A stretch of 64,000 bases of DNA, from assembly GCA_023666425.1 (NCBI GenBank), contig JAMPCA010000004.1, positions 62,001 through 126,000 of the forward strand, in the 5' to 3' direction. The position numbers and the translations under genes are program-made. Under the pieces are notes generated by a model. That model did not search any database. It was given only the letters and a program-made list of their open reading frames with translations, and had not been told where the DNA came from. This DNA comes from Muribaculaceae bacterium (GTDB lineage: Bacteria; Bacillota; Clostridia; Lachnospirales; Lachnospiraceae). The first letter of the stretch is position 1. The number at the start of each line of letters is the position of its first letter. Shown in pieces: positions 1 through 64,000 of this stretch.

Positions 1-243
1 AATACAGATTTACTGTTTAGAGATTTGGATTGTGCTGTTATACAGCGCATCCATCAATATAATAAAGAAAATAAGAAGAGAGATTTTGATAGTGTCAGGG
101 GAGTTTTCCTTGAAGGGAATCCAATATATGAGAATGCGGGGATAATGGAGAAAACGCATGTACAATTGTGTATTGTTAATCCTAATTGTATAAAAGGTTA
201 TTTTAAACCATTAGAGCCAAAAGCGGATTGGGTAATAGTATAA
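1..243 (+). CDS. C-terminal end of an unrecognised protein
   Basis: The reading frame is open from the first base of the window to a TAA at 241-243, so this is the last 80 codons of a longer gene whose start lies outside. A TTG at 25 could in principle start it, but the frame continues upstream and no ribosome binding site precedes that codon. The visible protein is polar, has no membrane segment, and ends with a stretch containing THVQLCIVNPNCIKGYF that looks like a conserved strand-turn-strand core. I do not recognise the family. The region is A/T-rich compared with the genes to the right. A terminator hairpin follows 16 bases after the stop. Confidence 0.6.
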   Translation, partial: NTDLLFRDLDCAVIQRIHQYNKENKKRDFDSVRGVFLEGNPIYENAGIMEKTHVQLCIVNPNCIKGYFKPLEPKADWVIV

Positions 244-258
244 GTGAAATGTGGACAT

Positions 259-300
259 ATAAGACATATCGGAAAGAAGTATCTGATGTGTCTTATTTTT
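259..300 (+). terminator. Intrinsic terminator after the partial gene
   Basis: The 12-base arms ATAAGACATATC and GATGTGTCTTAT pair with one G-U wobble around a short loop and are followed by five T residues. The hairpin ends transcription of the partial gene at the window edge and separates it from the MFS gene. Confidence 0.75.
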
Positions 301-391
301 ACGGTATCTGGAAACATTTATTAGAAATATGGATAGTCATGGTATAGTTTGGATTGTCAAAATTGTAATGATTGAAGCTATGGTGAACAGG

Positions 392-1591
392 ATGAAAAAC
401 CAGTACAATAAAACAATCACGGCCTGCTTTGTGGGATATATTGTGCAGGCCATTGTCAATAATTTTACGCCGCTGCTGTTTCTGACTTTTCAGAAAAGCT
501 ACCATATACCGCTCTCACAGATTACGTTGCTGGTGACGTTCAATTTTGGAATACAGCTTTTGATTGATCTGCTTTCGGTCGGATTTGTGGATAAGCTCGG
601 ATACCGGGCGTCTATGATTCTGGCGCATATCCTGTCGGCAGGAGGCCTGCTCCTTCTTACGGTATTGCCGGAGCTGTCAGCCTCTCCCTTTGCCGGTATT
701 TTGATTTCAGTCATGGTGTACGCTGTCGGGGGAGGCCTGCTGGAGGTTCTTGTAAGTCCGGTCGTGGAGGCGTGTCCCTCCGAAAATAAAGAGCGGGCGA
801 TGAGTATGCTGCATTCTTTCTACTGTTGGGGACATGCGGGAATCGTGCTGCTCTCCACACTGTTTTTTCATGTGGCAGGAATACAAAACTGGAAAATACT
901 GGCGGTCATCTGGGCACTGGTTCCGGTTGGCAACGCGTTTGCATTTTCAAAGGTTCCCATGGCGTCACTCATGGAGGAGGGAGAGCGCGGCTTAAGCCTG
1001 AAGGAGCTGCTTTGCCTGAAGACTTTTTGGGTATTGTTTATTATGATGCTGTGTGCCGGGGCGAGCGAGCAGGCGGTGAGCCAGTGGGCTTCTGTATTTG
1101 CGGAGAAGGGACTGGGGATTTCCAAGACGACGGGGGATCTGGCGGGGCCGATGGCGTTCGCGGTTTTTATGGGGACAGCGAGAGCCTTCTATGGAAAATA
1201 TGGCGGCCGTATCCGTCTGGAGCGTTTTATGGTTTATAGCTGTATCCTGTGCATTCTCTCCTATCTGGGAATCTCACTTTTGCCCATTCCGCAGCTTAGT
1301 CTGGCGGCCTGCATGGTCTGCGGTCTTTCGGTCGGTATTATGTGGCCGGGCACGTTTAGCAGGGCATCGGCGGCGCTGCCGGGGGGAGGCACGGCTATGT
1401 TTGCCCTGCTGGCGTTAGGCGGCGATATTGGCTGTTCCGGGGGACCGACGGTGGTTGGGGTGGTGTCAGGCGCTCTGGGGGACAATCTGAAAGCGGGGAT
1501 TCTGGCGGGAATTGTCTTTCCGGTATTGCTGCTGGCGGGAATTTATCTTTGCAGGAAAAGCGGGCAGGGAGAGAATTGCAATCGGAATTAG
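392..1591 (+). CDS. MFS family transporter (12 TM)
   Basis: This 399-aa, very hydrophobic protein has about twelve membrane segments and an MFS motif A-like loop after the second helix (FVDKLGYR), so it is a major facilitator superfamily permease in the cytoplasmic membrane. The substrate cannot be told from sequence. ATGs also occur at 329, 368 and 380. I chose 392 because GGTGA lies five bases upstream and because the decayed copy of this gene at 9214 shows similarity starting exactly at the matching ATG. A TATAGT box near 352 may be its promoter. The gene lies directly upstream of the ATP-grasp/alpha-E cluster. The remnant at the far end of that cluster suggests the transporter belongs to the same functional unit, perhaps moving the substrate or product of those enzymes. 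Confidence 0.85.
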   Translation: MKNQYNKTITACFVGYIVQAIVNNFTPLLFLTFQKSYHIPLSQITLLVTFNFGIQLLIDLLSVGFVDKLGYRASMILAHILSAGGLLLLTVLPELSASPFAGILISVMVYAVGGGLLEVLVSPVVEACPSENKERAMSMLHSFYCWGHAGIVLLSTLFFHVAGIQNWKILAVIWALVPVGNAFAFSKVPMASLMEEGERGLSLKELLCLKTFWVLFIMMLCAGASEQAVSQWASVFAEKGLGISKTTGDLAGPMAFAVFMGTARAFYGKYGGRIRLERFMVYSCILCILSYLGISLLPIPQLSLAACMVCGLSVGIMWPGTFSRASAALPGGGTAMFALLALGGDIGCSGGPTVVGVVSGALGDNLKAGILAGIVFPVLLLAGIYLCRKSGQGENCNRN

Positions 1592-1621
1592 AGAAGCCGT
1601 CGAACATGTGCACATTTTTGG

Positions 1622-1650
1622 TTGAAATCCGCAGGAAATGATGGTATTAT
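1622..1650 (+). promoter_or_regulatory. Sigma-A promoter of the PEP-synthase-like gene
   Basis: TTGAAA at 1622-1627, a 17-base spacer and TATTAT at 1645-1650 make a good sigma-A promoter. It lies after the MFS stop and fires into the leader hairpin at 1676, not straight into a coding region. Confidence 0.65.
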
Positions 1651-1675
1651 ATATAAATAAAATACAATCAACGAC

Positions 1676-1712
1676 AAAGGAGTCGGCAATATTTGTTGCT
1701 GTCTCCTTTTTT
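1676..1712 (+). terminator. Leader hairpin with T-tract (possible attenuator)
   Basis: The arms AAAGGAGTCGGCAA (1676-1689) and TTGCTGTCTCCTTT (1696-1709) pair with one mismatch around a six-base loop and run into six T residues. It has the form of an intrinsic terminator but sits about 25 bases downstream of a promoter and 80 bases before the next start codon. It may end MFS read-through, attenuate the downstream gene, or do both. Confidence 0.65.
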
Positions 1713-1792
1713 ATTTGGAAATCATGTACTGGAACTGCATATGGCAGCCATGCAGTTATGATCTGCTTTTAAAAAGCTACGGAGGTGTGGAT

Positions 1793-4375
1793 ATGGCAGC
1801 ATTTGAAAGAATTTTATCAGGAATACCGGAAATGGACAGGGCACTGGATTCCATCAGGCTGGGTGACAATGTTGTATGGCAGGTAACAGGTCTGGAGGAG
1901 TTTACAGTATTTATGAAGCCTTATGTGAAGCAGGCGGTATCGGACGGAAGAAATCTGATTTATATTCGTTTTGCGGATCATGCACCTTTGCTGGAAGAAC
2001 AGGAGGGGCTTCGCATCATCCATGTTCCGCTTTCGCACAGATTTGAAACATTTACAGTGGAAATCCATAATATCATTGAAAAAGAGGGAAAAGATGCGTT
2101 CTATGTCTTTGACTGTCTTTCGGAATTACAGACGGCATGGGCAACGGATCTTATGATGGGGAATTTTTTTAGTCTTACATGCCCGTTTCTGTTTGAACTG
2201 GATACAGTGGCATATTTTCCGGTGATCAGGGGGATGCATTCTTTTGAAGCGGTTGCAAAAATACGGGATACAACGCAGCTGTTCTTTGATGTGTATAGCG
2301 GGCAGGGACTGTATTATGTACGTCCGATGAAGGTGTGGAGACGGTATTCTGAAACCATGTTCATGCCTCACAAATATGACGCCGGAAACGGAGCATTTCT
2401 GCCGCTTACGGATGGAGTACAGGTAAGCCATTTTTATCAGACCGTCAATAAGGGAAAGAGAATGGATGCATCACGGAACATGGACAGCTGGGACCGTTTT
2501 TTTGATCTGACAGTGCAGATGCATGGGCAGGGGATGGATGTGACGCAAAACTGTGAACGGATGTGTAACATTATGATGAGCAGGGATGAAAAGATGCGCA
2601 CAATGATCAAGAAAAATTTTGAGCCGGAGGATTATTTTGAAATTAAGGACAGAATGATTGGAACGGGACTGATTGGCGGAAAAGCCTGTGGAATGCTTCT
2701 TGCAAGAAAAATTATCGAAAATACCCGGACAGACCTTTTCCAGAGGTTAGAGCCGCACGATTCATTTTATATTGGTTCGGATGTATTCTATACATATATT
2801 GTCTATAACGGTTTTTGGGATCTTCGGATTAAGCAGAGGACGAAGGAGGGATATTTTGCTTATGCGGATGAATTTGCAGGGAAAATTATGGAGGGTAGTT
2901 TTCCGGCAGCAGAAAAAGAAAGTTTTTGCAGATTATTAGATTATTATGGTTCCAATCCAATCATTGTCCGTTCCAGCAGCATACTGGAGGATGGATTTGG
3001 AAATGCTTTTGCCGGAAAATATGAATCCGTATTCTGTGCAAATAGCGGAACGCTGGAGGAACGTCTGGCAGATTTTGAGCAGGCCTGCCGGATAGTCTAT
3101 GCAAGTACAATGTGCCAGTCTGCCCTTGATTACCGGGCGCGCAGGGGAATGGATCAAAGGGATGAACAGATGGCGCTTTTAGTACAGCGCGTGTCAGGCT
3201 CGTTTTATGGGGATTTTTTTATGCCATGTGCGGCAGGCGTGGGATATTCCTACAGCCCTTATAAATTCATTGAATCTATAGACCAGAGTGCAGGGATGCT
3301 GCGTCTTGTCATGGGGCTTGGAACCGGCGCTGTTGACAGGGTGCAGGGGTCTTATCCAAGACTTGTGGGTATGGACAGACCCTGGCTTACGGTGCATGGC
3401 TCTGCCAGCGGGAAACATCAGTATTCCCAGCGTAAGGTGGATGTGATCCATATCCCTGCAAGGCGGGTAGAACACTGGGATTTTGAGAAAATAAGGGAAC
3501 GGATTCCGGCTTATATGTTAAGGCTGTTTTTGGAACATGATTTTGATGCGGAGCGTATGTTTCGTGAACGGGGACAAAACAGAGAGATTTTCTTTGTTTC
3601 CTGTGAAGGGCTGGTCCGGAATGAAAGCCTGATGGGGATGATGAGGGATATTTTATCAGAAATCCAGAAAGAATATGATTATCCTGTGGATATAGAGTAT
3701 ACCATTAACGTTGCTGCGGATGGAGAATTTGTAGTAAATTTATTGCAGTGCCGCCCGCTGCAGATTGCAGGCAGTGCGGAAAACATATCCCTGCCGGACG
3801 TCTGCAGAAAAGAAGACATTCTGTTTGAGTGTGTGGAGTCTGCGATGGGACTCCCATGTGAAATTCCTCTGGATCTGATTGTGTTCATTGATCCGGTAAA
3901 ATATTACGAAATGCCGTATAAAGATAAATACCGGATTGCAGGTGCTGTCAATAAGATTAACTGGAAATACAGGGAAGAGAAAAAACATATGCTGCTCATG
4001 GCGCCGGGAAGAATCGGAACCTCTTCACCAGAGCTTGGCGTACCCACATCTTTTGCCGATATCAGTGAATTTGACGCAATCTGCGAGATTGCGGAAAGCA
4101 GGGCAGGGTATATGCCGGAACTGTCTTTTGGAAGTCATTTTTTTCAGGATCTGGTGGAAGCGGAGATTACATACATTGCCATTTTTGGAAATGAGAGGAC
4201 ATTGCTGTTTCAGCCGGAACTTCTGCAGGAATGCGGGAATATTTTTAGCCAGATTGCAGAAAACGAAAGGGAACTTGGGGAAGTGATTCAGGTATATGAT
4301 GTCCGCAGTGTTCATGCGCATCTTTACCATGATATCAGCAAAGGAAAAGTATTGTGCATATTTCATGGTAAATAG
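1793..4375 (+). CDS. PEP-synthase-like ATP-binding protein with degenerate KaiC-like N-terminus
   Basis: The protein has 860 aa. The ATG at 1793 has GGAGGT six bases upstream, whereas the in-frame TTG at 1715 overlaps the leader hairpin. Residues 1 to about 230 resemble a KaiC/RadA-type ATPase (opening LSGIPEMDRAL), but where a Walker A loop belongs there is VTGLEEFTVF, so this domain should not bind ATP. Residues about 285-640 match the PEP synthase/PPDK ATP-binding fold: GLIGGKACG near 293, RSSSILED near 392, GVGYSYSP near 481, GLGTGAVDR near 507. The C-terminal part has APGRIGTSSPELGVP (about 737) and GSHFFQDL (about 779), a module seen in PEP-synthase-like proteins. I see no swivelling phosphohistidine domain and no PEP-binding barrel, so it is not a true PEP synthase. 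It probably transfers phosphate to an unknown acceptor. It is the first gene of the ATP-grasp cluster. Confidence 0.75.
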   Translation: MAAFERILSGIPEMDRALDSIRLGDNVVWQVTGLEEFTVFMKPYVKQAVSDGRNLIYIRFADHAPLLEEQEGLRIIHVPLSHRFETFTVEIHNIIEKEGKDAFYVFDCLSELQTAWATDLMMGNFFSLTCPFLFELDTVAYFPVIRGMHSFEAVAKIRDTTQLFFDVYSGQGLYYVRPMKVWRRYSETMFMPHKYDAGNGAFLPLTDGVQVSHFYQTVNKGKRMDASRNMDSWDRFFDLTVQMHGQGMDVTQNCERMCNIMMSRDEKMRTMIKKNFEPEDYFEIKDRMIGTGLIGGKACGMLLARKIIENTRTDLFQRLEPHDSFYIGSDVFYTYIVYNGFWDLRIKQRTKEGYFAYADEFAGKIMEGSFPAAEKESFCRLLDYYGSNPIIVRSSSILEDGFGNAFAGKYESVFCANSGTLEERLADFEQACRIVYASTMCQSALDYRARRGMDQRDEQMALLVQRVSGSFYGDFFMPCAAGVGYSYSPYKFIESIDQSAGMLRLVMGLGTGAVDRVQGSYPRLVGMDRPWLTVHGSASGKHQYSQRKVDVIHIPARRVEHWDFEKIRERIPAYMLRLFLEHDFDAERMFRERGQNREIFFVSCEGLVRNESLMGMMRDILSEIQKEYDYPVDIEYTINVAADGEFVVNLLQCRPLQIAGSAENISLPDVCRKEDILFECVESAMGLPCEIPLDLIVFIDPVKYYEMPYKDKYRIAGAVNKINWKYREEKKHMLLMAPGRIGTSSPELGVPTSFADISEFDAICEIAESRAGYMPELSFGSHFFQDLVEAEITYIAIFGNERTLLFQPELLQECGNIFSQIAENERELGEVIQVYDVRSVHAHLYHDISKGKVLCIFHGK

Positions 4376-4400
4376 GAGCTGAGAATAATAATAGAAAAAC

Positions 4401-4429
4401 TTGACACCTCATTAAAAAAGGAATATACT
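4401..4429 (+). promoter_or_regulatory. Strong sigma-A promoter of the ATP-grasp operon
   Basis: A perfect TTGACA at 4401-4406, a 17-base spacer and TATACT at 4424-4429. It lies just after the stop of the PEP-synthase-like gene and drives the four or five overlapping genes that follow, again through a leader hairpin. Confidence 0.85.
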
Positions 4430-4447
4430 GTACTTGATTTTAAGAAC

Positions 4448-4480
4448 AAAGGCGTTCTGCGGTAAGCAGAGCGCCTTTTG
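4448..4480 (+). terminator. Leader hairpin of the ATP-grasp operon (possible attenuator)
   Basis: The 13-base arms AAAGGCGTTCTGC (4448-4460) and GCAGAGCGCCTTT (4466-4478) pair fully with one G-U wobble around the loop GGTAA, followed by a weak T-tract (TTTTGCATTTT). It starts 18 bases after the -10 box. It repeats the promoter, ACAAAGG hairpin, gene layout found before the previous gene. Confidence 0.7.
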
Positions 4481-4515
4481 CATTTTAAAGGAATTACATG
4501 GAAGGAGGAATCGTT

Positions 4516-5835
4516 ATGCGGCAGTTGGAGTTATTAAGGCATACGGACAAGATTAACGAACTGTTGGCACGCTACGGAGTAAAGTTTGGCATTTATAAAG
4601 ATAATGTTTTCAAAGAACAGCTATTTCCATTTGACTCCATACCGAGAATTATTAAACATGATGAATTTACCTTTTTGGAAAAAGGTTTAAAGCAGCGTGT
4701 TATGGCTCTGAATTTATTTTTAAAGGATATATACAGCAGGAAGCAGATCGTGAAAGACAAGATTGTTCCGGAGGATTTTATTTTTGCTTCCAGCGGTTAT
4801 ATGGCAGAGTGTGAAGGGACGGCTCCGCCCCGGGGGATTTATTCCCATATATCCGGTATTGATCTGGTAAAGGGGAAAGATGAAAACTGGTACATACTGG
4901 AAGATAACCTGCGGGTGCCGTCCGGTGCATCCTATCCCATGATTGCGAGGGATTTGTGCAGGAGAAGTTCCCCGGATACTTTTCGCGATTACAGACTGGA
5001 AGATAACCGGAATTATGCGGATTTGCTTCGAAAAACAATGGACTATGTGAATCCGGGTGGACATACTGTGATTTTGACGCCGGGCAGATATAACGCAGCA
5101 TATTTTGAACATTCTTATCTGGCGGAAAAGACGGGGGCGCATCTGGCAACCGGCTCGGAACTGATGGTGGAAAATGATATACTGTACTATATTTCATCCA
5201 GTGGAACGAAAGAACGGGTGGGGGCTGTATACCGCAGAATATCGGATGAATATCTGGATCCGATGAATTTCAATCCGGAATCCCTGATTGGTATTCCGCA
5301 TATTTATGAAGTGTTCCGCAAGGGAAATGTGGCGCTCCTGAATGCACCGGGGAATGGAGTGGCAGATGATAAGGGAATTTATTATTTTGTTCCGAAGATG
5401 ATCCGCTATTATCTGGATGAGAAACCAATTCTAAGTAATGCGCCGACATATCTGCCATTTTATGAGGAGGATATGAACTATGTTTTGACCCACTTTGATG
5501 ATCTGGTTCTGAAAGATGTGGCAGAGGCGGGGGGATATGGCGTTGTCTTTGGAAATTCCATGACAAAACAGCAAAAGGAGAATTTTATCGCTCTGCTAAA
5601 GAAAGAACCGAGACGCTTCATTGCACAGGAAGTCATTGATTTTCAGGATCTGGACATCGTGGACAGTGGGGAGATTGTACCAAGGAAAGCAGACCTTCGG
5701 GCTTTTGTGTTAATGGCGGAGGAGCCGATGGTGTGGAAGAGCGGTCTGACACGGTTTTCCAGAAATACAGATTCGTTCATCGTGAATTCATCACAGGGAG
5801 GAGGTTTTAAGGACACATGGGTATTATATCAGTAG
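4516..5835 (+). CDS. Circularly permuted ATP-grasp type 2 protein
   Basis: This 439-aa protein belongs to the circularly permuted ATP-grasp family (COG2308). Hallmarks in order are the ISGIDLVKGKDENWYILEDN block near residue 115, NLRVPSGASYP, the strongly conserved AVYRRISDEYLDP, LLNAPGNGVADDKGIY, and the C-terminal NSSQGGGFKDTWVL. ATP-grasp enzymes use ATP to join a carboxylate to an amine or thiol, so an amide or peptide ligase activity is expected, but the substrate is unknown. The start at 4516 has AAGGAGG seven bases upstream; the ATG at 4498 is less well placed. The 3' end overlaps the alpha-E gene by 19 bases, which implies tight translational coupling. It is a little shorter than typical family members of about 470 aa. 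Confidence 0.88.
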   Translation: MRQLELLRHTDKINELLARYGVKFGIYKDNVFKEQLFPFDSIPRIIKHDEFTFLEKGLKQRVMALNLFLKDIYSRKQIVKDKIVPEDFIFASSGYMAECEGTAPPRGIYSHISGIDLVKGKDENWYILEDNLRVPSGASYPMIARDLCRRSSPDTFRDYRLEDNRNYADLLRKTMDYVNPGGHTVILTPGRYNAAYFEHSYLAEKTGAHLATGSELMVENDILYYISSSGTKERVGAVYRRISDEYLDPMNFNPESLIGIPHIYEVFRKGNVALLNAPGNGVADDKGIYYFVPKMIRYYLDEKPILSNAPTYLPFYEEDMNYVLTHFDDLVLKDVAEAGGYGVVFGNSMTKQQKENFIALLKKEPRRFIAQEVIDFQDLDIVDSGEIVPRKADLRAFVLMAEEPMVWKSGLTRFSRNTDSFIVNSSQGGGFKDTWVLYQ

Positions 5836-6479
5836 AACAGGCAGACCATTTATTTTGGCTGGGAAGATATACGGAACGTGTATATACCACACTCCGCCTC
5901 TATTTCCTGAGATTTGACAGCATGATTGATGAAGCGGCTGATAGTTACCAGGCATTTTGTGCATCTGTTGACATTCCGAATATTTATCTGTCAAAGGAAG
6001 ATTTTCTGAAACGCTATCCCTTTGATGCGCAGAATCCGGATTCCATTATCAGTAACCTGAACCGGGCATATGATAATGCGATTGTACTCAGGGAGAGCAT
6101 TGGATCTGAAGCACTGTCCTATATCCAGCTTGCGGTTTATGATATGAATAAGGCGGCAGCCAGTCAGGCACCCCTGATAGAGCTGCAGTACCTTCTTGAC
6201 CATATTTTATCATTCTGGGGGGTTGCAGATGACCAGATTGATTCGGAACAGGTGCGGAATATGATTAAGGCAGGAAAACGGATTGAGCGCATTGATATGT
6301 ATGCGCGGCTGAAAAAATCAAAAGAGGAACTGGTACGGGAAGTCTGCCGCATGATTCCGAGAGTGGAGCGGAGCGGGCTGACGTATGATAGGGCCAGCCT
6401 CGAAGAAGTGAAAAGACTTGTGGAAAATCCTGATTTGGATTACTATAAAATTGTATCAAATGTTGAGGCAGTTATATAG
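5817..6479 (+). CDS. Alpha-E domain protein (DUF403), short form
   Basis: The 220-aa, mostly helical protein starts with the family signature HLFWLGRYTERV. Alpha-E proteins (COG2307) are almost always encoded beside permuted ATP-grasp enzymes and transglutaminases. Their biochemical role is unknown; they may be a scaffold or co-ligase. The usual length is about 300 residues, so this is a compact version, and it is not truncated by a visible frameshift because the frame ends cleanly. The start lies inside the last seven codons of the ATP-grasp gene (19-base overlap), and the transglutaminase gene follows 22 bases after the stop. Confidence 0.85.
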   Translation: MGIISVEQADHLFWLGRYTERVYTTLRLYFLRFDSMIDEAADSYQAFCASVDIPNIYLSKEDFLKRYPFDAQNPDSIISNLNRAYDNAIVLRESIGSEALSYIQLAVYDMNKAAASQAPLIELQYLLDHILSFWGVADDQIDSEQVRNMIKAGKRIERIDMYARLKKSKEELVREVCRMIPRVERSGLTYDRASLEEVKRLVENPDLDYYKIVSNVEAVI

Positions 6480-6501
6480 TTTACAGGTTAGGAGTGAATT
6501 T

Positions 6502-7287
6502 ATGGCGGTGCTGCATTATGAATATAAGATGGAGATAAAATATGAGGAATATGTCGGCAGATGTTATTTTACAATCAAGTGTATCCCAAGGGAAGATGCG
6601 AGACAACACTTATTGAAAAGGAAAATTTCACTGTTACCGGAGACCGGGTATTCATTCGGGGAGGATTCCTTTGGAAACAGCCAGATTTATGGATGTGAGA
6701 CAGAGCCTCATAAACAGTTTGTTTTCCAGACGTCTGGTGAGGTGGAAATTCTTCAGACAGATTATGAAGAGGAACTTAGGGATGAGCTGACTGGGATTTT
6801 TCGTGCGCCTCATGGAAAGTGCATACCAGGTTCCGGGATTTCAGAATATTATCAATCTTATGACTTTACAAAATGCGGCGGCCATTACGACATCTGCGAG
6901 GCATGGATGCATCGGCTGCATCAGGATTTTTCCTATGTGCCGGGAGCCACGCAGGTGCAGACCACGGCAGAGGAGGCGTGGGAGCTTGGCAGGGGCGTCT
7001 GTCAGGACTATGCGCATATTTATGTCACGCTGCTTCGTATGGCGGGAATCCCTGCCCGTTATGTGTGCGGGCTGATTATCGGTGAGGGGGCGAGCCATGC
7101 GTGGGCAGAGGCACTTTGTGATAACCGCTGGGTGGCATTTGACCCGACGAATGACTGTCTGGTGCTGGATCATTATATAAAGCTTGGCCATGGGAGAGAT
7201 GCAGCAGACTGTGCGATTAACCGTGGGCTTATGTGGAACAGTGGAGCACAGTCACAAAAGATAGATGTTTTGGTGAAAAAGGTTTGA
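6502..7287 (+). CDS. Transglutaminase-like cysteine protease, ATP-grasp cluster type
   Basis: The 261-aa protein has an N-terminal strand-rich region (about residues 1-110, the bacterial transglutaminase-like N-terminal type) followed by the papain-like transglutaminase core. The catalytic triad is visible as Cys167 in RGVCQDYAH, His199 in SHAWAE and Asp214 in AFDPTND. The family usually cleaves or transfers amide bonds, often peptides built by the neighbouring ligase. No signal peptide is seen, so it should act in the cytoplasm. The ATG at 6502 is preceded by TAGGAG with seven bases spacing; the frame extends upstream into the alpha-E gene but without a ribosome binding site. It is the fourth gene of the cluster. 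Confidence 0.87.
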   Translation: MAVLHYEYKMEIKYEEYVGRCYFTIKCIPREDARQHLLKRKISLLPETGYSFGEDSFGNSQIYGCETEPHKQFVFQTSGEVEILQTDYEEELRDELTGIFRAPHGKCIPGSGISEYYQSYDFTKCGGHYDICEAWMHRLHQDFSYVPGATQVQTTAEEAWELGRGVCQDYAHIYVTLLRMAGIPARYVCGLIIGEGASHAWAEALCDNRWVAFDPTNDCLVLDHYIKLGHGRDAADCAINRGLMWNSGAQSQKIDVLVKKV

Positions 7288-7331
7288 AACTGTTTGTATC
7301 GCTGATACAAAAGGCAGTGGAATGGAGTAAT

Positions 7332-8291
7332 ATGATAAAAACAATAGCATCCGTGGGGCTTCCGGTGGATGAAAAGCTTGAGATTAAAAAGAACCGTATT
7401 TTGCCTGAAGAAGTCATGTCATCCATAGATAGCATGAAACGAATCAGCATTGTTACGGGTATTCATGGAGATGAGCTGGAGGGGCAGTATGTCTGTTTTG
7501 AACTACAGCGCCGTATCGGGCAGAACAGGGAATGTCTTGCGGGGATTGTGGACATTTACCCGGCAATGAATCCATTAGGCATTGATTCCATTACCAGGGG
7601 AATCCCGGCATTTGATTTAGATATGAACCGCTTGTTTCCCGGAGATATTAACGGAAGCATGATGGAATATGTGACAGCCCGGATTATGGAGGACGTGGCA
7701 GGATCTGACTGTGTATTGGATATCCATGCCAGCAATATTTATCTGACGGAGATACCGCAGATTCGAATCAATGAACTGCATCAGGATACTCTGGTGCCGG
7801 TGGCAGAGGCCGCAAATGTTGATTTTATCTGGGTGCATGGAGCCAGTACTGTGTTGGAGGCGACCTTTGCGCATAGTTTAAATACTGTGGGGACACCGGT
7901 GCTGGTCGTGGAAATGGGTGTGGGGATGCGGATTACGCAGAGCTACGGAGACCAGATGGTGGATGGGATTTTTAATTTGATGAAAAAGATGGGGATTTGG
8001 ACAGGGGAAGTGAATCCGGTCAGAAAACCGATGATTTCCCGAAATCCGGAGGATGTCAGCTATTTGAATGCCAGTGTTGGCGGTGTGTTTATTCCGGCTG
8101 TGCAGCATGGCGCAAAAATGAAACAGGGGGAACGGATTGGGCGTATTGTAGATCCGTTATATGGAGAGGTGCTGGATGAAGTGTGTGCACCGGAAGACGG
8201 TATGCTGTTTACTATAAGGAATTACCCCATTGTTGTCGAGGGTTCCCTGATGGGGCGGCTGCTGAAAAAGGAGGTGTGCGGATATGAATAA
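7332..8291 (+). CDS. AstE/AspA-family zinc deacylase, catalytic paralog
   Basis: The 319-aa protein belongs to the succinylglutamate desuccinylase/aspartoacylase family, zinc-dependent amidohydrolases related to M14 carboxypeptidases that remove an acyl group from an amino acid. All three zinc ligands are present: His45 and Glu48 in GIHGDELEG, and His132 in VLDIHASN. The arginine-bearing MNRLFPG motif is also present. The ATG at 7332 has GGAG four bases upstream; the frame is open back to 7233 inside the transglutaminase gene, which would make a 352-aa form without a good ribosome binding site. The last eight bases overlap the start of its paralog. It could trim or release the product of the ATP-grasp ligase. 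Confidence 0.83.
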   Translation: MIKTIASVGLPVDEKLEIKKNRILPEEVMSSIDSMKRISIVTGIHGDELEGQYVCFELQRRIGQNRECLAGIVDIYPAMNPLGIDSITRGIPAFDLDMNRLFPGDINGSMMEYVTARIMEDVAGSDCVLDIHASNIYLTEIPQIRINELHQDTLVPVAEAANVDFIWVHGASTVLEATFAHSLNTVGTPVLVVEMGVGMRITQSYGDQMVDGIFNLMKKMGIWTGEVNPVRKPMISRNPEDVSYLNASVGGVFIPAVQHGAKMKQGERIGRIVDPLYGEVLDEVCAPEDGMLFTIRNYPIVVEGSLMGRLLKKEVCGYE

Positions 8292-9213
8292 AAGAAGCAT
8301 TTATGAACTAAAGGGATTATATCGTGACACGTTCCGCGTGACTGGCTATGAATTTGGGGCAGGAGATCCGTCTGTCTGTATTGTAGGAAGTACCAGAGGA
8401 AATGAAGTGCAGCAGATGTATTGCTGTTCCCGGCTGGTGCAGAAAATGAGGCAGCTGGAAGAAGAGGGAAGAATCACGGAAGGTCATAAGATTTTAATTA
8501 TTCCCTCGGTCAATCCCTATTCCATGAATATACAGAAAAGGTTCTGGTCAACAGATAACACGGATATCAACCGGATGTTTCCGGGTTATGATCTGGGGGA
8601 AACAACCCAGAGAATTGCGGCTGGTATTTTTAAGGAGATTTCAGAGTATTCGTTTGGAATACAGTTTGCTTCTTTTTATATGCCGGGAGATTTTGTCCCG
8701 CATGTGCGACTGATGGATGAGGGATACAGCAGCCCTGAAACAGCGAAGCAGTTTGGCCTGCCCTATGTGATTATCCGCAAGGTAAGGCCTTATGATACGG
8801 CAACCTTAAACTATAACTGGCAGGTATGGGATACACAGGCATTTTCTTTATATACGACGACTACAGCGCGAATTGACAGAAACAGCGCTGGACAGGCAGT
8901 TTTGGCAGTTATGAATTTTTTGTCCCGGCAGGGAATGATAAAATACAGCGCACCAGAAAGTCTGGATTCTAAAGTGGTATATGATGATGACATGATTTGC
9001 ATAAAAACCGCAAAATCCGGGATTTTTGAGCCGATGGTAAGGGCTGGCGAGGAAGTCAGCGTCGGACAGCCGCTTGCCAATATTCTGAATCCTTATGAGG
9101 GGAATATTATAGAAACAATCTATGCTCCTTTTGCAAGGGTTGCTTTTTTTGTACATAACGAACCGTTGACCTATGCGAATACAGCCGTGTTTAAGCTGAT
9201 TGAGAGGCCGTGA
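8284..9213 (+). CDS. AstE/AspA-family paralog lacking zinc ligands (likely pseudoenzyme)
   Basis: This 309-aa protein aligns along its length with the preceding gene, including NRMFPG and the C-terminal lipoyl-like strand region, but the zinc site is altered. GIHGDE has become STRGNE, so the first histidine is Arg38 while Glu41 stays. The third ligand His of IHAS is Phe128 in IQFAS. Without two of three zinc ligands it is unlikely to hydrolyse amides and may regulate or stabilise its neighbour, with which it is translationally coupled (the overlap is ATGAATAA). The frame is intact, so the change is not recent decay. A decayed MFS start follows immediately after its TGA. Confidence 0.8.
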   Translation: MNKRSIYELKGLYRDTFRVTGYEFGAGDPSVCIVGSTRGNEVQQMYCCSRLVQKMRQLEEEGRITEGHKILIIPSVNPYSMNIQKRFWSTDNTDINRMFPGYDLGETTQRIAAGIFKEISEYSFGIQFASFYMPGDFVPHVRLMDEGYSSPETAKQFGLPYVIIRKVRPYDTATLNYNWQVWDTQAFSLYTTTTARIDRNSAGQAVLAVMNFLSRQGMIKYSAPESLDSKVVYDDDMICIKTAKSGIFEPMVRAGEEVSVGQPLANILNPYEGNIIETIYAPFARVAFFVHNEPLTYANTAVFKLIERP

Positions 9214-9342
9214 ATGAAAAAAGAAAAGCCAGTACAATAATCCATCACGGCCGGATTTGCGGGATATATTGTGCGGGCCGTTGCCAATAATTTTGCGCCA
9301 TTTGCGCCATTGGCGTACAGAAATATTTGCCATCTCACAGAA
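9214..9342 (+). pseudogene. Remnant of an MFS transporter 5' end
   Basis: This stretch matches the start of the MFS gene (392-522) at most positions, for example GGATATATTGTGC and CAATAATTTT, and then the CTCACAGA that lies 120 bases into that gene. A one-base deletion before ATCACGG and small later deletions destroy the frame, and an in-frame TAA appears after eight codons. The ATG follows the preceding TGA directly (TGAATG), as in an operon. It is the relic of a second copy of the transporter gene at the end of the cluster. Confidence 0.8.
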
Positions 9343-9355
9343 AAAGGGTTATAAT
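9327..9355 (+). promoter_or_regulatory. Promoter of the diguanylate cyclase gene
   Basis: TTGCCA (9327-9332), 17 bases and a perfect TATAAT (9350-9355). The -35 lies within the decayed MFS remnant, so the promoter appears to have been recruited from former coding sequence. Confidence 0.65.
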
Positions 9356-9398
9356 AGAACCGATAGAATGCTTTTTTATGATGCGAGGGGCAGTACAG

Positions 9399-10499
9399 AT
9401 GAAGAAACGGTTTCAGATCGGTAAAAAAATTGTAGACGGAGATCTTCCTTTCCATGAGGATATGAAATATCTTCTGCTGGTGGCGGCAGCCTCGGTGGCG
9501 CATTTTTGTTTTACTCTGATTTTTTTCTATTGTCATGCATATATTCTGGCTTCCTATAATATATTTGCTACATTATTTTATATATACCACAGTGCGGTTT
9601 CCGTGAGAAAGAGACGTTACGTCCTGATGTACCAGTCCTCCCTGCTTGAGATACTGTTCCATTCCGGTCTTGCGACCCTGCTTTTGGGGACGGACTTTGG
9701 TTTTATGATCTATACGATCTCCCTGGTTCCGCTGGCGTTTTATTTGCCCTACACCATACCGAGATACCGGAAAAATATCGGGATTCCGGTGATTACTTCC
9801 GTTTTAATCGTTGCGTACTATTTTGTGATCACCTTTGTGGCGACAATCGTTCCACATTTCTATAGTGAAAACTTTGACGATGCGTTCAGGGGACTGTTTT
9901 ACTATGTGAACAGCTTTATCGCCTTTGCCCTGCTGGTATTTTTCTCCCTCATTTTTATGATTGAGATCTATCAAATGCAGGCGAGGCTGGAGCAGGAGAA
10001 CCATTCCCTCGGGCGGCTTGCCAATTACGACCCGCTCACCCATCTGCTCAACCGCAGGAGCATGAACAGCTATCTGCAGAGGGCATGGGAGGATTGCCGC
10101 GAACAGTCGGACGTCTTTACACTGATTATGTCGGATATTGACGATTTCAAGCATGTGAATGATACCTATGGACATGCCTGCGGCGATGAGGTGCTCAAGG
10201 CAGTCAGCCGGGTAGTAAAAAAGGACGTCCGTTCCCATGACAGCATATGCCGCTGGGGAGGCGAGGAGATTCTGATTTTAGTACATGCTGACAGAGAGGC
10301 GGCAATTTCGATTGCCAGGCACATATGTACAGATGTGGCGGAGAGGGCTGTGCGTTTCAATGATCAGGACGTGAGAGTGACCCTGACCCTCGGCATCGCC
10401 TCTTATCACGGACAGCCGGATATCTCCACAATTATTGCGGAGGCGGATGCGAATCTGTACAAGGGAAAAACGAATGGAAAGAATCAGGTGGTCTTTTAG
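9399..10499 (+). CDS. Membrane-bound diguanylate cyclase (GGDEF)
   Basis: The 366-aa protein has about six hydrophobic segments over residues 20-200 and a C-terminal GGDEF domain. The active-site loop reads RWGGEE (about 285-290), a catalytically competent GGEEF variant, and RSHD five residues upstream fits the RxxD inhibitory site, so product feedback is likely. It should make cyclic di-GMP from two GTP at the membrane. The N-terminal sensor is of no type I can name. The ATG at 9399 is preceded by GAGGGG with eight bases spacing; upstream ATGs lack this. It is a single-gene unit with its own promoter. Confidence 0.87.
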   Translation: MKKRFQIGKKIVDGDLPFHEDMKYLLLVAAASVAHFCFTLIFFYCHAYILASYNIFATLFYIYHSAVSVRKRRYVLMYQSSLLEILFHSGLATLLLGTDFGFMIYTISLVPLAFYLPYTIPRYRKNIGIPVITSVLIVAYYFVITFVATIVPHFYSENFDDAFRGLFYYVNSFIAFALLVFFSLIFMIEIYQMQARLEQENHSLGRLANYDPLTHLLNRRSMNSYLQRAWEDCREQSDVFTLIMSDIDDFKHVNDTYGHACGDEVLKAVSRVVKKDVRSHDSICRWGGEEILILVHADREAAISIARHICTDVAERAVRFNDQDVRVTLTLGIASYHGQPDISTIIAEADANLYKGKTNGKNQVVF

Positions 10500-10543
10500 G
10501 AGGCCATCTGTTTTTATATCACAGGAAGACTTTGGCCTGACAG

Positions 10544-10625
10544 AAAACGGGGATTTTGCGAATATTTGCGCAAACAAAAACGGGGATTTTGCATATATAT
10601 TGCTTGATAAAAACGGGGATTTTGC
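10544..10625 (+). repeat. Three 16-bp direct repeats at exact 33-bp spacing
   Basis: AAAACGGGGATTTTGC occurs identically at 10544-10559, 10577-10592 and 10610-10625, a step of 33 bases or about three helical turns. The third copy runs into a TATAAT box at 10628-10633 upstream of the ATPase gene. In one frame the repeats read as NGDFA units, but the exact DNA identity and promoter position favour a protein-binding array over a coding role. Confidence 0.85.
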
Positions 10626-10655
10626 ATATAATAGGTGTGAAAGCGAGGTCTGCGT

Positions 10656-11990
10656 ATGTTTAAGAGGAAGATTTATGACAAGCTCGTAGAGTGGAAACGT
10701 GAGGAAAAGGGCGGCACGGCGCTGCTGCTTGAGGGAGCACGGCGCATTGGCAAGTCAACGGTGGTGGAGGAATTTGCGAGGAGAGAGTATCAGAGCTACA
10801 TTCTGATTGATTTTTCCGGCTGCTCCCCGGAGATAAAGAATCTGTTCCTGGATATGTCGGATATGAACTATTTCTTTTTACAGTTACAGCTATACTGTCA
10901 TGTGGATCTGGTGGAGCGGGATTCCCTGATTATTTTCGACGAGGTGCAGCTATATCCTCCGGCGCGGCAGGCCATCAAGCATCTGGTGAAGGACGGCAGA
11001 TATGACTATATTGAGACGGGCTCGCTGATTTCCATTAAGCGGAATGTAGAGGGAATACTGATTCCCAGCGAGGAACGGCGGCTTTACATGCACCCCATGG
11101 ATTACGAAGAATTTTTGTGGGCGATGGGAGATGGGGCGACTCCGGGGCTGCTGCGGCAGCTCTGTGAACATCCAAGGCCTCTTGGGGACGAGGGAAACCG
11201 GAAAATGATGAGAACCTTTCGGCTGTATATGCTGATTGGGGGAATGCCGCAGGCGGTTGACCGCTATCTGCAGTCGAATAATCTAAAGCATGTAGATTTG
11301 GTAAAACGGGATATCCTGAATCTCTATGAGGAGGATTTTCACAAGCTGGATTCCACCGGGAAAATTTCCCTGCTTTTTGATTCCATTCCGGCAGAACTCA
11401 ACAAGAACGCGGCCCGCTATCAGGTGTCGAGCGTGCTCAGGGGCGTGCGCGCGGAGGGCTCACTTGAGCTCATCGCCGCACTAAAGGATTCCAGAACCGT
11501 CAATGTCGCCTACCACGCCAACGACCCGGGGGTGGGAATGGCGAGCAACCGGGATTTGGGAATGTTCAAGCTGTTTCTCGCGGACACCGGACTGTTTACG
11601 ACGCTGGTGTTTAAGGATAAGGATTTTACCGAAAACCTGATATACGAAAAGCTGTTAAGTGACAAACTTTCCGCGAATCTGGGCTATCTGTACGAAAATG
11701 TAGTCGCGCAGATGCTCACGGCAAGGGGAGACGAACTGTATTACCATACCATGAAGAGCGATACCTCAAACCATAATTATGAGGTAGACTTTCTGGTGTC
11801 CCGCAAAAATAAGGTCTGTCCGATTGAGGTAAAATCCTCCGGTTACCGGACTCACAGTTCACTGGACAGGTTTGCCGAAAAATATTCGGCGCGGATACTG
11901 AACCAGTATGTGGTGTACACGAGGGACTGGAAAAAGGACGGGGCAGTCACGCTGCTTCCGGCATATATGCTGCCGTTTGTAGAGCTGTAG
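10656..11990 (+). CDS. AAA family ATPase with DUF4143 C-terminus
   Basis: The 444-aa protein has a P-loop GARRIGKST near residue 27 and a Walker B LIIFDEVQ near 95, typical of the AAA_14 family. A C-terminal DUF4143 region ends in a PD-(D/E)XK-like segment (YEVDFLVSRKN, then PIEVKSSG). Such proteins are common, often multicopy, in gut anaerobes. Their role is unknown, though a nuclease-like ATPase acting on DNA or in defence has been suggested for relatives. The ATG at 10656 has GAGG eight bases upstream. Transcription probably starts from the TATAAT touching the third upstream repeat, so the repeats may mediate control. The gene stands alone. Confidence 0.8.
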   Translation: MFKRKIYDKLVEWKREEKGGTALLLEGARRIGKSTVVEEFARREYQSYILIDFSGCSPEIKNLFLDMSDMNYFFLQLQLYCHVDLVERDSLIIFDEVQLYPPARQAIKHLVKDGRYDYIETGSLISIKRNVEGILIPSEERRLYMHPMDYEEFLWAMGDGATPGLLRQLCEHPRPLGDEGNRKMMRTFRLYMLIGGMPQAVDRYLQSNNLKHVDLVKRDILNLYEEDFHKLDSTGKISLLFDSIPAELNKNAARYQVSSVLRGVRAEGSLELIAALKDSRTVNVAYHANDPGVGMASNRDLGMFKLFLADTGLFTTLVFKDKDFTENLIYEKLLSDKLSANLGYLYENVVAQMLTARGDELYYHTMKSDTSNHNYEVDFLVSRKNKVCPIEVKSSGYRTHSSLDRFAEKYSARILNQYVVYTRDWKKDGAVTLLPAYMLPFVEL

Positions 11991-12046
11991 AGAAGGGGCA
12001 CAGATACCAAAATCAAACAAAATGGGGAAATTTGCGGTCTGCTTGT

Positions 12047-12076
12047 GCAGAATTCTTGTAAATTTGTAAAAAGTGG
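12047..12076. repeat. Bipartite intergenic repeat, copy 1
   Basis: GCAGAATTCTTGTAAAT (12047-12063), two bases, then GTAAAAAGTGG (12066-12076). Both parts recur in the same order at 36583-36636, with 26 bases between them. The core AGAATTCT is palindromic. The rest of this 298-base gap holds an A/T-rich stretch and the promoter-leader of the next gene. Confidence 0.55.
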
Positions 12077-12153
12077 GACTTTGGTACTGTATAAAATGTA
12101 TATTTTTTTGCTTGAATTTTCGTAAAGTTTATGCACACTTATTCGGCAGTACA

Positions 12154-12165
12154 TGCTATTATAAT
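12154..12165 (+). promoter_or_regulatory. Extended -10 promoter of the pseudouridine synthase
   Basis: TGCTATTATAAT contains both an extended -10 (TG, one base, TATTAT) and TATAAT. No good -35 is seen at 16-18 bases, which fits an extended -10 promoter. Confidence 0.45.
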
Positions 12166-12196
12166 GACTGTAAAAACCCCCCAATACATTATATAG

Positions 12197-12261
12197 TTTT
12201 TACTATACCCCATAGTAAAAATACCTTCTCCTAAAAAAGGCAGCTTGCAGCTGTCTTTTTT
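12197..12261 (+). promoter_or_regulatory. Two-hairpin leader of the pseudouridine synthase
   Basis: Hairpin A has the perfect arms TTTTTACTAT (12197-12206) and ATAGTAAAAA (12212-12221) with loop ACCCC. Hairpin B (12233-12261) pairs AAAAAAGGCAGC with GCTGTCTTTTTT and has the form of an intrinsic terminator. Both lie between the promoter and the start codon at 12289, so the leader could regulate by attenuation. Confidence 0.6.
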
Positions 12262-12288
12262 ACATATAGAAACGTATACGGATGGAAA

Positions 12289-12975
12289 ATGCATATGAAC
12301 TGGAATAAAGTATATGAGGACAGCGCGCTGGTCGTCTGCTATAAACCGGCGGGGATCCCCACACAGACGAAGCATATAGGCAGGCCGGATATGGTGAGCC
12401 TTCTAAAGAATGACCGTGCATTGCACGGCGAGCCTTCTTATGTCGGACTGGTGCATCGGCTTGACCAGCCGGTGGAGGGGCTGCTTGTGTTTGGAAAGAC
12501 GAAGGAGGCGGCCGCCCGGCTGTCAGGGCAGGTGCAGGCAGGGAGCTTTGGCAAATACTATTACGCGCTCGGTCAGGGAAGCAAACCGGAAGCTTCCGGC
12601 AGGGAAGAAATATTCCTGATAGATTATATTTTGGCGGATAAAAAGAAAAATACAGCCTCTGTCGTGCCGGAGGGGACGCGCGGGGCGAAAAAGGCAGTGC
12701 TTCAGTACCGGGTCGTTGGAAACGAGGGAGACAGGATATGCTTTGACATTACATTGCACAGCGGCCGCCACCACCAGATTCGTCTGCAGATGGCACATCA
12801 TGGCTGGCCGCTTTTGGGAGACAGGAAATATGGTGTGGGGACAGAGCAGGGGCAGCAGCTTGCGCTCTGCGCTTACCGCATCACCTTTACGCACCCCGAG
12901 ACGGGAAATACCATGGATTTTTCCATTCAGCCCCAAAATCCGGCGTTCGCGTCGTTTTGCACGCAGCCTTTATAA
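12289..12975 (+). CDS. RluA-family RNA pseudouridine synthase
   Basis: The 228-aa protein contains the RluA-family catalytic motif HRLDQPVEG with Asp59 as the nucleophile. It also has the family opening (VVCYKPAGIPTQ) and the later HQIRLQMAHHGWPLLGDRKY. It isomerises uridine to pseudouridine in rRNA or tRNA; the target site cannot be assigned. There is no S4 domain in front, so it is one of the short RluA-type enzymes. The start is ATG at 12289 (or 12295); the ribosome binding site is weak. The upstream leader contains a terminator-like hairpin, which suggests regulated expression. It converges with the Rpn-type gene. Confidence 0.88.
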   Translation: MHMNWNKVYEDSALVVCYKPAGIPTQTKHIGRPDMVSLLKNDRALHGEPSYVGLVHRLDQPVEGLLVFGKTKEAAARLSGQVQAGSFGKYYYALGQGSKPEASGREEIFLIDYILADKKKNTASVVPEGTRGAKKAVLQYRVVGNEGDRICFDITLHSGRHHQIRLQMAHHGWPLLGDRKYGVGTEQGQQLALCAYRITFTHPETGNTMDFSIQPQNPAFASFCTQPL

Positions 12976-12978
12976 TAA

Positions 12979-13014
12979 GAAAAGGCGCTTCATTTTTATA
13001 TGCGGCACCTTTTC
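12979..13014. terminator. Imperfect terminator between convergent genes
   Basis: GAAAAGG pairs with CCTTTTC across a T-rich loop, with an imperfect inner stem. Position between two convergent genes supports a terminator role, but the stem is weak. Confidence 0.35.
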
Positions 13015-13045
13015 TCTGCTATTTTATATTAGTTGCCTTCTCCAA

Positions 13046-13909
13046 TTACACTAATTGCATAACCTCTGCTTCAATTTCTTTCAATTCATCAAATGACAGT
13101 GAAGAGACACAATCGGCAATATCTTCAAGCGTCATTTTTCCCTTTCTGATTAATTGTTCCGCCATTGCCTTTTCTGTATCATGCTTTTCGCTCTTAATAA
13201 AAGATTTCATTATCTGCTCATCATCAAATAAACTCATCATAATCGTTACCACCTCCATTTCCCTGCTGCTTAAATACTGTTTTAATATATTTCTGTCTTT
13301 ACAAATATGGATTGTTGCTGTAACTGCCTGCCTTGTCATTCCATACTTACTAACCTGTTCGTTAAATACTTTGCAAAAAACAATGTATTCATTGATAATA
13401 TTATCTTTATCACTCTCATATATGACTCTGGCCTTTATTTCGATGTCAATATCAGCACCGTCAAAAAAATCCTGCGATAAAGATATTGTATCAGGTTTTC
13501 TGCCTTTATCGCCTGTGAATATCACATATAATTCAGGTTTTGGCATTTTTACTTTCTTACTTTTATATAAGCTCTGACTTGTTTTCTCAAAATATTCATG
13601 GTAACTCTGTGCCAAATACAGCAATATTCTGATTAGAATATTTACCGTCCATGAAGACTGTGCTTCCAGGAGCAGAAGTAATTTGTTATTTCCTGCCATA
13701 ATACCCAGATCATTATACAGATTATCTGTCAATACATTATCTATCGTAACAATATCCAGCGTGTCCGCTGTTGCGTCTGTATCCTCCGGGTGTAGGGTTT
13801 TATACAGTGCAAGCAGATTATTTTTGTCTTGGAAAAGGTCTAAAAATACACTGTTCTTTGCGGTACGCTTTGCCCTGACTTCTTGTGTCTGCTTTGTATT
13901 GTTCTGCAC
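13046..13909 (-). CDS. Rpn/PD-(D/E)XK nuclease-family protein
   Basis: This 287-aa protein fits the Rpn/YhgA-like group of PD-(D/E)XK nuclease-transposase relatives: a YNDLGIMAGNNKLLLLLEAQ block supplies the acidic residue and the E-x-Q core, and the C-terminus is helical and charged. Relatives nick DNA and promote recombination; here this is inference from family. The start is GTG at 13909 with AGGTGA five bases upstream (AAAGTG context). The gene is clearly more A/T-rich than its neighbours and stands alone, which points to horizontal transfer. Members are usually multicopy in Lachnospiraceae. Confidence 0.7.
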   Translation of the reverse strand: MQNNTKQTQEVRAKRTAKNSVFLDLFQDKNNLLALYKTLHPEDTDATADTLDIVTIDNVLTDNLYNDLGIMAGNNKLLLLLEAQSSWTVNILIRILLYLAQSYHEYFEKTSQSLYKSKKVKMPKPELYVIFTGDKGRKPDTISLSQDFFDGADIDIEIKARVIYESDKDNIINEYIVFCKVFNEQVSKYGMTRQAVTATIHICKDRNILKQYLSSREMEVVTIMMSLFDDEQIMKSFIKSEKHDTEKAMAEQLIRKGKMTLEDIADCVSSLSFDELKEIEAEVMQLV

Positions 13910-14085
13910 TTTATCACCTCGTTTCCTTAAAAGTAGTGATAGAAAATAATAGACATTACGTCTGTCTTTAATTATATATAAAAATATTTGCGTTTACAAT
14001 AAAATTCCGTTAAATTTCTTTCTTTATCATTTCGTAGTATAAATGCTGTGTTGTAGCTCTCTTGTGTTTGTTATAATCAAGTCTT

Positions 14086-14394
14086 TTACGGCAGCAGCTC
14101 CACAAGAAACACCGCGGTGCAGGCGCAGGCGGCAACCACCGTGAGCCCCATGCCCTTTAGGGAAAGGATAATGGCGACCACAAGTCCTGCCAGCGCAGAC
14201 AGTGGATGGCTGGTGGCGTGGAAGATTGCCGGAAGCGTCATTGCGGCAAGCACGGCATAAGGGATATAGTACAAAAAGGACTGGATAAAGCGGTTTTGGA
14301 TTTTCTCCCGTATGGCGGCAAAGGGGATCACGCGAATCAGATAGGTTGAGCCGGAAAGAACCAGCAGATAGCAAAAAAACTGTGTGTTATCCAT
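14086..14394 (-). CDS. azlD: AzlD-type branched-chain amino acid exporter subunit
   Basis: The 102-aa protein is almost entirely hydrophobic with about four membrane helices, including the family-typical YLIRVIPFAAI. AzlD is the small partner of AzlC; together they export branched-chain amino acids or analogues. The start at 14394 has AAGGAGG nine bases upstream and overlaps the azlC stop by eight bases (ATGGATAA), so translation is coupled. A longer frame to 14418 lies inside azlC and is less likely. Confidence 0.85.
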   Translation of the reverse strand: MDNTQFFCYLLVLSGSTYLIRVIPFAAIREKIQNRFIQSFLYYIPYAVLAAMTLPAIFHATSHPLSALAGLVVAIILSLKGMGLTVVAACACTAVFLVELLP

Positions 14395-15094
14395 TGCAAA
14401 TGTCCTCCTTATCATCAAGTGGAAACAGAACCGCAGTCAGCGTGGCGGCGGCCACGGCGCAGACGGTGATGGCGATGCCGTCCGATACATGTCCAAGAAG
14501 CGGAATACAGGTAAATCCACAGCGGCAGAGGGAAGCGGTGATCACGGCGAACACGACAGGCCGTGATTTTTTCATTTCCGGTACCACGATTGCGACAAAC
14601 ATACTGTAGATGGCGATGCCGAGGGCGCTCATCAGGCGCTCCGGCAGCACGTTGCCCAGAAGAGCCCCGACGAGGGTGCCGGCAGACCAGCCGAGATAGG
14701 GCAGTACGGAAAGCCCTGCGAAAAAGCTCCTGCTCACACGGTCCTCCTGACTCGCAACCGCAAAAATCTCGTCCGTCATCATAAAGCCCAAAATCCAGCG
14801 CCAGATTCCGCGAAAGCCGGTATCTGTTTTCTGGGAGAGAGAGATCGACATAAAAGAGTAGCGGATATTGATGGTAATCTGCGTAATCAGCATCTGCACA
14901 TACTGTCCCGGAGCGAGCATGGCCGTCAGTCCGGCAAACTGTCCGGCAGAAGTGACCGTACACATGGATACCAGCGTCGCCTGCCACCAGGAAAGCCCGG
15001 CAGATACCGCCATAATTCCAAAGGTAAAAGAGACGGACAGATAGCCGAGTCCGATTGGAAGCCCGGCGGTCACTCCGCGCATAAAATTCTTCAT
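14387..15094 (-). CDS. azlC: AzlC-type branched-chain amino acid exporter
   Basis: The 235-aa membrane protein matches the AzlC family: an N-terminal GVTAGLPIGLGYLSVSFTFG segment, about six or seven helices and the conserved TDEIFAV region. It forms an efflux system with the overlapping azlD. The ATG at 15094 has GGGGAG upstream at normal distance; the ATG at 15109 lies inside that ribosome binding site and is rejected. Expression is from the 236-base gap shared with the divergent pullulanase gene. No regulator gene is adjacent. Confidence 0.87.
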   Translation of the reverse strand: MKNFMRGVTAGLPIGLGYLSVSFTFGIMAVSAGLSWWQATLVSMCTVTSAGQFAGLTAMLAPGQYVQMLITQITINIRYSFMSISLSQKTDTGFRGIWRWILGFMMTDEIFAVASQEDRVSRSFFAGLSVLPYLGWSAGTLVGALLGNVLPERLMSALGIAIYSMFVAIVVPEMKKSRPVVFAVITASLCRCGFTCIPLLGHVSDGIAITVCAVAAATLTAVLFPLDDKEDICNG

Positions 15095-15330
15095 AGGTAC
15101 TCCCCCCATTTTTCTGGATGCCTGCTCTACCTATTATACAACCCTCACATAAGATGTCAAACAGAGGAAATTACAGTAAATCCGAATCAAGTTGTGTTTT
15201 TGAACAAAAAAATCACCACTTTTTGTCCTGTTTTTGCCATATGAATTTCCAGAAATTTCAATTATAATAGAAAGTACGAAAAAACACGAAACCAAATAAC
15301 TGGGAGTGTGGAAGAAAAGGAGAGGATTGT

Positions 15331-18300
15331 ATGGTCAGGAAACAAAAACTTACGAACCGACAGCATGGGCGGCTGGAAAGATTTCTTAGCATAATGCTCG
15401 CGCTTGTCATGGTACTCACCCTGATTCCGTTTGGGGGGGTAGCTGCTAAGGCGGCGGACACGTCGGAGGAGACGGTTTATGTAAAGGTAAAATTCATAAA
15501 CCAGTCCGAGGCAACATTTGAGGATCTGGATATCCACGTTTGGGGAAGCAGTGTGATATCAGATGCCGACTTAAAGTTTACTGGAGAAGACAGCGAGGGC
15601 AAATATATCATTCTGGCGGCAAAGCCGAGTGATGAGCTTGGGTTTATCATACGCTGCTACGGCGATTGGAGTGATGGAAGCAAGTTTGTGGAGGCGGATG
15701 TAAAGCCGGATCTTTCAAACGGCAATCTGGAGTATGTTGCCACAATTGCGGAAGATGGGACAAGAACATTTGGCACGCGTGAGCCCAAAGATGCATTTGA
15801 TTCCGTGACGCTGCGGGTGCATTATGCGCGTCTGGATAACGATTATACCGATTGGGATATCTGGTCATGGCCGGGAACTTCCCCGACAGCTTTCGATGGT
15901 ACAGATGATTTTGGCGTTTACGGGGATGCCATTGTGGGAGAGCTGGAGCCGGGCACACAAGTGGGCGTTATTGTTCGTAAGAACGACTGGTCGGATAGGG
16001 AAGCGACAGACCTTAATGGCGGAGACCGTTTGGTAGACACGTTTTTCTTGGATGCAGATGGGAATGGTGAGATTTATGTAGTATCCGGCCAGAAAGAAAC
16101 TTATTTTCTTGAGGCCGATGCTTCTGCCGTTGTGGAGGCACTGAAGAACCCGCGTGTGACCTCCGCAGTGATTGATTCCATGACGGAAATCAACTTTGCG
16201 ACAAACCAGCCGGTTACCCTGGAGGAAGGAAATGCGAATGTTTCCGTTGTGGCTTCCGACGATACAGTGGCAGAGATTTCTGATGCCGTGCTTGCCGCTG
16301 ACGGGAAATCAGGAACCATAACGCTGGCAGGCAATCTGGATTTAAGCAAGACCTATCGTCTGGCTATTACCGGGCTGGAGGGCGCACAGCTGTCCTTTGG
16401 CAGAATCTATACGAGCGAAGCCTTTGAGCAGCTGTACACATATGACGGTGAACTGGGCGCAGTCTATAGTGCCGCAGGTACAAAGTTTGTGCTGTGGTCT
16501 CCGTCTGCGACAAGCGTGAAGCTTGCATTATATGGTACAGATGGAAGCGATTACACCTCTGCCGCGGCGCAGACGCTGAATATGGAGCGCGGGGAGAAGG
16601 GTACCTGGACAGTGACTGTGCCCGGGGACTTAAATGGAACTTTCTACAACTATCTTGTGACAGTTGGAGGCCGTGAGAACGAAGTGGTAGATCCCTATGC
16701 GAAGGCGGTCGGCGTCAATGGCGACAGAGGCATGGTCATTGATCTGGGCACCACGAACCCGCAGGGCTGGGCGGCAGATGTGAAGCCGGCGCTGGCGAAT
16801 GCTACGGACGCCATCATTTATGAGATGCACATCCGCGATTTTTCCATCGACGACAGTGCCGGAGTGTCTTCGGCCAATCAGGGAAAATACGGTGGTGTGT
16901 GGGAGTCCGGGACAACAATCCCGGGGGAGCAGACGAGCGTATCGACCGGAGTGGATCATCTGAAAGAACTGGGCGTCAATGTGGTTCATATCTTACCGTC
17001 CTTTGACTATGCGAGCGTGAACGAGACAAATCTGGAGACGCCGCAGTTCAACTGGGGGTATGATCCGAAGAACTACAATGTGCCGGAGGGCTCCTATTCC
17101 TCTGATCCCTATGCGGGAGGCGTCAGAATCGAGGAATTTAAGCAGATGGTGATGGAGCTTCACAAGGCGGGAATTCGCGTCGTGATGGACGTGGTATATA
17201 ACCATACGGCCGCATCTACCGATTCTAATTTGAATCTGGCAGTTCCGAATTACTATTACAGGCAGAATGCCGCAGGCGGATTTTCCAATGGCTCCGGATG
17301 TGGAAATGAGACGGCGTCCGACCGTTCCATGTGCGGTCGCCTGATTGAGGATTCCGTATTATACTGGGCACAGGAATACCATATTGACGGATTCCGTTTT
17401 GATTTGATGGCGGTGCATGATATTGATACACTGAAAAGTATCCGTACTAAGCTGGACACAGTAGATTCCTCCATATTGATGTATGGAGAGGGCTGGACAG
17501 GCGGCGACTGTGCGCTGGATTCTGAATTGCAGGCGACGAAGGCCAACACCGTAAAATTTGACAATCTGCAGATTGCCGCGTTCAGCGATGATATCCGCGA
17601 CGGCATCAAGGGACATGTGTTTAACGCGGAAGGCCAGGGCTTTATCAGTGGCGGAGAGGACTACGAGGAGACAGTCAAGTTTGGAATCGTGGCGTCCACG
17701 AGAAATGAGCAGATCGATTATTCAAAGGTGAAAAACGGGACACAGCCATGGGCAAACCAGCCATACCAGACCATAAGTTATGTGTCGGCGCATGACAACC
17801 TTACCCTTTGGGATAAGCTCCATACAAGCAACCGGAGCAACAGCGAGGAAGAGATTCTTGCCATGAACAAGATGGCAGCGGCGATTGTGTATACCTCTCA
17901 GGGGATTCCGTTTATGCAGGCAGGCGAAGAGCTGGCACGCACCAAGACGAATGAGGATGGATCATTTAACGAGAACAGCTACAATTCGCCGGATTCCGTA
18001 AATGCAATCGACTGGACGAGAAAGATAACCTACAGCGATCTGTATGAATACTACAAGGGTCTGATTGCCATGAGAAAAGAGCATAAAGCGTTCCACATGA
18101 ATTCGACAGCGAATATACAGGCGGGCATCCGCTTTATGGATGCGCCGACGAATGTGGTTGCTTATACACTGGACGGTTCTGTGGCGGGGGATTCATGGAG
18201 GAATATCGTTGTAGCGTTTAATGCCAATCCAACAGCGGCGAGTCTGACGATTCCGGCCGGAAGCTGGATCGTCGTTGTAGATGGCGACAGGGCAGGTGTG

Positions 18301-19266
18301 GAAGAGCTGGCGCGTGTCGAGGGTGGAACAATTGAAATCCCTGCCCGGACATCCTATGTTCTCGTTGATGAGAACAGCTTCCGTGCCCCGGCAGGCGGAA
18401 CAGGTGGCAGCAGCAGTACGACAACCAGCTCGAATGATTCTAATAAAGTAATTGTAGATAACGGCGACGGCACGGTGACAGAGACTGTAACGGAGAAGGC
18501 AGTAAACGCTTCCGGTAAGCCGGTAGAAGTATCCACAGCAGTTCAGAAGGATGCCTCCGGTGCAGTTTTATCTACCACTGTGACGACAACGATTGCAAAG
18601 GCCGCAGAAGATACCTCTGCGACAGTGACGGTCGAAAAGGATGCGGCAGGAACGGTAACAGAGGCAGAGGCGGACGTCAGCATACAGACGGATTCGAAAA
18701 AATCAGCGCTTACCGCAGATGTGGTAGCACAGATTGAGGATGCGGCAGGACAGAAGAATGTAAAGATTAAGATGACGGCACTGACCGATGACGGCGAAAT
18801 CCGGTATACGGTAGAGCTGGAGACAAAGGATCTGACCGCCGGTAACAAGCTTTACATTTATAAGCTGGATGCAAAGACGGGCGAATATGTGATGGTCAAC
18901 GCTAAGACCTACAAGGTAAGCGGGGATGACAACCTGTCCATATCCATTACGAATAAGGCAGATTATGTCCTTGTGAACAGCGTGGAAGCAACGCAGATCA
19001 ACAATGCAATCAAAAAGACGGTTGCGCCTGCGAAGGCGTCGGCTTCTGTGAAGAAGGGAAAGACAAAGCAGTTTACGCTGAGCAGTGAGCTGAACATGAA
19101 AAATGTGAAGTCCATTACTTATACCACTACCAAGCCTTCGGTGGCTACCGTGACGAAAAATGGCAAGATTAAGACCGTGAAAAAGGGAACGGTGACAATC
19201 AAGGCCAAGGTAACGCTTAAGAATGGAATGACCAAGACCATCAAAATGAAAATTACGGTCAATTAG
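15331..19266 (+). CDS. pulA: Secreted type I pullulanase, multidomain (GH13)
   Basis: A 1311-aa secreted enzyme with a signal peptide (residues 1 to about 42, cut after AKA). Two pullulanase-associated carbohydrate-binding domains follow (about 45-150 and 155-250), then a CBM48-like domain (about 370-480) and the GH13 catalytic barrel. The pullulanase hallmark NWGYDP is near residue 574. Catalytic residues are Asp691 in GFRFDLM and Glu720 in YGEGW, with HD at 821-822 in SAHDN. It hydrolyses alpha-1,6 branches of pullulan and starch. A Gly/Ser/Thr linker near 1035 leads to two beta-rich domains, the last a BIG2-like domain (about 1230-1311). There is no LPXTG or SLH anchor. The start has AAGGAGAGG upstream. 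It supplies maltodextrins for the transporter at 36.9 kb. Confidence 0.9.
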   Translation: MVRKQKLTNRQHGRLERFLSIMLALVMVLTLIPFGGVAAKAADTSEETVYVKVKFINQSEATFEDLDIHVWGSSVISDADLKFTGEDSEGKYIILAAKPSDELGFIIRCYGDWSDGSKFVEADVKPDLSNGNLEYVATIAEDGTRTFGTREPKDAFDSVTLRVHYARLDNDYTDWDIWSWPGTSPTAFDGTDDFGVYGDAIVGELEPGTQVGVIVRKNDWSDREATDLNGGDRLVDTFFLDADGNGEIYVVSGQKETYFLEADASAVVEALKNPRVTSAVIDSMTEINFATNQPVTLEEGNANVSVVASDDTVAEISDAVLAADGKSGTITLAGNLDLSKTYRLAITGLEGAQLSFGRIYTSEAFEQLYTYDGELGAVYSAAGTKFVLWSPSATSVKLALYGTDGSDYTSAAAQTLNMERGEKGTWTVTVPGDLNGTFYNYLVTVGGRENEVVDPYAKAVGVNGDRGMVIDLGTTNPQGWAADVKPALANATDAIIYEMHIRDFSIDDSAGVSSANQGKYGGVWESGTTIPGEQTSVSTGVDHLKELGVNVVHILPSFDYASVNETNLETPQFNWGYDPKNYNVPEGSYSSDPYAGGVRIEEFKQMVMELHKAGIRVVMDVVYNHTAASTDSNLNLAVPNYYYRQNAAGGFSNGSGCGNETASDRSMCGRLIEDSVLYWAQEYHIDGFRFDLMAVHDIDTLKSIRTKLDTVDSSILMYGEGWTGGDCALDSELQATKANTVKFDNLQIAAFSDDIRDGIKGHVFNAEGQGFISGGEDYEETVKFGIVASTRNEQIDYSKVKNGTQPWANQPYQTISYVSAHDNLTLWDKLHTSNRSNSEEEILAMNKMAAAIVYTSQGIPFMQAGEELARTKTNEDGSFNENSYNSPDSVNAIDWTRKITYSDLYEYYKGLIAMRKEHKAFHMNSTANIQAGIRFMDAPTNVVAYTLDGSVAGDSWRNIVVAFNANPTAASLTIPAGSWIVVVDGDRAGVEELARVEGGTIEIPARTSYVLVDENSFRAPAGGTGGSSSTTTSSNDSNKVIVDNGDGTVTETVTEKAVNASGKPVEVSTAVQKDASGAVLSTTVTTTIAKAAEDTSATVTVEKDAAGTVTEAEADVSIQTDSKKSALTADVVAQIEDAAGQKNVKIKMTALTDDGEIRYTVELETKDLTAGNKLYIYKLDAKTGEYVMVNAKTYKVSGDDNLSISITNKADYVLVNSVEATQINNAIKKTVAPAKASASVKKGKTKQFTLSSELNMKNVKSITYTTTKPSVATVTKNGKIKTVKKGTVTIKAKVTLKNGMTKTIKMKITVN

Positions 19267-19285
19267 AAAACTGAAATGCACTCTG

Positions 19286-19322
19286 AAAAAGCTTCCGGGA
19301 ACTGACCCCCGGGAGCTTTTTT
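19286..19322 (+). terminator. Terminator of the pullulanase gene
   Basis: AAAAAGCTTCCGGG pairs with CCCGGGAGCTTTTTT (one G-U) and ends in six T residues, 20 bases after the pullulanase stop. Confidence 0.88.
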
Positions 19323-19332
19323 GCAAGCATTC

Positions 19333-19361
19333 TTGACAACTTCCCGCAATTAGAATACTAT
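19333..19361 (+). promoter_or_regulatory. Promoter of proS
   Basis: TTGACA (19333-19338), 17 bases and TACTAT (19356-19361), 35 bases before the proS start. There is no T-box or other leader structure in the short untranslated region. Confidence 0.75.
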
Positions 19362-19395
19362 GAAAATGACAAATTGTATAGTAAGGAGAATAGAA

Positions 19396-20835
19396 ATGGC
19401 GAAGGAGAAAAAGCTTGTAGAGGCAATCACCTCCATGGAGGAAGATTTTGCCCAGTGGTATACCGATGTGGTGAAAAAGGCAGAGCTGGTCGGCTACTCG
19501 TCCGTGAAGGGCTGTATGGTGATAAAGCCCGCCGGATATGCCATCTGGGAAAACATACAAAGGGAGCTGGATAAGCGCTTTAAGGAGACGGGCGTACAGA
19601 ACGTGTACCTGCCGATGTTTATCCCGGAGAGCCTTTTGCAGAAAGAGAAGGATCATGTGGAGGGCTTCGCCCCCGAGGTGGCATGGGTGACGCATGGCGG
19701 CGGCAGCCCCCTGACAGAGCGGATCTGTGTCCGCCCCACCTCAGAGACACTGTTCTGTGATTTCTATAAAAACGATATACAGTCATACCGGGATCTGCCT
19801 AAAGTATACAACCAGTGGTGCTCGGTAGTCCGCTGGGAGAAGGAGACAAGACCATTCCTGCGCTCCCGCGAGTTTTTGTGGCAGGAGGGACATACCGCCC
19901 ACGCCACCGCAGAGGAGGCCGGGGAGCGGACTATCCAGATGCTGAACGTGTACGCGGATTTCTGCGAAGAATTTCTGGCAATTCCCGTGGTGCGCGGACA
20001 AAAGACCGAGAAGGAAAAGTTTGCGGGTGCGGTGTCCACTTACACCATCGAGGCGCTGATGCACGACGGCAAGGCGCTGCAGTCCGGGACAAGCCACAAC
20101 TTTGGAGACGGCTTTGCAAAGGCATTTGAGATCCAGTACACCGACAAGGACAACCAGCTTCACTATGTGCACCAGACCTCATGGGGGCTTTCCACCCGCA
20201 TAATCGGCGCAATCATCATGGTGCACGGGGACGACAGCGGGCTGGTGCTTCCGCCGAGAGTGGCGCCCACGCAGGTTATGATTGTTCCGGTTCAGATGCA
20301 TAAAGAGGGCGTGGCCGAGAAGGCCGGGGAGCTGGAGGCGCGTCTGAAAAAGGTGTGTGCCGTGGATCTTGACGATACGGATAAGAGTCCGGGGTGGAAA
20401 TTTGCTGAGCAGGAAATGCGGGGCATACCCTTAAGAGTAGAGCTGGGGCCGAAGGATATCGGAGCCGGACAGTGCGTGGTCGTGCGCCGGGACACGGGAG
20501 AGAAGATCTCCGTGCCGCTGGATATCATTGAGGAGAGGATTCCCGCACTGTTAGAACAGATGCAGCAGGAGATGCTGGAGCGGGCAAGAGCCCATAGAGA
20601 CGCACATATCCAGGATGCCCACAACTATGAAGAGCTTAAGGAGATTGCGGAAAACAAAGGAGGCTTTATCCGGGGCATGTGGTGCGGGGATCAGGCCTGT
20701 GAGGATAAAATTAAGGAAGAGCTGGCCGTGACCAGCCGCTGTATGCCGTTTTACGATAAGGAGAAGATTTCAGAGACCTGTGTCTGCTGCGGCAGAGAGG
20801 CGCATAAGCTGGTGTACTGGGGGAAAGCGTACTAG
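19396..20835 (+). CDS. proS: Prolyl-tRNA synthetase, short archaeal/eukaryal type
   Basis: The 480-aa class II synthetase charges tRNA-Pro with proline. It is the short form without an editing insertion, as found in many clostridia next to or in place of the long bacterial form. Visible blocks are [29 protein letters not shown] (class II motif 2 region), the anticodon-binding domain from about residue 290, and a C-terminal zinc-binding-like region with CVCCGREA. The ATG at 19396 has AAGGAG eight bases upstream; the frame start at 19360 overlaps the promoter. The next gene follows 22 bases after the stop, so the signalling protein and cca may share its transcript. Confidence 0.93.
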
Positions 20836-20857
20836 GGACTTTGCAGGGGGTGTGGAT

Positions 20858-23800
20858 ATGGTTGAGAACTATTATAACGGAGTTATTGAGCAGGTCTACA
20901 ACAAAGTGGGAAAAGCGGACCGCAACATTGTGATGGCGAGATACAGCAATGAATTTTCCATCCGCCGTCTGGAAAATATTATCCGCTATTCCGAGGAAGA
21001 GGGCGACGTATTTTTTGCGTGGAAGGATTTCTGGCACGGCATCCTGCCCGGAGCTTATGAGCCGTTTTTAGACACCATCTGTTCCATGTACCGCAAATAT
21101 GTAAACGGCGACTTCGCGGAATTTTTGCAGGAGTGCGGCGTGTACGAGCTGCAGAGGCCGCTGCTTTTAAGCTACTATGAGACCGGCGTGTGCGAGAGGG
21201 AGGAGCATGTGCTCCTGAACGAAGTGGAGTACGAGCAGTGGAGCATGACGGAGGCCATGGCGAATATGCTCTTTCATATCTCCAGAAAGCATCCGGTGAT
21301 GATCGTGATCAACCGTTTCCAGAGGGCGAGCAGCAGCACCATGAGGCTTGTGCTCAAGCTGATTGAGCAGCCGAGCTGCAACATCGGCATGGTGCTGGGC
21401 GTGAACGAGGCACAGCCGGCGACGGAGGAGGCCGGGCAGATCTATGACAAAATCATAGAGCGTCTGGAGGATTGCAGCCAGCTCTGCCATATTGGAAGCG
21501 GAGGCAGGAAGCGGGACAACCGCGTGTCCTCCGGAGCCGGGACAAGAGACTGTGCCAGTGAGCTGGTGAATGCGCGCAATATGTTTGGCCTGATGGACTA
21601 TGAGCAGGCGAGATTCTATTTCCAGATGGTGGAGCACCAGATCAAGTTCGAGGATATGAGTATCTGCGATGAGACAAAGCTGGAGATTTATCTTCTCTAT
21701 GCGAGGACGTCCATTCTGCTGGGCGACATGGCAAAGGCCTTAGAGATGGTGGCGGAGATTAAGAAGCTGCAGATGGAGGAAAAAGTGAAGGGGCTTGCCT
21801 CCGAGTGCGCCTACCTCATCGCGACCTGCTGCATGTATCAGGGAAAGCTGGAAAATTCCATATCCTATGCGCGGATGGCGAAAGAGGAGGCGCAGAAGGA
21901 CAAGGATGAGAGACAGATTTTTAAGTGCGAGCTTCTGATGGCGCAGGCGCAGATGTCCGGCTGGTACAATATCTTTTTCTGCGTGCAGGATATAATGATC
22001 GACGAAGCGCTGATTGAGAAGATGATGCGCTACAATTACCGGAATCATCTGGCGCATGTCTATATATACGCCTATGACAACCGGCCGGAGATGGTGGCGA
22101 AGGCATACCGCACAGAGGCGGCGCTGTTCTATTTCAGCAAGGGTGTGGCGCTGGCGAAGGAGATCGGCAACAATGAGCTGGTGTACGACGCTTACCAGAA
22201 AAATACCATGATCGCCGCCACCAACGGCATGAACGAGATCGCCCTGCTCTATCAGGTGCGCGCCTATCAGTTTGAGTGGTGCAGGAACCGCTACGAGGGC
22301 AGGCTGCTCACCGGAATCGGCTACAATTTAAGCGCCATGGGGCATAACGCGCAGGCGAAGATGTATTATGACCGGGCGATCGAGCTTTTGTACGGGCTTC
22401 ATATGCCGGAGGAGATTGCCGAGGTGTACTACAACCGCGCGCTGAACGGCATTATGCAGGGGGAATTTGCGGCGGCGGAGCACGATCTGCAGATGACAAT
22501 GAAGGTCGTTGAGAAGCTGCATCTAAATAGTATCAAGGTCTGCAATCTCTCCAAGCTGTACGCGCTTCTGGCCTTGTCCTGCATCCTGCAGGGGGACCGC
22601 TTCGGATGTGAGCGGTATCTCCTGAGTTGCCGTCAGTTTTTGAATTACATTATTGAAAAAGAGAAGGAGAACAGGGACGCGGAGGTAATACACGATTACG
22701 CCATCTGTGACGACGACATGTTTCTCTATACCTTCTCCACGGCGCTTTTAGAGGAGTTAAACGGAGAGGATGAAGCGGCCTTTTCCAATATGGAAAAGGC
22801 GGAAAAATTCCTCAAAAATTCCGAGGGCAACCAGTTTTTCGTCTACCGGATCTACAGGCAGAACCGCCTGGAACTGTTTGAGCGGCTGGGACGCACAGAG
22901 CTGTGTGAGTTTGAGAAACACACCTTAGAGCAGAGAGAGGAGCTGGATGAGCAGATCAAGGCTGCCGTCTCCATGGACATTCTCGCGGAGGTGGATTTCG
23001 GGGATTATGCCGGAGTGTGCCGGGTGTCCGAGGAGGAGATCGAAGCGCTGATCAAGCAGTGCGGCATCACGAAGGATTATTTAAATATTCGCAGCCAGAT
23101 GGATTTCATTTCCGCGTGGCAGAAGCTGATTGACACCAGCGCGGGCGATATTTTCTCGATGGTCAACACCGTCGTCAGGAGCTTTGCAAACCGTTTCAGT
23201 CTCGACAGAACGGTGTATGTGCGTTACAGCGGTGGGCGCGCGCAGATTTTATATAATGACACCGGGGTGGATATGGACGGCGGGGTGCCTGCGGACATCG
23301 CGCAGGCCTTAAAGGAATCCCCGCAGGGCATTGCCGTGTCCAAGATACGGGAGAGCTTTTTCGAGCATCAGGACATAATCTCCTGCTTCGGCGTGGATGA
23401 TGTGTGCTCCTTCGTGGCGATTCCCTTTATGAAAAACGGGGAGCTGACGAGCTTTCTGATTACCTATGTCCGCATGAAGGACAACTGGCACGGCTCGATC
23501 GAGCGGTACATGCTGGGGGAGGATGACCTGCATATTTACCAGCTTTTGTTCCGCGAGCTGGAGTACGCCATCAACCGCATGGAGGCGAATGAAAAGATTC
23601 GGGAGATGAACAGCAAACTACAGGCGGCGGCAGTGACCGACGTATTGACATCCATCTACAACCGGGCGGGCATGTACGAGAGGATTCGCCACATGGCGGA
23701 GGATCTGGCCAAAACCGGGCAGAGCCGGGCGATGGGGCTGATGTTTGTGGATCTGGACAATTTCAAGCATTACAACGATACCTACGGCCATGACATCGGG

Positions 23801-24166
23801 GATCTGATTCTAAAAGAGATGGCTTCCATCTTCCGGGAGGTTTCCGAGGGGAAGGGCTTCGTCAGCCGTTTCGGCGGAGATGAATTTATTCTGATTTTAG
23901 ATACCAGCGACAGGGATGAGCTGGAGAGCATCGCAAAGGAAATCTACCGGCAGATTCATGCCGCCAACGGCTTTAAGGAGCGGATCGAGGATTATCTGGG
24001 ACACGCGATCGAGGTAGACCAAAAGCGCCTGATCACCTGCTCCATCGGCATCGCCGCCATGCCCGCAGTGAGGGAGGAGGAGGACGTCAACAGCCTGATC
24101 CGTATGGCGGACGATAAGCTCTACTCTGTCAAGACCACAGAAAAGGGGCATTACGCATTTATATGA
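20858..24166 (+). CDS. STAND/TPR-like signalling protein with GAF and GGDEF domains
   Basis: A 1102-aa cytoplasmic protein. Residues 1 to about 215 resemble the ATPase part of STAND regulators; a Walker B-like MIVINRFQ is seen but no P-loop. A long helical region of TPR-like repeats covers about 230-720, a GAF-like sensor about 745-905, and a GGDEF domain about 923-1100 with the intact RFGGDEF site near residue 1005. The inhibitory RxxD site is missing (EGKG instead), so no product inhibition is expected. It probably makes cyclic di-GMP in response to a ligand or partner protein. The ATG at 20858 follows GGGGGTGT. Its stop overlaps the cca start (ATGA), so the two are translationally coupled, an unusual pairing. 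Confidence 0.78.
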   Translation: MVENYYNGVIEQVYNKVGKADRNIVMARYSNEFSIRRLENIIRYSEEEGDVFFAWKDFWHGILPGAYEPFLDTICSMYRKYVNGDFAEFLQECGVYELQRPLLLSYYETGVCEREEHVLLNEVEYEQWSMTEAMANMLFHISRKHPVMIVINRFQRASSSTMRLVLKLIEQPSCNIGMVLGVNEAQPATEEAGQIYDKIIERLEDCSQLCHIGSGGRKRDNRVSSGAGTRDCASELVNARNMFGLMDYEQARFYFQMVEHQIKFEDMSICDETKLEIYLLYARTSILLGDMAKALEMVAEIKKLQMEEKVKGLASECAYLIATCCMYQGKLENSISYARMAKEEAQKDKDERQIFKCELLMAQAQMSGWYNIFFCVQDIMIDEALIEKMMRYNYRNHLAHVYIYAYDNRPEMVAKAYRTEAALFYFSKGVALAKEIGNNELVYDAYQKNTMIAATNGMNEIALLYQVRAYQFEWCRNRYEGRLLTGIGYNLSAMGHNAQAKMYYDRAIELLYGLHMPEEIAEVYYNRALNGIMQGEFAAAEHDLQMTMKVVEKLHLNSIKVCNLSKLYALLALSCILQGDRFGCERYLLSCRQFLNYIIEKEKENRDAEVIHDYAICDDDMFLYTFSTALLEELNGEDEAAFSNMEKAEKFLKNSEGNQFFVYRIYRQNRLELFERLGRTELCEFEKHTLEQREELDEQIKAAVSMDILAEVDFGDYAGVCRVSEEEIEALIKQCGITKDYLNIRSQMDFISAWQKLIDTSAGDIFSMVNTVVRSFANRFSLDRTVYVRYSGGRAQILYNDTGVDMDGGVPADIAQALKESPQGIAVSKIRESFFEHQDIISCFGVDDVCSFVAIPFMKNGELTSFLITYVRMKDNWHGSIERYMLGEDDLHIYQLLFRELEYAINRMEANEKIREMNSKLQAAAVTDVLTSIYNRAGMYERIRHMAEDLAKTGQSRAMGLMFVDLDNFKHYNDTYGHDIGDLILKEMASIFREVSEGKGFVSRFGGDEFILILDTSDRDELESIAKEIYRQIHAANGFKERIEDYLGHAIEVDQKRLITCSIGIAAMPAVREEEDVNSLIRMADDKLYSVKTTEKGHYAFI

Positions 24167-25500
24167 GAATGGATTTGCCAGCACCAGTCAATCAAGTGAT
24201 CCACACCCTGCAGGGGGCGGGCTATGACGCTTATGCCGTGGGCGGCTGTGTGCGGGATACCCTGCTGGGGCGTGAGCCCGGGGACTGGGATATCACCACC
24301 TCTGCGGCGCCGGAGGTGGTGAAGTCTTTATTTCCCCACACCATCGACACCGGGATACAGCACGGCACAGTCACCGTGATGCTCGGGCGCGTCGGCTATG
24401 AGGTCACGACCTACCGGATTGACGGGGAATACGAGGACAGCCGCCACCCAAGTACCGTCACGTTTACGGACAATCTGATCGAGGACTTAAAGAGGCGGGA
24501 TTTCACCATCAACGCGATGGCGTACAACGACGACCGCGGGCTGGTGGACGCCTTCGATGGGGCGGGCGATCTTGCGCGGGGGAGGATCTGCTGTGTCGGG
24601 GAGGCGCGGGAGCGCTTCTCGGAGGACGCCCTGCGGATGCTTCGGGCAGTCCGGTTTGCGGCGCAGCTTGGCTTTTCCATTGAGGAGGGGACGGCGGAAG
24701 CCGTCAAAGAGCTCGCGCCGTCGATTGGGAGGGTCAGCGCGGAGCGGATTCGCATGGAGCTTATAAAGCTTCTTCTCTCGGAGCATCCGGATGCGCTCAG
24801 GCTGGCGTGGGAGCTGGGGCTTACCGCAGTCTTCCTGCCGGAGTTTGACCGCATGATGGATACGCCCCAGCACACGAAGCATCATTGCTACAGTGTGGGC
24901 GGGCATACCCTGCACACGCTTTCGCACGTCCCGGCGGACAGAGTCCTGCGGCTTGCAATGCTGCTGCACGATGTGGCGAAGCCCGTGTGCATCTCGGAAG
25001 ATGAAGAGGGCGAACATTTTTACGGGCATCCACAGCTGGGGGCGGACATGGCAAAAGATATCCTGCGCAGGCTGAAGCTGGACAATGACTGTATCCGCAG
25101 GGTCTGCTGTCTGATCCGCTGGCATGATGAGCGTCCGCCCCTGACGGAGCGCAGTGTGCGCCGCTTTGTGAGTAAGATCGGGCCGGAGAATGTGCCGGAG
25201 CTTCTCGCAGTCAAGCGGGCGGATATTTTAGGGCAGAGCATGTACCGCAGACAGGAGAAGCTGGAGTATGTAGAGCAGCTGGGACAGTTCTATGCCCATA
25301 TGCAAAAACAGAACCAGTGCCTGAAAAAGAGCGAACTGGCAGTCAACGGGCGGGATTTAATCGCCATAGGCATAGCGCCGGGGCCGGGACTTGGGGAAGT
25401 GCTGGATATGCTTTTTTCGCAGGTGCTGGACGATCCGGCGCTAAACACGCGGGAAAAGTTGCTTGCTCTTGCACATAATTTCGCAAACCCTTCCATATGA
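24163..25500 (+). CDS. cca: CCA tRNA nucleotidyltransferase
   Basis: The 445-aa enzyme adds or repairs the 3' CCA end of tRNAs. The nucleotidyltransferase head shows GGCVRD near residue 27 followed by DWDITT, with the carboxylates that bind metal, then RRDFTINAMAYN and the RNA-binding middle. An HD phosphohydrolase-like domain (LLHDVAKP near 268) follows, as in bacterial class II enzymes with a C-terminal HD region. The ATG overlaps the upstream TGA by four bases. The last five codons lie within the 5' arm of the hairpin at 25485. Confidence 0.93.
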   Translation: MRMDLPAPVNQVIHTLQGAGYDAYAVGGCVRDTLLGREPGDWDITTSAAPEVVKSLFPHTIDTGIQHGTVTVMLGRVGYEVTTYRIDGEYEDSRHPSTVTFTDNLIEDLKRRDFTINAMAYNDDRGLVDAFDGAGDLARGRICCVGEARERFSEDALRMLRAVRFAAQLGFSIEEGTAEAVKELAPSIGRVSAERIRMELIKLLLSEHPDALRLAWELGLTAVFLPEFDRMMDTPQHTKHHCYSVGGHTLHTLSHVPADRVLRLAMLLHDVAKPVCISEDEEGEHFYGHPQLGADMAKDILRRLKLDNDCIRRVCCLIRWHDERPPLTERSVRRFVSKIGPENVPELLAVKRADILGQSMYRRQEKLEYVEQLGQFYAHMQKQNQCLKKSELAVNGRDLIAIGIAPGPGLGEVLDMLFSQVLDDPALNTREKLLALAHNFANPSI

Positions 25501-25535
25501 TTAGATGTAGTCTATTCATATGGGAGGGGTTTTTT
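25485..25535 (+). terminator. Terminator hairpin that contains the next gene's ribosome binding site
   Basis: The 5' arm AAACCCTTCCATATGA (25485-25500) includes the cca stop. The 3' arm TCATATGGGAGGGGTTT (25516-25532) includes the GGGAGGGG ribosome binding site of the CotS-type gene, whose TTG start lies in the T-tract. It can both end cca transcription and hide the downstream ribosome binding site. Confidence 0.75.
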
Positions 25536-26496
25536 GTATAATCAGCCGGAAGCAATACTGGAACAGTATGATTTGGAGATCAATCAGATTACCAAGGGAA
25601 GAGGCGCATACATCTGCGATACAGGCTGCGGAATGAAGCTGCTTGTGCCCTTCCGTGGATCGAAAGAGAGAGCCGCCTTTTTGCTGGAGGCGCTTAAAAG
25701 ACTGGAGGAGGCGGGCTGCGATGTAGAGCAGATCGTCCCCACGAAAGAGGGGGAGCCGCTGGCGGAGGACGAGACCGGGGGGCGCTACTGGCTCAAGACC
25801 TGTGTGACGGGGAGCGAATGCTCCACCAGCAGGGAGGGCGATATGGTAAAGGCCGTGCGGCTGCTTGCAGGACTTCACACGGCGATTGAAGCCTGCGCCT
25901 TTGAGGTGCCGGATTTCATGGTGAGCGACAGAAACGAGCCGGGACAGATGTACGAGCGGCATTACAGAGAGCTGGTCAAGCTGAAAAATTATGTCAGGGG
26001 GCGCAGGAGCAAAAATGCCTTTGAGCGGAGCTTTCAGGAGCAGTATCCCCGCTATATCGAGGAGGCGGGGCGTGCGCTGGAGCTGATGGGGCAGCAGGGT
26101 GTACCCTACCGGCTCTGCCACGGGGATATGAACCAGCACAACGTTGTGCGCACGCCTGCGGGACTCCGGATCATCAATTTTGAAAATATGTGCTGGAATC
26201 CGGCAGTATCGGATCTTGCGAATTTTTTGCGGAAGCTGCTGGAAAAAAACAACTGGAACAGCGGGCTTGGCATGCGTCTGCTCACCGAGTACCAGAGGCA
26301 GCGGCCCCTCGCAAAAGAGGAGCTTCGCCATCTTTACCTGACGCTGCTTTTCCCGGAGAAGTTCTGGAAGATCGCAAACCACTACGCCAATTCCCACAAG
26401 GTGCTTTCCGGAAGGGATATGGAAAAGCTGGACAAAGTGATCGCCCAGGAGGGCGCAAGGAGCATTTTTTTAGAAAAGCTATTTTCAATTGTTTGA
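25534..26496 (+). CDS. CotS-family spore coat kinase-like protein
   Basis: The 320-aa protein has the aminoglycoside-phosphotransferase/CotS fold: a GRGAYICDTGCGMKLL opening, the catalytic loop CHGDMNQHNVV and IINFENMCWNP, where the usual metal-binding Asp of the DFG-like position is Asn (INF). Family members are spore coat components in bacilli and clostridia. The start is a TTG at 25534 with GGGAGGGG four bases upstream. No ATG occurs before residue 36, and the N-terminal motif would be lost from that start. The ribosome binding site is in a hairpin, so translation may be low or conditional. Expression in the mother cell is plausible but not shown here. Confidence 0.78.
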   Translation: MYNQPEAILEQYDLEINQITKGRGAYICDTGCGMKLLVPFRGSKERAAFLLEALKRLEEAGCDVEQIVPTKEGEPLAEDETGGRYWLKTCVTGSECSTSREGDMVKAVRLLAGLHTAIEACAFEVPDFMVSDRNEPGQMYERHYRELVKLKNYVRGRRSKNAFERSFQEQYPRYIEEAGRALELMGQQGVPYRLCHGDMNQHNVVRTPAGLRIINFENMCWNPAVSDLANFLRKLLEKNNWNSGLGMRLLTEYQRQRPLAKEELRHLYLTLLFPEKFWKIANHYANSHKVLSGRDMEKLDKVIAQEGARSIFLEKLFSIV

Positions 26497-26516
26497 GAAT
26501 CCTGTATACTAGGGGT

Positions 26517-27794
26517 ATGGAAAAAAAGTTTTGGACACGGTTAATTACATATATGCTGCTACTCTCTCTGCTGGGGAGCTCCCTCGCGGGCTGCGGCGTG
26601 CCTGCGCCTGCGGAGCCCTATTCGCAAACCTCATCAGGCGTGCCGGAGGGTGAGGAGACAGAGACGGCTGCGCCTGCGGAGACAGAACAGGCCGCAGAGG
26701 GTGAGGAGCTGTATCTGGTCGTGGAAGTTGACCAGATTGAGGAGAGCCTGCGCCTGTACCGCTACGCCAACGAAATGGAATACCGCTACTACTACGGGAG
26801 CGGCACGCGTTTCCACGACAGGTACGGGAACCGCACGACGATAATGAATTACCCGGTGGGCTCCGTGATTACACTGGGAGAGGTGGACGGCGAGGGAATC
26901 CTCAGAGAGGCGCAGATCAGCGGTGCGGTGTGGGTGTATGACGGGATTACCCGCTTTTCCGTCGAGGAAGAGCGGAATGTATTTGAGATTGCGGACAGCC
27001 GTTACCGGTATGATGAGAGCACCTATGTCTTTTCCGGTGATGAGCGGGTCTCTATGGGAGATATCGCAAAGGGGGACACGCTCTCGGTGGTAGGGCTGGA
27101 CAAGCAGATTCTGTCGGTGAATGTCACCACGGGGCAGGGGGTGCTCGCGCTCCAGAATACGGAGCTGTTCGAGGGCAGCTATCTCCAGCTCGGCACGCGG
27201 ATTTTCGCGGAGATCATGCCGGACATGCAGCTTTCCGTGGAGGAGGGCACTTACAACCTGATTGTTGCAAACAACGGCTGGGGCGGCAGCCGGGAGGTCA
27301 CCGTCACCCGGGGAGAGACGGTCACAGTGGATCTGGACGAGCTTAAGGGAGACGGGCCGAAGCGGGGAAAGATCCAGTTTCTCATAGACGTGGAAGATGC
27401 GGTGCTGATTATAGACGGTGAGGAGCAGGATTACTCGAAGCCCTTAGAGCTCACCTACGGGGAGCATTCGCTGGGAGTCGTCGCCAGCGGCTACGACGTC
27501 TGGGTGCGGAATCTTTTTGTGAACTCGGAGGAGGCCACGATCGTGATTCAGCTGATGGACGAGGGCGTGGACACGGGAACAGGCACAGTGACCACGACAG
27601 TGCCATCGGACGACGGTGCAAATAGCGGAAGCGGGAATAGTGGGAGCGGAAGCGGGAATAGCGGGAGCGGCAGTGGGAGTAACAGCAGCGGAGGCGACGA
27701 AATTGTGGACGCAATCCGCGAGCTGATCCAGTCCCAGCAGCAGCAGAGCCAGCTCGATGCCATACGGGATTTGCTCACTTCATCCGTGTTTTAA
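26517..27794 (+). CDS. PEGA-domain lipoprotein
   Basis: The 425-aa secreted lipoprotein has a signal peptide ending in the lipobox LAGC and an acidic Glu/Thr/Ala linker. A central beta-rich part (about 60-280) follows, with PEGA-like strands near residues 235-340 (VEEGTYNLIVAN and EHSLGVVASGYDVWV). The C-terminus is a Gly/Ser-rich repeat (GSGNSGSG) and a Gln-rich tail. PEGA domains are found on outer-surface proteins; the function is unknown. The start at 26517 is the ATG after a TATACT promoter box (26503), giving a near-leaderless transcript. A longer frame upstream lies in the CotS-type gene in another phase and is rejected. Confidence 0.72.
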   Translation: MEKKFWTRLITYMLLLSLLGSSLAGCGVPAPAEPYSQTSSGVPEGEETETAAPAETEQAAEGEELYLVVEVDQIEESLRLYRYANEMEYRYYYGSGTRFHDRYGNRTTIMNYPVGSVITLGEVDGEGILREAQISGAVWVYDGITRFSVEEERNVFEIADSRYRYDESTYVFSGDERVSMGDIAKGDTLSVVGLDKQILSVNVTTGQGVLALQNTELFEGSYLQLGTRIFAEIMPDMQLSVEEGTYNLIVANNGWGGSREVTVTRGETVTVDLDELKGDGPKRGKIQFLIDVEDAVLIIDGEEQDYSKPLELTYGEHSLGVVASGYDVWVRNLFVNSEEATIVIQLMDEGVDTGTGTVTTTVPSDDGANSGSGNSGSGSGNSGSGSGSNSSGGDEIVDAIRELIQSQQQQSQLDAIRDLLTSSVF

Positions 27795-27881
27795 ACCCGT
27801 TTCGTGACATATTGACGATTTTCGGGGCGAAATTTTGGTTGTTTTTAATTACCAAAAACTCCCTAAATATGGGTTTTTTCC

Positions 27882-27910
27882 TTGACAAACCATAAAAAAA
27901 CAAGTATAAA
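27882..27910 (+). promoter_or_regulatory. Promoter of hup
   Basis: TTGACA (27882-27887), 17 bases, TATAAA (27905-27910). The 70-base untranslated leader to the HU start is A/T-rich and shows no clear structure. The strong promoter fits an abundant protein. Confidence 0.88.
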
Positions 27911-27981
27911 TAGATTTGTAATAATTTGAGAGAAGGACTCAAGTTATAAATTTATGAACAATCCATAGGAGGAATTTGGAC

Positions 27982-28254
27982 ATGAACAAAGCAGAATTAG
28001 TTGCAGCAATCGCTGAGAAAGCAGGGATTTCCAAGAAGGACGCAGAGGCGGCAGTTAAGGCATTTACCGAAGTAGTTACCGAGGAGCTTAAGAAGGGTGA
28101 GAAGATTCAGTTAGTTGGATTCGGTACCTTTGAGGTATCTGAGAGAGCTGCAAGGGTTGGACGGAACCCGCAGACGAAGGAGGAGATTAAGATTCCGGCT
28201 TCTAAGGCGCCGAAGTTTAAGCCCGGCAAGGCTTTAAAGGATGCCATTAACTAA
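27982..28254 (+). CDS. hup: HU-family DNA-binding protein
   Basis: The 90-aa nucleoid protein has the complete HU fold: [20 protein letters not shown], the GFGTFEV turn, and the DNA-binding arm ([20 protein letters not shown]). It dimerises and bends DNA without sequence preference. The ATG at 27982 has AGGAGG ten bases upstream; the TTG two codons earlier is in poor position. It has its own promoter and terminator, so it is expressed separately from the yab genes that follow. Confidence 0.96.
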
Positions 28255-28270
28255 TTGATTTCGTTCATTC

Positions 28271-28300
28271 AAAGGGAGCGCTGTATGCGCTCTCTTTTTT
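28271..28300 (+). terminator. Terminator of hup
   Basis: AAAGGGAGCGC pairs with GCGCTCTCTTT around TGTAT and runs into six T residues. Leaky read-through could feed the next gene, which starts 22 bases later. Confidence 0.85.
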
Positions 28301-28321
28301 GCAGGAAAAGGAGGGAGAGAC

Positions 28322-28561
28322 ATGCGGCTGGATAAGTTTCTTAAGGTGTCCCGGCTCATCAAGCGCCGGACAGTGGCGAACGAGGCGTGCGACGCGGGCA
28401 GGGTGATGGTGAACGGCAGAAGCGCAAAGGCGTCCGCCACCGTGAAGGTGGGAGATGAGATCGAGATACTGTTCGGACAGAAATCCGTGAAGGTGCGGGT
28501 GCTTGCGCTTATGGACACGACAAAAAAGGAGGAGGCGAAGGAGCTCTACGAATATATATAG
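28322..28561 (+). CDS. S4-domain RNA-binding protein (RqcP/YabO type)
   Basis: The 79-aa protein is a stand-alone S4 RNA-binding domain (MRLDKFLKVSRLIKRRTVA; VMVNGRSAKASATVKVGDEI). Homologs such as B. subtilis RqcP (YabO) bind the large ribosomal subunit and assist RqcH in adding alanine tails to stalled nascent chains. It has AAGGAGGG upstream. It sits in the position of yabO before yabP, as in Bacillus. Confidence 0.85.
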   Translation: MRLDKFLKVSRLIKRRTVANEACDAGRVMVNGRSAKASATVKVGDEIEILFGQKSVKVRVLALMDTTKKEEAKELYEYI

Positions 28562-28634
28562 AGTTCTAAATCCTGCCCTTTCCTCATACATTAAAGGTAG
28601 CAGAGTATGATAAGTGTATAGGAGAGCGGAGTAT

Positions 28635-28916
28635 ATGGAAGAAAAGACCATCACCAGGCAGCACAAGATTATAATGAATAATCGCAAAACCGGCAGTTTT
28701 ACGGGGATACTGGACGTTCTGTCCTTCGATCTGACAGAGATTCTTCTGGAAACAGAGCTCGGAATGCTTCAGATCCGGGGAAAGGATCTTCATGTGAACC
28801 GGCTGAATCTGGAAAAGGGCGAGGTGGATCTCGACGGAGAGATTGAGTCCCTCACTTACTCGGAGGTGTCGGGTCTCGGAAAAAAGGGCTCGGTGTTCGG
28901 GAAGCTGTTTAAGTAG
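28635..28916 (+). CDS. yabP: Sporulation protein YabP
   Basis: The 93-aa protein matches YabP, a small sporulation protein required at an early mother-cell stage in relatives. The core reads NNRKTGSFTGILDVLSFDL and later LHVNRLNLEKGEVDLDGEI. The ATG at 28635 has AGGAG upstream; a GTG at 28614 lies on top of that site. The stop shares one base with the yabQ GTG start. Confidence 0.88.
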   Translation: MEEKTITRQHKIIMNNRKTGSFTGILDVLSFDLTEILLETELGMLQIRGKDLHVNRLNLEKGEVDLDGEIESLTYSEVSGLGKKGSVFGKLFK

Positions 28917-29311
28917 TGGAGATTTTTTCTGCAATCCCTGCGGAGCTTGCGCTGCTGCGGGGGGCGTTTTTCATGGGGGCGGGGCTGTTTGTCCTCTATG
29001 ACTGTCTGCGGGTCTTCCGGCGCATTGTCCCCCATGGGATTTTCTGGATCTCACTCGAGGACGCCCTGTACTGGATTGCGGCCGCGGGCTGGTTTTTCTT
29101 AAGACTCTGCAGGGACAACAACGGGATCATCCGCTTTTATGTGCTTTTTGCCATGGCGGTGGGCGCTCTTCTCTACTATGTGCTGCTGGGACGTGTGGCA
29201 ATGAAATATGTAAGCCTTTTGCTTCTCACAATAAAAAAACAATTGAAAAAAATAAAGAAAGCGATTATAATAGAGCTAGAAAAACGTGGAAAGCACGAGG
29301 ATGAAGTATGA
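28916..29311 (+). CDS. yabQ: Sporulation protein YabQ
   Basis: The 131-aa protein has about four membrane helices and matches YabQ by position and by the YDCLRVFRRI segment after the first helix. YabQ is a forespore-envelope protein needed for cortex formation in bacilli. Translation starts at a GTG that shares a base with the yabP stop, and its TGA overlaps the divIC start, so the three genes are coupled. Confidence 0.85.
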   Translation: MEIFSAIPAELALLRGAFFMGAGLFVLYDCLRVFRRIVPHGIFWISLEDALYWIAAAGWFFLRLCRDNNGIIRFYVLFAMAVGALLYYVLLGRVAMKYVSLLLLTIKKQLKKIKKAIIIELEKRGKHEDEV

Positions 29312-29613
29312 GAGGGAAAAAAAAGAGACGTAGAAGCGCGGGCGCCATCAGCGTTACATTGATCGTGATAGCCTTTATGGCGGTTATGGCAGTACAGCTG
29401 GGCCGTTTAAAGGAAAAGGATGCAAGGTACGCGGCAAAGGAGCAGGAGCTTTTAGAGGAGGCGGAGCAGGAGAGGCTTCGCAGTACGGAATTAGATGAGC
29501 TTGAGGATACGGTAAAGTCCTCAGAATATATAGAGTCGATTGCCAGGAGCAAGCTTGGTCTCACGAAGGACAAAGAGAATGAGATCATCTTTAAGGAAAT
29601 CGGAGAGGAGTAG
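29308..29613 (+). CDS. divIC: Septum formation initiator DivIC/FtsB-family protein
   Basis: The 101-aa bitopic protein has a basic cytoplasmic tail (MRGKKKRRRS), one transmembrane helix (about 12-30) and an extracellular coiled coil (KDARYAAKEQELLEEAEQ). DivIC works with FtsL and DivIB in the divisome. The conserved block IESIARSKLGLTKDKEN ends the coil. It starts inside the yabQ stop (ATGA overlap) and is followed by a terminator. Confidence 0.88.
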   Translation: MRGKKKRRRSAGAISVTLIVIAFMAVMAVQLGRLKEKDARYAAKEQELLEEAEQERLRSTELDELEDTVKSSEYIESIARSKLGLTKDKENEIIFKEIGEE

Positions 29614-29615
29614 AA

Positions 29616-29647
29616 GAGGGAGAGCCCGCAGAGGGGTTCTCCTTTTT
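29616..29647 (+). terminator. Terminator after divIC
   Basis: GGAGAGCCC pairs with GGGTTCTCC (one G-U) and is followed by five T residues just after the divIC stop. It isolates the yab-divIC operon from spoIIE. Confidence 0.75.
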
Positions 29648-29701
29648 GTATAGGCCGTAAGAGGCTTATTTAGCTTCCTCGAATCGCGGTGGAAGGAGGT
29701 T

Positions 29702-29767
29702 TTGGCGAAAACTTTTTTTGGGCGGGGCGCGATTTTGACAAGTATTTTTATCCCGCCGTCCTATAAT
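29702..29767 (+). promoter_or_regulatory. Spo0A-type promoter of spoIIE (21-bp spacing)
   Basis: TTGACA (29735-29740) and TATAAT (29762-29767) are separated by 21 bases, too far for a normal sigma-A promoter but the spacing known for Spo0A-activated spoIIE and spoIIG promoters of Bacillus. TTGGCGAA at 29702-29709 matches the Spo0A box (TTGTCGAA) with one change. The TTTGACAA overlapping the -35 is a second, inverted, near-match. This strongly suggests activation by Spo0A-P. Confidence 0.8.
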
Positions 29768-29822
29768 CCTTGATTGACTACCCCCGGGAGGCGCCCGGAG
29801 GGAATGATTGAGGAGGCGAACT

Positions 29823-31694
29823 ATGAACACAAAAAGAAACTGGACGGAAATACTGGGAAAGGGGGTCTATGCACTCTTAGGCGCAATGAGCAGTCTGCTG
29901 TGCGTGATGGGCTGTTATCCGCTGGTGCCTGCGTTCTACGCGGCCTGCTGTCTGCAGAGGAGGCGGAGCGTGTTTCTCTACATAGGCATGTTTGCAGGCA
30001 TGGGTCTGTGTATGCCGGTGAGCGCAGCTGTGAAGTATCTGTTTATCATACTGGTGGTATCTGTGGGAATCCGGTTCTATCTGTGGGCGAACCGCCGCTG
30101 CAGCGGCTGGATGGCGGGAATGATCGCAGGGCTTTCCGTAGTTGCGATGAATTGCAGCGGTATGGCGCTCACGAGAATGGACAGAAACGAGCTGATCCTG
30201 GGCGTCAGCGAGGGCGTTGTCGTGTTCGGCACGACCGTGCTGTTCTACTATGTCCTGCAGATGCTCACCGAGCTTGGGCGCAATTTTGCAGACAGCAGGG
30301 ACGGGGAGCAGGCGCCCCAGCAGGAATTCTATGACAGGGGGCGGATGAGCGCCTTCGCCGAAGCGGTGGACGAGCTGTCGGCGGTGTTTTCCTCTATGGG
30401 AAGAAAGCAGGAGCTGACCGGGCACGAGAGCGTGTCCGCCCTCGAGCGGGAGATCACCGGGAAGCTGTGCGCTGCCTGCGACGGCTGCGCGCTGTGCTGG
30501 GAGCAGCCGGGCAGTAACCTTTCAGATAAAATCCAGAGGATGCTGCAGGCGGTCATTGCCCACAGACCCAAAGAGGATATTTTAAGGCAAAACTATATGG
30601 AGGAGTGTCCCCGCTATCCAGGAATGGTGGAGGAAGCCATCTGGGCATTCTCCCGCATGGAGCTGAACGAGGCATGGTACCGGAGGCTGCAGAACAACCG
30701 CAGGCTGATCGCTGACCAGCTTGACGCCATGGCAGACCTCATGCAGGACTGGACGAAAAAACGCCGCTGTCTCGACGGCACGAACCGGATGCTTCTGGCG
30801 CGCATCGGCTTTGAGGCAGGGGAGCGGGGACTGATCGCGGAGCACGTCCACATCTACGAGGACGAGGGCGGGCACATGCTGATCACGGCGCAGGTATCGG
30901 GAAAATGGGGCGGCGGCATCCCCAGCAAAAATTATGTGCGGGCGCTGGAAAAAGCCAGCGGGATGCGCCTGCGTCTGGAAAAGGGCGCGCGGAGCATACT
31001 CACAAAGGAGCCGGTGGCGGTGACGGTCTATGAGGACAGCCGCTATTACGCCATGTCCGGCGTATCCGGGCAAAAGCAGGACGGCGCATCGGTCAGCGGC
31101 GACAATTTCTCGCTGTTTACGCTGGAGAACGGGCAGTATGAGATCTGTCTGTCCGACGGCATGGGCTCCGGCCCGGCGGCAGCCAAGGAGAGTGAGCTGG
31201 TGGTGGAGCTGATGGAGAAATTCATGGAGGCGGGCTTTTCGCAGGAGACGGCAATCCGCATGATGAATTCCGCCATGGTCATGCAGGGGGAGGACGATTC
31301 CTTTTCCACCATGGATCTGGCGGCCATTGATCTGCACACCGGAAGCCTGACCCTCACAAAGGTCGGTGCGGCGGCCTCCTTTCTGCGCAGCGGCGGGGAG
31401 ACGGAGTGTCTAAGCTGCCCCTCCCTGCCTGCGGGCTCTGTGGCGCAGACCGCGCCGCCGATGGAACGGCATATGAAAAACGGAGATTTCCTTGTCATGG
31501 TGACAGATGGTGTGCTAGAATATCTGCATGTGAAAAATCCCGAGGAGAAGCTGGCCGATATTATCAGCGAGGTGCAGACAGAGAATGCGGGGGCGATGGC
31601 GAAGGCCATCTTAGAGCGCGTCATGCTCTTTACAGGCGGTCATGCCCTCGACGATATGACGGTGATCGTGACGTGCCTCTGGGAGCAGGAATAG
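29823..31694 (+). CDS. spoIIE: Stage II sporulation serine phosphatase SpoIIE, short form
   Basis: The 623-aa protein ends in a PP2C-type phosphatase domain (about 400-620) with metal-binding acidic motifs LSDGMGSG, MDLAAIDLHTG, VTDGVLE and DDMTVIV. SpoIIE dephosphorylates SpoIIAA to free sigma-F in the forespore and also takes part in asymmetric division. The N-terminus has about five or six membrane helices (about 10-160), fewer than the ten of the roughly 830-aa Bacillus protein, which accounts for the shorter length. The ATG at 29823 has GAGGAGG six bases upstream. Control by Spo0A is likely from the promoter architecture. Confidence 0.92.
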   Translation: MNTKRNWTEILGKGVYALLGAMSSLLCVMGCYPLVPAFYAACCLQRRRSVFLYIGMFAGMGLCMPVSAAVKYLFIILVVSVGIRFYLWANRRCSGWMAGMIAGLSVVAMNCSGMALTRMDRNELILGVSEGVVVFGTTVLFYYVLQMLTELGRNFADSRDGEQAPQQEFYDRGRMSAFAEAVDELSAVFSSMGRKQELTGHESVSALEREITGKLCAACDGCALCWEQPGSNLSDKIQRMLQAVIAHRPKEDILRQNYMEECPRYPGMVEEAIWAFSRMELNEAWYRRLQNNRRLIADQLDAMADLMQDWTKKRRCLDGTNRMLLARIGFEAGERGLIAEHVHIYEDEGGHMLITAQVSGKWGGGIPSKNYVRALEKASGMRLRLEKGARSILTKEPVAVTVYEDSRYYAMSGVSGQKQDGASVSGDNFSLFTLENGQYEICLSDGMGSGPAAAKESELVVELMEKFMEAGFSQETAIRMMNSAMVMQGEDDSFSTMDLAAIDLHTGSLTLTKVGAAASFLRSGGETECLSCPSLPAGSVAQTAPPMERHMKNGDFLVMVTDGVLEYLHVKNPEEKLADIISEVQTENAGAMAKAILERVMLFTGGHALDDMTVIVTCLWEQE

Positions 31695-31704
31695 AGGGGC
31701 GGAT

Positions 31705-33126
31705 ATGCAAAAGAAGGTGCGAAGGTTCATGGAACAGTGGAATATGGCGGAGCCCGGGGCGAGTCTGCTCGTGGGACTCTCCGGCGGGGCGGATTCCGTG
31801 TGTCTGTGCCTGGTTTTGCAGGAGCTGGCGGCGTCCATGGGCTATACCGTGCGCGCGGTGCATGTGGAGCACGGCATCCGGGGGGAGGAGAGCCTGCGGG
31901 ACGAGGCATTTGTCCGCGCATTCTGCGGGGAGCAGGGGATCGCGCTTACCGTGCGCCATGTCTGTGTGCCGGAGTATGCCAGGGCTCACCGGCTCGGGAC
32001 AGAGGAGGCGGCGCGCATTCTGCGGTATGGGATATTTGCGGAGCTTGCGGGGGCTGGCTGCCGGGTGGCGCTGGCTCACCACATGGAGGATAACGCAGAG
32101 ACGATGCTCATGGCGCTTGCGAGGGGCAGCGGCTTAGACGGGCTGTGCGCCATGCCTCCGGTGCGAAGGGACGGGGAAATCTGCTATATCCGTCCGTTTC
32201 TCTGTGTCAGCAGAGGGGAGATCGAAGCGTTTCTGGAGGAGCGGGGACAGAAGTATTGTGTGGACTCCACGAACGGGGAGACAAAATACACGAGAAATTA
32301 TGTCCGCTCGAAGATTCTGCCGGAATTTGCGCAGGTGAATCCCCGGGCAGTCGCCCATATGAACCAGACCGCGTCCCGGCTCATGGAATTAAGGGAGTAC
32401 ATGGAGCAGGAGACGGAGGCCGTGTACGGGCAGATTGTCCGCGCACAGGCAGGAGGCGGCATACGGCTTTCGGCCGGGGAGCTGGAGAAACTTCCCCGCG
32501 CGCTGCAGGGGCGCGTCATATACCGCGCCCTCGGGGAAGCGGCGGGCGCGGGGCGGGATCTTGCGGCCGTCCATGTGGAGGCGGTGCTTGCACTCTTAAA
32601 GCGGCAGTCCGGGCGGCAGATTAAGCTGCCCGGGAACCTGCTGGCGTACCGGGAATACGGGGACGTCGTGGTCAGTCCGGCGGCGGACGGCAGGAAGCTT
32701 TCCGAGATTATTGTCACGCCGGAGCAGATCGCGGCGCTTGCCGCAGGCGGCGGGACGCTGGCGCTTCCGGCCGGGGAGGAGGGCGGCACGCTCACGCTCA
32801 CCGCCTTTCCTTACGGGGGGAAAAGCGAAGAAATTTCCACAAAAATGTATACGAAATGGTTTGATTGTGATATGATAAAAGATGGATTTTCCATACGCGG
32901 CCGGAGAGAGGGCGATTTTTTCCGGCTGGGCACGGGGCACCGCAAGAAGCTGAGCGACTATTTTGTAGACGAGAAGATTCCCGCGGGGCAGAGGGATCTG
33001 GTGCCGCTTCTGGCAGCAGGCCCGGAGGTGCTCTGGCTGATCGGCTGGCGCATGGGAGCAGGCGCTATGGTAACGGAGCGCACGAGGACCGTGCTTTCCG
33101 CCACATATGAAAAGGGAGAGACATGA
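31705..33126 (+). CDS. tilS: tRNA(Ile)-lysidine synthetase TilS
   Basis: The 473-aa enzyme modifies the wobble cytidine of the AUA-reading tRNA-Ile with lysine and ATP, changing its identity. The N-type ATP pyrophosphatase P-loop SGGADS is near residue 26, HHMEDNAETMLM follows, and TilS substrate-binding C-terminal domains fill the rest. The ATG at 31705 has a GAGGGG site. Its TGA overlaps the hpt ATG by four bases. Confidence 0.93.
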   Translation: MQKKVRRFMEQWNMAEPGASLLVGLSGGADSVCLCLVLQELAASMGYTVRAVHVEHGIRGEESLRDEAFVRAFCGEQGIALTVRHVCVPEYARAHRLGTEEAARILRYGIFAELAGAGCRVALAHHMEDNAETMLMALARGSGLDGLCAMPPVRRDGEICYIRPFLCVSRGEIEAFLEERGQKYCVDSTNGETKYTRNYVRSKILPEFAQVNPRAVAHMNQTASRLMELREYMEQETEAVYGQIVRAQAGGGIRLSAGELEKLPRALQGRVIYRALGEAAGAGRDLAAVHVEAVLALLKRQSGRQIKLPGNLLAYREYGDVVVSPAADGRKLSEIIVTPEQIAALAAGGGTLALPAGEEGGTLTLTAFPYGGKSEEISTKMYTKWFDCDMIKDGFSIRGRREGDFFRLGTGHRKKLSDYFVDEKIPAGQRDLVPLLAAGPEVLWLIGWRMGAGAMVTERTRTVLSATYEKGET

Positions 33127-33671
33127 TGGACGACCGCAGGGAGCATAAGATATCTGTTTATCTGACCGAGGAGCAGCTGAACCGGAGGATTGCGGAGATT
33201 GGGGCGGCGCTCACGGAGCGTTTTTCGGGAGAGTCCGTGTATCTGGTGTGCATTTTAAAAGGCTCGGTGTTTTTTGCGGCGGAGCTCGCAAAGCGCATAG
33301 AGCTGCCGATGACGATGGACTTTATGTCCGTGGAGAGTTACGGCGCGAGCACCCACTCCAGCGGCGTGGTGAATATCAAAAAGGATCTGGAGCGCTCCAT
33401 TGAGGGGGAGAATGTGATTCTCGTGGAGGATATCATTGACTCCGGCAATACCCTAAGCCGCCTGCTGACGCTTTTTTCACACAGAAAGCCCAAAAGCCTC
33501 ACACTCTGTACGCTTTTGGACAAGCCCGGCCGGCGCGTTGCGGAGGGCATACATGTAGATTACACCGGATTCGTGGTCCCGGACAGGTTTATCGTAGGCT
33601 TCGGTCTGGATTACGATCAGAGATACCGCAATCTCCCGTATATCGGGTTTATTGAGGGCGAAGAAGATTAG
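33123..33671 (+). CDS. hpt: Hypoxanthine phosphoribosyltransferase
   Basis: The 182-aa purine salvage enzyme converts hypoxanthine or guanine with PRPP to the nucleotide. The PRPP-binding loop VILVEDIIDSGNTL and the SVESYGAST flexible-loop region are clear. It is coupled to tilS by overlap and followed 16 bases later by ftsH, the tilS-hpt-ftsH order conserved across Firmicutes. Confidence 0.94.
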   Translation: MMDDRREHKISVYLTEEQLNRRIAEIGAALTERFSGESVYLVCILKGSVFFAAELAKRIELPMTMDFMSVESYGASTHSSGVVNIKKDLERSIEGENVILVEDIIDSGNTLSRLLTLFSHRKPKSLTLCTLLDKPGRRVAEGIHVDYTGFVVPDRFIVGFGLDYDQRYRNLPYIGFIEGEED

Positions 33672-33687
33672 GTAAGGAGAGAACACA

Positions 33688-35511
33688 GTGAACACGAATA
33701 ATCGTAGTAATTTCAGAGGATTTGGCATCTATATTGCGCTGATCCTTATTGTCATACTGATCTGGTACTGGCTCAGCGCAGGCGGCGTTGCAAGCAGCTA
33801 TTCCAGGGCGGAGTTTGTGGAGGATCTAAAGGCGGGGAATGTCACCTCTGTGACGGTAGTGCAGAACCGGGAGATTCCCACGGGAAGCATCCGGGTGACG
33901 CTCGAAAACGGGGCGCAGCAGTCGCTGTATACCTCGGACGTCAATGAATTGCAGAAGCTGATGGAGGAGAACGGCTACACGGACTACATTCTCGAGGATG
34001 TGCCGCGGGAGAGCTGGATTATGACGCTGCTCCCCTATCTTTTGATCTTCGGAGCCATCTTTATACTGTTTATCATACTGAACAACAATGCGGCGGCGAA
34101 CAACGGCGGCGGCAAGATGATGAATTTCGGCAAAAACCGGGCGAGGCTCGCGACCGAGGAGGACAACGATACGCGCTTCGGCAACGTGGCGGGGCTTAAG
34201 GAAGAGAAGGAAGAGCTGGAAGAGATTGTGGATTTTTTGAAGGAGCCGCGCAAGTACACGAAGCTCGGCGCAAGGATTCCCAAGGGCGTGCTTCTCGTGG
34301 GGCCTCCCGGAACCGGTAAGACGCTTCTGGCAAAGGCAGTCGCGGGCGAGGCGAGAGTTCCCTTTTTCAGTATCTCCGGATCGGATTTCGTAGAGATGTT
34401 TGTCGGCGTCGGCGCTTCCCGTGTCCGGGATCTGTTTGAGGATGCGAAGAAAAATGCGCCCTGCATTGTCTTTATCGACGAGATTGATGCGGTGGCGAGA
34501 CGCCGGGGAACCGGCATGGGCGGCGGCCACGACGAGCGGGAGCAGACGCTGAACCAGATGCTCGTCGAGATGGACGGCTTTGGCGTGAATGAGGGAATCA
34601 TCGTCATGGCGGCGACGAACCGGGTGGATATCTTAGACCCGGCCATTATGCGTCCGGGACGCTTCGACCGCAAGATCGTGGTGGGGCGTCCCGACGTGGC
34701 GGGCAGGGAGGAGATTCTGAACGTGCACGCGAAAAATAAGCCCATCGGCGAGGACGTGGATTTAAAGCAGGTGGCGCAGACCACCGCAGGTTTCACCGGG
34801 GCGGATCTGGAGAACCTTCTGAATGAGGCGGCGATACTGACCGCAAGGGAGGGCAGGGCGTACATCACGCAGCCGGACGTCCAGAAAGCGTTTATCAAGG
34901 TGGGCATCGGCGCGGAGAAGCGGAGCCGCATCATCTCCGAGAAGGAGAAGCGGGTCACGGCGTTCCACGAGGCGGGACATGCGATTTTGTTCCATGTGCT
35001 TCCCGACGTGGGGCCGGTGCACACGATTTCCATCATTCCCACGGGCACAGGGGCGGCAGGCTACACCATGCCCCTGCCGGAAAAGGATGAGATGTTCAAT
35101 TCCAAGGGACGGATGCTGCAGGAGATCATCGTGGATCTCGGCGGCCGTGTGGCGGAGGAGCTGGTCTTTGACGATATCACGACCGGGGCTTCGCAGGACA
35201 TCAAACAGGCGACGAGCCTTGCACGGGATATGGTGACGCGCTATGGTATGTCGGAGAATATTGGTCTGATCTGTTATAAAGACGACGATGACGAGGTGTT
35301 TATCGGAAGGGATCTTGCACATGCCAGAGGCTACAGTGAGGGCGTAGCCTCTGCGATAGATATGGAGGTAAAGAGCATCATCGACCACGCTTATGCGGAG
35401 GCAAAGCGCATCATCGGCGAGCACCGGGAGGTGCTGGACCGCTGCGCCGGGCTCCTTCTGGAGAAAGAGAAGATCACCAGAGAAGAGTTCGAGGCGCTCT
35501 TTACCGCTTAA
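33688..35511 (+). CDS. ftsH: ATP-dependent zinc metalloprotease FtsH
   Basis: The 607-aa membrane protease has two helices (about 11-29 and 112-131) around an extracytoplasmic segment. An AAA ATPase domain follows with Walker A GPPGTGKT (about 210), Walker [12 protein letters not shown] and the second region of homology. The M41 peptidase domain carries the zinc motif HEAGH at 427-431. It degrades misfolded membrane proteins and regulators and affects sporulation. The start is GTG at 33688 with AAGGAGAG upstream. Its end overlaps the convergent LacI gene by 11 bases with no terminator between them. Confidence 0.95.
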
Positions 35512-36496
35512 CCCTTGCGGTGGATTCCCGTTCGATCAGCCGCGGGCGCAGGAGCGTCCGGCTGATGGAGATATGGTGTATCAGGGAATTTAAAATCACA
35601 TAGGCGCATTTTCCAAGCTCATTGCGCTCCTGGCGGATCGTGGTCAGGGGCGGATTGAAGGCGGCGGCGATTGAGATATCGTCAAAGCCGACGACGCTGA
35701 TGTCCTCCGGGACATTCAGCCCGCGCCGTGTGCATTCTTCGATCACACCCTGCGCGATCAGGTCGTTGCCGCAGACGATGGCTGTGGCTCCTGCCTCCAG
35801 AAAGCCGGGGACATGGTACTTCGCACTGTCGGCGACATAATAGCCCCTTGCCATGAGCTTGTCCTCGAGGGGGAGTCCGAGCGCCCAGAGCGCATTCTCA
35901 AAGGCGGCCTGCCTCTGGTCGGAGACCATGGAGTACAGGGAGCCGTTGAGAAAGGCGATTTTCCGGTGCCCTAAGGTGTGCAGATGGTTCACCGCCATGG
36001 AGATGCCCTCGTGGCTGTCGGTGCCCAGATAGCAGACCCTGGGATTGCTGGCAATGTAATTGTCGAAAAGCACGGTGGGCATCGTCGTATTCTCCAGCTG
36101 CTTCATCCACTCGTCATGGAGGGCAAGCCCCACGAGAAACGCTCCGCAGTAGCCGTGTTTGAGCAGATATGTATCGTATTTTTCTTCCTCCTGGAATTCG
36201 GGCGTGATGGACATCACGTCTACATCCCACTTGTGGCGGAATGCATTCTGCTTGAAGCCCAGCACGATGTCGTAGCCGAATTCGTCGATGGATTCATAGC
36301 GCATGTTCTCTACAAAAATGCAGAGCTTGCGGTTCTCCTCTTTTCTGGAACGCTTCGTGGAATACCCCATTTCCACGGCTGTATCCAGCACGGCAAGACG
36401 AAGCTCCTCACTGATATCGCTGGCTCCGTTGAGCCCCTTGGATACCGTGCTGACAGATACCCCCAGCCGGTTCGCAATGTCTTTGATTGTAGCCAT
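35501..36496 (-). CDS. LacI-family repressor of the maltodextrin operon
   Basis: The 331-aa regulator has an N-terminal helix-turn-helix ([20 protein letters not shown]) and a periplasmic-binding-protein-like sugar-sensing domain. It is transcribed away from the maltodextrin ABC operon and most likely represses it, with maltose or a derivative as inducer; this role is inferred from position. The ATG at 36496 has AGGAG upstream; the frame runs open to 36697 through A/T-rich non-coding sequence. The gene ends 11 bases inside ftsH on the other strand. Confidence 0.9.
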
Positions 36497-36582
36497 AATA
36501 CTTCTCCTAAGTTTTTTCTTATTATTATAATCCACTCGGGGGTGAGATGCAATTCTTTCCCGATTTTTTTCGAAAAACATAA

Positions 36583-36636
36583 GCAGAATTCTTGTAAATA
36601 TATACAAACTATCATAGTAAAATCCGTAAAAAGTGG
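36583..36636. repeat. Bipartite intergenic repeat, copy 2
   Basis: GCAGAATTCTTGTAAAT (36583-36599) and GTAAAAAGTGG (36626-36636) repeat the two elements at 12047-12076 in the same order, but 26 bases apart instead of two. It sits in the 406-base gap between the LacI and maltodextrin genes, in the presumed LacI-gene promoter region. The rest of the gap holds the operator-promoter at 36742 and an A/T-rich leader with a small hairpin at 36842 (ATGC GAAA GCAT). Confidence 0.55.
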
Positions 36637-36741
36637 AAAAAAGCAGGTTTGGGAGGGCGAAAACATTGACAAACCCTGACACAAATCTTAAAATCATCTT
36701 GTTGATGAAAAAATTGAAAAAAAGTTAAAAAGAACAACCGA

Positions 36742-36776
36742 TTGCGCTTGCAAAATGCCGAAAAGTGTTGTATAAT
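36742..36776 (+). promoter_or_regulatory. Promoter and LacI/CcpA-type operator of the maltodextrin operon
   Basis: TTGCAA (36748-36753), 17 bases and TATAAT (36771-36776) form the promoter. TTGCGCTTGCAA (36742-36753) overlaps the -35 and has the TTGC/GCAA symmetry and AAGCGC centre of LacI-family operators. On the other strand TGCAAGCGC also resembles a catabolite-responsive element. Repression by the divergent LacI protein, CcpA or both is plausible. Confidence 0.65.
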
Positions 36777-36902
36777 ACAAATACGTTTTGGGGATTATGC
36801 CAAGTTTACCCCTTGTGTTATGGTCAAAATTACGATATAAGATGCGAAAGCATTTTATATAAATACTTTTTGTAAATCATTTTAAAAAAGGAGAGGAAAG
36901 AG

Positions 36903-38231
36903 ATGAAAAAGAAAGTATTATCAGCGTTACTCGTTGCGGCGATGACTGCTACCATGTTTGCAGGCTGCGGCAGCGGAGATGACAGTGCATCGACAGGCGG
37001 CGACGATGCAGCGAACACACAGGCTCCGGCAGACGACGGGGGGGCAGAAGATGATGGCTCTTCCACACCGGAGGTCGTTGACTACGGCTCAGGCAACATC
37101 ACGATCTGGGTTGCAGAGGAGGTTTCCGATTTCACCCAGCAGAAGGCTGAGGAGTTCCTTAAGTCTGACGAGGCATATTCCGGATACACCGTATCTGTTG
37201 AGCCGGTAGGCGAGGGCGATGCTGCCGGAAACATGATCACAGACGTTGAGGGCGGCGCAGATATCTATGGTTTCGCACAGGATCAGCTGACCCGTCTGGT
37301 TTCTGCAGGCGCACTTCAGCCGGTAGTTGGCGAGTACCAGTCATGGATCGCAGAGAACAATGACGAGGGTTCCGTGAGCGCTACACAGGTTGGCGACATG
37401 ACCTACGCATTCCCGATGACCAGCGACAATGGATATTTCCTGTATTATGACAAGAGCGTTATCACAGATCCTACATCTCTCGAGCAGATCGTAGCAGACT
37501 GTGAGGCAGCTGGCAAGAACTTCTACTTCGAGATCAATTCCGGATGGTATCAGCCGGCATTCTTCTTCGGTACAGGCTGCACGCTTACCTATGACACTGA
37601 CGCAGACGGCAATTTCACTGCCTGCAACATTGATTACAACTCTGACAAGGGTCTTGTAGCTCTTAAGGAGATTATCGAGCTCGCTTCTTCCAAGAGCTTC
37701 CAGAACGGATCTTCCATCGACAAGGCTACCAATATGGCAGCAATCGTTGACGGTACATGGGATTCCGGCGCAGCTAAGTCTGCATTTGGCGACAACTATG
37801 CATGTGCAAAGCTTCCGGGCTTCACCGGCTCTGACGGCAGCAGCTATCAGCTTGGCGGCTTCGGCGGATTCAAGCTCATCGGTATCAAGCCGCAGACAGA
37901 GGAAGGCAAGCTTGCACTCTGCTACAAGCTGGCACAGTATCTGACCAGCGAAGAGGTACAGACCGCCCGTTACGAGTCAGTAGGCTGGGGTCCGTCCAAC
38001 AAGGCGGCTCAGAGCAGCGACGCTGTACAGTCTGACGAGGCACTTTCTGCACTGGCTGAGCAGCTTGCAATCTCTATCCCGCAGGGACAGTACCCGGGAG
38101 ATTACTGGACACTGGCTACCTCACTTGGTGATACCATTATCTCCGGTGATCTGAGCACCTCTACCAGCGACGATGACCTTATGAAGACTCTGGAAGATTT
38201 CCAGAACACCTGCATAGGTTATGCGCAGTAA
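36903..38231 (+). CDS. Maltose/maltodextrin-type ABC transporter binding lipoprotein
   Basis: The 442-aa lipoprotein has a signal peptide ending in the lipobox FAGC (Cys at 21), an acidic Asp/Ala-rich linker and a solute-binding family 1 fold typical of MalE-like proteins (NITIWVAEEVSDFTQQKAEE start; GAGGY-like hinge region near 300). It binds sugar outside the membrane and delivers it to the two permeases encoded next. The A/T-rich leader ends with AAAGGAGAGG. A stem-loop after the gene probably raises its level relative to the permeases. The codons are the most regular in the region, as for an abundant protein. Confidence 0.87.
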   Translation: MKKKVLSALLVAAMTATMFAGCGSGDDSASTGGDDAANTQAPADDGGAEDDGSSTPEVVDYGSGNITIWVAEEVSDFTQQKAEEFLKSDEAYSGYTVSVEPVGEGDAAGNMITDVEGGADIYGFAQDQLTRLVSAGALQPVVGEYQSWIAENNDEGSVSATQVGDMTYAFPMTSDNGYFLYYDKSVITDPTSLEQIVADCEAAGKNFYFEINSGWYQPAFFFGTGCTLTYDTDADGNFTACNIDYNSDKGLVALKEIIELASSKSFQNGSSIDKATNMAAIVDGTWDSGAAKSAFGDNYACAKLPGFTGSDGSSYQLGGFGGFKLIGIKPQTEEGKLALCYKLAQYLTSEEVQTARYESVGWGPSNKAAQSSDAVQSDEALSALAEQLAISIPQGQYPGDYWTLATSLGDTIISGDLSTSTSDDDLMKTLEDFQNTCIGYAQ

Positions 38232-38257
38232 TTTCTGAGCGACAATTTTACAGTCAG

Positions 38258-38283
38258 GATAAGGGGAGACATCTCCCCTTATC
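38258..38283 (+). terminator. Intergenic stem-loop after the binding-protein gene
   Basis: GATAAGGGGAG and CTCCCCTTATC form a perfect 11-bp stem with a four-base loop but only a poor T-tract, so it is probably an mRNA-stabilising or partial terminator element between the binding protein and permease genes. Confidence 0.7.
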
Positions 38284-38318
38284 TATTCTGTTAAAAGCTT
38301 TGCATATCGGAGGGGACT

Positions 38319-39716
38319 ATGAAAGAAAATAAAAAAGGGGCTGGCAACCCGGTTGCTCGCTTTTTTAAATGGATTGGGAGAGACATCGCTGACATTGGCG
38401 TGACCTTTAAGGAGGGAGACTGGAAGACAAGAGTATCCTTCCTCATCATGGGATTTGGTCCCCTGATGAGAAAATTATATGCCAGGGGAGTTGCATTTCT
38501 TGTCCTGGAGGCTTTATTTATCTATTATATGATCGCATTTGGCGCAGGCTATCTGTCGAAATTCGGCACGCTGGGTACAGTGGCGACCGGATGGAATGAC
38601 GCCGGCATCCGTGTATACGGTGACAACAGCTTTCTGATTCTGCTGTACGGCCTGCTCACCATTATTTTCATTCTTGCTTTTATTCTCCTGTGGCGCATGA
38701 ACGTGCGGGAGAACCGGAAGGAAGAGCTGCGGCTTAAGGAGGGGCATGCGCTCCCGACCAACCGCCAGGATCTTCATTCACTTCTGGATTCCAATTTTGA
38801 CAAGACGCTTTTGGCATTACCCTGTATAGGTATTTTTATCTTCATCGTACTGCCGATCATCTTTATGATCTGCGTCGCGTTTACAAATTACGACTATAAT
38901 CATCAGGCGCCGGCAAAGCTCTTTACATGGGTTGGTTTTGAGAACTTTAAGAACCTGCTTTCCTTCGGAAGCGCAGGCTTCGGCGGAACCTTCTTCAGAG
39001 TGCTGGGCTGGACCTTGATTTGGGCATTCTTTGCAACGTTCCTGAACTACTTTGTAGGTATGGCGGTTGCAATCCTGATTAACAAGAAGGGTGTTAAGTT
39101 TAAGAAACTCTGGAGAACGATCCTCGTTATGACGATCGCTGTACCGCAGTTCGTTTCCCTGCTGTATGTGTCCAAGATGTTCGCGAACGATGGTCTGCTT
39201 AACTCATACTTTATGAAGTGGGGCTGGATCGATTCGCCGATTCCGTTCTGGACGAATCCGATGCTCGCGAGAGTTACGATTATTCTGATCAACCTCTGGG
39301 TAGGTATCCCCTACGTTATGCTGATCACCACCGGTATTCTTATGAATATTCCGGAGGATCTCTACGAGAGCGCGAGAATTGACGGGGCGAACGCATGGCA
39401 GATGTTCCGCAAGATTACGCTGCCTTACATGCTGTTTGTCACCGGACCGTATCTGCTGACCAGCTATACGGGCAACCTGAACAACTTCAATATTATCTAC
39501 CTGCTGTCGGGAGGCGGCCCGCAGAATATGAAGCTGACTGGCGGCGCGGGAGGTACCGACCTTCTGGTAACATGGTTGTATAAGATGACGGTCAACGACA
39601 CGAACTACAGTATGGCTGCTGTTATCGGTATCATGGTATTCGTAGTGACGGCAGTAGTTTCGCTGATTGTATATGGTATCTTACCATCAGTTAAAGACGA
39701 GGAGGGATTCCAGTAA
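38319..39716 (+). CDS. Maltodextrin ABC transporter permease, MalF type
   Basis: The 465-aa membrane protein has an N-terminal hydrophobic region, a soluble loop and a C-terminal permease core with the ABC EAA motif (ESARIDGANAWQMF), matching MalF-type subunits. The pre-core region, about 170 aa with two or three helices, is typical for this family. It starts with GGAGGGG upstream and overlaps the next gene at TAATG. It forms a heterodimer with the MalG-type protein. Confidence 0.88.
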   Translation: MKENKKGAGNPVARFFKWIGRDIADIGVTFKEGDWKTRVSFLIMGFGPLMRKLYARGVAFLVLEALFIYYMIAFGAGYLSKFGTLGTVATGWNDAGIRVYGDNSFLILLYGLLTIIFILAFILLWRMNVRENRKEELRLKEGHALPTNRQDLHSLLDSNFDKTLLALPCIGIFIFIVLPIIFMICVAFTNYDYNHQAPAKLFTWVGFENFKNLLSFGSAGFGGTFFRVLGWTLIWAFFATFLNYFVGMAVAILINKKGVKFKKLWRTILVMTIAVPQFVSLLYVSKMFANDGLLNSYFMKWGWIDSPIPFWTNPMLARVTIILINLWVGIPYVMLITTGILMNIPEDLYESARIDGANAWQMFRKITLPYMLFVTGPYLLTSYTGNLNNFNIIYLLSGGGPQNMKLTGGAGGTDLLVTWLYKMTVNDTNYSMAAVIGIMVFVVTAVVSLIVYGILPSVKDEEGFQ

Positions 39717-40588
39717 TGGCAGAGGAAAAGAAATTACACTATCAGCATAGGACTGCCAGCAATGTGGCGGCGTATATTGTGCTAATTCTAATCAGTATTA
39801 TTTGGCTGCTCCCGTTCGTGTTTGTGGTTCTGCAGAGCTTCCGCTCTTTCGAGCTGGAGGCAGGCGGAATGGTGGAGTACCTTGTACCGAAGACGTTTTC
39901 GCTGGACTCTTACAAATGGCTGTTCAGCGGCGACAGCCAGTTTTTCCGCTGGTATGGCAACACGCTGATCATCGCGTTCTTTGTTGCCATTGGCAATACG
40001 ATCATGGTGCTTATGACCAGCTACGCATTGTCGAGAATGCGTTTTAAGGGACGTGAGCTTCTGATGAGAGTCTGGCTGATTCTCGGAATGTTCCCGGGAT
40101 TCCTTACCATGATCTGTCTGTACTTCCTGCTCAAGAATTTTGGTCTGACGCAGGAGGGTGCAATTCCCGGTTTGATTTTGATCGGTGTTGCAAGCTCTGG
40201 TATGGGCTACTATGTATGTAAAGGATTTTTCGACACGATTCCGAAGTCTCTGGACGAGGCGGCAAGAATCGATGGCGCTTCCCGTGCGAGAATCTTCCTC
40301 ACCATGACGATTCCGCTCTCAAAGCCGATTATCATTTATACCGCTTTGACGGCATTCATGGGACCGTGGTGTGACTATATTTTCGCATCCTATGTAGCGT
40401 TTGGCTACAGCGATAGCTACAACGTGGCGGTCGCTCTGTACCGTTGGGTAAATACCAACGATTATCAGGGATACTTCACCAGATTCTGTGCTGGTGGTAT
40501 TCTGGTTGCAGTTCCGGTTACGATTTTGTTCATGTGCTTGCAGAAGTACTATGTAGAGGGAGTAACTGGCGGCGCTGTAAAGGGCTAG
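39716..40588 (+). CDS. Maltodextrin ABC transporter permease, MalG type
   Basis: The 290-aa protein has six membrane helices and the EAA loop EAARIDGASRARIF that contacts the ATPase. It is the MalG-type partner of the preceding gene, with a one-base overlap. No ATPase gene follows; the system must use a shared ATPase such as an MsmX/MsiK homolog encoded elsewhere, as common in Firmicutes. A strong hairpin lies directly after the stop. Confidence 0.88.
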   Translation: MAEEKKLHYQHRTASNVAAYIVLILISIIWLLPFVFVVLQSFRSFELEAGGMVEYLVPKTFSLDSYKWLFSGDSQFFRWYGNTLIIAFFVAIGNTIMVLMTSYALSRMRFKGRELLMRVWLILGMFPGFLTMICLYFLLKNFGLTQEGAIPGLILIGVASSGMGYYVCKGFFDTIPKSLDEAARIDGASRARIFLTMTIPLSKPIIIYTALTAFMGPWCDYIFASYVAFGYSDSYNVAVALYRWVNTNDYQGYFTRFCAGGILVAVPVTILFMCLQKYYVEGVTGGAVKG

Positions 40589-40603
40589 AGACAGTTGATG
40601 TTG

Positions 40604-40635
40604 AATCGGCAGCCATGTTATGGCTGCCGATTTTT
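40604..40635 (+). terminator. Terminator between the permease and amylase genes
   Basis: A perfect 13-bp stem, AATCGGCAGCCAT with ATGGCTGCCGATT around GTT, followed by T residues. Lying inside an operon-like array, it should reduce expression of the downstream amylase and chemoreceptor genes unless they have a separate promoter. Confidence 0.88.
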
Positions 40636-40660
40636 GAAATTTCTTTGGGGAGAGAATGCT

Positions 40661-42280
40661 ATGAGAAAGCGTCTGGTTAGCGCACTGGTGGTGCTTGCTT
40701 TGCTTGCAGCCCTGTTTCCGGCCTGCGGGATGCCGCAGAAGGGGCAGGGGAGTGGCAGCGGTGCCTTTGTGGACTATGAATATGGGCAGGAGCTCAATAT
40801 TATTGATGACAATTATCGAAATTATTACGAGATTTTTGTGTACTCCTTTTATGACTCTGACGGCGACGGAATCGGAGATCTGCAGGGAGTGATTCAGAAG
40901 CTGGACTATATTGAGGAGATGGGCTTTAACGGAATCTGGCTGATGCCAGTTATGCCCTCTCCCACTTATCATAAATATGATGTGACGGACTATGAGAATA
41001 TTGACCCCGTATATGGGGATTTGGAAGATTTCAGGCAGCTGACAGAGGCGTGCCATGAGAGGGGGATCCGGCTGGTCATTGATCTGGTGATGAACCATTC
41101 TTCCTCGGAGCATCCATGGTTTACGCAGGCATGTGATTACCTGATTTCCCTGCCGGAAGGGCAGGAGCCGGATCTGTCTGTCTGCCCTTATGTGGACTAC
41201 TATCACTTTACCACGGAGCAGGTGAACAGCACCTATTACGGCGTGCCGGGAGTAAACTGGTGGTATGAGGGAGCCTTCTGGTCGGAGATGCCGGATCTGA
41301 ACCTTGAGAGTGCGGCGCTGCGCGCGGAGTTTGAGAAGATTGCGGATTTTTGGATGGAGCTGGGGGTAGACGGCTTCCGCATGGATGCCGCCCTGCACTT
41401 TGAAGAAAATGATACGACGGCAAACAATGAGATACTGCACTGGCTCTACAGCTATTGCCTGGAAAAGAACCCGGACTTTTATATGGTGTCCGAGGTATGG
41501 GCGAATGTTGCGACGATTGCGGACTATTACGGGAGCACTACGCCCAGCATGTTCAACTTCGACGCGGGAAGCGCGGAGGGCAAGCTGATTTCGGCTGCGA
41601 GAAATGGCAAAATGTCGAGTCTTGTGCAGGCGATGCTGGACTACCAGGAAGACTTTTTGGCCGAAAACCCGGAGTATATTGACGCGCCATTTCTCACGAA
41701 CCACGATATGGGCAGGGTGGCCAACAGCGTGGTCAGCGACCCGGATAAGCTCAAGATGGCGGCAGGGCTTTTGATGATGATGAACGGAAGTCCCTTTGTG
41801 TACTACGGCGAGGAGATTGGAATGAAGAGCTCCGGCACGGAGGACGAGAACAAGCGTCTTCCCATGTACTGGTCGGATACGGATACCACAGGTATTACGA
41901 AGGGGCCGGCAGGTTCGGTCGGCGAACCGCTGTCCTCATTGCCCTCATGGGAGGCGCAGAGGGAGGATACGGACTCGCTTTTGAACTACTACGAGAGGGC
42001 GCTGCGGCTTCGCAATGAGAACCCGGAAATTGCCAGAGGCAGGGTAGAGAAGGTGGAGAGTCTCTGCGAGGGGGCGCAGGCGGCGATTACGAAGAACTAC
42101 ATGGACAATACCGTAGGAATAGTGTATAATGTAAGTGGGGAAGAAATTACAATTTCATTAGAAGGGACTGTACTTTCAGACATGTCTATCCGTGGATATT
42201 TGACATTACATCAGGAAAAAGTGTCACTGGAGGGACAGAATCTTGTTCTTCCGCCAGGTTCCATCTGTATTTTAAAATAG
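40661..42280 (+). CDS. Membrane-anchored GH13 alpha-amylase-family enzyme
   Basis: The 539-aa lipoprotein has a signal peptide and a lipobox-like ending FPAC (Cys at about 20), so it is anchored outside the cell. The GH13 catalytic regions are all visible: DLVMNHSS, Asp242 nucleophile in GFRMDAA, Glu278 acid/base in SEVWA and Asp349 in TNHDMGR. It probably cuts starch or maltodextrins into oligosaccharides for the adjacent transporter. The frame extends upstream to 40595, across the terminator hairpin, so the ATG at 40661 (GGGGAGAG upstream) is the real start. Confidence 0.9.
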
Positions 42281-42324
42281 CAGGGTATGAATGCAGGCGA
42301 TGGGGAGAGCATAGGAGAACGGAT

Positions 42325-44499
42325 ATGGGTAAAACAAATAAGGCTGTAAAGCAAAAGGTTAAAAAAGAGCAGGTTCCAAAGCCGAAGAAAGAGCCAAAGC
42401 CGAAGAAGAATCCGGCGGCAAAGCCCGGCGGCGGGGCAAAGAATAAGCGGTCTAAGGAAGGCGCGGAGGTTCCTTTTTACAAGAGTATATCCATGAAGCT
42501 GATCGCCAGCTTTTTAGTGCCGGTAATCTGTATCATTGTGCTGGGCGTGACCTCCTACCAGCGGGCGGCGACCGCGGTGGTCGGCAGCTACAGGAGTTCT
42601 GTGGAGCAGACGGTCAGCATGATGCAGCAGTATATCTCTCTGATTATCAGCAGCGAGAAGGATGAGTTCAAAAACTATCTGACGGACGCCACGCTCAAAA
42701 AATATTTCGGCGGTCTGATGTCCGATGTGGAGGTGGGGCCGGCCAGAGGCGATTACCAGGGAAAGCTCCGCACCAAGATGTCGCTGGACAGGAAGGTGAA
42801 GGGCGCATACTTTTTTGCGGACAACAGCATGACGCTGGACTATTCCGAGTCAGTGACCGCGGGGGATATGTACAGTGCGTATGTAGCTACGGCGCAGGGT
42901 GAGAAGGCGATGTCCAGCGGCGTCAGCTGGTTTGTGTTCGATCAGGATCCGGATGCGGACGCGGCACTGAATATCGACACGGAGGGATACTGTATCCGCA
43001 TTGCGAAAAAGTATAACGATTATAAGGTAGCGATGGTCATTGATATCGATGCGCCGACAGTGCGCAGCGCTATGCAGTCCCTGGATCCGGGAACCGGCGG
43101 CTATGTGTCGCTGATTACGGAGGACGGCGTGGAATTTTATTCCGACGGGGAGGCGCAGCCGCAGGGGACGCTGGTTTACGGCACAGATTTCTATCAGCGC
43201 GCGCTGGAGAACAGTGAAGTCAGCGGCAGTGAGACAGTCACGGTGTCAGGGACGGAATACCTGTTTATCTATAGTAAGCTGCAGGTCGGGGACAATACGA
43301 TGGTGGCGGCTCTGATTCCGCAGGCGCGCCTTCTGGCACAGACATCGGAGATCAAGCGCTTGTGCGTGATCCTGACGATCGTGGCGGCAATCATCGCGCT
43401 GGTGCTTGGCATCGCTATTTCCAACAGTATGTCGGGGACAATACGCTACATTCTCCGCCAGCTCAGAAAGGTGGCGAAGGGGGATCTGACGGTGCATCTG
43501 TCCACGAAGCGGAAGGATGAGCTGGGACTTTTGTGCGGCGGTGTGAATGACACGGTGGAGCACATCAAGCGGCTGATTGTCAAGGTGAACGAGGTCAGCC
43601 AGCAGGTGGGTGAGTCGGCGGCCTATGTGGCGTCGGCGTCCGGGACATTTATGGAGACCTCGCAGGATATCCAGAGTGCGGTATCTGAGATTGAGGTCGG
43701 TGTGAATAAGCTGGATTCCGGATCCGGGGATTGTCTGAACCAGATGGATTCCCTCTCCGGCAAGATCAACAACGTAAGTTCGAATGCCGGGGAGATTGAA
43801 AAGCTGACGAATGCGACCGGAAGTACGATCAATACGGGAATTTCCTCGGTGCAGGGATTGACCAGGAGCGCGGAGTCCACGGCCGAGATTACGAGAAATG
43901 TCATTGTCTCTATCGAGGAGCTGGAGGCAAAATCCAAGTCCATCGGCAATATCGTATCCGCAATCAACGAGATTGCAGAGCAGACCAACCTGCTGTCGCT
44001 GAATGCTTCCATCGAGGCGGCGCGTGCGGGAGAGGCAGGAAGAGGCTTTGCCGTGGTGGCGGAGGAGATTCGCAAGCTTGCGGACCAGTGTCTGTTGTCT
44101 GCCGGACAGATTGCCCAGATTGTAGAGGAGATTGTCGCCCAGACCGGAGATGTGGTAGAGATTGCAAAGCAGGCAGAGTCTGTGGTATCCTCCCAGTCCG
44201 GCGCGGTGGAGGAGACGACGTCCTCCTTCCGGCTGATCGACAAGCAGGTGGAGGAGCTGCTGATGGCGCTCCAGACGATTTCCAGCAATGTGCAGGAGAT
44301 GGGTGGCGCAAGGAACCAGACGCTGAGCGCGATCGAGAGCATCTCGGCAGTGTCCGCGGAGACTGCGGCGTGCTCGACCTCCGTGTACGATGCGGCAGGC
44401 ACACAGCTGAAAGCCATTCAGGATCTGGATCATGCCTCCCAGCAGCTGGCGGGCAAGGCGGACAGTCTGCTCGAGCTTCTGTCCACCTTCCAGGTGTAA
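42325..44499 (+). CDS. Methyl-accepting chemotaxis protein
   Basis: The 724-aa receptor has an unusual cytoplasmic N-terminal tail of about 50 residues rich in Lys and Pro. A transmembrane helix (about 56-76), a large extracellular dCache-like sensor (about 77-340), a second helix (about 345-368), HAMP and a methyl-accepting signalling domain follow. The signalling tip reads [20 protein letters not shown] near residue 550. It should sense an extracellular ligand and signal through CheA/CheW. Its place next to the starch genes suggests maltodextrin or a breakdown product as the ligand. ATAGGAG precedes the start. Confidence 0.9.
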
Positions 44500-44513
44500 G
44501 ATTTCAATGCATG

Positions 44514-44542
44514 AAAAACCGCAGCAAAGGCTGCGGTTTTTT
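44514..44542 (+). terminator. Terminator of the chemoreceptor gene
   Basis: AAAAACCGCAG pairs with CTGCGGTTTTTT around CAAAGG. Strong, with six T residues. Confidence 0.92.
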
Positions 44543-44595
44543 ATATGCGGGCGGTACATAAAGAATAAGGTATTTTGGGCTGGAGGATAAGAAGT

Positions 44596-45927
44596 ATGAT
44601 AGAAAGTCAAAATATAGAATATAAAGAGTCATGGAGAGATGAATATCTAAAATGGGTATGCGGTTTTGCCAATGCACAAGGGGGATGCATCTATATTGGA
44701 GTAGATGATAATGGGAAAATTGCTGGCGTAGCTGACTGCAAGAAACTTCTTGAGGACATTCCTAACAAAATTAAAGACACAATGGGCATTATAGCTGACG
44801 TAAATTGCTTAGAGCAGAACGGAAAACAATATATTCAGATTATTGTAAATTCAAGCTCGTATCCGGTCAGTTATCGTGGAGAGTATCACTATAGGAGCGG
44901 AAGTACAAAGCAACAGCTTCGTGGTTCGGCACTGACAGAATTTCTTGTCAGAAAGACAGGATATCGTTGGGATGCAGTTCCAGTAGACAATGTTTCTGTT
45001 GCAGATTTAGACACAGAGAGTTTTGAAATTTTTCGCCGGGAGGCTGTTCGTACAGAACGAATGACGCGTAAAGATTTGGAGTGCACAAATGAAGAATTGC
45101 TTAATAAATTGGGACTGATCGCTGATGGAAAACTGAAACGGGCAGCAGTTTTGCTTTTTCATCGTAATCCGCAACGCTTTTTTACAGGCTGCTATGTGAA
45201 AATCGGAAAGTTTGGCATTGGTTCTGATCTTCAATATCAGGATGTGGTAGAGGGATCGCTTATCCTAATTGCAGACAGAGTGGTGGAACTGGTTTATTTA
45301 AAATATTTAAGAGCATTTATATCCTATGATAAAGAGGTGCGTGTGGAGAGATATCCATATGCAAGGGAAGCCGTGAGGGAGGCCGTATACAATGCCTTGA
45401 TTCATTGTAAATGGGAAGATGGTATCCCGATTCAGATTCGTATAGAAGATGAGGCTATGTATATCAGTAATGCATGTGTATTTCCATGCGACTGGACAAC
45501 GGAAAATCTTATGAAAACCCATAATTCCAGACCATATAACCCGGATTTGGCAAATACCTTTTTCAGAGCTGGGTATATAGAATCCTGGGGGCGCGGAATA
45601 CAGAAGATTTGTGAGGAGTGTGATTTGATTGGCGCGCAGGCTCCGGAATATAGTCTTCTTGGAGATGATATTACGGTTAAGTTTGCTGCCGCTGAGAACA
45701 ACAAAGCATTTAATAGGACAAATGATGTCCGAAAAGAAAAAGATATGAATATAAAGGTTTTGGAGCATATTAAAGTTCAAACGGACATTTCATTGTCCGA
45801 AATAGCTGACCGTTTAGGCGTGTCATATAAAACCGTACAAAGGGCGGTGGCATACTTAAAAGAGATTGGTGAGATCGAAAGAATTGGAGGAAGAAAAAAC
45901 GGGCATTGGGAGATAAAAGAAAAGTAA
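44596..45927 (+). CDS. AlbA-type DNA-binding/ATPase regulator
   Basis: The 443-aa protein has an N-terminal Schlafen AlbA_2 domain (EYKESW and FANAQGGCIYIGVDDNG), a HATPase_c_4-type ATPase-like middle (about 220-370: REAVREAVYNALIH and ESWGRGIQKICEECD) and a C-terminal winged-helix domain (SEIADRLGVSYKTVQRA). Such proteins are annotated as RecG-related ATP-dependent helicases or transcription regulators, but the function is undefined. It is more A/T-rich than its neighbours and has terminators on both sides, so it is probably an acquired single gene. The start at 44596 has GGAGG upstream. Confidence 0.8.
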   Translation: MIESQNIEYKESWRDEYLKWVCGFANAQGGCIYIGVDDNGKIAGVADCKKLLEDIPNKIKDTMGIIADVNCLEQNGKQYIQIIVNSSSYPVSYRGEYHYRSGSTKQQLRGSALTEFLVRKTGYRWDAVPVDNVSVADLDTESFEIFRREAVRTERMTRKDLECTNEELLNKLGLIADGKLKRAAVLLFHRNPQRFFTGCYVKIGKFGIGSDLQYQDVVEGSLILIADRVVELVYLKYLRAFISYDKEVRVERYPYAREAVREAVYNALIHCKWEDGIPIQIRIEDEAMYISNACVFPCDWTTENLMKTHNSRPYNPDLANTFFRAGYIESWGRGIQKICEECDLIGAQAPEYSLLGDDITVKFAAAENNKAFNRTNDVRKEKDMNIKVLEHIKVQTDISLSEIADRLGVSYKTVQRAVAYLKEIGEIERIGGRKNGHWEIKEK

Positions 45928-45931
45928 AAAT

Positions 45932-45959
45932 AAATTGGCTTACAGATGGTAAGCCAATT
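45932..45959. terminator. Bidirectional terminator between convergent genes
   Basis: A near-perfect stem (AAATTGGCTTAC with GTAAGCCAATT, loop AGATG) stands between two convergent stops. On the minus strand it is followed by a T-rich run, so it ends plsC transcription; on the plus strand the T-tract is weaker. Confidence 0.8.
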
Positions 45960-45961
45960 GT

Positions 45962-46705
45962 TTAGTGTATATTTTTTAAATGTTCCTTTAACATATCCTG
46001 AATGACGTTCTGGCAGTAGGTGCCAAGATGCTTCTGGTCGTCTTTCTCCAGCTCCTGTACATGTATGGGGCGGCCGTAGATGAGCGTGACATCTGCGCGG
46101 CGGATCCATGGAAAATGGTTCTCAAAGACATCCGCGGTGCCGAGCAGAGCCATCGGGACAATGGGGCAGCCGGTTTTCTGTGCAATCTTAAAGGTGCCCT
46201 CCCGGAAGGGGAGCAGGCTTTCGGGATTCTCACGGTCTTTATTTCGCGTACCCTCCGGAAAGACACAGATGGAGATGCCGGACTTGACTTTTTCGATAGC
46301 GGTCAGGATGACCTTAAGTCCCTGCTTTAGGTCATTGCGGTCCAAAAACAGACAGTGGAGACGGCGCATGACGATGCCAAGGATGGGAACCTTGTTCACG
46401 CCGTCTTTGGATATATAGCCGGTCGGTCCCGGACATCTGGCATAGGTGAGAATAATGTCGTAAAAGCTGCGGTGGTTTCCGATATAGAGCACGGCCTGAT
46501 CCTTTGGCACATTCTCTTCGCCGATCACCGTGAGCCGGACGCCGGAAAGAAAACTTACGCAGCGAAAGCCCCACTGTACGATCCGCAGCTGGCAGATATC
46601 AGAAAGCTTCGGATTGACCTTGTGGACAAAGTAGTCTACGATCAGCACCGGAATACCCAGTACAAGAAAAAAGAATACATACAGCACGACGAGTACAGTT
46701 CTCAT
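45962..46705 (-). CDS. plsC: 1-acyl-sn-glycerol-3-phosphate acyltransferase
   Basis: The 247-aa membrane-associated enzyme makes phosphatidic acid from lysophosphatidic acid. It has an N-terminal hydrophobic helix and the acyltransferase motifs NHRSFYD (HX4D catalytic) and FPEGTRNKD (glycerol-phosphate binding). AAGGAG precedes the ATG at 46705. It stands alone, divergent from the PrcB-like lipoprotein gene. Confidence 0.9.
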   Translation of the reverse strand: MRTVLVVLYVFFFLVLGIPVLIVDYFVHKVNPKLSDICQLRIVQWGFRCVSFLSGVRLTVIGEENVPKDQAVLYIGNHRSFYDIILTYARCPGPTGYISKDGVNKVPILGIVMRRLHCLFLDRNDLKQGLKVILTAIEKVKSGISICVFPEGTRNKDRENPESLLPFREGTFKIAQKTGCPIVPMALLGTADVFENHFPWIRRADVTLIYGRPIHVQELEKDDQKHLGTYCQNVIQDMLKEHLKNIH

Positions 46706-46860
46706 GGAATTCTCCTTATAATTGCCAGGTTGACGGGTAGTGCCTCCCAGGGGTGGAATTGCATCCGCACTTCCCCGGAGACATTACATATTATACCAAA
46801 ATTAAGAATAAAATCAATCGGTCCCGCGTAGGATAGCATAAGACATATCAGGAGTATGTT

Positions 46861-47319
46861 ATGGGACATATAAAGAAATGCAGGCGCTGGGCTGCGGGAA
46901 TTCTTTTTGTTTTACTCGCGTCAGGCTTTAGCGGCTGCGTGACACAAAAGAGTACGGAGAAAACGGCGGATCTCGCCTATACGGTTGTAAAACCGGCGGA
47001 GATTCCCGCCACGCTCGCCGGTCAGATTGAGGAAAAGAAGGAGGAGGTATTTACACTTACATACAGCGATAACCAGTATCTGTACATTGCCAGAGGCTAC
47101 GGGCAGCAGGAGACCGGGGGCTACAGCATTCAGGTGGAGGAGTGCTATCTTGCGGAGGATTCCATCTGCGTAAAAACCGTGCTTACCGGGCCGCAGGCGG
47201 GGGAGAAGGTAAACACGGCTCCCAGCTGCCCCTATATCGTTTTAAAGACGGAGCTTCGGGAGGAAAAAGTCACGGTACTTTTGGCCTATTGTCAACAGTT
47301 TGCTACTTTGCTATACTAA
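46861..47319 (+). CDS. PrcB-like lipoprotein
   Basis: The 152-aa secreted lipoprotein has a signal peptide ending with a GFSGC lipobox. The rest resembles the PrcB C-terminal family: IPATLAGQIEEKKEE, then a strand-rich part with ARGYGQQETGGYSIQVEE and a final PYIVLKTE strand. The family's function is unknown; in spirochetes it is a partner of a surface protease. The last 30 bases double as the veg promoter. AGGAG lies upstream of the start. Confidence 0.68.
   Translation: MGHIKKCRRWAAGILFVLLASGFSGCVTQKSTEKTADLAYTVVKPAEIPATLAGQIEEKKEEVFTLTYSDNQYLYIARGYGQQETGGYSIQVEECYLAEDSICVKTVLTGPQAGEKVNTAPSCPYIVLKTELREEKVTVLLAYCQQFATLLY
47289..47317 (+). promoter_or_regulatory. veg promoter inside the end of the PrcB-like gene
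   Basis: TTGTCA (47289-47294), 17 bases and TATACT (47312-47317), the last overlapping the upstream stop codon (TAA at 47317-47319). veg is famous for a very strong vegetative promoter in Bacillus, which fits. Confidence 0.78.
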
Positions 47320-47375
47320 AGTTACTAGATATTGTATTTTTCTAGAATATACATCGCAAAATAGAGGAGGGTAAT

Positions 47376-47618
47376 ATGGAACAGGCGATCATTAGCAAGG
47401 TTCGTGCTTCTGTCAACCAGCAGTGTGGAAGCCGGGTCAAGATTCAGCTCGACCGTGGGCGCAACAAGGTTGATATTCAGGAGGGCGTGATCCAGAAGGC
47501 ATATCCGAGTGTATTTACAGTGCTTGTTGATGACGAGCGCGAGGAAAATCCTCCCCAGTTACTCTCCTTTAGCTATACGGACATTATTACGAAGGATATC
47601 CGTATGAAGCTCTGCTAA
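47376..47618 (+). CDS. veg: Veg protein
   Basis: The 80-aa protein matches Veg throughout: VRASVNQQCGSRVKIQLDRG, then FTVLVDDERE and SFSYTDIITKDIRMKLC. Veg is a small conserved Firmicutes protein expressed strongly in vegetative cells and linked to biofilm control in Bacillus. AGAGGAGG is upstream. It lies between the PrcB-like gene and sipL, a common clostridial neighbour set. Confidence 0.92.
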   Translation: MEQAIISKVRASVNQQCGSRVKIQLDRGRNKVDIQEGVIQKAYPSVFTVLVDDEREENPPQLLSFSYTDIITKDIRMKLC

Positions 47619-47700
47619 GGAGTTTGGACGGAATAAGGAATAATAATCCCTGGCTTTGCATAAGTATTTCTATACTGAGAGCAAAGTGAGGGATTTTTTC

Positions 47701-49260
47701 GTGGAATTAGAAAAGCAGCTACTAAGACAGAATACGATAAAAAGCAGGGCGTTCACGCAGATTGCCCTGGACGACGACTGTATTGTCAGGGACAATAAGC
47801 CGGACGTGATCAAAATCATACACACCAGAGGGAGCGTGAGCTTTGAGGAGACGAAGGTGACGAACCAGACTGTGTGGGTGACCGGCAAGCTGAAATTCGC
47901 GGTGCTCTACCGCAGCGACAGTCAGGCGGGCAAGCTGGAGAGCCTGGAGTCGGTCGTGGATTTCGGGGAGAAGCTGGTCATGGAGGACGTAGATGAGCTG
48001 GATCATGTGCGGCTCACCGGCCAGCTTGCGGATCTCGCCGTGACGGCAATCAACTCCCGGAAGCTTGCGGTGCGCGCGCTGGTGGAAATCAGCGCATCGG
48101 CGGAGCGCCAGAGCGAGGAGGAACTGGTCAGCGCGATTCTGGAGGAGCCGGACGTACAGCAGAGGCAGGAGGAGAAGGAGATGCTGCTGCTTGCCGCCTC
48201 GGGGCATGACATTATCCGCACGCACAATGAGCTGACGCTGCCGGGGGCGAACCCGAATATCAGCCGGGTCATCTACCAGAATGTGGATATCCGGGGGCGG
48301 GAGGCGGCGCCCGCAAAGGGGCGGATACAGCTCACCGGGGAGGCTTATGTGACGATGCTCTACGGGGCGGAGGATGGCCAGCTTGTCTGGTATGAGGCGA
48401 TGGTGCCCTTCTCCGGTGCGATGGAGTGCGAGGGGGAGGAGCAGTCCCTGTGCTGGGTGCGCACGACGCCTGCGGAGATAGAGCTTGAGGCAGTGAACGA
48501 CTATGACGGGGAAATGCGCGCCCTCTCCCTGGATATGGTGTTTGACATGGATATCAAAGTCTGGAATGAGGCGAAGGTGCCGGTGCTGACAGACGCTTAC
48601 GCGCTGAAACGGAGACTGATTTTAAAGCGCCAGTGGATGAAGGCATGTTCCCTTCGCATGAAAAATGTTGCGAAGCTGCGCCTTTCGGAGCAGATGACGC
48701 TGGAGGGCGGGGAAGAGAAGATCCTGCAGCTGTCCGGTTATGAGGGAGATCTGCAGGTGGACAGTGTGGAAGCGGTGGACAACGGCCTGCTGGTGGAGGG
48801 AATCCTGCTTTTACATATTCTGTATGCCACGGCGGACGACAGCTGCCCGGTGGGGCATGCCTTTTCGCAGGCGGCATTTTCCCAGCTCATCGACATTCCG
48901 GGTCTGGCTGCGGGGGATAAAAGCATCACTTATGAGCTGGAGCCGGGCATCGACCAGCTGCAGGTGAATCTGTTGGACAACGACCGCTACGAGGTCAAAG
49001 CGGCCATCAGTCTGTCGGCGCTTGTGCTGAACGAGGAGCGCTTTGAAAAGATTGTGGATGTAGAGACGGCGGAGGAGGATGAGCAGCAGCTGCAGAGCCA
49101 GCCCGGACTGACCGGCTATATCGCGCGGGGAGAAGTGACACTGTGGGATATTGCAAAGCGGTATCACACGACGGAGCGGGAGATCATCGAGACGAACGGG
49201 CTCAAAAGCCCAAGGCTCAAAGAGGGGGACAAAATACTCATTGTAAAAAGCGTCGGTTAA
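47701..49260 (+). CDS. sipL: SPOCS/LysM spore coat morphogenesis protein (SipL type)
   Basis: The 519-aa protein has repeated SPOCS (DUF3794) beta domains (about 15-150, 165-290 and 310-450) and a C-terminal LysM motif (about 465-515, VTLWDIAKRYHTTEREI). This is the architecture of clostridial SipL, which binds SpoIVA to assemble the spore coat. A TTG at 47656 also opens the frame, but the GTG at 47701 has GAGGG upstream and begins the conserved ELEKQLLRQN, so I chose it. Expected in the mother cell during sporulation. Confidence 0.85.
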   Translation: MELEKQLLRQNTIKSRAFTQIALDDDCIVRDNKPDVIKIIHTRGSVSFEETKVTNQTVWVTGKLKFAVLYRSDSQAGKLESLESVVDFGEKLVMEDVDELDHVRLTGQLADLAVTAINSRKLAVRALVEISASAERQSEEELVSAILEEPDVQQRQEEKEMLLLAASGHDIIRTHNELTLPGANPNISRVIYQNVDIRGREAAPAKGRIQLTGEAYVTMLYGAEDGQLVWYEAMVPFSGAMECEGEEQSLCWVRTTPAEIELEAVNDYDGEMRALSLDMVFDMDIKVWNEAKVPVLTDAYALKRRLILKRQWMKACSLRMKNVAKLRLSEQMTLEGGEEKILQLSGYEGDLQVDSVEAVDNGLLVEGILLLHILYATADDSCPVGHAFSQAAFSQLIDIPGLAAGDKSITYELEPGIDQLQVNLLDNDRYEVKAAISLSALVLNEERFEKIVDVETAEEDEQQLQSQPGLTGYIARGEVTLWDIAKRYHTTEREIIETNGLKSPRLKEGDKILIVKSVG

Positions 49261-49313
49261 TGGTATGATAAGCGGGTAGTATTATGAAAACGAAAGAATA
49301 AAAGGAGAAAAAC

Positions 49314-50741
49314 ATGGATAACAATAATAACCATGGCGATTACACGTCACCCGAACCGTATAATCCCGATGCGCAGTACGGATTTTCGAAAGATAACTCC
49401 CAGCAGGGAAGTTCGTACCAGAACGGAACGGATTATACGAACGGCGGAAGCAGTGGGAGCGCCTACCAGAACGGAACGGACTATACGAACGGCGGAAGCA
49501 GTGGGAGCGCCTACCAGAACGGAACGGACTATACGAATGGCAGTAGCAGTTATGGCAGCCCGTACCAGAACAGCAGCGGCAGCTATGGCAGCCCGTACCA
49601 GAACGGAACGGACTATACGAACGGCGGAAACGGCGGGAGCGCCTACCAGAATGGCAGCTACAACAACAGCGGCACCTATGGCAGCTCCTACAATTACGGC
49701 GGCGGGAACGCTTACAACCAGTACAATCCCCAGGGGCCTGCCCCGGTAGATAAGAACGGGCGCACGCTGCCGAATAATTTTGGCATGAAGCTGACCTTTG
49801 CCATCCTCGAGATTGCGCTGAGCTTAATCACCTGCCTGATGGGCTTTTGGTGCTTTATGCTTGCGCCGCTCGTGCTTTCAGTGATTGCCTGCATTATGGT
49901 ATGTATGCAGAACAGCGCGTACAAGGCGGGGAACTGGAACAGCTTCGTCTCAAAGAAGAAGGCGTCGACCGCGCTGTTGTGGGTTTCCTTTGCCATTGAG
50001 CTTTTGATGATCATCCTGCTGGTTGTCCTTGTGGTGCTGGTGATTCTCGGAGTCGGCGTATTCGGAGAGGCACTGGAAAATATGGGATACGACAACTTCT
50101 GGGATTATTTTGAGGCGTATGAGGCAAGCGGCGGCGAAGGACTCACCGACGAGGAGATGGACCGGATCATAGAGAATCTCACGGGAGGAGAGTCTTCGGA
50201 TACAGACGGCGGTTACAACAACTATAGCCTGCAGTCCGGCGAGCACCTCTATATCGAGGGCTTCAATTCCTTTACGCTGAACGGAGCCGATGTGGAGCTT
50301 CCGATGAAGATGAAGGAATTTACCAAGGCGGGCTTTACCCTCGATGAGGCGGATCTGGACTATGTCCTTGAGCCCCGCTCCTATGACGGATTCGCCTACT
50401 ATACTTCGGATGGATATTATCTGGGCACGCTGTTTGTGTACAATGTGTCCGATGAGGAGAAAAAGGTGTCCAAGGGCATCGTAGGAGGTCTGACGATCAA
50501 CGACAGTGGTGAGGGTGTGGATCTTTCGATGGTGAAGGGGATCACCTTTGGCAGCACGCCGGACGAGGCGGTTGCTGTGCTGGGAAATCCCACCGGGATG
50601 GATGGCGGAGACAGCTATCTGGATCTGGAGTGGTATATGTACAACGATTACGGCAGCAGTCTGCAGCTGCAGTATTCGCAAAACAGTCTGTACGAGGTAT
50701 GGATTATGAATGACGCCGAGCTGAAGGCGCAGATTTATTAG
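49314..50741 (+). CDS. Membrane protein with Asn/Gly/Tyr-rich repeats
   Basis: The 475-aa protein has an N-terminal region (about 1-150) of near-identical YQNGTDYTNGGSSGSA repeats, followed by two hydrophobic segments (about 165-195 and 220-250). An outer part (about 260-475) ends in a GVDLSMVKGITFGSTPDEA module that recalls small lipoprotein-like beta domains. There is no signal peptide. The membrane part resembles DUF4190-type proteins of Firmicutes. The function is unknown. The start has AAAGGAG upstream, and a terminator follows the stop. Confidence 0.65.
   Translation: MDNNNNHGDYTSPEPYNPDAQYGFSKDNSQQGSSYQNGTDYTNGGSSGSAYQNGTDYTNGGSSGSAYQNGTDYTNGSSSYGSPYQNSSGSYGSPYQNGTDYTNGGNGGSAYQNGSYNNSGTYGSSYNYGGGNAYNQYNPQGPAPVDKNGRTLPNNFGMKLTFAILEIALSLITCLMGFWCFMLAPLVLSVIACIMVCMQNSAYKAGNWNSFVSKKKASTALLWVSFAIELLMIILLVVLVVLVILGVGVFGEALENMGYDNFWDYFEAYEASGGEGLTDEEMDRIIENLTGGESSDTDGGYNNYSLQSGEHLYIEGFNSFTLNGADVELPMKMKEFTKAGFTLDEADLDYVLEPRSYDGFAYYTSDGYYLGTLFVYNVSDEEKKVSKGIVGGLTINDSGEGVDLSMVKGITFGSTPDEAVAVLGNPTGMDGGDSYLDLEWYMYNDYGSSLQLQYSQNSLYEVWIMNDAELKAQIY
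49416..49661 (+). repeat. In-gene 48-bp tandem minisatellite
   Basis: TACCAGAACGGAACGG begins units at 49416, 49464 and 49512 (48-base steps), with diverged units at 49563 and 49596 (51 and 33 bases) and again at 49644. All steps are multiples of three, so the frame is kept. The near-identical copies suggest recent slippage. Confidence 0.9.
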
Positions 50742-50753
50742 ACGGTAAGGACG

Positions 50754-50782
50754 AAAGATCCCGGGGAAGCCCGGGGTCTTTT
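50754..50782 (+). terminator. Terminator of the repeat-rich gene
   Basis: AAAGATCCCGGG and CCCGGGGTCTTTT pair with one mismatch around GAAG, followed by four T residues. Confidence 0.82.
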
Positions 50783-50878
50783 CGATTTTGTGAAAAATCT
50801 GTAAATACTAAGAAAAACCAGTAGAAAATCGTGGGTTTTATGCTAAAATAAAGGAGGATCATCAATAGGGAGGTAATT

Positions 50879-52084
50879 ATGCATATGCGTACATATAAAG
50901 TTCACAGGAGACTGTATTCTGCCCTGCTGACCGCCGCGCTTGCGGTATCGCTCGCGGCGGGAGCAGGAAGCCGGCCGGCCCATGCCACGACAGCGGAGGA
51001 GATCCGGGATCAGGCGAGGGACGATCTGGAGGAGACGAACCAGAGGATTGAGCAGATCGAGGGGAATCAGGAGAGCGTGGCCAACGATCTGAAGCAGGCG
51101 GCGGCAGATATGAATGCGCTGGTCGCGAAGATGGAGCAGCTGGGCAGTGACATTGCAGACAAGCAGGCAGAGGTCGAGGAGGCGGCGGATCAGCTCGTGG
51201 CCGCCAAGAAGGTGGAGGCGGAGCAGTATGAGGCGATGAAGCTCCGTATCCAGTACATGTATGAGAACAGTGTGGATACATCCATCTGGACAGCGATACT
51301 GGAGTCGGACGGAATCAGCGAGATGTTAAACCGGCTGGAGTACGCCAACGACCTCTATCAGTCTGACCGCGATATGATGGCCTCCTATCAGGCGGCGGTG
51401 CAGGTCGTGGAGGACTGGAGCAGGCAGCTTGCATTTGAGATGGAGGAGCTGATGGCTCTGCAGGATACCTACGAAGACCAGAGGGATGAGATGAAGATTC
51501 TGATCGCCGCCCTGCAGCAGAAGAAGGCGCAGTATGCCGAGGAGCTTGCGGGTGCGCAGGCGGCGGCGGACGAATATCAGGACACGATCGAAGAGCAGGA
51601 GCGCATCATCCGGGAACAGGAGGCCGCGGCGGCCGCACAGAACCCGGACAGCTATGAGGGAGGCGGCTCCGGCGAAGGTGGCCTTGGGGATGCCGCGTAT
51701 CTGGAGGATCCGAGCTATGACCCGGCGTTCACTTCGGGCGTATCGGGGGACGAGCTGGTGAGTTATGCGATGCAGTTCGTGGGCAATCCTTACCGCTGGG
51801 GAGGAAACAGCCTGACGAACGGCTGTGACTGTTCCGGTTTTGTACATCTGGTCTATGCGCATTTCGGGATCAGCACGCCGCGCTATTCCCAGTCCTTTAA
51901 GACGGTGGGAGAGCCGGTGGCATACGAGAATATCAAGGCGGGGGATGTCGTGGTCTATCCCGGACATGTCGCTATCTATATCGGCAACGGCTGTATCGTA
52001 GAGGCGCAGTCTACCCATGCGGGCATCACCTGCAACCGCTCGGTAAACTGTCATACGATCACGGCAATCCGCAGGCTGCTGTAG
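50879..52084 (+). CDS. Secreted NlpC/P60 peptidoglycan hydrolase with coiled coil
   Basis: The 401-aa protein has a signal peptide (cut near AHAT, residue 38), a long coiled coil (about 40-240) of the PcsB/CwlO type and a Gly/Glu-rich linker. A C-terminal NlpC/P60 cysteine peptidase follows with Cys in GCDCSGFVHLVY and His in PGHVAIYIG. It should cut D-Glu-diamino acid bonds in cell wall peptides, as CwlO or PcsB do, probably with FtsEX-type control through the coil. The start has GGGAGG upstream. The SurA-like gene follows after 12 bases. Confidence 0.88.
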   Translation: MHMRTYKVHRRLYSALLTAALAVSLAAGAGSRPAHATTAEEIRDQARDDLEETNQRIEQIEGNQESVANDLKQAAADMNALVAKMEQLGSDIADKQAEVEEAADQLVAAKKVEAEQYEAMKLRIQYMYENSVDTSIWTAILESDGISEMLNRLEYANDLYQSDRDMMASYQAAVQVVEDWSRQLAFEMEELMALQDTYEDQRDEMKILIAALQQKKAQYAEELAGAQAAADEYQDTIEEQERIIREQEAAAAAQNPDSYEGGGSGEGGLGDAAYLEDPSYDPAFTSGVSGDELVSYAMQFVGNPYRWGGNSLTNGCDCSGFVHLVYAHFGISTPRYSQSFKTVGEPVAYENIKAGDVVVYPGHVAIYIGNGCIVEAQSTHAGITCNRSVNCHTITAIRRLL

Positions 52085-52096
52085 GAGCACCGTGAC

Positions 52097-52783
52097 ATGG
52101 GGCAGAGGCTTCGGGATTTTTACAAAAGGAAAAAATATATCATAACGCTGGTGCTTCTGGCTTTTGCGCTGCTGCTTTTTGTGTATGGAGGGCGCGTATC
52201 GCAGAGCCGGAAGCCGCTGGATTATGCCGTCTCACTGGAAGAGACGGCAGTCAGTGTGAACGGACAAAGCCTGACGCTGCGGCAGCTGGCCTATTATGTG
52301 GCGCTGGAGGAGGCGCAGGTGCAGGAGCAGGCGCTGATCTACGACCCGGAGGAGCCCTCGAAGTACTGGAATGTGCAGGTGGGGGGCGTCTTTGTGCGCA
52401 ATGCCGCGAGGAATGCGGTCATACAGATGGCTGTCCACGATGTGATTTTTGCGGAGCTGGCAGAGGCGGAGGGCATAGAGCTGAGTGAAGAGGAAGAGGA
52501 AATGCTTTTGTCCGCGCAGGAGGCGTTCTGGCAGGATCTGGTGGAGGATGAAAAAGCTCCGCGGCTGGGGGTATCCTTTGCGGATATCGGCGAAAGCATG
52601 AGGCGCGCGGCACTGGCCCAGAAGTATCAGGCAGTCTATGAGCTGGTTCGGGGCGAGGAGGCGGGAGCCTATGATTTTGGCGGGGAGGCCTTTGAGGAGC
52701 TTTTAAAGAAACAGGAGTATAAAGTAGACAAGGAACTATGGCGGCGCGTGGATTTTGGCCATGTGACGATCGTGCAGGAATAA
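52097..52783 (+). CDS. Membrane-anchored SurA-N-like chaperone protein
   Basis: The 228-aa protein has a short basic N-terminus, one transmembrane helix (about 12-32) and an extracytoplasmic domain resembling the N-terminal chaperone part of foldases (VSVNGQSLTLRQLAYYV and later GIELSEEEEEMLLSAQ). No parvulin domain is seen, so it is a chaperone without isomerase activity, or a relative of unknown role. It follows the cell wall hydrolase gene closely and TAGGAG precedes the ATG. Confidence 0.6.
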   Translation: MGQRLRDFYKRKKYIITLVLLAFALLLFVYGGRVSQSRKPLDYAVSLEETAVSVNGQSLTLRQLAYYVALEEAQVQEQALIYDPEEPSKYWNVQVGGVFVRNAARNAVIQMAVHDVIFAELAEAEGIELSEEEEEMLLSAQEAFWQDLVEDEKAPRLGVSFADIGESMRRAALAQKYQAVYELVRGEEAGAYDFGGEAFEELLKKQEYKVDKELWRRVDFGHVTIVQE

Positions 52784-52808
52784 GAGGGAATACAGAAAGG
52801 CAAAAAAT

Positions 52809-53765
52809 ATGAAAGCAGGAAGACAGTCCGGCGGCGGTTCCAAGTGGGGATCGGCCTCCCGGGTGATGAATGGTATGCAGGCGAGACCGCCGGTGGTGAA
52901 GCTGGGGAGAAACGATCCCTGCTGGTGTGGCAGTGGGAGGAAGTACAAGACCTGCCATGCCGCGTTTGACGACCGTCTGACACTTTTAGCTTCGCAGGGG
53001 CATGTCGTGCCGACGCGGGATCTGATCAAGACCCCGGAGCAGGTGGAGAAGATTAAGGAGAGCGCGAAGATTAACATTGCGGTGCTCGACGCCATTGAGA
53101 GACAGATTCATGCGGGGATGCGCTTATCGGAGATTGACCGGCTGGTCTATGAGATGACGACCGATATGGGAGGGATTCCCGCGCCCCTGAATTATGAGGG
53201 CTATCCCTACAGCGTCTGCACTTCGGTGAACGATCAGGTCTGTCATGGTTTTCCCTCCGAGGGAGTGGAGCTTAAGGATGGGGATATCGTGAATGTGGAC
53301 TGTTCCACGATACGGAACGGCTTTTTTTCGGATTCCTCAAGAATGTTCTGTATCGGGGAGGTCAGCGCAGAGAAAAAGCGTCTCGTGGAGGTCACGAGGG
53401 AGTGCGTGCGCAAGGGTCTTGCAGAGGTGAAGCCGTGGGGCTTTCTCGGCGATATGGGGCAGGCGGTGCACGACCACGCATACGACAATGGCTATACAGT
53501 TGTGCGGGAGATCGGCGGACACGGCGTGGGCCTTGCCTTCCATGAGGAGCCGTGGGTGGGCTATAACAGTATAAGAGGCACCCAGATGGTGATGGCGCCG
53601 GGCATGATCTTTACGATCGAGCCGATGGTAAACATGGGGGCGGTGAATATATATGTAGATGACGAGAACGACTGGGAGGTTTACACGGAGGACGGGATGC
53701 CCTCCGCCCAGTGGGAGATTATGGTGCTGGTCACAGAGGACGGGCATGAGGTCTTATGCTGGTAA
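52809..53765 (+). CDS. map: Type I methionine aminopeptidase with SEC-C domain
   Basis: The 318-aa enzyme removes N-terminal methionine from new proteins. An SEC-C zinc motif (RNDPCWCGSGRKYKTCH) near residue 40 precedes the pita-bread domain. Metal ligands are all visible: Asp164 in VNVDCS, Asp175 in FFSDSS, His238 in GGHGVG, Glu271 in FTIEPM and Glu303 in QWEIMV. The extra SEC-C domain distinguishes it from the short cytosolic housekeeping form, and it may bind ribosomes. The next gene begins 36 bases downstream. Confidence 0.93.
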   Translation: MKAGRQSGGGSKWGSASRVMNGMQARPPVVKLGRNDPCWCGSGRKYKTCHAAFDDRLTLLASQGHVVPTRDLIKTPEQVEKIKESAKINIAVLDAIERQIHAGMRLSEIDRLVYEMTTDMGGIPAPLNYEGYPYSVCTSVNDQVCHGFPSEGVELKDGDIVNVDCSTIRNGFFSDSSRMFCIGEVSAEKKRLVEVTRECVRKGLAEVKPWGFLGDMGQAVHDHAYDNGYTVVREIGGHGVGLAFHEEPWVGYNSIRGTQMVMAPGMIFTIEPMVNMGAVNIYVDDENDWEVYTEDGMPSAQWEIMVLVTEDGHEVLCW

Positions 53766-53801
53766 AATAAAGAAGGAGAAGGAGAGGAACATAAACGCGC
53801 C

Positions 53802-54338
53802 ATGAATAATTGCATGACAACCTTCACGAAGGTACAGTTTAACACATTTGAACCGGAGGAGGAGAAAATTCAGATTGCGGATATTGCCCATGCGCTGTCG
53901 ATGATGACGAGGGCAAACGGACATTTCCCGGAATTTTTCTCGGTGGGACAGCACTGTATCCAGTGCGCGAGGGAGGCAATTGCCAGAAACTATGTCCCGG
54001 AAGTGGTGCTGGCCTGCCTGCTGCATGATGGGAGCGAGGCGTATCTCGCGGACGTTGCAAGGCCGGTGAAGCGGAATATGACGATGTACATTCAGATTGA
54101 GAGCCAGCTGCAGGAGCTGATCTACAGGAAATTTTTAGGCTATGTGCCCAAGGGGGAGGAGGCAGTGCTCATCAAGAATATTGACGATGCGTGTCTGTAC
54201 TACGAGTTTTTGCACTTTATGGGGGAGAAGGTGTACGCCGCAGAGCCGGTGATGATGAGCGCGCCCACCTATGAGGTGCGGCCGATGAAGGAAGTGGAGG
54301 AGGAATTCCTTGAGCTGTTCCGGCGTTTTTCCAAATAG
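53802..54338 (+). CDS. HD-domain hydrolase (YfbR-like)
   Basis: The 178-aa protein has the HD metal-binding pattern: His in SVGQHC, HD in LLHDGSEAYLADV and a downstream Asp in NIDDAC. This resembles the YfbR-type deoxynucleotide phosphatases. The substrate is not shown. The ATG at 53802 is used; another at 53814 is possible. AAGGAGAAGGAGAGG lies upstream at a longer than usual distance. Confidence 0.75.
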   Translation: MNNCMTTFTKVQFNTFEPEEEKIQIADIAHALSMMTRANGHFPEFFSVGQHCIQCAREAIARNYVPEVVLACLLHDGSEAYLADVARPVKRNMTMYIQIESQLQELIYRKFLGYVPKGEEAVLIKNIDDACLYYEFLHFMGEKVYAAEPVMMSAPTYEVRPMKEVEEEFLELFRRFSK

Positions 54339-54382
54339 GGCGCTGAAAGCAATAGAAGAATTTAAAGGGAATAAGAGGTACG

Positions 54383-55666
54383 ATGAACAAAAAAGAAGTT
54401 GCAGAAATTAAAAGGAGATTTAAAAAAGAGTCCGCCACCTTTACCCGGGTGGCAGGCTGTTATGTGGACGGAAACCACAATAAGGTGTGCAAAATTGGCA
54501 GCACTTTTCTGAATCTGGAGGAGGAGGAATTCTACAAGTATCTTGAGATTGCGAACAAGGCCTTGTCCGGCACGATGGGCAACAATCTGTTGGAGCTGCA
54601 GTTTCCCCTTGAGGAGGAAGAGGTGGGCGGCCGCCAGCAGATCCTTATGGCGCTCCGGGAGACGAAGCTTTTGGACGAGGCGCTTCTGGATACCTACTAT
54701 GATCTGGTGATCGACACTTACGACCATGCGGGGAACTATCTGATCCTGCTTTTTCACGACAACTATGATGTGATGGTAAAGACCAGCGACCACAACCGTC
54801 TGGACGAGTCGGAGGAAGTGTACGAGTATCTGATCTGCGCGATCTGTCCGGTGGATCTCTCCAAGCCGGGGCTTGGCTATCTGGAGGAGGAGAAGCGCAT
54901 CGGGCCGAGGATCCGGGACTGGATTGTGGGTGCGCCGGACACGGCGTTTTTGTTTCCGGCGTTTAGCGACCGCAGCACGGATATCCACGCCACGCTCTTT
55001 TACACCAAAAATACGAAGGAGCCGCACTCGGAGTTCATGGCGAACGGCTTAGGCTGCGGCGTGGAGCGGACGGCGACAGAGCAGAAGCTGGCGTTTCACT
55101 CGATTGTCCGCAATGTGCTGGGCGCGGAGGACGAGAGCACCGAGGAGGCTCTTTTGGATATTCAGCAGAATTTGAGCGGGATGCTGGATGCGTATGAGGA
55201 GACCCATGACGGGGAGGATGTATTTCTGCTGGACAAGGAGGCGGTGAGCCGGCTTCTGACGGAGAGTAAGATCCCGGAGGAAAAGGCGCAGCGCATTGAA
55301 AAATCAGTGGAGGACGCCTTCGGGGATAAGCCTCCGGCGGCGGAGCATGTGATCGACGCGAAGGCTCTCGCGCAGAATGAGCTCAGGGTGGAGAAGCTTG
55401 CGCTGGAGGATCAGGTGGGGGATCTGACCCTGCAGCTGGGACAGAAGGAGGACGAGCTTAAGGAGCGCACCGACCAGCTCGCCAGAAAACAGGAGGAGAT
55501 TGACAATTACGTCGCGGAGACGAAGACCTATGATGTGGTGCTGCGGGTAAAGCCGGAGAAGGCGGCGCAGATCAAATCCCGGGTGATCGACGGGCAGAAA
55601 TGTCTGGTGATTCCCATGGAGGAGGACGAGCACGCGGCGATTAACGGAGTGAATACGACCGTGTAG
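54383..55666 (+). CDS. DUF4317 family protein
   Basis: The 427-aa protein matches the DUF4317 family: MNKKEVAEIKRRFKKES start, a mixed alpha-beta body (IVGAPDTAFLFPAFSDRS) and a coiled-coil segment near 330-380 (LEDQVGDLTLQLGQKED). No function is known. It ends one base before the stop of the convergent histidine kinase gene, with no room for a terminator. Confidence 0.82.
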   Translation: MNKKEVAEIKRRFKKESATFTRVAGCYVDGNHNKVCKIGSTFLNLEEEEFYKYLEIANKALSGTMGNNLLELQFPLEEEEVGGRQQILMALRETKLLDEALLDTYYDLVIDTYDHAGNYLILLFHDNYDVMVKTSDHNRLDESEEVYEYLICAICPVDLSKPGLGYLEEEKRIGPRIRDWIVGAPDTAFLFPAFSDRSTDIHATLFYTKNTKEPHSEFMANGLGCGVERTATEQKLAFHSIVRNVLGAEDESTEEALLDIQQNLSGMLDAYEETHDGEDVFLLDKEAVSRLLTESKIPEEKAQRIEKSVEDAFGDKPPAAEHVIDAKALAQNELRVEKLALEDQVGDLTLQLGQKEDELKERTDQLARKQEEIDNYVAETKTYDVVLRVKPEKAAQIKSRVIDGQKCLVIPMEEDEHAAINGVNTTV

Positions 55667-55667
55667 C

Positions 55668-56978
55668 TCATGCGTGTTCGATGGCAAAGGAGAACACGAC
55701 GCCGCTGCCTTTTGGAAAGTTCTTTGGCAGAAAAGGACAGTCAGGCAGATCGCAGACCGCAATGCGCCCGTGATGTGCCGCTGCAATTTCCTGCGCGGTG
55801 CACAGGCCGAGGCCAAAATGTCCGTGGTCGGTGTGTGCGTCGTCCGCCCGGTAGAAGCGCTCGAAGATGCGCGCCCTGTCCTCCTCCGGGATGGAAGGGC
55901 CGTTGTCGGCGACCGCAAAGACTGTGCGTCCTTTCGACTGTGTGAGAAGGAGCAGAACCCTGCCCCCTGCGGGGGTGTAGGAGATGGCGTTGTCCACGAG
56001 AATCGAGAGGAGCTGTGTGAGGCGTTCTTCGTCTGCCGTGATAATCGTATAATCCTCGTCAATCAGTGCGAGCTGCAGGGAAATCTGCTTAGGCAGAGCC
56101 AGCGGCTCGTATTTTTCGTAGACAGAGAGCAGAAGCTCGTCGGGCGCTAAGTCTGCGGGGTGCAGAAGCATACCCCGGGCGTCGGTGTTGGCGAGCAGCA
56201 GCATGTCAGATACCAGATGTCCCATCCGCTCCCCTTCCTGCCGGACGAGGTCAAGGAAGTGCTGTTTTTCTTCCGGCGTGTCAGCTTTTTCCATGGATTC
56301 AAGGCCGGAGAGCATAACGGTAAGGGGCGAGCGCAGCTCATGGGAGGCGGCGGCAATGAATTGCTGCTGCTTTTTTTGTGCGGTTTCCAGAGGCATGAGC
56401 ATCCGCCCAGTAAAGCGCCGCGAAAAGAGCACCAAAAGCGCAAGCGTTACGATATCGGCGCCAAAAATCAGGAGTGCCAGATTTGTGAGCTGGCGCATCT
56501 GCTGGGTTCTGTCGTAGAGAATGACGAAGCTGATGTGTCCGCTGCCGCGGGTCAGATAGCCCACGGAGGCATAGTAGCGCGCTCCGCCGCTCTGGTAGGG
56601 AAATTCCTCGTGCAGCAGGCTTAAGCCGTCTTTGCTCCTGAAAATATCAAAGCCCGACTTTTCAATCACGGCATCCGCCGTCACGCCGGAGCTCCGCTCT
56701 GCCTGCAGGCGTTCGTAGTAGAGGGGTTCGCCGTTGTCGTAGAGAAAAATAGTCAGATGGCGCTCATTCTGCATCTGCCTGAGCCACTGGTGGGAGATGT
56801 AGCCCTGGCTCTGCAGGCTGGTGAGAAGGGAGGCGAGCTCCTTCTGAAAGGATGTGTAGCCGGTCTGGGTCACGGCTTTTGTGGCAAAAAGCAGGCAGAG
56901 TATGCTAAGTCCCAGCAAAATGGCTCCGGTGACGGCGGAGCAGAATAAGGTCATCTGTCGGTGTAATTTGTGAAACAT
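55668..56978 (-). CDS. Sensor histidine kinase
   Basis: The 436-aa kinase has two helices (about 10-35 and 160-185) around a sensor region of about 125 aa. The phosphoacceptor SHELRSPLTVML follows near residue 220, and then the HATPase domain with DNAISYTPAGG and DNGPSIPEEDRARIFERF. It lies 20 bases after its response regulator in one operon. The ATG at 56978 has GGGGAGG upstream; the frame opens at 57002 but overlaps that site. It faces the ABC/HlyD operon across a divergent promoter. Confidence 0.92.
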   Translation of the reverse strand: MFHKLHRQMTLFCSAVTGAILLGLSILCLLFATKAVTQTGYTSFQKELASLLTSLQSQGYISHQWLRQMQNERHLTIFLYDNGEPLYYERLQAERSSGVTADAVIEKSGFDIFRSKDGLSLLHEEFPYQSGGARYYASVGYLTRGSGHISFVILYDRTQQMRQLTNLALLIFGADIVTLALLVLFSRRFTGRMLMPLETAQKKQQQFIAAASHELRSPLTVMLSGLESMEKADTPEEKQHFLDLVRQEGERMGHLVSDMLLLANTDARGMLLHPADLAPDELLLSVYEKYEPLALPKQISLQLALIDEDYTIITADEERLTQLLSILVDNAISYTPAGGRVLLLLTQSKGRTVFAVADNGPSIPEEDRARIFERFYRADDAHTDHGHFGLGLCTAQEIAAAHHGRIAVCDLPDCPFLPKNFPKGSGVVFSFAIEHA

Positions 56979-56998
56979 ATGTCCTCCCCCGAAGGCTG

Positions 56999-57667
56999 TC
57001 ATTGCAGCCGGTATCCGATGCCGCGCACGGTTTCGATGCCTGCAGAGCTTTTTACCTGCTTTAACCGCTTGCGTACAAAGTGCACATAGGTGTCAAGGTT
57101 GCTCTCCTCCACCGGAGCGTCGCTGCCCCAGACCCGGGAGAGAAGCACGAGTCTTGGTAAGACCCTTCCGGGATTCTGCAGAAAAATCTCCAGCAGCCGT
57201 CCCTCCCGGCCGGAGAGCTGGATGCTTCCGCCAGGCCCCGTGAGGCTTCTGAGCTGGTTTTCATAGGAGACGTCCGCGTAGGAAAAAAGATTGTGGTCGT
57301 CGTATGTGCGGCTGCGCCTGCCGATGGAGCGTATGCGGGCGGACAGCTCCTCGTAAGCAAAGGGCTTTACCAGATAATCGTCGGCGCCGCAGTCCAGCCC
57401 CTCGATGCGGTCGTAGAGCTCGCCGAGCGCCGTGAGTATGATGACCGGAGTTAGGATGCCCTGGCTTCTGGCGCGCTGTAAGACCAGCAGGCCGTTCATG
57501 GTCGGCAGCATCCTGTCCAGCAGGACAAGGTCGTAGGCGTCCTGCAAAAACAGATCCAGCCCGTCGCGTCCGTCCCCGCAGACCGTGACACTGTGCTGTT
57601 CCTTTTTAAGCTGAAAGCAGAGCGTATCGCAGAGCTTTTTATCATCTTCAATCAGTAAAATCTTCAT
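56999..57667 (-). CDS. OmpR-family response regulator
   Basis: The 222-aa regulator has a receiver domain with acidic pocket (DD at 8-9) and phosphoacceptor Asp in LVLLDRMLPTMNG near 52, and a C-terminal winged-helix DNA-binding domain (about 125-222; SRVWGSDAPVEESNLDTYV). It forms an operon with the histidine kinase. It probably binds the tandem 11-bp boxes at 57719-57781 and drives the divergent ABC/HlyD operon, and perhaps itself. Confidence 0.94.
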   Translation of the reverse strand: MKILLIEDDKKLCDTLCFQLKKEQHSVTVCGDGRDGLDLFLQDAYDLVLLDRMLPTMNGLLVLQRARSQGILTPVIILTALGELYDRIEGLDCGADDYLVKPFAYEELSARIRSIGRRSRTYDDHNLFSYADVSYENQLRSLTGPGGSIQLSGREGRLLEIFLQNPGRVLPRLVLLSRVWGSDAPVEESNLDTYVHFVRKRLKQVKSSAGIETVRGIGYRLQ

Positions 57668-57718
57668 GGCATGAAATATCCTTCCTCCGTCCGGCTGCTA
57701 ACAGTATAACAGAAATGT

Positions 57719-57793
57719 CTTAAAAGAATCTTTAAATAAATGTGAAAATTAAAGACGCACTTAAAGAAAGCTTAAAGAAAGCTCTGGTAGAAT
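57719..57793 (+). promoter_or_regulatory. Two pairs of tandem 11-bp boxes before a -10 (response regulator array)
   Basis: CTTAAAAGAAT-CTTTAAATAAA at 57719-57740 and CTTAAAGAAAG-CTTAAAGAAAG at 57760-57781 are tandem 11-mers. The second pair ends six bases before TAGAAT (57788-57793), where a -35 would normally sit. A fifth related site, CCTAAAGAAAT, lies at about 57798. Tandem direct 11-mers are the classic OmpR/PhoB-type operator. AGGGAGG before the start at 57826 follows. Confidence 0.8.
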
Positions 57794-57825
57794 ACTCCTA
57801 AAGAAATACGAGGGAGGTTTCGGAT

Positions 57826-60114
57826 ATGAGAGTTCATGGGAGATTAAAAAGAATGCTTGTGCTGGTGTGCGCCTGCCTGTGCATAAGCCTTTTGCCGGGC
57901 TGCAGCCGTGTGGGCGAAAGAGCAGACAGCACGGAGGCGGCCGGCGGTGTGGAGAGAGAAAACGGAGGCGCGCAGCAGGAGGACGGCGGCGTGGAAAGCG
58001 CAAAGGGACGTTTTCTGGAGACGGAAATTGCCCTGCCGGAAAAAATCAGCAATGTGCTGGGCGTGAAATGCTGTGAAGACGGCTCTGTGGTGCTGGTCGG
58101 CTACGATGAAAATTATGTCGGGCTGTACAGAGAATGCTTAAAAAACGAAGGCGGAGACTGGGAGGAAACCGCGCTGAACTCCGGGAATTTTTTTATAGCG
58201 GCAATCGACGGGATGGGGGAGGCTGCGCTGATCGGCTACCCCTCGGAGGGAGATTTTTCGATAACACTGGCATCGGCGGACGGGAGTGAACGAAAGCTTT
58301 CCATAGAGATACCGGAATACAAGGGCGGTACGGACAGTGTGAATTTTATTTTGGACGCGGGCTATGCGGCGGGAAAGCTGTTTGTGGTGGACTTAAACCA
58401 CATGATGTATGAGGTGGATATGGAAAGCGGCGCGCTTTCGCCCTGCACGAAAATCACGGAGTCCGTCTCCGGCGTGATCCCGCTGGGCGACCGTCTTGCG
58501 GTTCTGACGAGAAACGGCGTGAGGCTCTGGGACGCCGGGCAGGGGGAGCTTCTCCCGGAGGATCCGGGGCTCAGTGAGGCCGTCGGCGTGCTGGAGAACC
58601 ATTCCGATACGCCGGTCTATCCCGTGATGCTCGCCGCAGGCGGGAAGGAGGGGGAGCTGTACTATGTCAGCCACGGCGGCATCTTTTTCCACAGAGAGGG
58701 CGCAAGCACCAGCGAGCAGCTTGCCAACGGTGAGCTGATCAGCGTCGGGGACGGGAGCATGAACTTCCGGGGGCTTGTGCGGTTTGACGATGAACACTTT
58801 ATGGTTTTTGCGGTGGATTCGCTGGGAAATGAGCGCTGCTACAGCTATGCCTATGACGAAAACGCCTCCGCTGTCCCGGAGAAACAGCTGAATGTCTACG
58901 CGCTCGAGGATTCCATTATCCTGCAGCAGGCCATCAGCGTGTTCCAGAAAAACAACCCCGACGTATTTGTAAAGAAGAGAATCGGCATGTCGGGGGACAA
59001 CGGCGTGACGGCGGAGGACGCGATCAAGACATTGAATACTGAGATTATGGCGGGAAACGGGCCAGATGTGCTGGTGCTGGACGGGCTTCCGGTGGAGAGC
59101 TATATCGAAAAGGGCGTCCTCTCCGATATCAGCGGCACGGTCGGGGCGGTGGAGAAGGAGGAGGGACTTTTTACCAATATTACAGACGCGTACCGAAAGG
59201 ACGGCGCGCTGTATCAGGTACCGCTCCGGTTTTTCTGCACGGCGGCAGAGTGGGACGGGGGACAGGATGCGCCCGCCGGTGCGCCGGAGGAGCTGGCGGA
59301 ATACGCAAAGCGCCTGCAGGACGGGGATACTCCGGTGCTCTCGAACTTTCCTGCGGAAATGATCCTCTATGCGTTCTACGATGCGTACAGTCCTTTATGG
59401 AAAACGGAGGAGGGCATGGATGCGCAGGCACTCAGAGACAGCCTTGAGGCGTTAAAGACTCTGTATGAGCTTGACGGCTATACGGAAAATGAGAGATATT
59501 CCTACGGCGCGGTGTATTCGGACAGCATCTACCAGAATCAGATTATCTTTGGCACCTTGAATTCGGGAGCCAGCGACCGCCTGACAGGACGCGCCCGGAT
59601 GGGCATTGGAACGCTCTGCGGCGTAAGCCGGGTGCGGGATCTGTACGGAGTCGAGAGCGTCGCACCGGGGAGCTTTGGCCTGCTTTACGCCGGGGAGCAG
59701 AGGGTCTTTGGCGGGGCGGTCTGCCTTGGCGTGGCGGAGTCGGCGAAGGAGAATGAGACGGCCTGTGCCTTTGTCCGGTCTGCGCTCTCTGCAGAGGGAC
59801 AGCGTCTGATGACGAACTATTTCCCTGTCAACAGAACCGCCTATGAGAGCGAGTGCGACGTGGATCAGGCGTACTCCATCGGGGGGAGTGATGAGAATGG
59901 CGTCATGTTTGGCTATGAGGTCGTCCCCTTAAATGAGGAGCAGAAAAAATCGCTTACCGGAATGCTGGAGAGCCTGAATACGCCCATGTGGAGTGACCGG
60001 GTGGTGGAGGAGCTTTTTATCAGCGAGGGCAGGCGTTATCTGCAGGGGGAGCAGTCCTTAGAGGACGCCGTCGCCGCCATTACCAGAAAGGTACAGCTCC
60101 GTGTCTCGGAGTAG
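57826..60114 (+). CDS. Extracellular solute-binding lipoprotein with long N-terminal domain
   Basis: The 762-aa lipoprotein has the signal peptide ending LLPGC (Cys about 25), a Glu/Gly-rich linker, and a beta-rich N-terminal region of about 300 residues that looks like a propeller. A solute-binding family 1 domain follows from about residue 350 (YALEDSIILQQAISVF and GPDVLVLDGLPVESYIEK). The large front domain is not usual for sugar binding proteins. It should feed the two permeases that follow. Induced, as I infer, by the adjacent two-component system. AGGGAGG is eight bases upstream. Confidence 0.78.
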   Translation: MRVHGRLKRMLVLVCACLCISLLPGCSRVGERADSTEAAGGVERENGGAQQEDGGVESAKGRFLETEIALPEKISNVLGVKCCEDGSVVLVGYDENYVGLYRECLKNEGGDWEETALNSGNFFIAAIDGMGEAALIGYPSEGDFSITLASADGSERKLSIEIPEYKGGTDSVNFILDAGYAAGKLFVVDLNHMMYEVDMESGALSPCTKITESVSGVIPLGDRLAVLTRNGVRLWDAGQGELLPEDPGLSEAVGVLENHSDTPVYPVMLAAGGKEGELYYVSHGGIFFHREGASTSEQLANGELISVGDGSMNFRGLVRFDDEHFMVFAVDSLGNERCYSYAYDENASAVPEKQLNVYALEDSIILQQAISVFQKNNPDVFVKKRIGMSGDNGVTAEDAIKTLNTEIMAGNGPDVLVLDGLPVESYIEKGVLSDISGTVGAVEKEEGLFTNITDAYRKDGALYQVPLRFFCTAAEWDGGQDAPAGAPEELAEYAKRLQDGDTPVLSNFPAEMILYAFYDAYSPLWKTEEGMDAQALRDSLEALKTLYELDGYTENERYSYGAVYSDSIYQNQIIFGTLNSGASDRLTGRARMGIGTLCGVSRVRDLYGVESVAPGSFGLLYAGEQRVFGGAVCLGVAESAKENETACAFVRSALSAEGQRLMTNYFPVNRTAYESECDVDQAYSIGGSDENGVMFGYEVVPLNEEQKKSLTGMLESLNTPMWSDRVVEELFISEGRRYLQGEQSLEDAVAAITRKVQLRVSE

Positions 60115-60979
60115 AAAAGGGACGCGCCCTGCGGCAGTGGGCAGAAGGAGGCGCAGGGCGTTTGCAGGGCTTGCGTTTCTCGCCCCGGGTTTTCTGGGAA
60201 TCGCGGTGTTTTATCTGATTCCTTTTGTGGACGTCTGCCGCCGCTCCTTTCTGCAGACGTCCACCGGGAGCTTTTGCGGTCTGGAGAATTACAGGCGGGT
60301 GCTGGACAATACGGCGTTTGCGCTTGCGGCGAAAAATACCGCCCGCTTTGTCTTTGTCTGCCTGCCGTTTCTGCTTCTGCTGTCGCTGTGCCTTGCGCTT
60401 TTAGTCAACGGGCTTTCCGTTAAGGCAAAGGCGCTGTTTAAGAGCGCCTTTCTGCTGCCGATGGCGATTCCGGCGGCCTCCGTCGTGCTTCTGTGGAAGC
60501 TTTTGTTCGATGTGCACGGTTTTGTCAACGGGCTTTTGCAGAGGTGGGCTTCGCCCGTGGACTGGCTCAATACCCGCGCGGCCTTTGCGGTGCTGGTGTT
60601 CAGCTACATATGGAAAAATCTGGGCTACACGCTGGTTCTGTGGCTGGCCGGGCTTTTGTCGGTGCCGCAGGAGGTCATCGAGGCGGCGCAGATTGACGGG
60701 GCGGGAAGGATTGCCCGTTTTTTTAAGATCACCCTGCCCCTCATAAAGCCGATGATTTTTACCATTGTGGTGCTCTCGCTTTTAAACTCCTTTAAGGTGT
60801 TCCGGGAGGCGTATCTGGTGTGCGGCAATTATCCGCAGGAGAGCATCTATCTGCTGCAGCATCTGTTCAACAACTGGTTTTTAGGGCTGGAGGTGGATAA
60901 GCTTGCGGCGGGTTCCGTATTGCTGGCGCTGGTCATCGGCGGATTTGTGGGGCTTTTGGCACATTCGTGGGAGCGGTAG
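60101..60979 (+). CDS. ABC transporter permease, sugar type (MalF-like)
   Basis: The 292-aa permease has six membrane helices and the EAA loop EAAQIDGAGRIARFF. It starts at a GTG 14 bases inside the binding-protein gene, with AAAGG upstream, so it is coupled to it. It pairs with the next permease. No ATPase gene occurs in the window for this system, so it depends on a shared ATPase, or one outside the window. Confidence 0.85.
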   Translation: MSRSRKGTRPAAVGRRRRRAFAGLAFLAPGFLGIAVFYLIPFVDVCRRSFLQTSTGSFCGLENYRRVLDNTAFALAAKNTARFVFVCLPFLLLLSLCLALLVNGLSVKAKALFKSAFLLPMAIPAASVVLLWKLLFDVHGFVNGLLQRWASPVDWLNTRAAFAVLVFSYIWKNLGYTLVLWLAGLLSVPQEVIEAAQIDGAGRIARFFKITLPLIKPMIFTIVVLSLLNSFKVFREAYLVCGNYPQESIYLLQHLFNNWFLGLEVDKLAAGSVLLALVIGGFVGLLAHSWER

Positions 60980-60991
60980 GAGGAGGCGGAT

Positions 60992-61831
60992 ATGAGGAGA
61001 GCGTTTGCTGTATTTTTGCTGGCTTCTTTTGCTCTTTTGACGGTGGCTCCGCTCTTTTTTCTGTTTTGCGGAAGCCTGATGGGAAAGGGAGAGCTGGATA
61101 TATATCTGGGGCCGTTTCTTTTTCATACGCAGGGCTGTGCGCACTGGCGGCTGTTTCCGCTCTACCCGACCCTGCGAAATTATGTCCGGCTGGCGCTGGA
61201 TTCGCCGGAGTTTTTCCGCATGTTCTGGAACAGTATGGCGGTTACGGGAGGGACGCTTGCGGGGCAGATGTTTTTCGGGCTTCCCTCGGCGTGGGGGCTG
61301 GCGCGTTACCCCGTTTTTGGAAAGCGGGTGCTCTATATGCTCTGTATCCTGCTGATGATGCTGCCCTTTCAGGTGACGATGCTCTCGGAATATCTGGTGT
61401 TAGACCGGCTGGGGCTTTTGGACAGTCTGACGGGCATCATCGCGCCGGGAGCCTTTTCTACGTTTTCTGTGTTTCTGATGTACCGGTTTTTCTGCGGGAT
61501 ACCGGAGGAGATGCTGGATTCGGCGAGAATCGACGGGGCGGGGGAGCTGCAGATTTTTTTACAGGTGGGGCTTCCGCTCGGGGCGTCGGGGATTTTTTCC
61601 GCGCTGGTGCTGCAGTTTCTGGAGTGTTTTAGTATGATTGAACAGCCCCTTGTATTTTTACAGACAAAGAGCCGCTGGCCGCTGGCGCTCTATCTGCCGG
61701 AGATCCGGGAGGAGGAGATCGGCTTTGCGCTGTGCTGTTCCTTTGTGGCGCTGCTTCCCCCGCTTCTGGTGTTTGGCATGGGGCAGCAGTATCTCGAGCA
61801 GGGCATTATGGCGGGGGCGGTGAAGGAATAG
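60992..61831 (+). CDS. ABC transporter permease, sugar type (MalG-like)
   Basis: The 279-aa permease has six helices and an EAA loop (DSARIDGAGELQIF). It lies 12 bases after its partner, with AGGAGGAGG upstream, and is followed by the HlyD-type adaptor after 18 bases. The pairing of import permeases with an export adaptor in one operon is unusual. Confidence 0.85.
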   Translation: MRRAFAVFLLASFALLTVAPLFFLFCGSLMGKGELDIYLGPFLFHTQGCAHWRLFPLYPTLRNYVRLALDSPEFFRMFWNSMAVTGGTLAGQMFFGLPSAWGLARYPVFGKRVLYMLCILLMMLPFQVTMLSEYLVLDRLGLLDSLTGIIAPGAFSTFSVFLMYRFFCGIPEEMLDSARIDGAGELQIFLQVGLPLGASGIFSALVLQFLECFSMIEQPLVFLQTKSRWPLALYLPEIREEEIGFALCCSFVALLPPLLVFGMGQQYLEQGIMAGAVKE

Positions 61832-61849
61832 CGGGATTAGGAGGAAAAC

Positions 61850-63628
61850 ATGGGAAAGCTGGGAAAAGCGTTTTGTTTTTTGCTTGCGGTCATGCTGCTT
61901 TTGACCGCAGTATCGCGGGCGGCGGCATCCTTTACTGTCGCGCAGGTGGCGACGGAGCAGCCGCAGGCGCGGAGGATCGTGCACACGGTCATGGGAGAGG
62001 GAACGGTGGAAAAGATGGGGGAGAGGCCGGTGTTTACAGTGGCGGATGTGCTGGTGGCGGAGATCACGGTGCGTCAGGGACAGAAGGTGAAAAAGGGGGA
62101 CGTGCTGGCGCGGCTGGACATGGACAGCGTGCAGGAAAAAATCGCTGAGCTGGAGTCCGAAATCGAGGCGCTGCGCCTGCAGAACCAGGAATTAGAGGCG
62201 AGAGCGCAAAAGGAGGCGCAGAGCCAGAGCCGGGAGGAGGCCAGGGCGAGGGAGGATTACAGCGACACGCTTTCCCAGGGCAAAGAGCAGGAGAAGGAGG
62301 CCGGGAAAAATGTGGAGGAGGCCGGGGCATATCTGGAGGAAGCGAAGGAGGAGGCTTACGAGAGAATCGAAAAGGAGCTTTCCGAGGCGGCGGCTGACGC
62401 GGAGGACGCCTACCTGCTCGCTGTGGAGGAGGCTGAGAGCGCGGTTCTTCTGGCGAAGCGTGCCGTGGAGGATGCGCAAAAAGCCCCCGCGGAGGATTAT
62501 GATACGGAGATTCTTGAGATTGAGCTTGCCGAAAAACAGCGGAAACTGAAGACCTTGTACTATGACACATGGATGGGGGAGGAAATCTATGAGCAGATCC
62601 GTGCGCTGGAGTCCGAGATCGAGATTTTAAAGCTGCAGATCGAGGAGCGGAAGAGCGCGGCAAAGGCGCAGGAGGAGGAGCGGAAGCAGACGCTTCTGCG
62701 GGCGCAGGAGGACTACAGTGCCACGGTGAAAAAGCAGGAGTGGCTTGTGGCGGATGCGAAGGAGAAATGGGAGGAGGCCAAGGAGGCACTTTTCGATTTT
62801 TATGAGGATGCGGACGCGGCGGTGCTGGCGGATGCGCAGGTTATCGAGGCAGAGGCGGCGCTGGCGGATGCGAAGGAGCAGGAGAAGGAGACGAAGCGCG
62901 AGCAGAAAAATCTAAAGCAGCAGGCAGGGCGGCGGCTGGAGGACGCGATGGACGGCAGTGTTACGGATACGACAGCGGAAATCAACCGGATTGCGATCAG
63001 GGAAAAGGAGAGGCAGCTTTCGGAGCTTTCCGCCGTGAAGGAAAAGGAGGGGGAGATCATGGCATACATGGACGGGACGGTGACGCTGGTGTCCCTTGCG
63101 GTCGGGCAGAGAACGGTGGAGACAGCGGCCTTTTTGATCTCGGACGCCTCCGGTGGCATGAGCTTCACCGCGCAGGTGGACAGCGGGGAGGTAACGTATG
63201 TCATGGCGGGAGATCTGGTAACGCTCAAGGCGGCGGATAAGAGCTGTGAGGGGCTGACGGTGGTATCTGTGGAGCCGCTGGCAGATGGAGGCGCGGAGGT
63301 GACGGTCTTTGTGCCGGAGGGCACGCTGGCGCTGGGAGAGCACGCGGCGATGGAGCTGACAAAGCAGTCAAAGGAGTACAGCATAACCGTGCCGGTTTCG
63401 GCGGTGCATACGGACAACGAGCGGCATTTTGTGTATGTCATGGCGGAAGAGGATACGGTGCTCGGGGGACAGTACATGGCACAGCGCATGGACGTGACGA
63501 TTGCGGAAAAGAACGGCTTTTATGCGGCGGTGGCCGACAGCAGCCTGACGGCGGAGAGCATGGTGATCGTAAGCTCCGACCAGATGCTGTCCGCCGGGGA
63601 GCGGGTGCGCTTAAAGGAGGGCACATGA
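61850..63628 (+). CDS. HlyD-family membrane fusion adaptor with long coiled coil
   Basis: The 592-aa protein has an N-terminal helix (about 5-25) and a beta segment with a lipoyl-like half (VLVAEITVRQGQKVKKGDVL). A very long Glu/Ala-rich coiled coil (about 85-390) follows, then a second lipoyl half and beta-barrel (about 400-590; MAYMDGTVTLVSLAVGQ). This is the layout of MacA/HlyD adaptors that join an ABC exporter to the outside in Gram-positives. The coil is much longer than in MacA. Its stop overlaps the next gene's start (ATGA). Confidence 0.83.
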   Translation: MGKLGKAFCFLLAVMLLLTAVSRAAASFTVAQVATEQPQARRIVHTVMGEGTVEKMGERPVFTVADVLVAEITVRQGQKVKKGDVLARLDMDSVQEKIAELESEIEALRLQNQELEARAQKEAQSQSREEARAREDYSDTLSQGKEQEKEAGKNVEEAGAYLEEAKEEAYERIEKELSEAAADAEDAYLLAVEEAESAVLLAKRAVEDAQKAPAEDYDTEILEIELAEKQRKLKTLYYDTWMGEEIYEQIRALESEIEILKLQIEERKSAAKAQEEERKQTLLRAQEDYSATVKKQEWLVADAKEKWEEAKEALFDFYEDADAAVLADAQVIEAEAALADAKEQEKETKREQKNLKQQAGRRLEDAMDGSVTDTTAEINRIAIREKERQLSELSAVKEKEGEIMAYMDGTVTLVSLAVGQRTVETAAFLISDASGGMSFTAQVDSGEVTYVMAGDLVTLKAADKSCEGLTVVSVEPLADGGAEVTVFVPEGTLALGEHAAMELTKQSKEYSITVPVSAVHTDNERHFVYVMAEEDTVLGGQYMAQRMDVTIAEKNGFYAAVADSSLTAESMVIVSSDQMLSAGERVRLKEGT

Positions 63629-64000
63629 AGAGGAGGACGGGTCTGCTTTTTGCGGCGGGCCTGCTTCTTGTGGCTCTTGGCATGGAGATCTGCGCCCGGC
63701 GGGCGGGAAATCGTGCAGATGCGCTGTGGCGCACAGCATTCTGTCCGGAGTCGCCCCTGTGCGGGGAGGACGCGCGGGCGCTTCTTACGCAGGAGGAGGA
63801 AAATTCTCTTGTGGTGTGGAGGGAGTTACAAAACCAGACTGTGACAGACCCGGATATGGGACGGCAGGCGCGGGCGACGGCAACGGTGCTTTTGGGCTCT
63901 GCCGGGCTGGCGTTTCCAGCTGTCACGGCTCTTGCGGGAGAGGATACAGACGGCTGTCTGATCGGGGAGCAGACGGCGTGGGAGCTGTTTGGGAGCACGG
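63625..64000 (+). CDS. MacB-like ABC transporter permease, N-terminal part
   Basis: The frame starts with ATG at 63625 inside the adaptor's stop and stays open to the window end (125 codons). It has a basic start, a membrane helix (about 7-22) and an extracytoplasmic stretch that recalls the MacB periplasmic-core family start (SLVVWRELQNQTVTDPDMGR). With the HlyD-type gene it would form an efflux permease, and an ATPase gene should follow outside the window. Only the beginning is seen, so the family call is tentative. Confidence 0.5.
   Translation, partial: MKRRTGLLFAAGLLLVALGMEICARRAGNRADALWRTAFCPESPLCGEDARALLTQEEENSLVVWRELQNQTVTDPDMGRQARATATVLLGSAGLAFPAVTALAGEDTDGCLIGEQTAWELFGST

Follow-up and report, generated by a model that had tools for sequence, protein, structure and literature searches.

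A conserved five-gene ligase and hydrolase set of gut clostridia with a candidate nitrogen-linked leader RNA

The 64-kb stretch of DNA analysed here (the window) carries a conserved five-gene core at positions 4516–9213. The core encodes a circularly permuted ATP-grasp ligase, a short Alpha-E protein, a transglutaminase-like cysteine enzyme (TG) and two proteins of the AstE/AspA type, AST1 and AST2. As far as can be judged from the sequence, the five genes probably form one nitrogen-regulated operon that would encode a system for making and breaking amide or isopeptide bonds, a reading that we hold with modest confidence. By its predicted active site AST1 is an active hydrolase, and by the same residues AST2 is a fixed pseudo-hydrolase. 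The leader suggests that the operon shares a type of RNA on/off switch with the genes for glutamine synthesis and ammonium uptake of relatives. To our knowledge, operons of Alpha-E, permuted ATP-grasp and transglutaminase genes have been known for years with their function unproven. Among the matches listed, we recognised no description of the AST pair or of the leader element in the literature, where an earlier listing of AstE-type partners may exist.

Extent and conservation of the core

Pfam matches reproduce the order of families given in the initial annotation, all on the + strand: MFS_1, PPDK_N, CP_ATPgrasp_1/2, Alpha-E, Transglut_core with Bact_transglu_N, and two AstE_AspA_cat domains. 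Of the seven-gene unit that it proposed, the five genes at 4516–9213 are conserved, but the MFS and PEP-synthase-like genes are not part of the core. All five genes are present in 96 of the 97 loci with sufficient downstream sequence, and the complete set occurs in 53 of 54 clusters at 92% identity, with flanking genes that vary between loci. Spacing is tight, at 20 bp or less in 112 of 115 ATP-grasp/Alpha-E pairs and in 94 of 105 AST1/AST2 pairs. The expected co-occurrence of ATP-grasp and AstE-type genes in relatives was found, AST2 being present in 34 of the 36 ATP-grasp-carrying genomes among 392 surveyed. An apparent TG–AST1 fusion in locus L039 was discounted, as it results from a stretch of N in the sequence. 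Searches of PHROGs with four proteins and of PADLOC with seven returned no match.

AST1 and AST2 could instead be an independent catabolic module, secondarily linked to a ligase cassette, with the two halves doing different jobs. No ligase is linked to the AST pair in 14 of the 48 genomes that have AST2, so the ligase half and the AST half are not obligatorily coupled, and one genome (G305, locus L094) has the ligase cassette with no AstE/AspA match. We consider such a module unlikely, given the presence of AST2 in nearly all ligase genomes and the unbroken set in all but one of the loci. Moreover, in 2 of the 14 cases without a linked ligase, the ligase half seems to have been lost: a TG remnant persists in L150, and in G289 a ligase fragment, with its leader element, is present at another place in the genome.

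The two upstream genes were ruled out as core genes by their non-conserved linkage and by the occurrence of the second in only 12 of the 36 ATP-grasp genomes. The MFS transporter (392–1591, + strand; PF07690) is probably a separate unit, with a weak terminator-like site (1684–1701) 3′ of the gene. The second gene (1793–4375, + strand), annotated as PEP-synthase-like (PEPS-like), is better regarded as accessory. Its PPDK_N ATP-grasp domain was confirmed as the sole Pfam match (PF01326), and the phosphohistidine and PEP-binding domains of PEP synthase were not found by Pfam. It is present in 61 of the 392 genomes; in the ATP-grasp genomes it is full length in 10 and mostly non-adjacent, and in locus L036 it is preceded by the same leader element as the core. 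The single overlapping run described initially is broken in the window, where a promoter-like site and a terminator separate the stop codon of the PEPS-like gene from the ATP-grasp gene.

The initial annotation took the MFS protein as a possible exporter of an amide-linked metabolite. In a rival reading of this kind, all five genes would make an amide metabolite for export, with the MFS protein or, in relatives, an ArAE/FUSC protein as the exporter. Of the 15 genomes having a single-copy ArAE_1 gene, 7, from four genera, carry it no more than 7 kb from the core. In the other 8, the window's genome included, it is distant, and 5 of 20 genomes lack it. Linkage of a close MFS homologue to the core is confined to the window and the near relative L003. 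One ligase combined with two hydrolytic folds also fits turnover better than export, which we regard as improbable.

Ligase, Alpha-E protein and transglutaminase

The ATP-grasp ligase (4516–5835, + strand) matches PF14403 (E = 1.9e-134) and PDB entry 3n6x (E = 3e-111), which is labelled a putative glutathionylspermidine synthase. A deep branch sets the clostridial ligases apart. The Alpha-E protein (5817–6479, + strand; 220 aa) matches positions 6–170 of the 294 in PF04168 (E = 3.9e-25), and is short throughout the group: the 112 proteins are 218–252 aa long, compared with 307–360 aa in the non-clostridial sets looked at, and none is a full-length Alpha-E protein. Its predicted model is entirely helical (pLDDT of 92), and sequence searches for an Alpha-E structure returned only weak, unrelated chains. 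The transglutaminase-like enzyme (6487–7287, + strand; PF01841 and PF08379) has a C172/H204/D219 triad that is intact in 106 of 106 proteins. Fusions of Alpha-E to TG in loci L131 and L156 suggest that the two proteins form a complex.

AST1 and its pseudo-enzyme paralogue

AST1 (7332–8291, + strand; PF24827, E = 1.4e-22) is a zinc hydrolase of the AstE/AspA/DoeB type with a complete active site. Its start is most likely at 7332, the GTG at 7233 being the mechanical start of the open reading frame. Numbered from that GTG, residues H78, E81, H165 and E227 are kept in 126 of 126 proteins; we take the His/Glu/His set to be the zinc ligands and the remaining Glu to be catalytic. AST2 (8284–9213, + strand; PF24827, E = 9.3e-11) overlaps AST1 by 8 bases. 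The pair had been described as twin deacylases, which does not hold for AST2: in 122 of 122 proteins the first zinc His is replaced by Arg, the second is missing and the catalytic Glu is replaced by Tyr. The zinc Glu is kept in 121 of 122, and AST2 retains the conserved Arg/Asn/Arg carboxylate-binding motif.

The AST2 model (pLDDT of 84) adopts the AstE/AspA fold, with PDB entry 3cdx as the best Foldseek match (E = 1.9e-18, TM-score of 0.72) and further matches to EutE/DoeB and the cyanophycin dipeptide hydrolase CphZ. Residues 86–102, which hold the carboxylate-binding motif, are the low-confidence part of the model (pLDDT below 50). In a tree with distant outgroups, from which the outgroup locus L161 was left out, a single split separates AST1 (support 99/96) from AST2 (91/77). 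In family f149, the second protein has the zinc ligands and lacks the catalytic Glu in 2 of 2 cases. The AST pair offers a concrete second handle on operon function, and AST2, as a fixed pseudo-enzyme, would represent stepwise active-site loss with the partner kept.

Enzymes of the AstE/AspA type act on small N-acyl amino acids, and the structures nearest the AST proteins include DoeB and CphZ. Both points argue against a tagging system, in which the ATP-grasp enzyme and the transglutaminase would attach and trim an amide tag on a protein or peptide and AST1/AST2 would remove it in the place proposed for Anbu. The tagging idea has been put forward for the Anbu operon in the available text of two papers (PMC6376114, PMC5666114), and a complex of Alpha-E and TG, as the fusions suggest, would be in keeping with it. 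No recurrent small tag gene was found beside the core in a neighbour table of open reading frames of at least 90 aa, which would not reveal a shorter tag gene, and the genes that carry the leader element described below are mostly metabolic or transport genes. Tagging thus seems rather improbable to us.

Leader element

A promoter-like site (TTGACA-17-TATACT, 11 of 12 matches; 4401–4429, + strand) precedes the core, in a region (1–11000) where such sites number no more than expected by chance. It is followed, before the first gene, by an intrinsic terminator (4448–4486, + strand) with a 13-bp stem and a T tail (−22.5 kcal/mol). The 5′ arm of this terminator can alternatively fold (4443–4478) as an antiterminator-like hairpin, AGAAC(AAAGGC)GTTCT (4443–4458, + strand), the hexaloop of which has A1 and G4. 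The combination of hexaloop and terminator is the sole one on both strands of the 64 kb and was found in 0 of 20 shuffles. Rfam, at gathering scores, gave no match in positions 1–14000.

Across 112 leaders, the strict element is present in 40, and some, such as those of Butyrivibrio L058, L061 and L066, show no element. A promoter-like site of 10/12 or better was counted, without a control, in 61. Terminator pairs covary in 73 two-sided cells compared with 22.4 in shuffled alignments, and the count for the hairpin pairs is 184 of 184 cells; as the ability to form both structures was a condition for choosing the sequences, these counts are not independent evidence.

The hairpin could be the ordinary terminator of an upstream gene rather than an attenuator, as terminators are common and promoter-like sites occur here at chance number. 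It lies 3′ of a promoter-like site in 54 of the 112 leaders, where the upstream genes are varied. Moreover, among terminators chosen without regard to the hexaloop, a hexaloop overlaps 63 of 77 in core leaders and 34 of 132 elsewhere. These observations, and the occurrence of the element before glnA-, glnN- and amtB-type genes, make an ordinary terminator very unlikely.

In relatives, the same element precedes genes for glutamine synthetases, ammonium transporters, citrate synthase and ABC transporters. A leader model built from an alignment free of glutamine-synthetase and ammonium-transporter sites matched seven glutamine synthetase sites, two ammonium transporter sites, a citrate synthase, a glutamine amidotransferase and an ABC ATPase, each non-core match being individually weak (E values of 1e-4 to 0.06). 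Further sites were found in the loci compared. The leader element and its regulon had gone unnoticed in the initial annotation, as had the occurrence of the AST pair apart from a linked ligase. The window's own genome has one strong match, the core itself (E = 3e-7), so that here the regulon is seen only via relatives; the next match (E = 0.009) is a two-way terminator. That search scored 150 of 1052 first-look candidates, and weaker sites could be missed.

Proposed mechanism

The gene set, the states of its active sites, the leader element and the genes that it precedes are observed directly, and on them we base a model in which the core would be transcribed as one unit. In nitrogen-replete cells, transcription would begin just after the promoter-like site at 4401–4429 and end at the terminator, after only a few nucleotides of message have been made. 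Under nitrogen shortage, a putative ANTAR-like RNA-binding antiterminator would lock the small hexaloop hairpin, which takes up the 5′ arm of the terminator, and the operon would be read through. The same would hold for those genes for glutamine synthetase, ammonium transporter, citrate synthase and ABC transporters that bear the element in relatives. The ATP-grasp enzyme would couple a carboxylate to an amine, and the Alpha-E/transglutaminase unit and AST1 would cut or transfer such amide bonds. In doing so, AST1 would liberate an amino acid whose carboxylate is free, in the manner of CphZ or DoeB. Because AST2 combines the same fold and carboxylate-binding motif with the loss of the metal site and catalytic Glu, it most likely recognises the ligand of AST1, acting as partner or sensor of that enzyme. 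Overall, the system would store, recycle or scavenge a nitrogen-rich amide or isopeptide.

A bolder but unlikely version is that the start-site-proximal single-hairpin switch defines an undescribed Lachnospirales nitrogen regulon and that the operon is its cyanophycin-like arm: the ligase would build a nitrogen-rich isopeptide, AST1 would cleave this product in the manner of CphZ, and AST2, which lacks the metal site, would be a built-in sensor for the released amino acid.

Two controls that differ in kind, NtrC in a proteobacterium (available text of PMC5491218) and the RNA attenuator predicted here, both point to nitrogen supply, and this agreement opens the question of function to testing. 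If the regulatory reading holds, a long-mysterious enzyme family would be tied to nitrogen supply in gut clostridia, and the leader element, if confirmed, would provide a readout of nitrogen regulation in gut commensals.

Comparison with known systems

The clostridial set shares the permuted ATP-grasp, Alpha-E and transglutaminase genes with the Anbu operon, adjacent and in the same order. It differs in its shorter Alpha-E protein, in the addition of AST1/AST2, in its deep-branching ligases and in that Anbu was not found. The absence of Anbu noted in the window extends to the window's genome (98% complete), where the best PF00227 match (E = 0.02) is below the cut-off, and to 41 relatives, some of them drafts 76–90% complete; the only match above the cut-off, in G392, is HslV beside HslU. 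The claim of a distinct clostridial variant, marked by the AstE-type pair and by no Anbu being found, is upheld. The absence of Anbu is doubtful as a mark of the variant, because, as far as an incomplete gene table alone shows, the sets examined from Deinococcus, Sphingomonas and Caballeronia have none listed alongside either. Nitrogen control, proposed here for the clostridial set, is reported for Anbu-operon relatives: in the available text, they are under NtrC/sigma54 in Burkholderia cenocepacia (PMC5491218), and Anbu of Pseudomonas putida increases on nitrogen limitation (PMC5666114).

ANTAR target RNAs, as described in the available text of PMC3369931, resemble the leader in the hexaloop A1 and G4, the conserved C–G pair that closes the loop, the overlap with a terminator and the nitrogen genes downstream. 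Among the hexaloop elements, A1 occurs in 49 of 58 and G4 in 52 of 58, a likeness weaker than it looks because the terminator favours A at the start of the loop and G at position 4. The first ANTAR hairpin, P1, with its upstream hexaloop, was found in 1 of 51 leaders, compared with 1.9 expected from shuffles, and a canonical dual-hairpin element was rejected. The leader has the second hairpin only, starting a few nucleotides past the predicted start site.

With the AstE/AspA/DoeB/CphZ hydrolases, AST1 shares the family active site and AST2 the fold and the Arg/Asn/Arg motif; the clostridial set differs in having complete and metal-less paralogues side by side. Glutathionylspermidine synthetase/amidase (GspS) combines a permuted ATP-grasp ligase with a cysteine amidase. 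The clostridial set likewise pairs such a ligase, matched to 3n6x by sequence only, with a cysteine enzyme, whereas its genes are separate, the cysteine enzyme belongs to another family and a zinc hydrolase is added.

A conserved five-gene core

Gene reading and Pfam matches place all seven genes where the initial annotation had put them: an MFS gene (392–1591), a PEP-synthase-like gene encoding a PPDK_N domain only (PEPS, 1793–4375) and a core (4516–9213) comprising an ATP-grasp ligase (4516–5835), Alpha-E, a transglutaminase (TG), the AstE/AspA/DoeB-type zinc hydrolase AST1 and the AstE/AspA-fold pseudo-hydrolase AST2. The draft genome spans 2.74 Mb in 28 contigs (window, C23:62001–126000), and the closest relatives of its ATP-grasp gene are from Lachnospiraceae (96% identity at locus L003, 91% in Eubacterium plexicaudatum).

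Two partly overlapping locus sets, in which the same genomes can recur, were assembled: 80 loci gathered by ATP-grasp similarity, and the regions around matches to the ATP-grasp profile PF14403 in 392 genomes of the order, 48 of which have any match and 36 a match counted as strong (E < 1e-100). Where a locus extends 3.8 kb or more 3′ of the ATP-grasp gene, all five core genes are present in 96 of 97 cases (66/66 similarity-gathered, 30/31 from the profile search) and, after clustering at 92% identity, in 53 of 54 clusters; the sole exception is L094, in genome G305. The flanking genes differ widely between loci, so that of the proposed seven-gene order the core is conserved and the wider flanks are not. 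A GGDEF protein directly follows AST2 in the window (9327–10499), an arrangement seen elsewhere only in L003.

The same five genes occur at strong matches elsewhere in the class (L129, L130, L132 and L133); at L131 the contig ends within AST1, and Alpha-E is fused to TG. Beyond the class, the five genes recur in genome G938; family f149 (L159, L160) combines a full-length Alpha-E with an AST pair, and no AST genes were seen at L155–L157. In a phylogeny of the ligase, the clostridial-type sequences fall into a single group, set off by a long branch. A single origin of the AST-bearing form is not shown, because the AST label requires three changes on this tree. Single-ORF Alpha-E/TG fusions are found in two distant lineages (L131:9673–11211 and L156:6561–8462).

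The AST2 profile matches 48 of the 392 genomes. Ligase and AST2 occur together in 34, ligase alone in two (G257, on a 4.2 kb contig, and G305), AST2 alone in 14 and neither in 342, kinship being ignored; the expected co-occurrence of the ATP-grasp gene with an AST-type gene is thus borne out in 34 of 36 ligase genomes. In the 14 AST-only genomes (L141–L154), the AST1–AST2 pair is set among other genes, without linked ATP-grasp, Alpha-E or TG; a large FGAR amidotransferase-like gene adjoins it at L145 and L147 (by Pfam) and, judged solely by gene length, at three more loci. A remnant of TG persists at L150, and G289 carries a fragment of the ligase gene at another site in its genome.

Of the 392 genomes, 61 have PEPS; among the 36 with the ligase the number is 12, with fragments only in two. 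By eye its N-terminal third (1793–2750) appears KaiC/RecA-like, with no Pfam match in that third. Two neighbours hint at candidate partners outside the core: a single-copy ArAE_1 gene within 7 kb in 7 of the 15 genomes having one (20 searched), and a strong Peptidase_C26 gene (E < 1e-50), which in 3 of the 6 genomes having one is no more than about 5 kb away.

The locus had been read as a variant marked by a missing Anbu peptidase. In the genomes searched the absence holds: PF00227, the profile used for Anbu, has no match above cut-off in this genome. Of 41 ligase-bearing relatives (one of which, G380, has just part of the ligase gene), 15 give a match of some kind at E ≤ 0.1; a single match, in G392, is above cut-off and was rejected as Anbu, being HslV beside HslU. 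Its value as a distinguishing mark is doubtful; among sets from other phyla, of which Paenibacillus L124 is unannotated, the incomplete gene tables for Deinococcus (L127), Sphingomonas (L128) and Caballeronia (L126) also list no Anbu next to the cluster, so its absence may not be specific to the clostridial form.

AST1 and AST2 proteins

The joint alignment drops rows below 140 bits, shorter than 270 or longer than 520 residues, and L001 and L039, and retains near-identical genomes. AST1 has H78, E81, H165 and E227 in 126 of 126 sequences; the zinc-ligand and catalytic roles of these positions we take to be those of aspartoacylase. AST2 has Arg at the first zinc His position and Tyr at the catalytic Glu position (each 122/122), and Thr, Ala, Ser, Pro or Val at the second zinc His position (80, 35, 5, 1 and 1 sequences). 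The zinc Glu is kept in 121 of 122, the Arg122 position holds Arg in 119 and Lys in 3, and Asn132 and Arg133 are invariant (122/122). Many residues are invariant in AST2 in its own right, so the protein is maintained rather than decaying. The second protein of f149 falls with AST2 in the tree (support 91/77) and keeps both zinc His with the Glu lost (2/2), which suggests that the catalytic Glu was lost earlier than the metal site.

An AlphaFold model of AST2 (mean pLDDT of 84) matches the folds of 3cdx, EutE/DoeB and the cyanophycin dipeptide hydrolase CphZ. Residues 86–102, which hold the Arg/Asn/Arg motif, have pLDDT below 50, so the model leaves the supposed binding groove unplaced. CphZ is also among the AST1 sequence-search matches (E of 0.0015, C-terminal part only). 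At L129:6292–7827, AST2 has by eye an apparent C-terminal methyltransferase-like domain.

The protein families predict a ligation followed by cleavage by TG and AST1. In a Yersinia study (PMC6376114), a purified ATP-grasp relative released phosphate from ATP, and Anbu from the same operon is described as having no peptidase activity.

Leader element

Upstream of the ATP-grasp start codon, a promoter-like site (4401–4429) precedes a terminator (4448–4486), whose 5′ arm can alternatively pair with bases just upstream to form a hexaloop hairpin (4443–4458). When transcripts of increasing length are folded, the small hairpin (−4.3 kcal/mol) forms before the terminator (−22.5 kcal/mol). Among 112 leaders, counted without a control, 64 have a terminator, 61 a promoter of at least 10/12 and 54 a promoter 5′ of the terminator. 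Strict elements number one in the 64 kb window (none in 20 shuffles) and occur in 40 of 112 leaders and 28 of 60 clusters (none in 20 leader shuffles); across the 2.54 Mb of fetched loci there are 71, of which 48 belong to core leaders and the remaining 23 do not. When terminators of at least 10 bp were chosen without selecting for the hexaloop, it was present at 63 of 77 in core leaders versus 34 of 132 at other places (nominal p = 1.5e-15, kinship ignored); loops of 4, 5, 7 and 8 were found 16, 6, 7 and 29 times at core terminators.

Some Butyrivibrio core leaders have no element, the motif lying instead 4–5 kb upstream; in G366 (L090/L186) it precedes the ABC ATPase gene of a transporter block. 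The strict scan yields six tandem leaders. By eye, tandem elements or terminators are apparent in many (L028, L036, L037, L042, L047, L063, L064, L074, L075, L080, L081 and L097).

Elements at other genes

The next gene was inspected for 18 of the 23 non-core elements: citrate synthase (L075, L080, L081), ABC ATPase genes (L040, L060, L095), a RelA/SpoT-domain gene (L061, L066), NAD synthetase and a periplasmic binding protein (both L085), PEPS (L036), a Peptidase_C26 fragment (L041) and genes that could not be named (L005, L042, L043, L049, L056). A covariance model based on 46 elements (core leaders supplied 36, glutamine synthetase and ammonium transporter genes none) was run on 10 genomes, scoring 150 of 425–1820 first-look candidates per genome, and returned at least 35 rows at E ≤ 0.1. 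Pfam was applied to 16 non-core sites, picked because a nameable-looking ORF followed, and identified glutamine synthetase type I (four) and type III (three), ammonium transporter (two), and one each of glutamine amidotransferase, ABC ATPase, citrate synthase, sodium:alanine symporter, Lrp/AsnC, PucR and ABC substrate-binding protein. Four rows are core leaders (L184, L188, L213 and L185, the last cut by a contig end); the others are unassigned or second tandem copies, including two weak rows at contig C26 of the window's own genome, where the core leader is the only strong score among the candidates scored. The nitrogen-gene elements lie 5′ of glutamine synthetase type I/III and ammonium transporter genes in Lachnospirales at L190, L192, L193, L209, L196, L198, L203, L205 and L208 (in each around position 1501).

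These sites make up a candidate nitrogen regulon in Lachnospirales. Because the same element precedes glutamine synthetase and ammonium transporter genes, the operon would be switched on when nitrogen is short.

Comparison with known systems

ANTAR target RNAs, as outlined in PMC3369931, contain a pair of hexaloop hairpins, each with A1 and G4; the second hairpin overlaps a terminator, and most of these RNAs lie at nitrogen genes. The core leader element differs in having the second hairpin only: a hairpin like the first (P1) was found in 1 of 51 leaders versus 1.9 expected, and where a promoter was found (41/51, without a control) the median distance from the −10 box to the start of the element is 14 nt. 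The element may thus work like an ANTAR target and is at most a candidate for one.

Elsewhere, permuted ATP-grasp/Alpha-E/TG genes are described as NtrC-dependent in Burkholderia cenocepacia (PMC5491218) and Pseudomonas putida Anbu as increased under nitrogen limitation (PMC5666114), and in marine metagenomes the same domains are reported to show a correlation with urea metabolism. All three fit the proposed response to nitrogen shortage.
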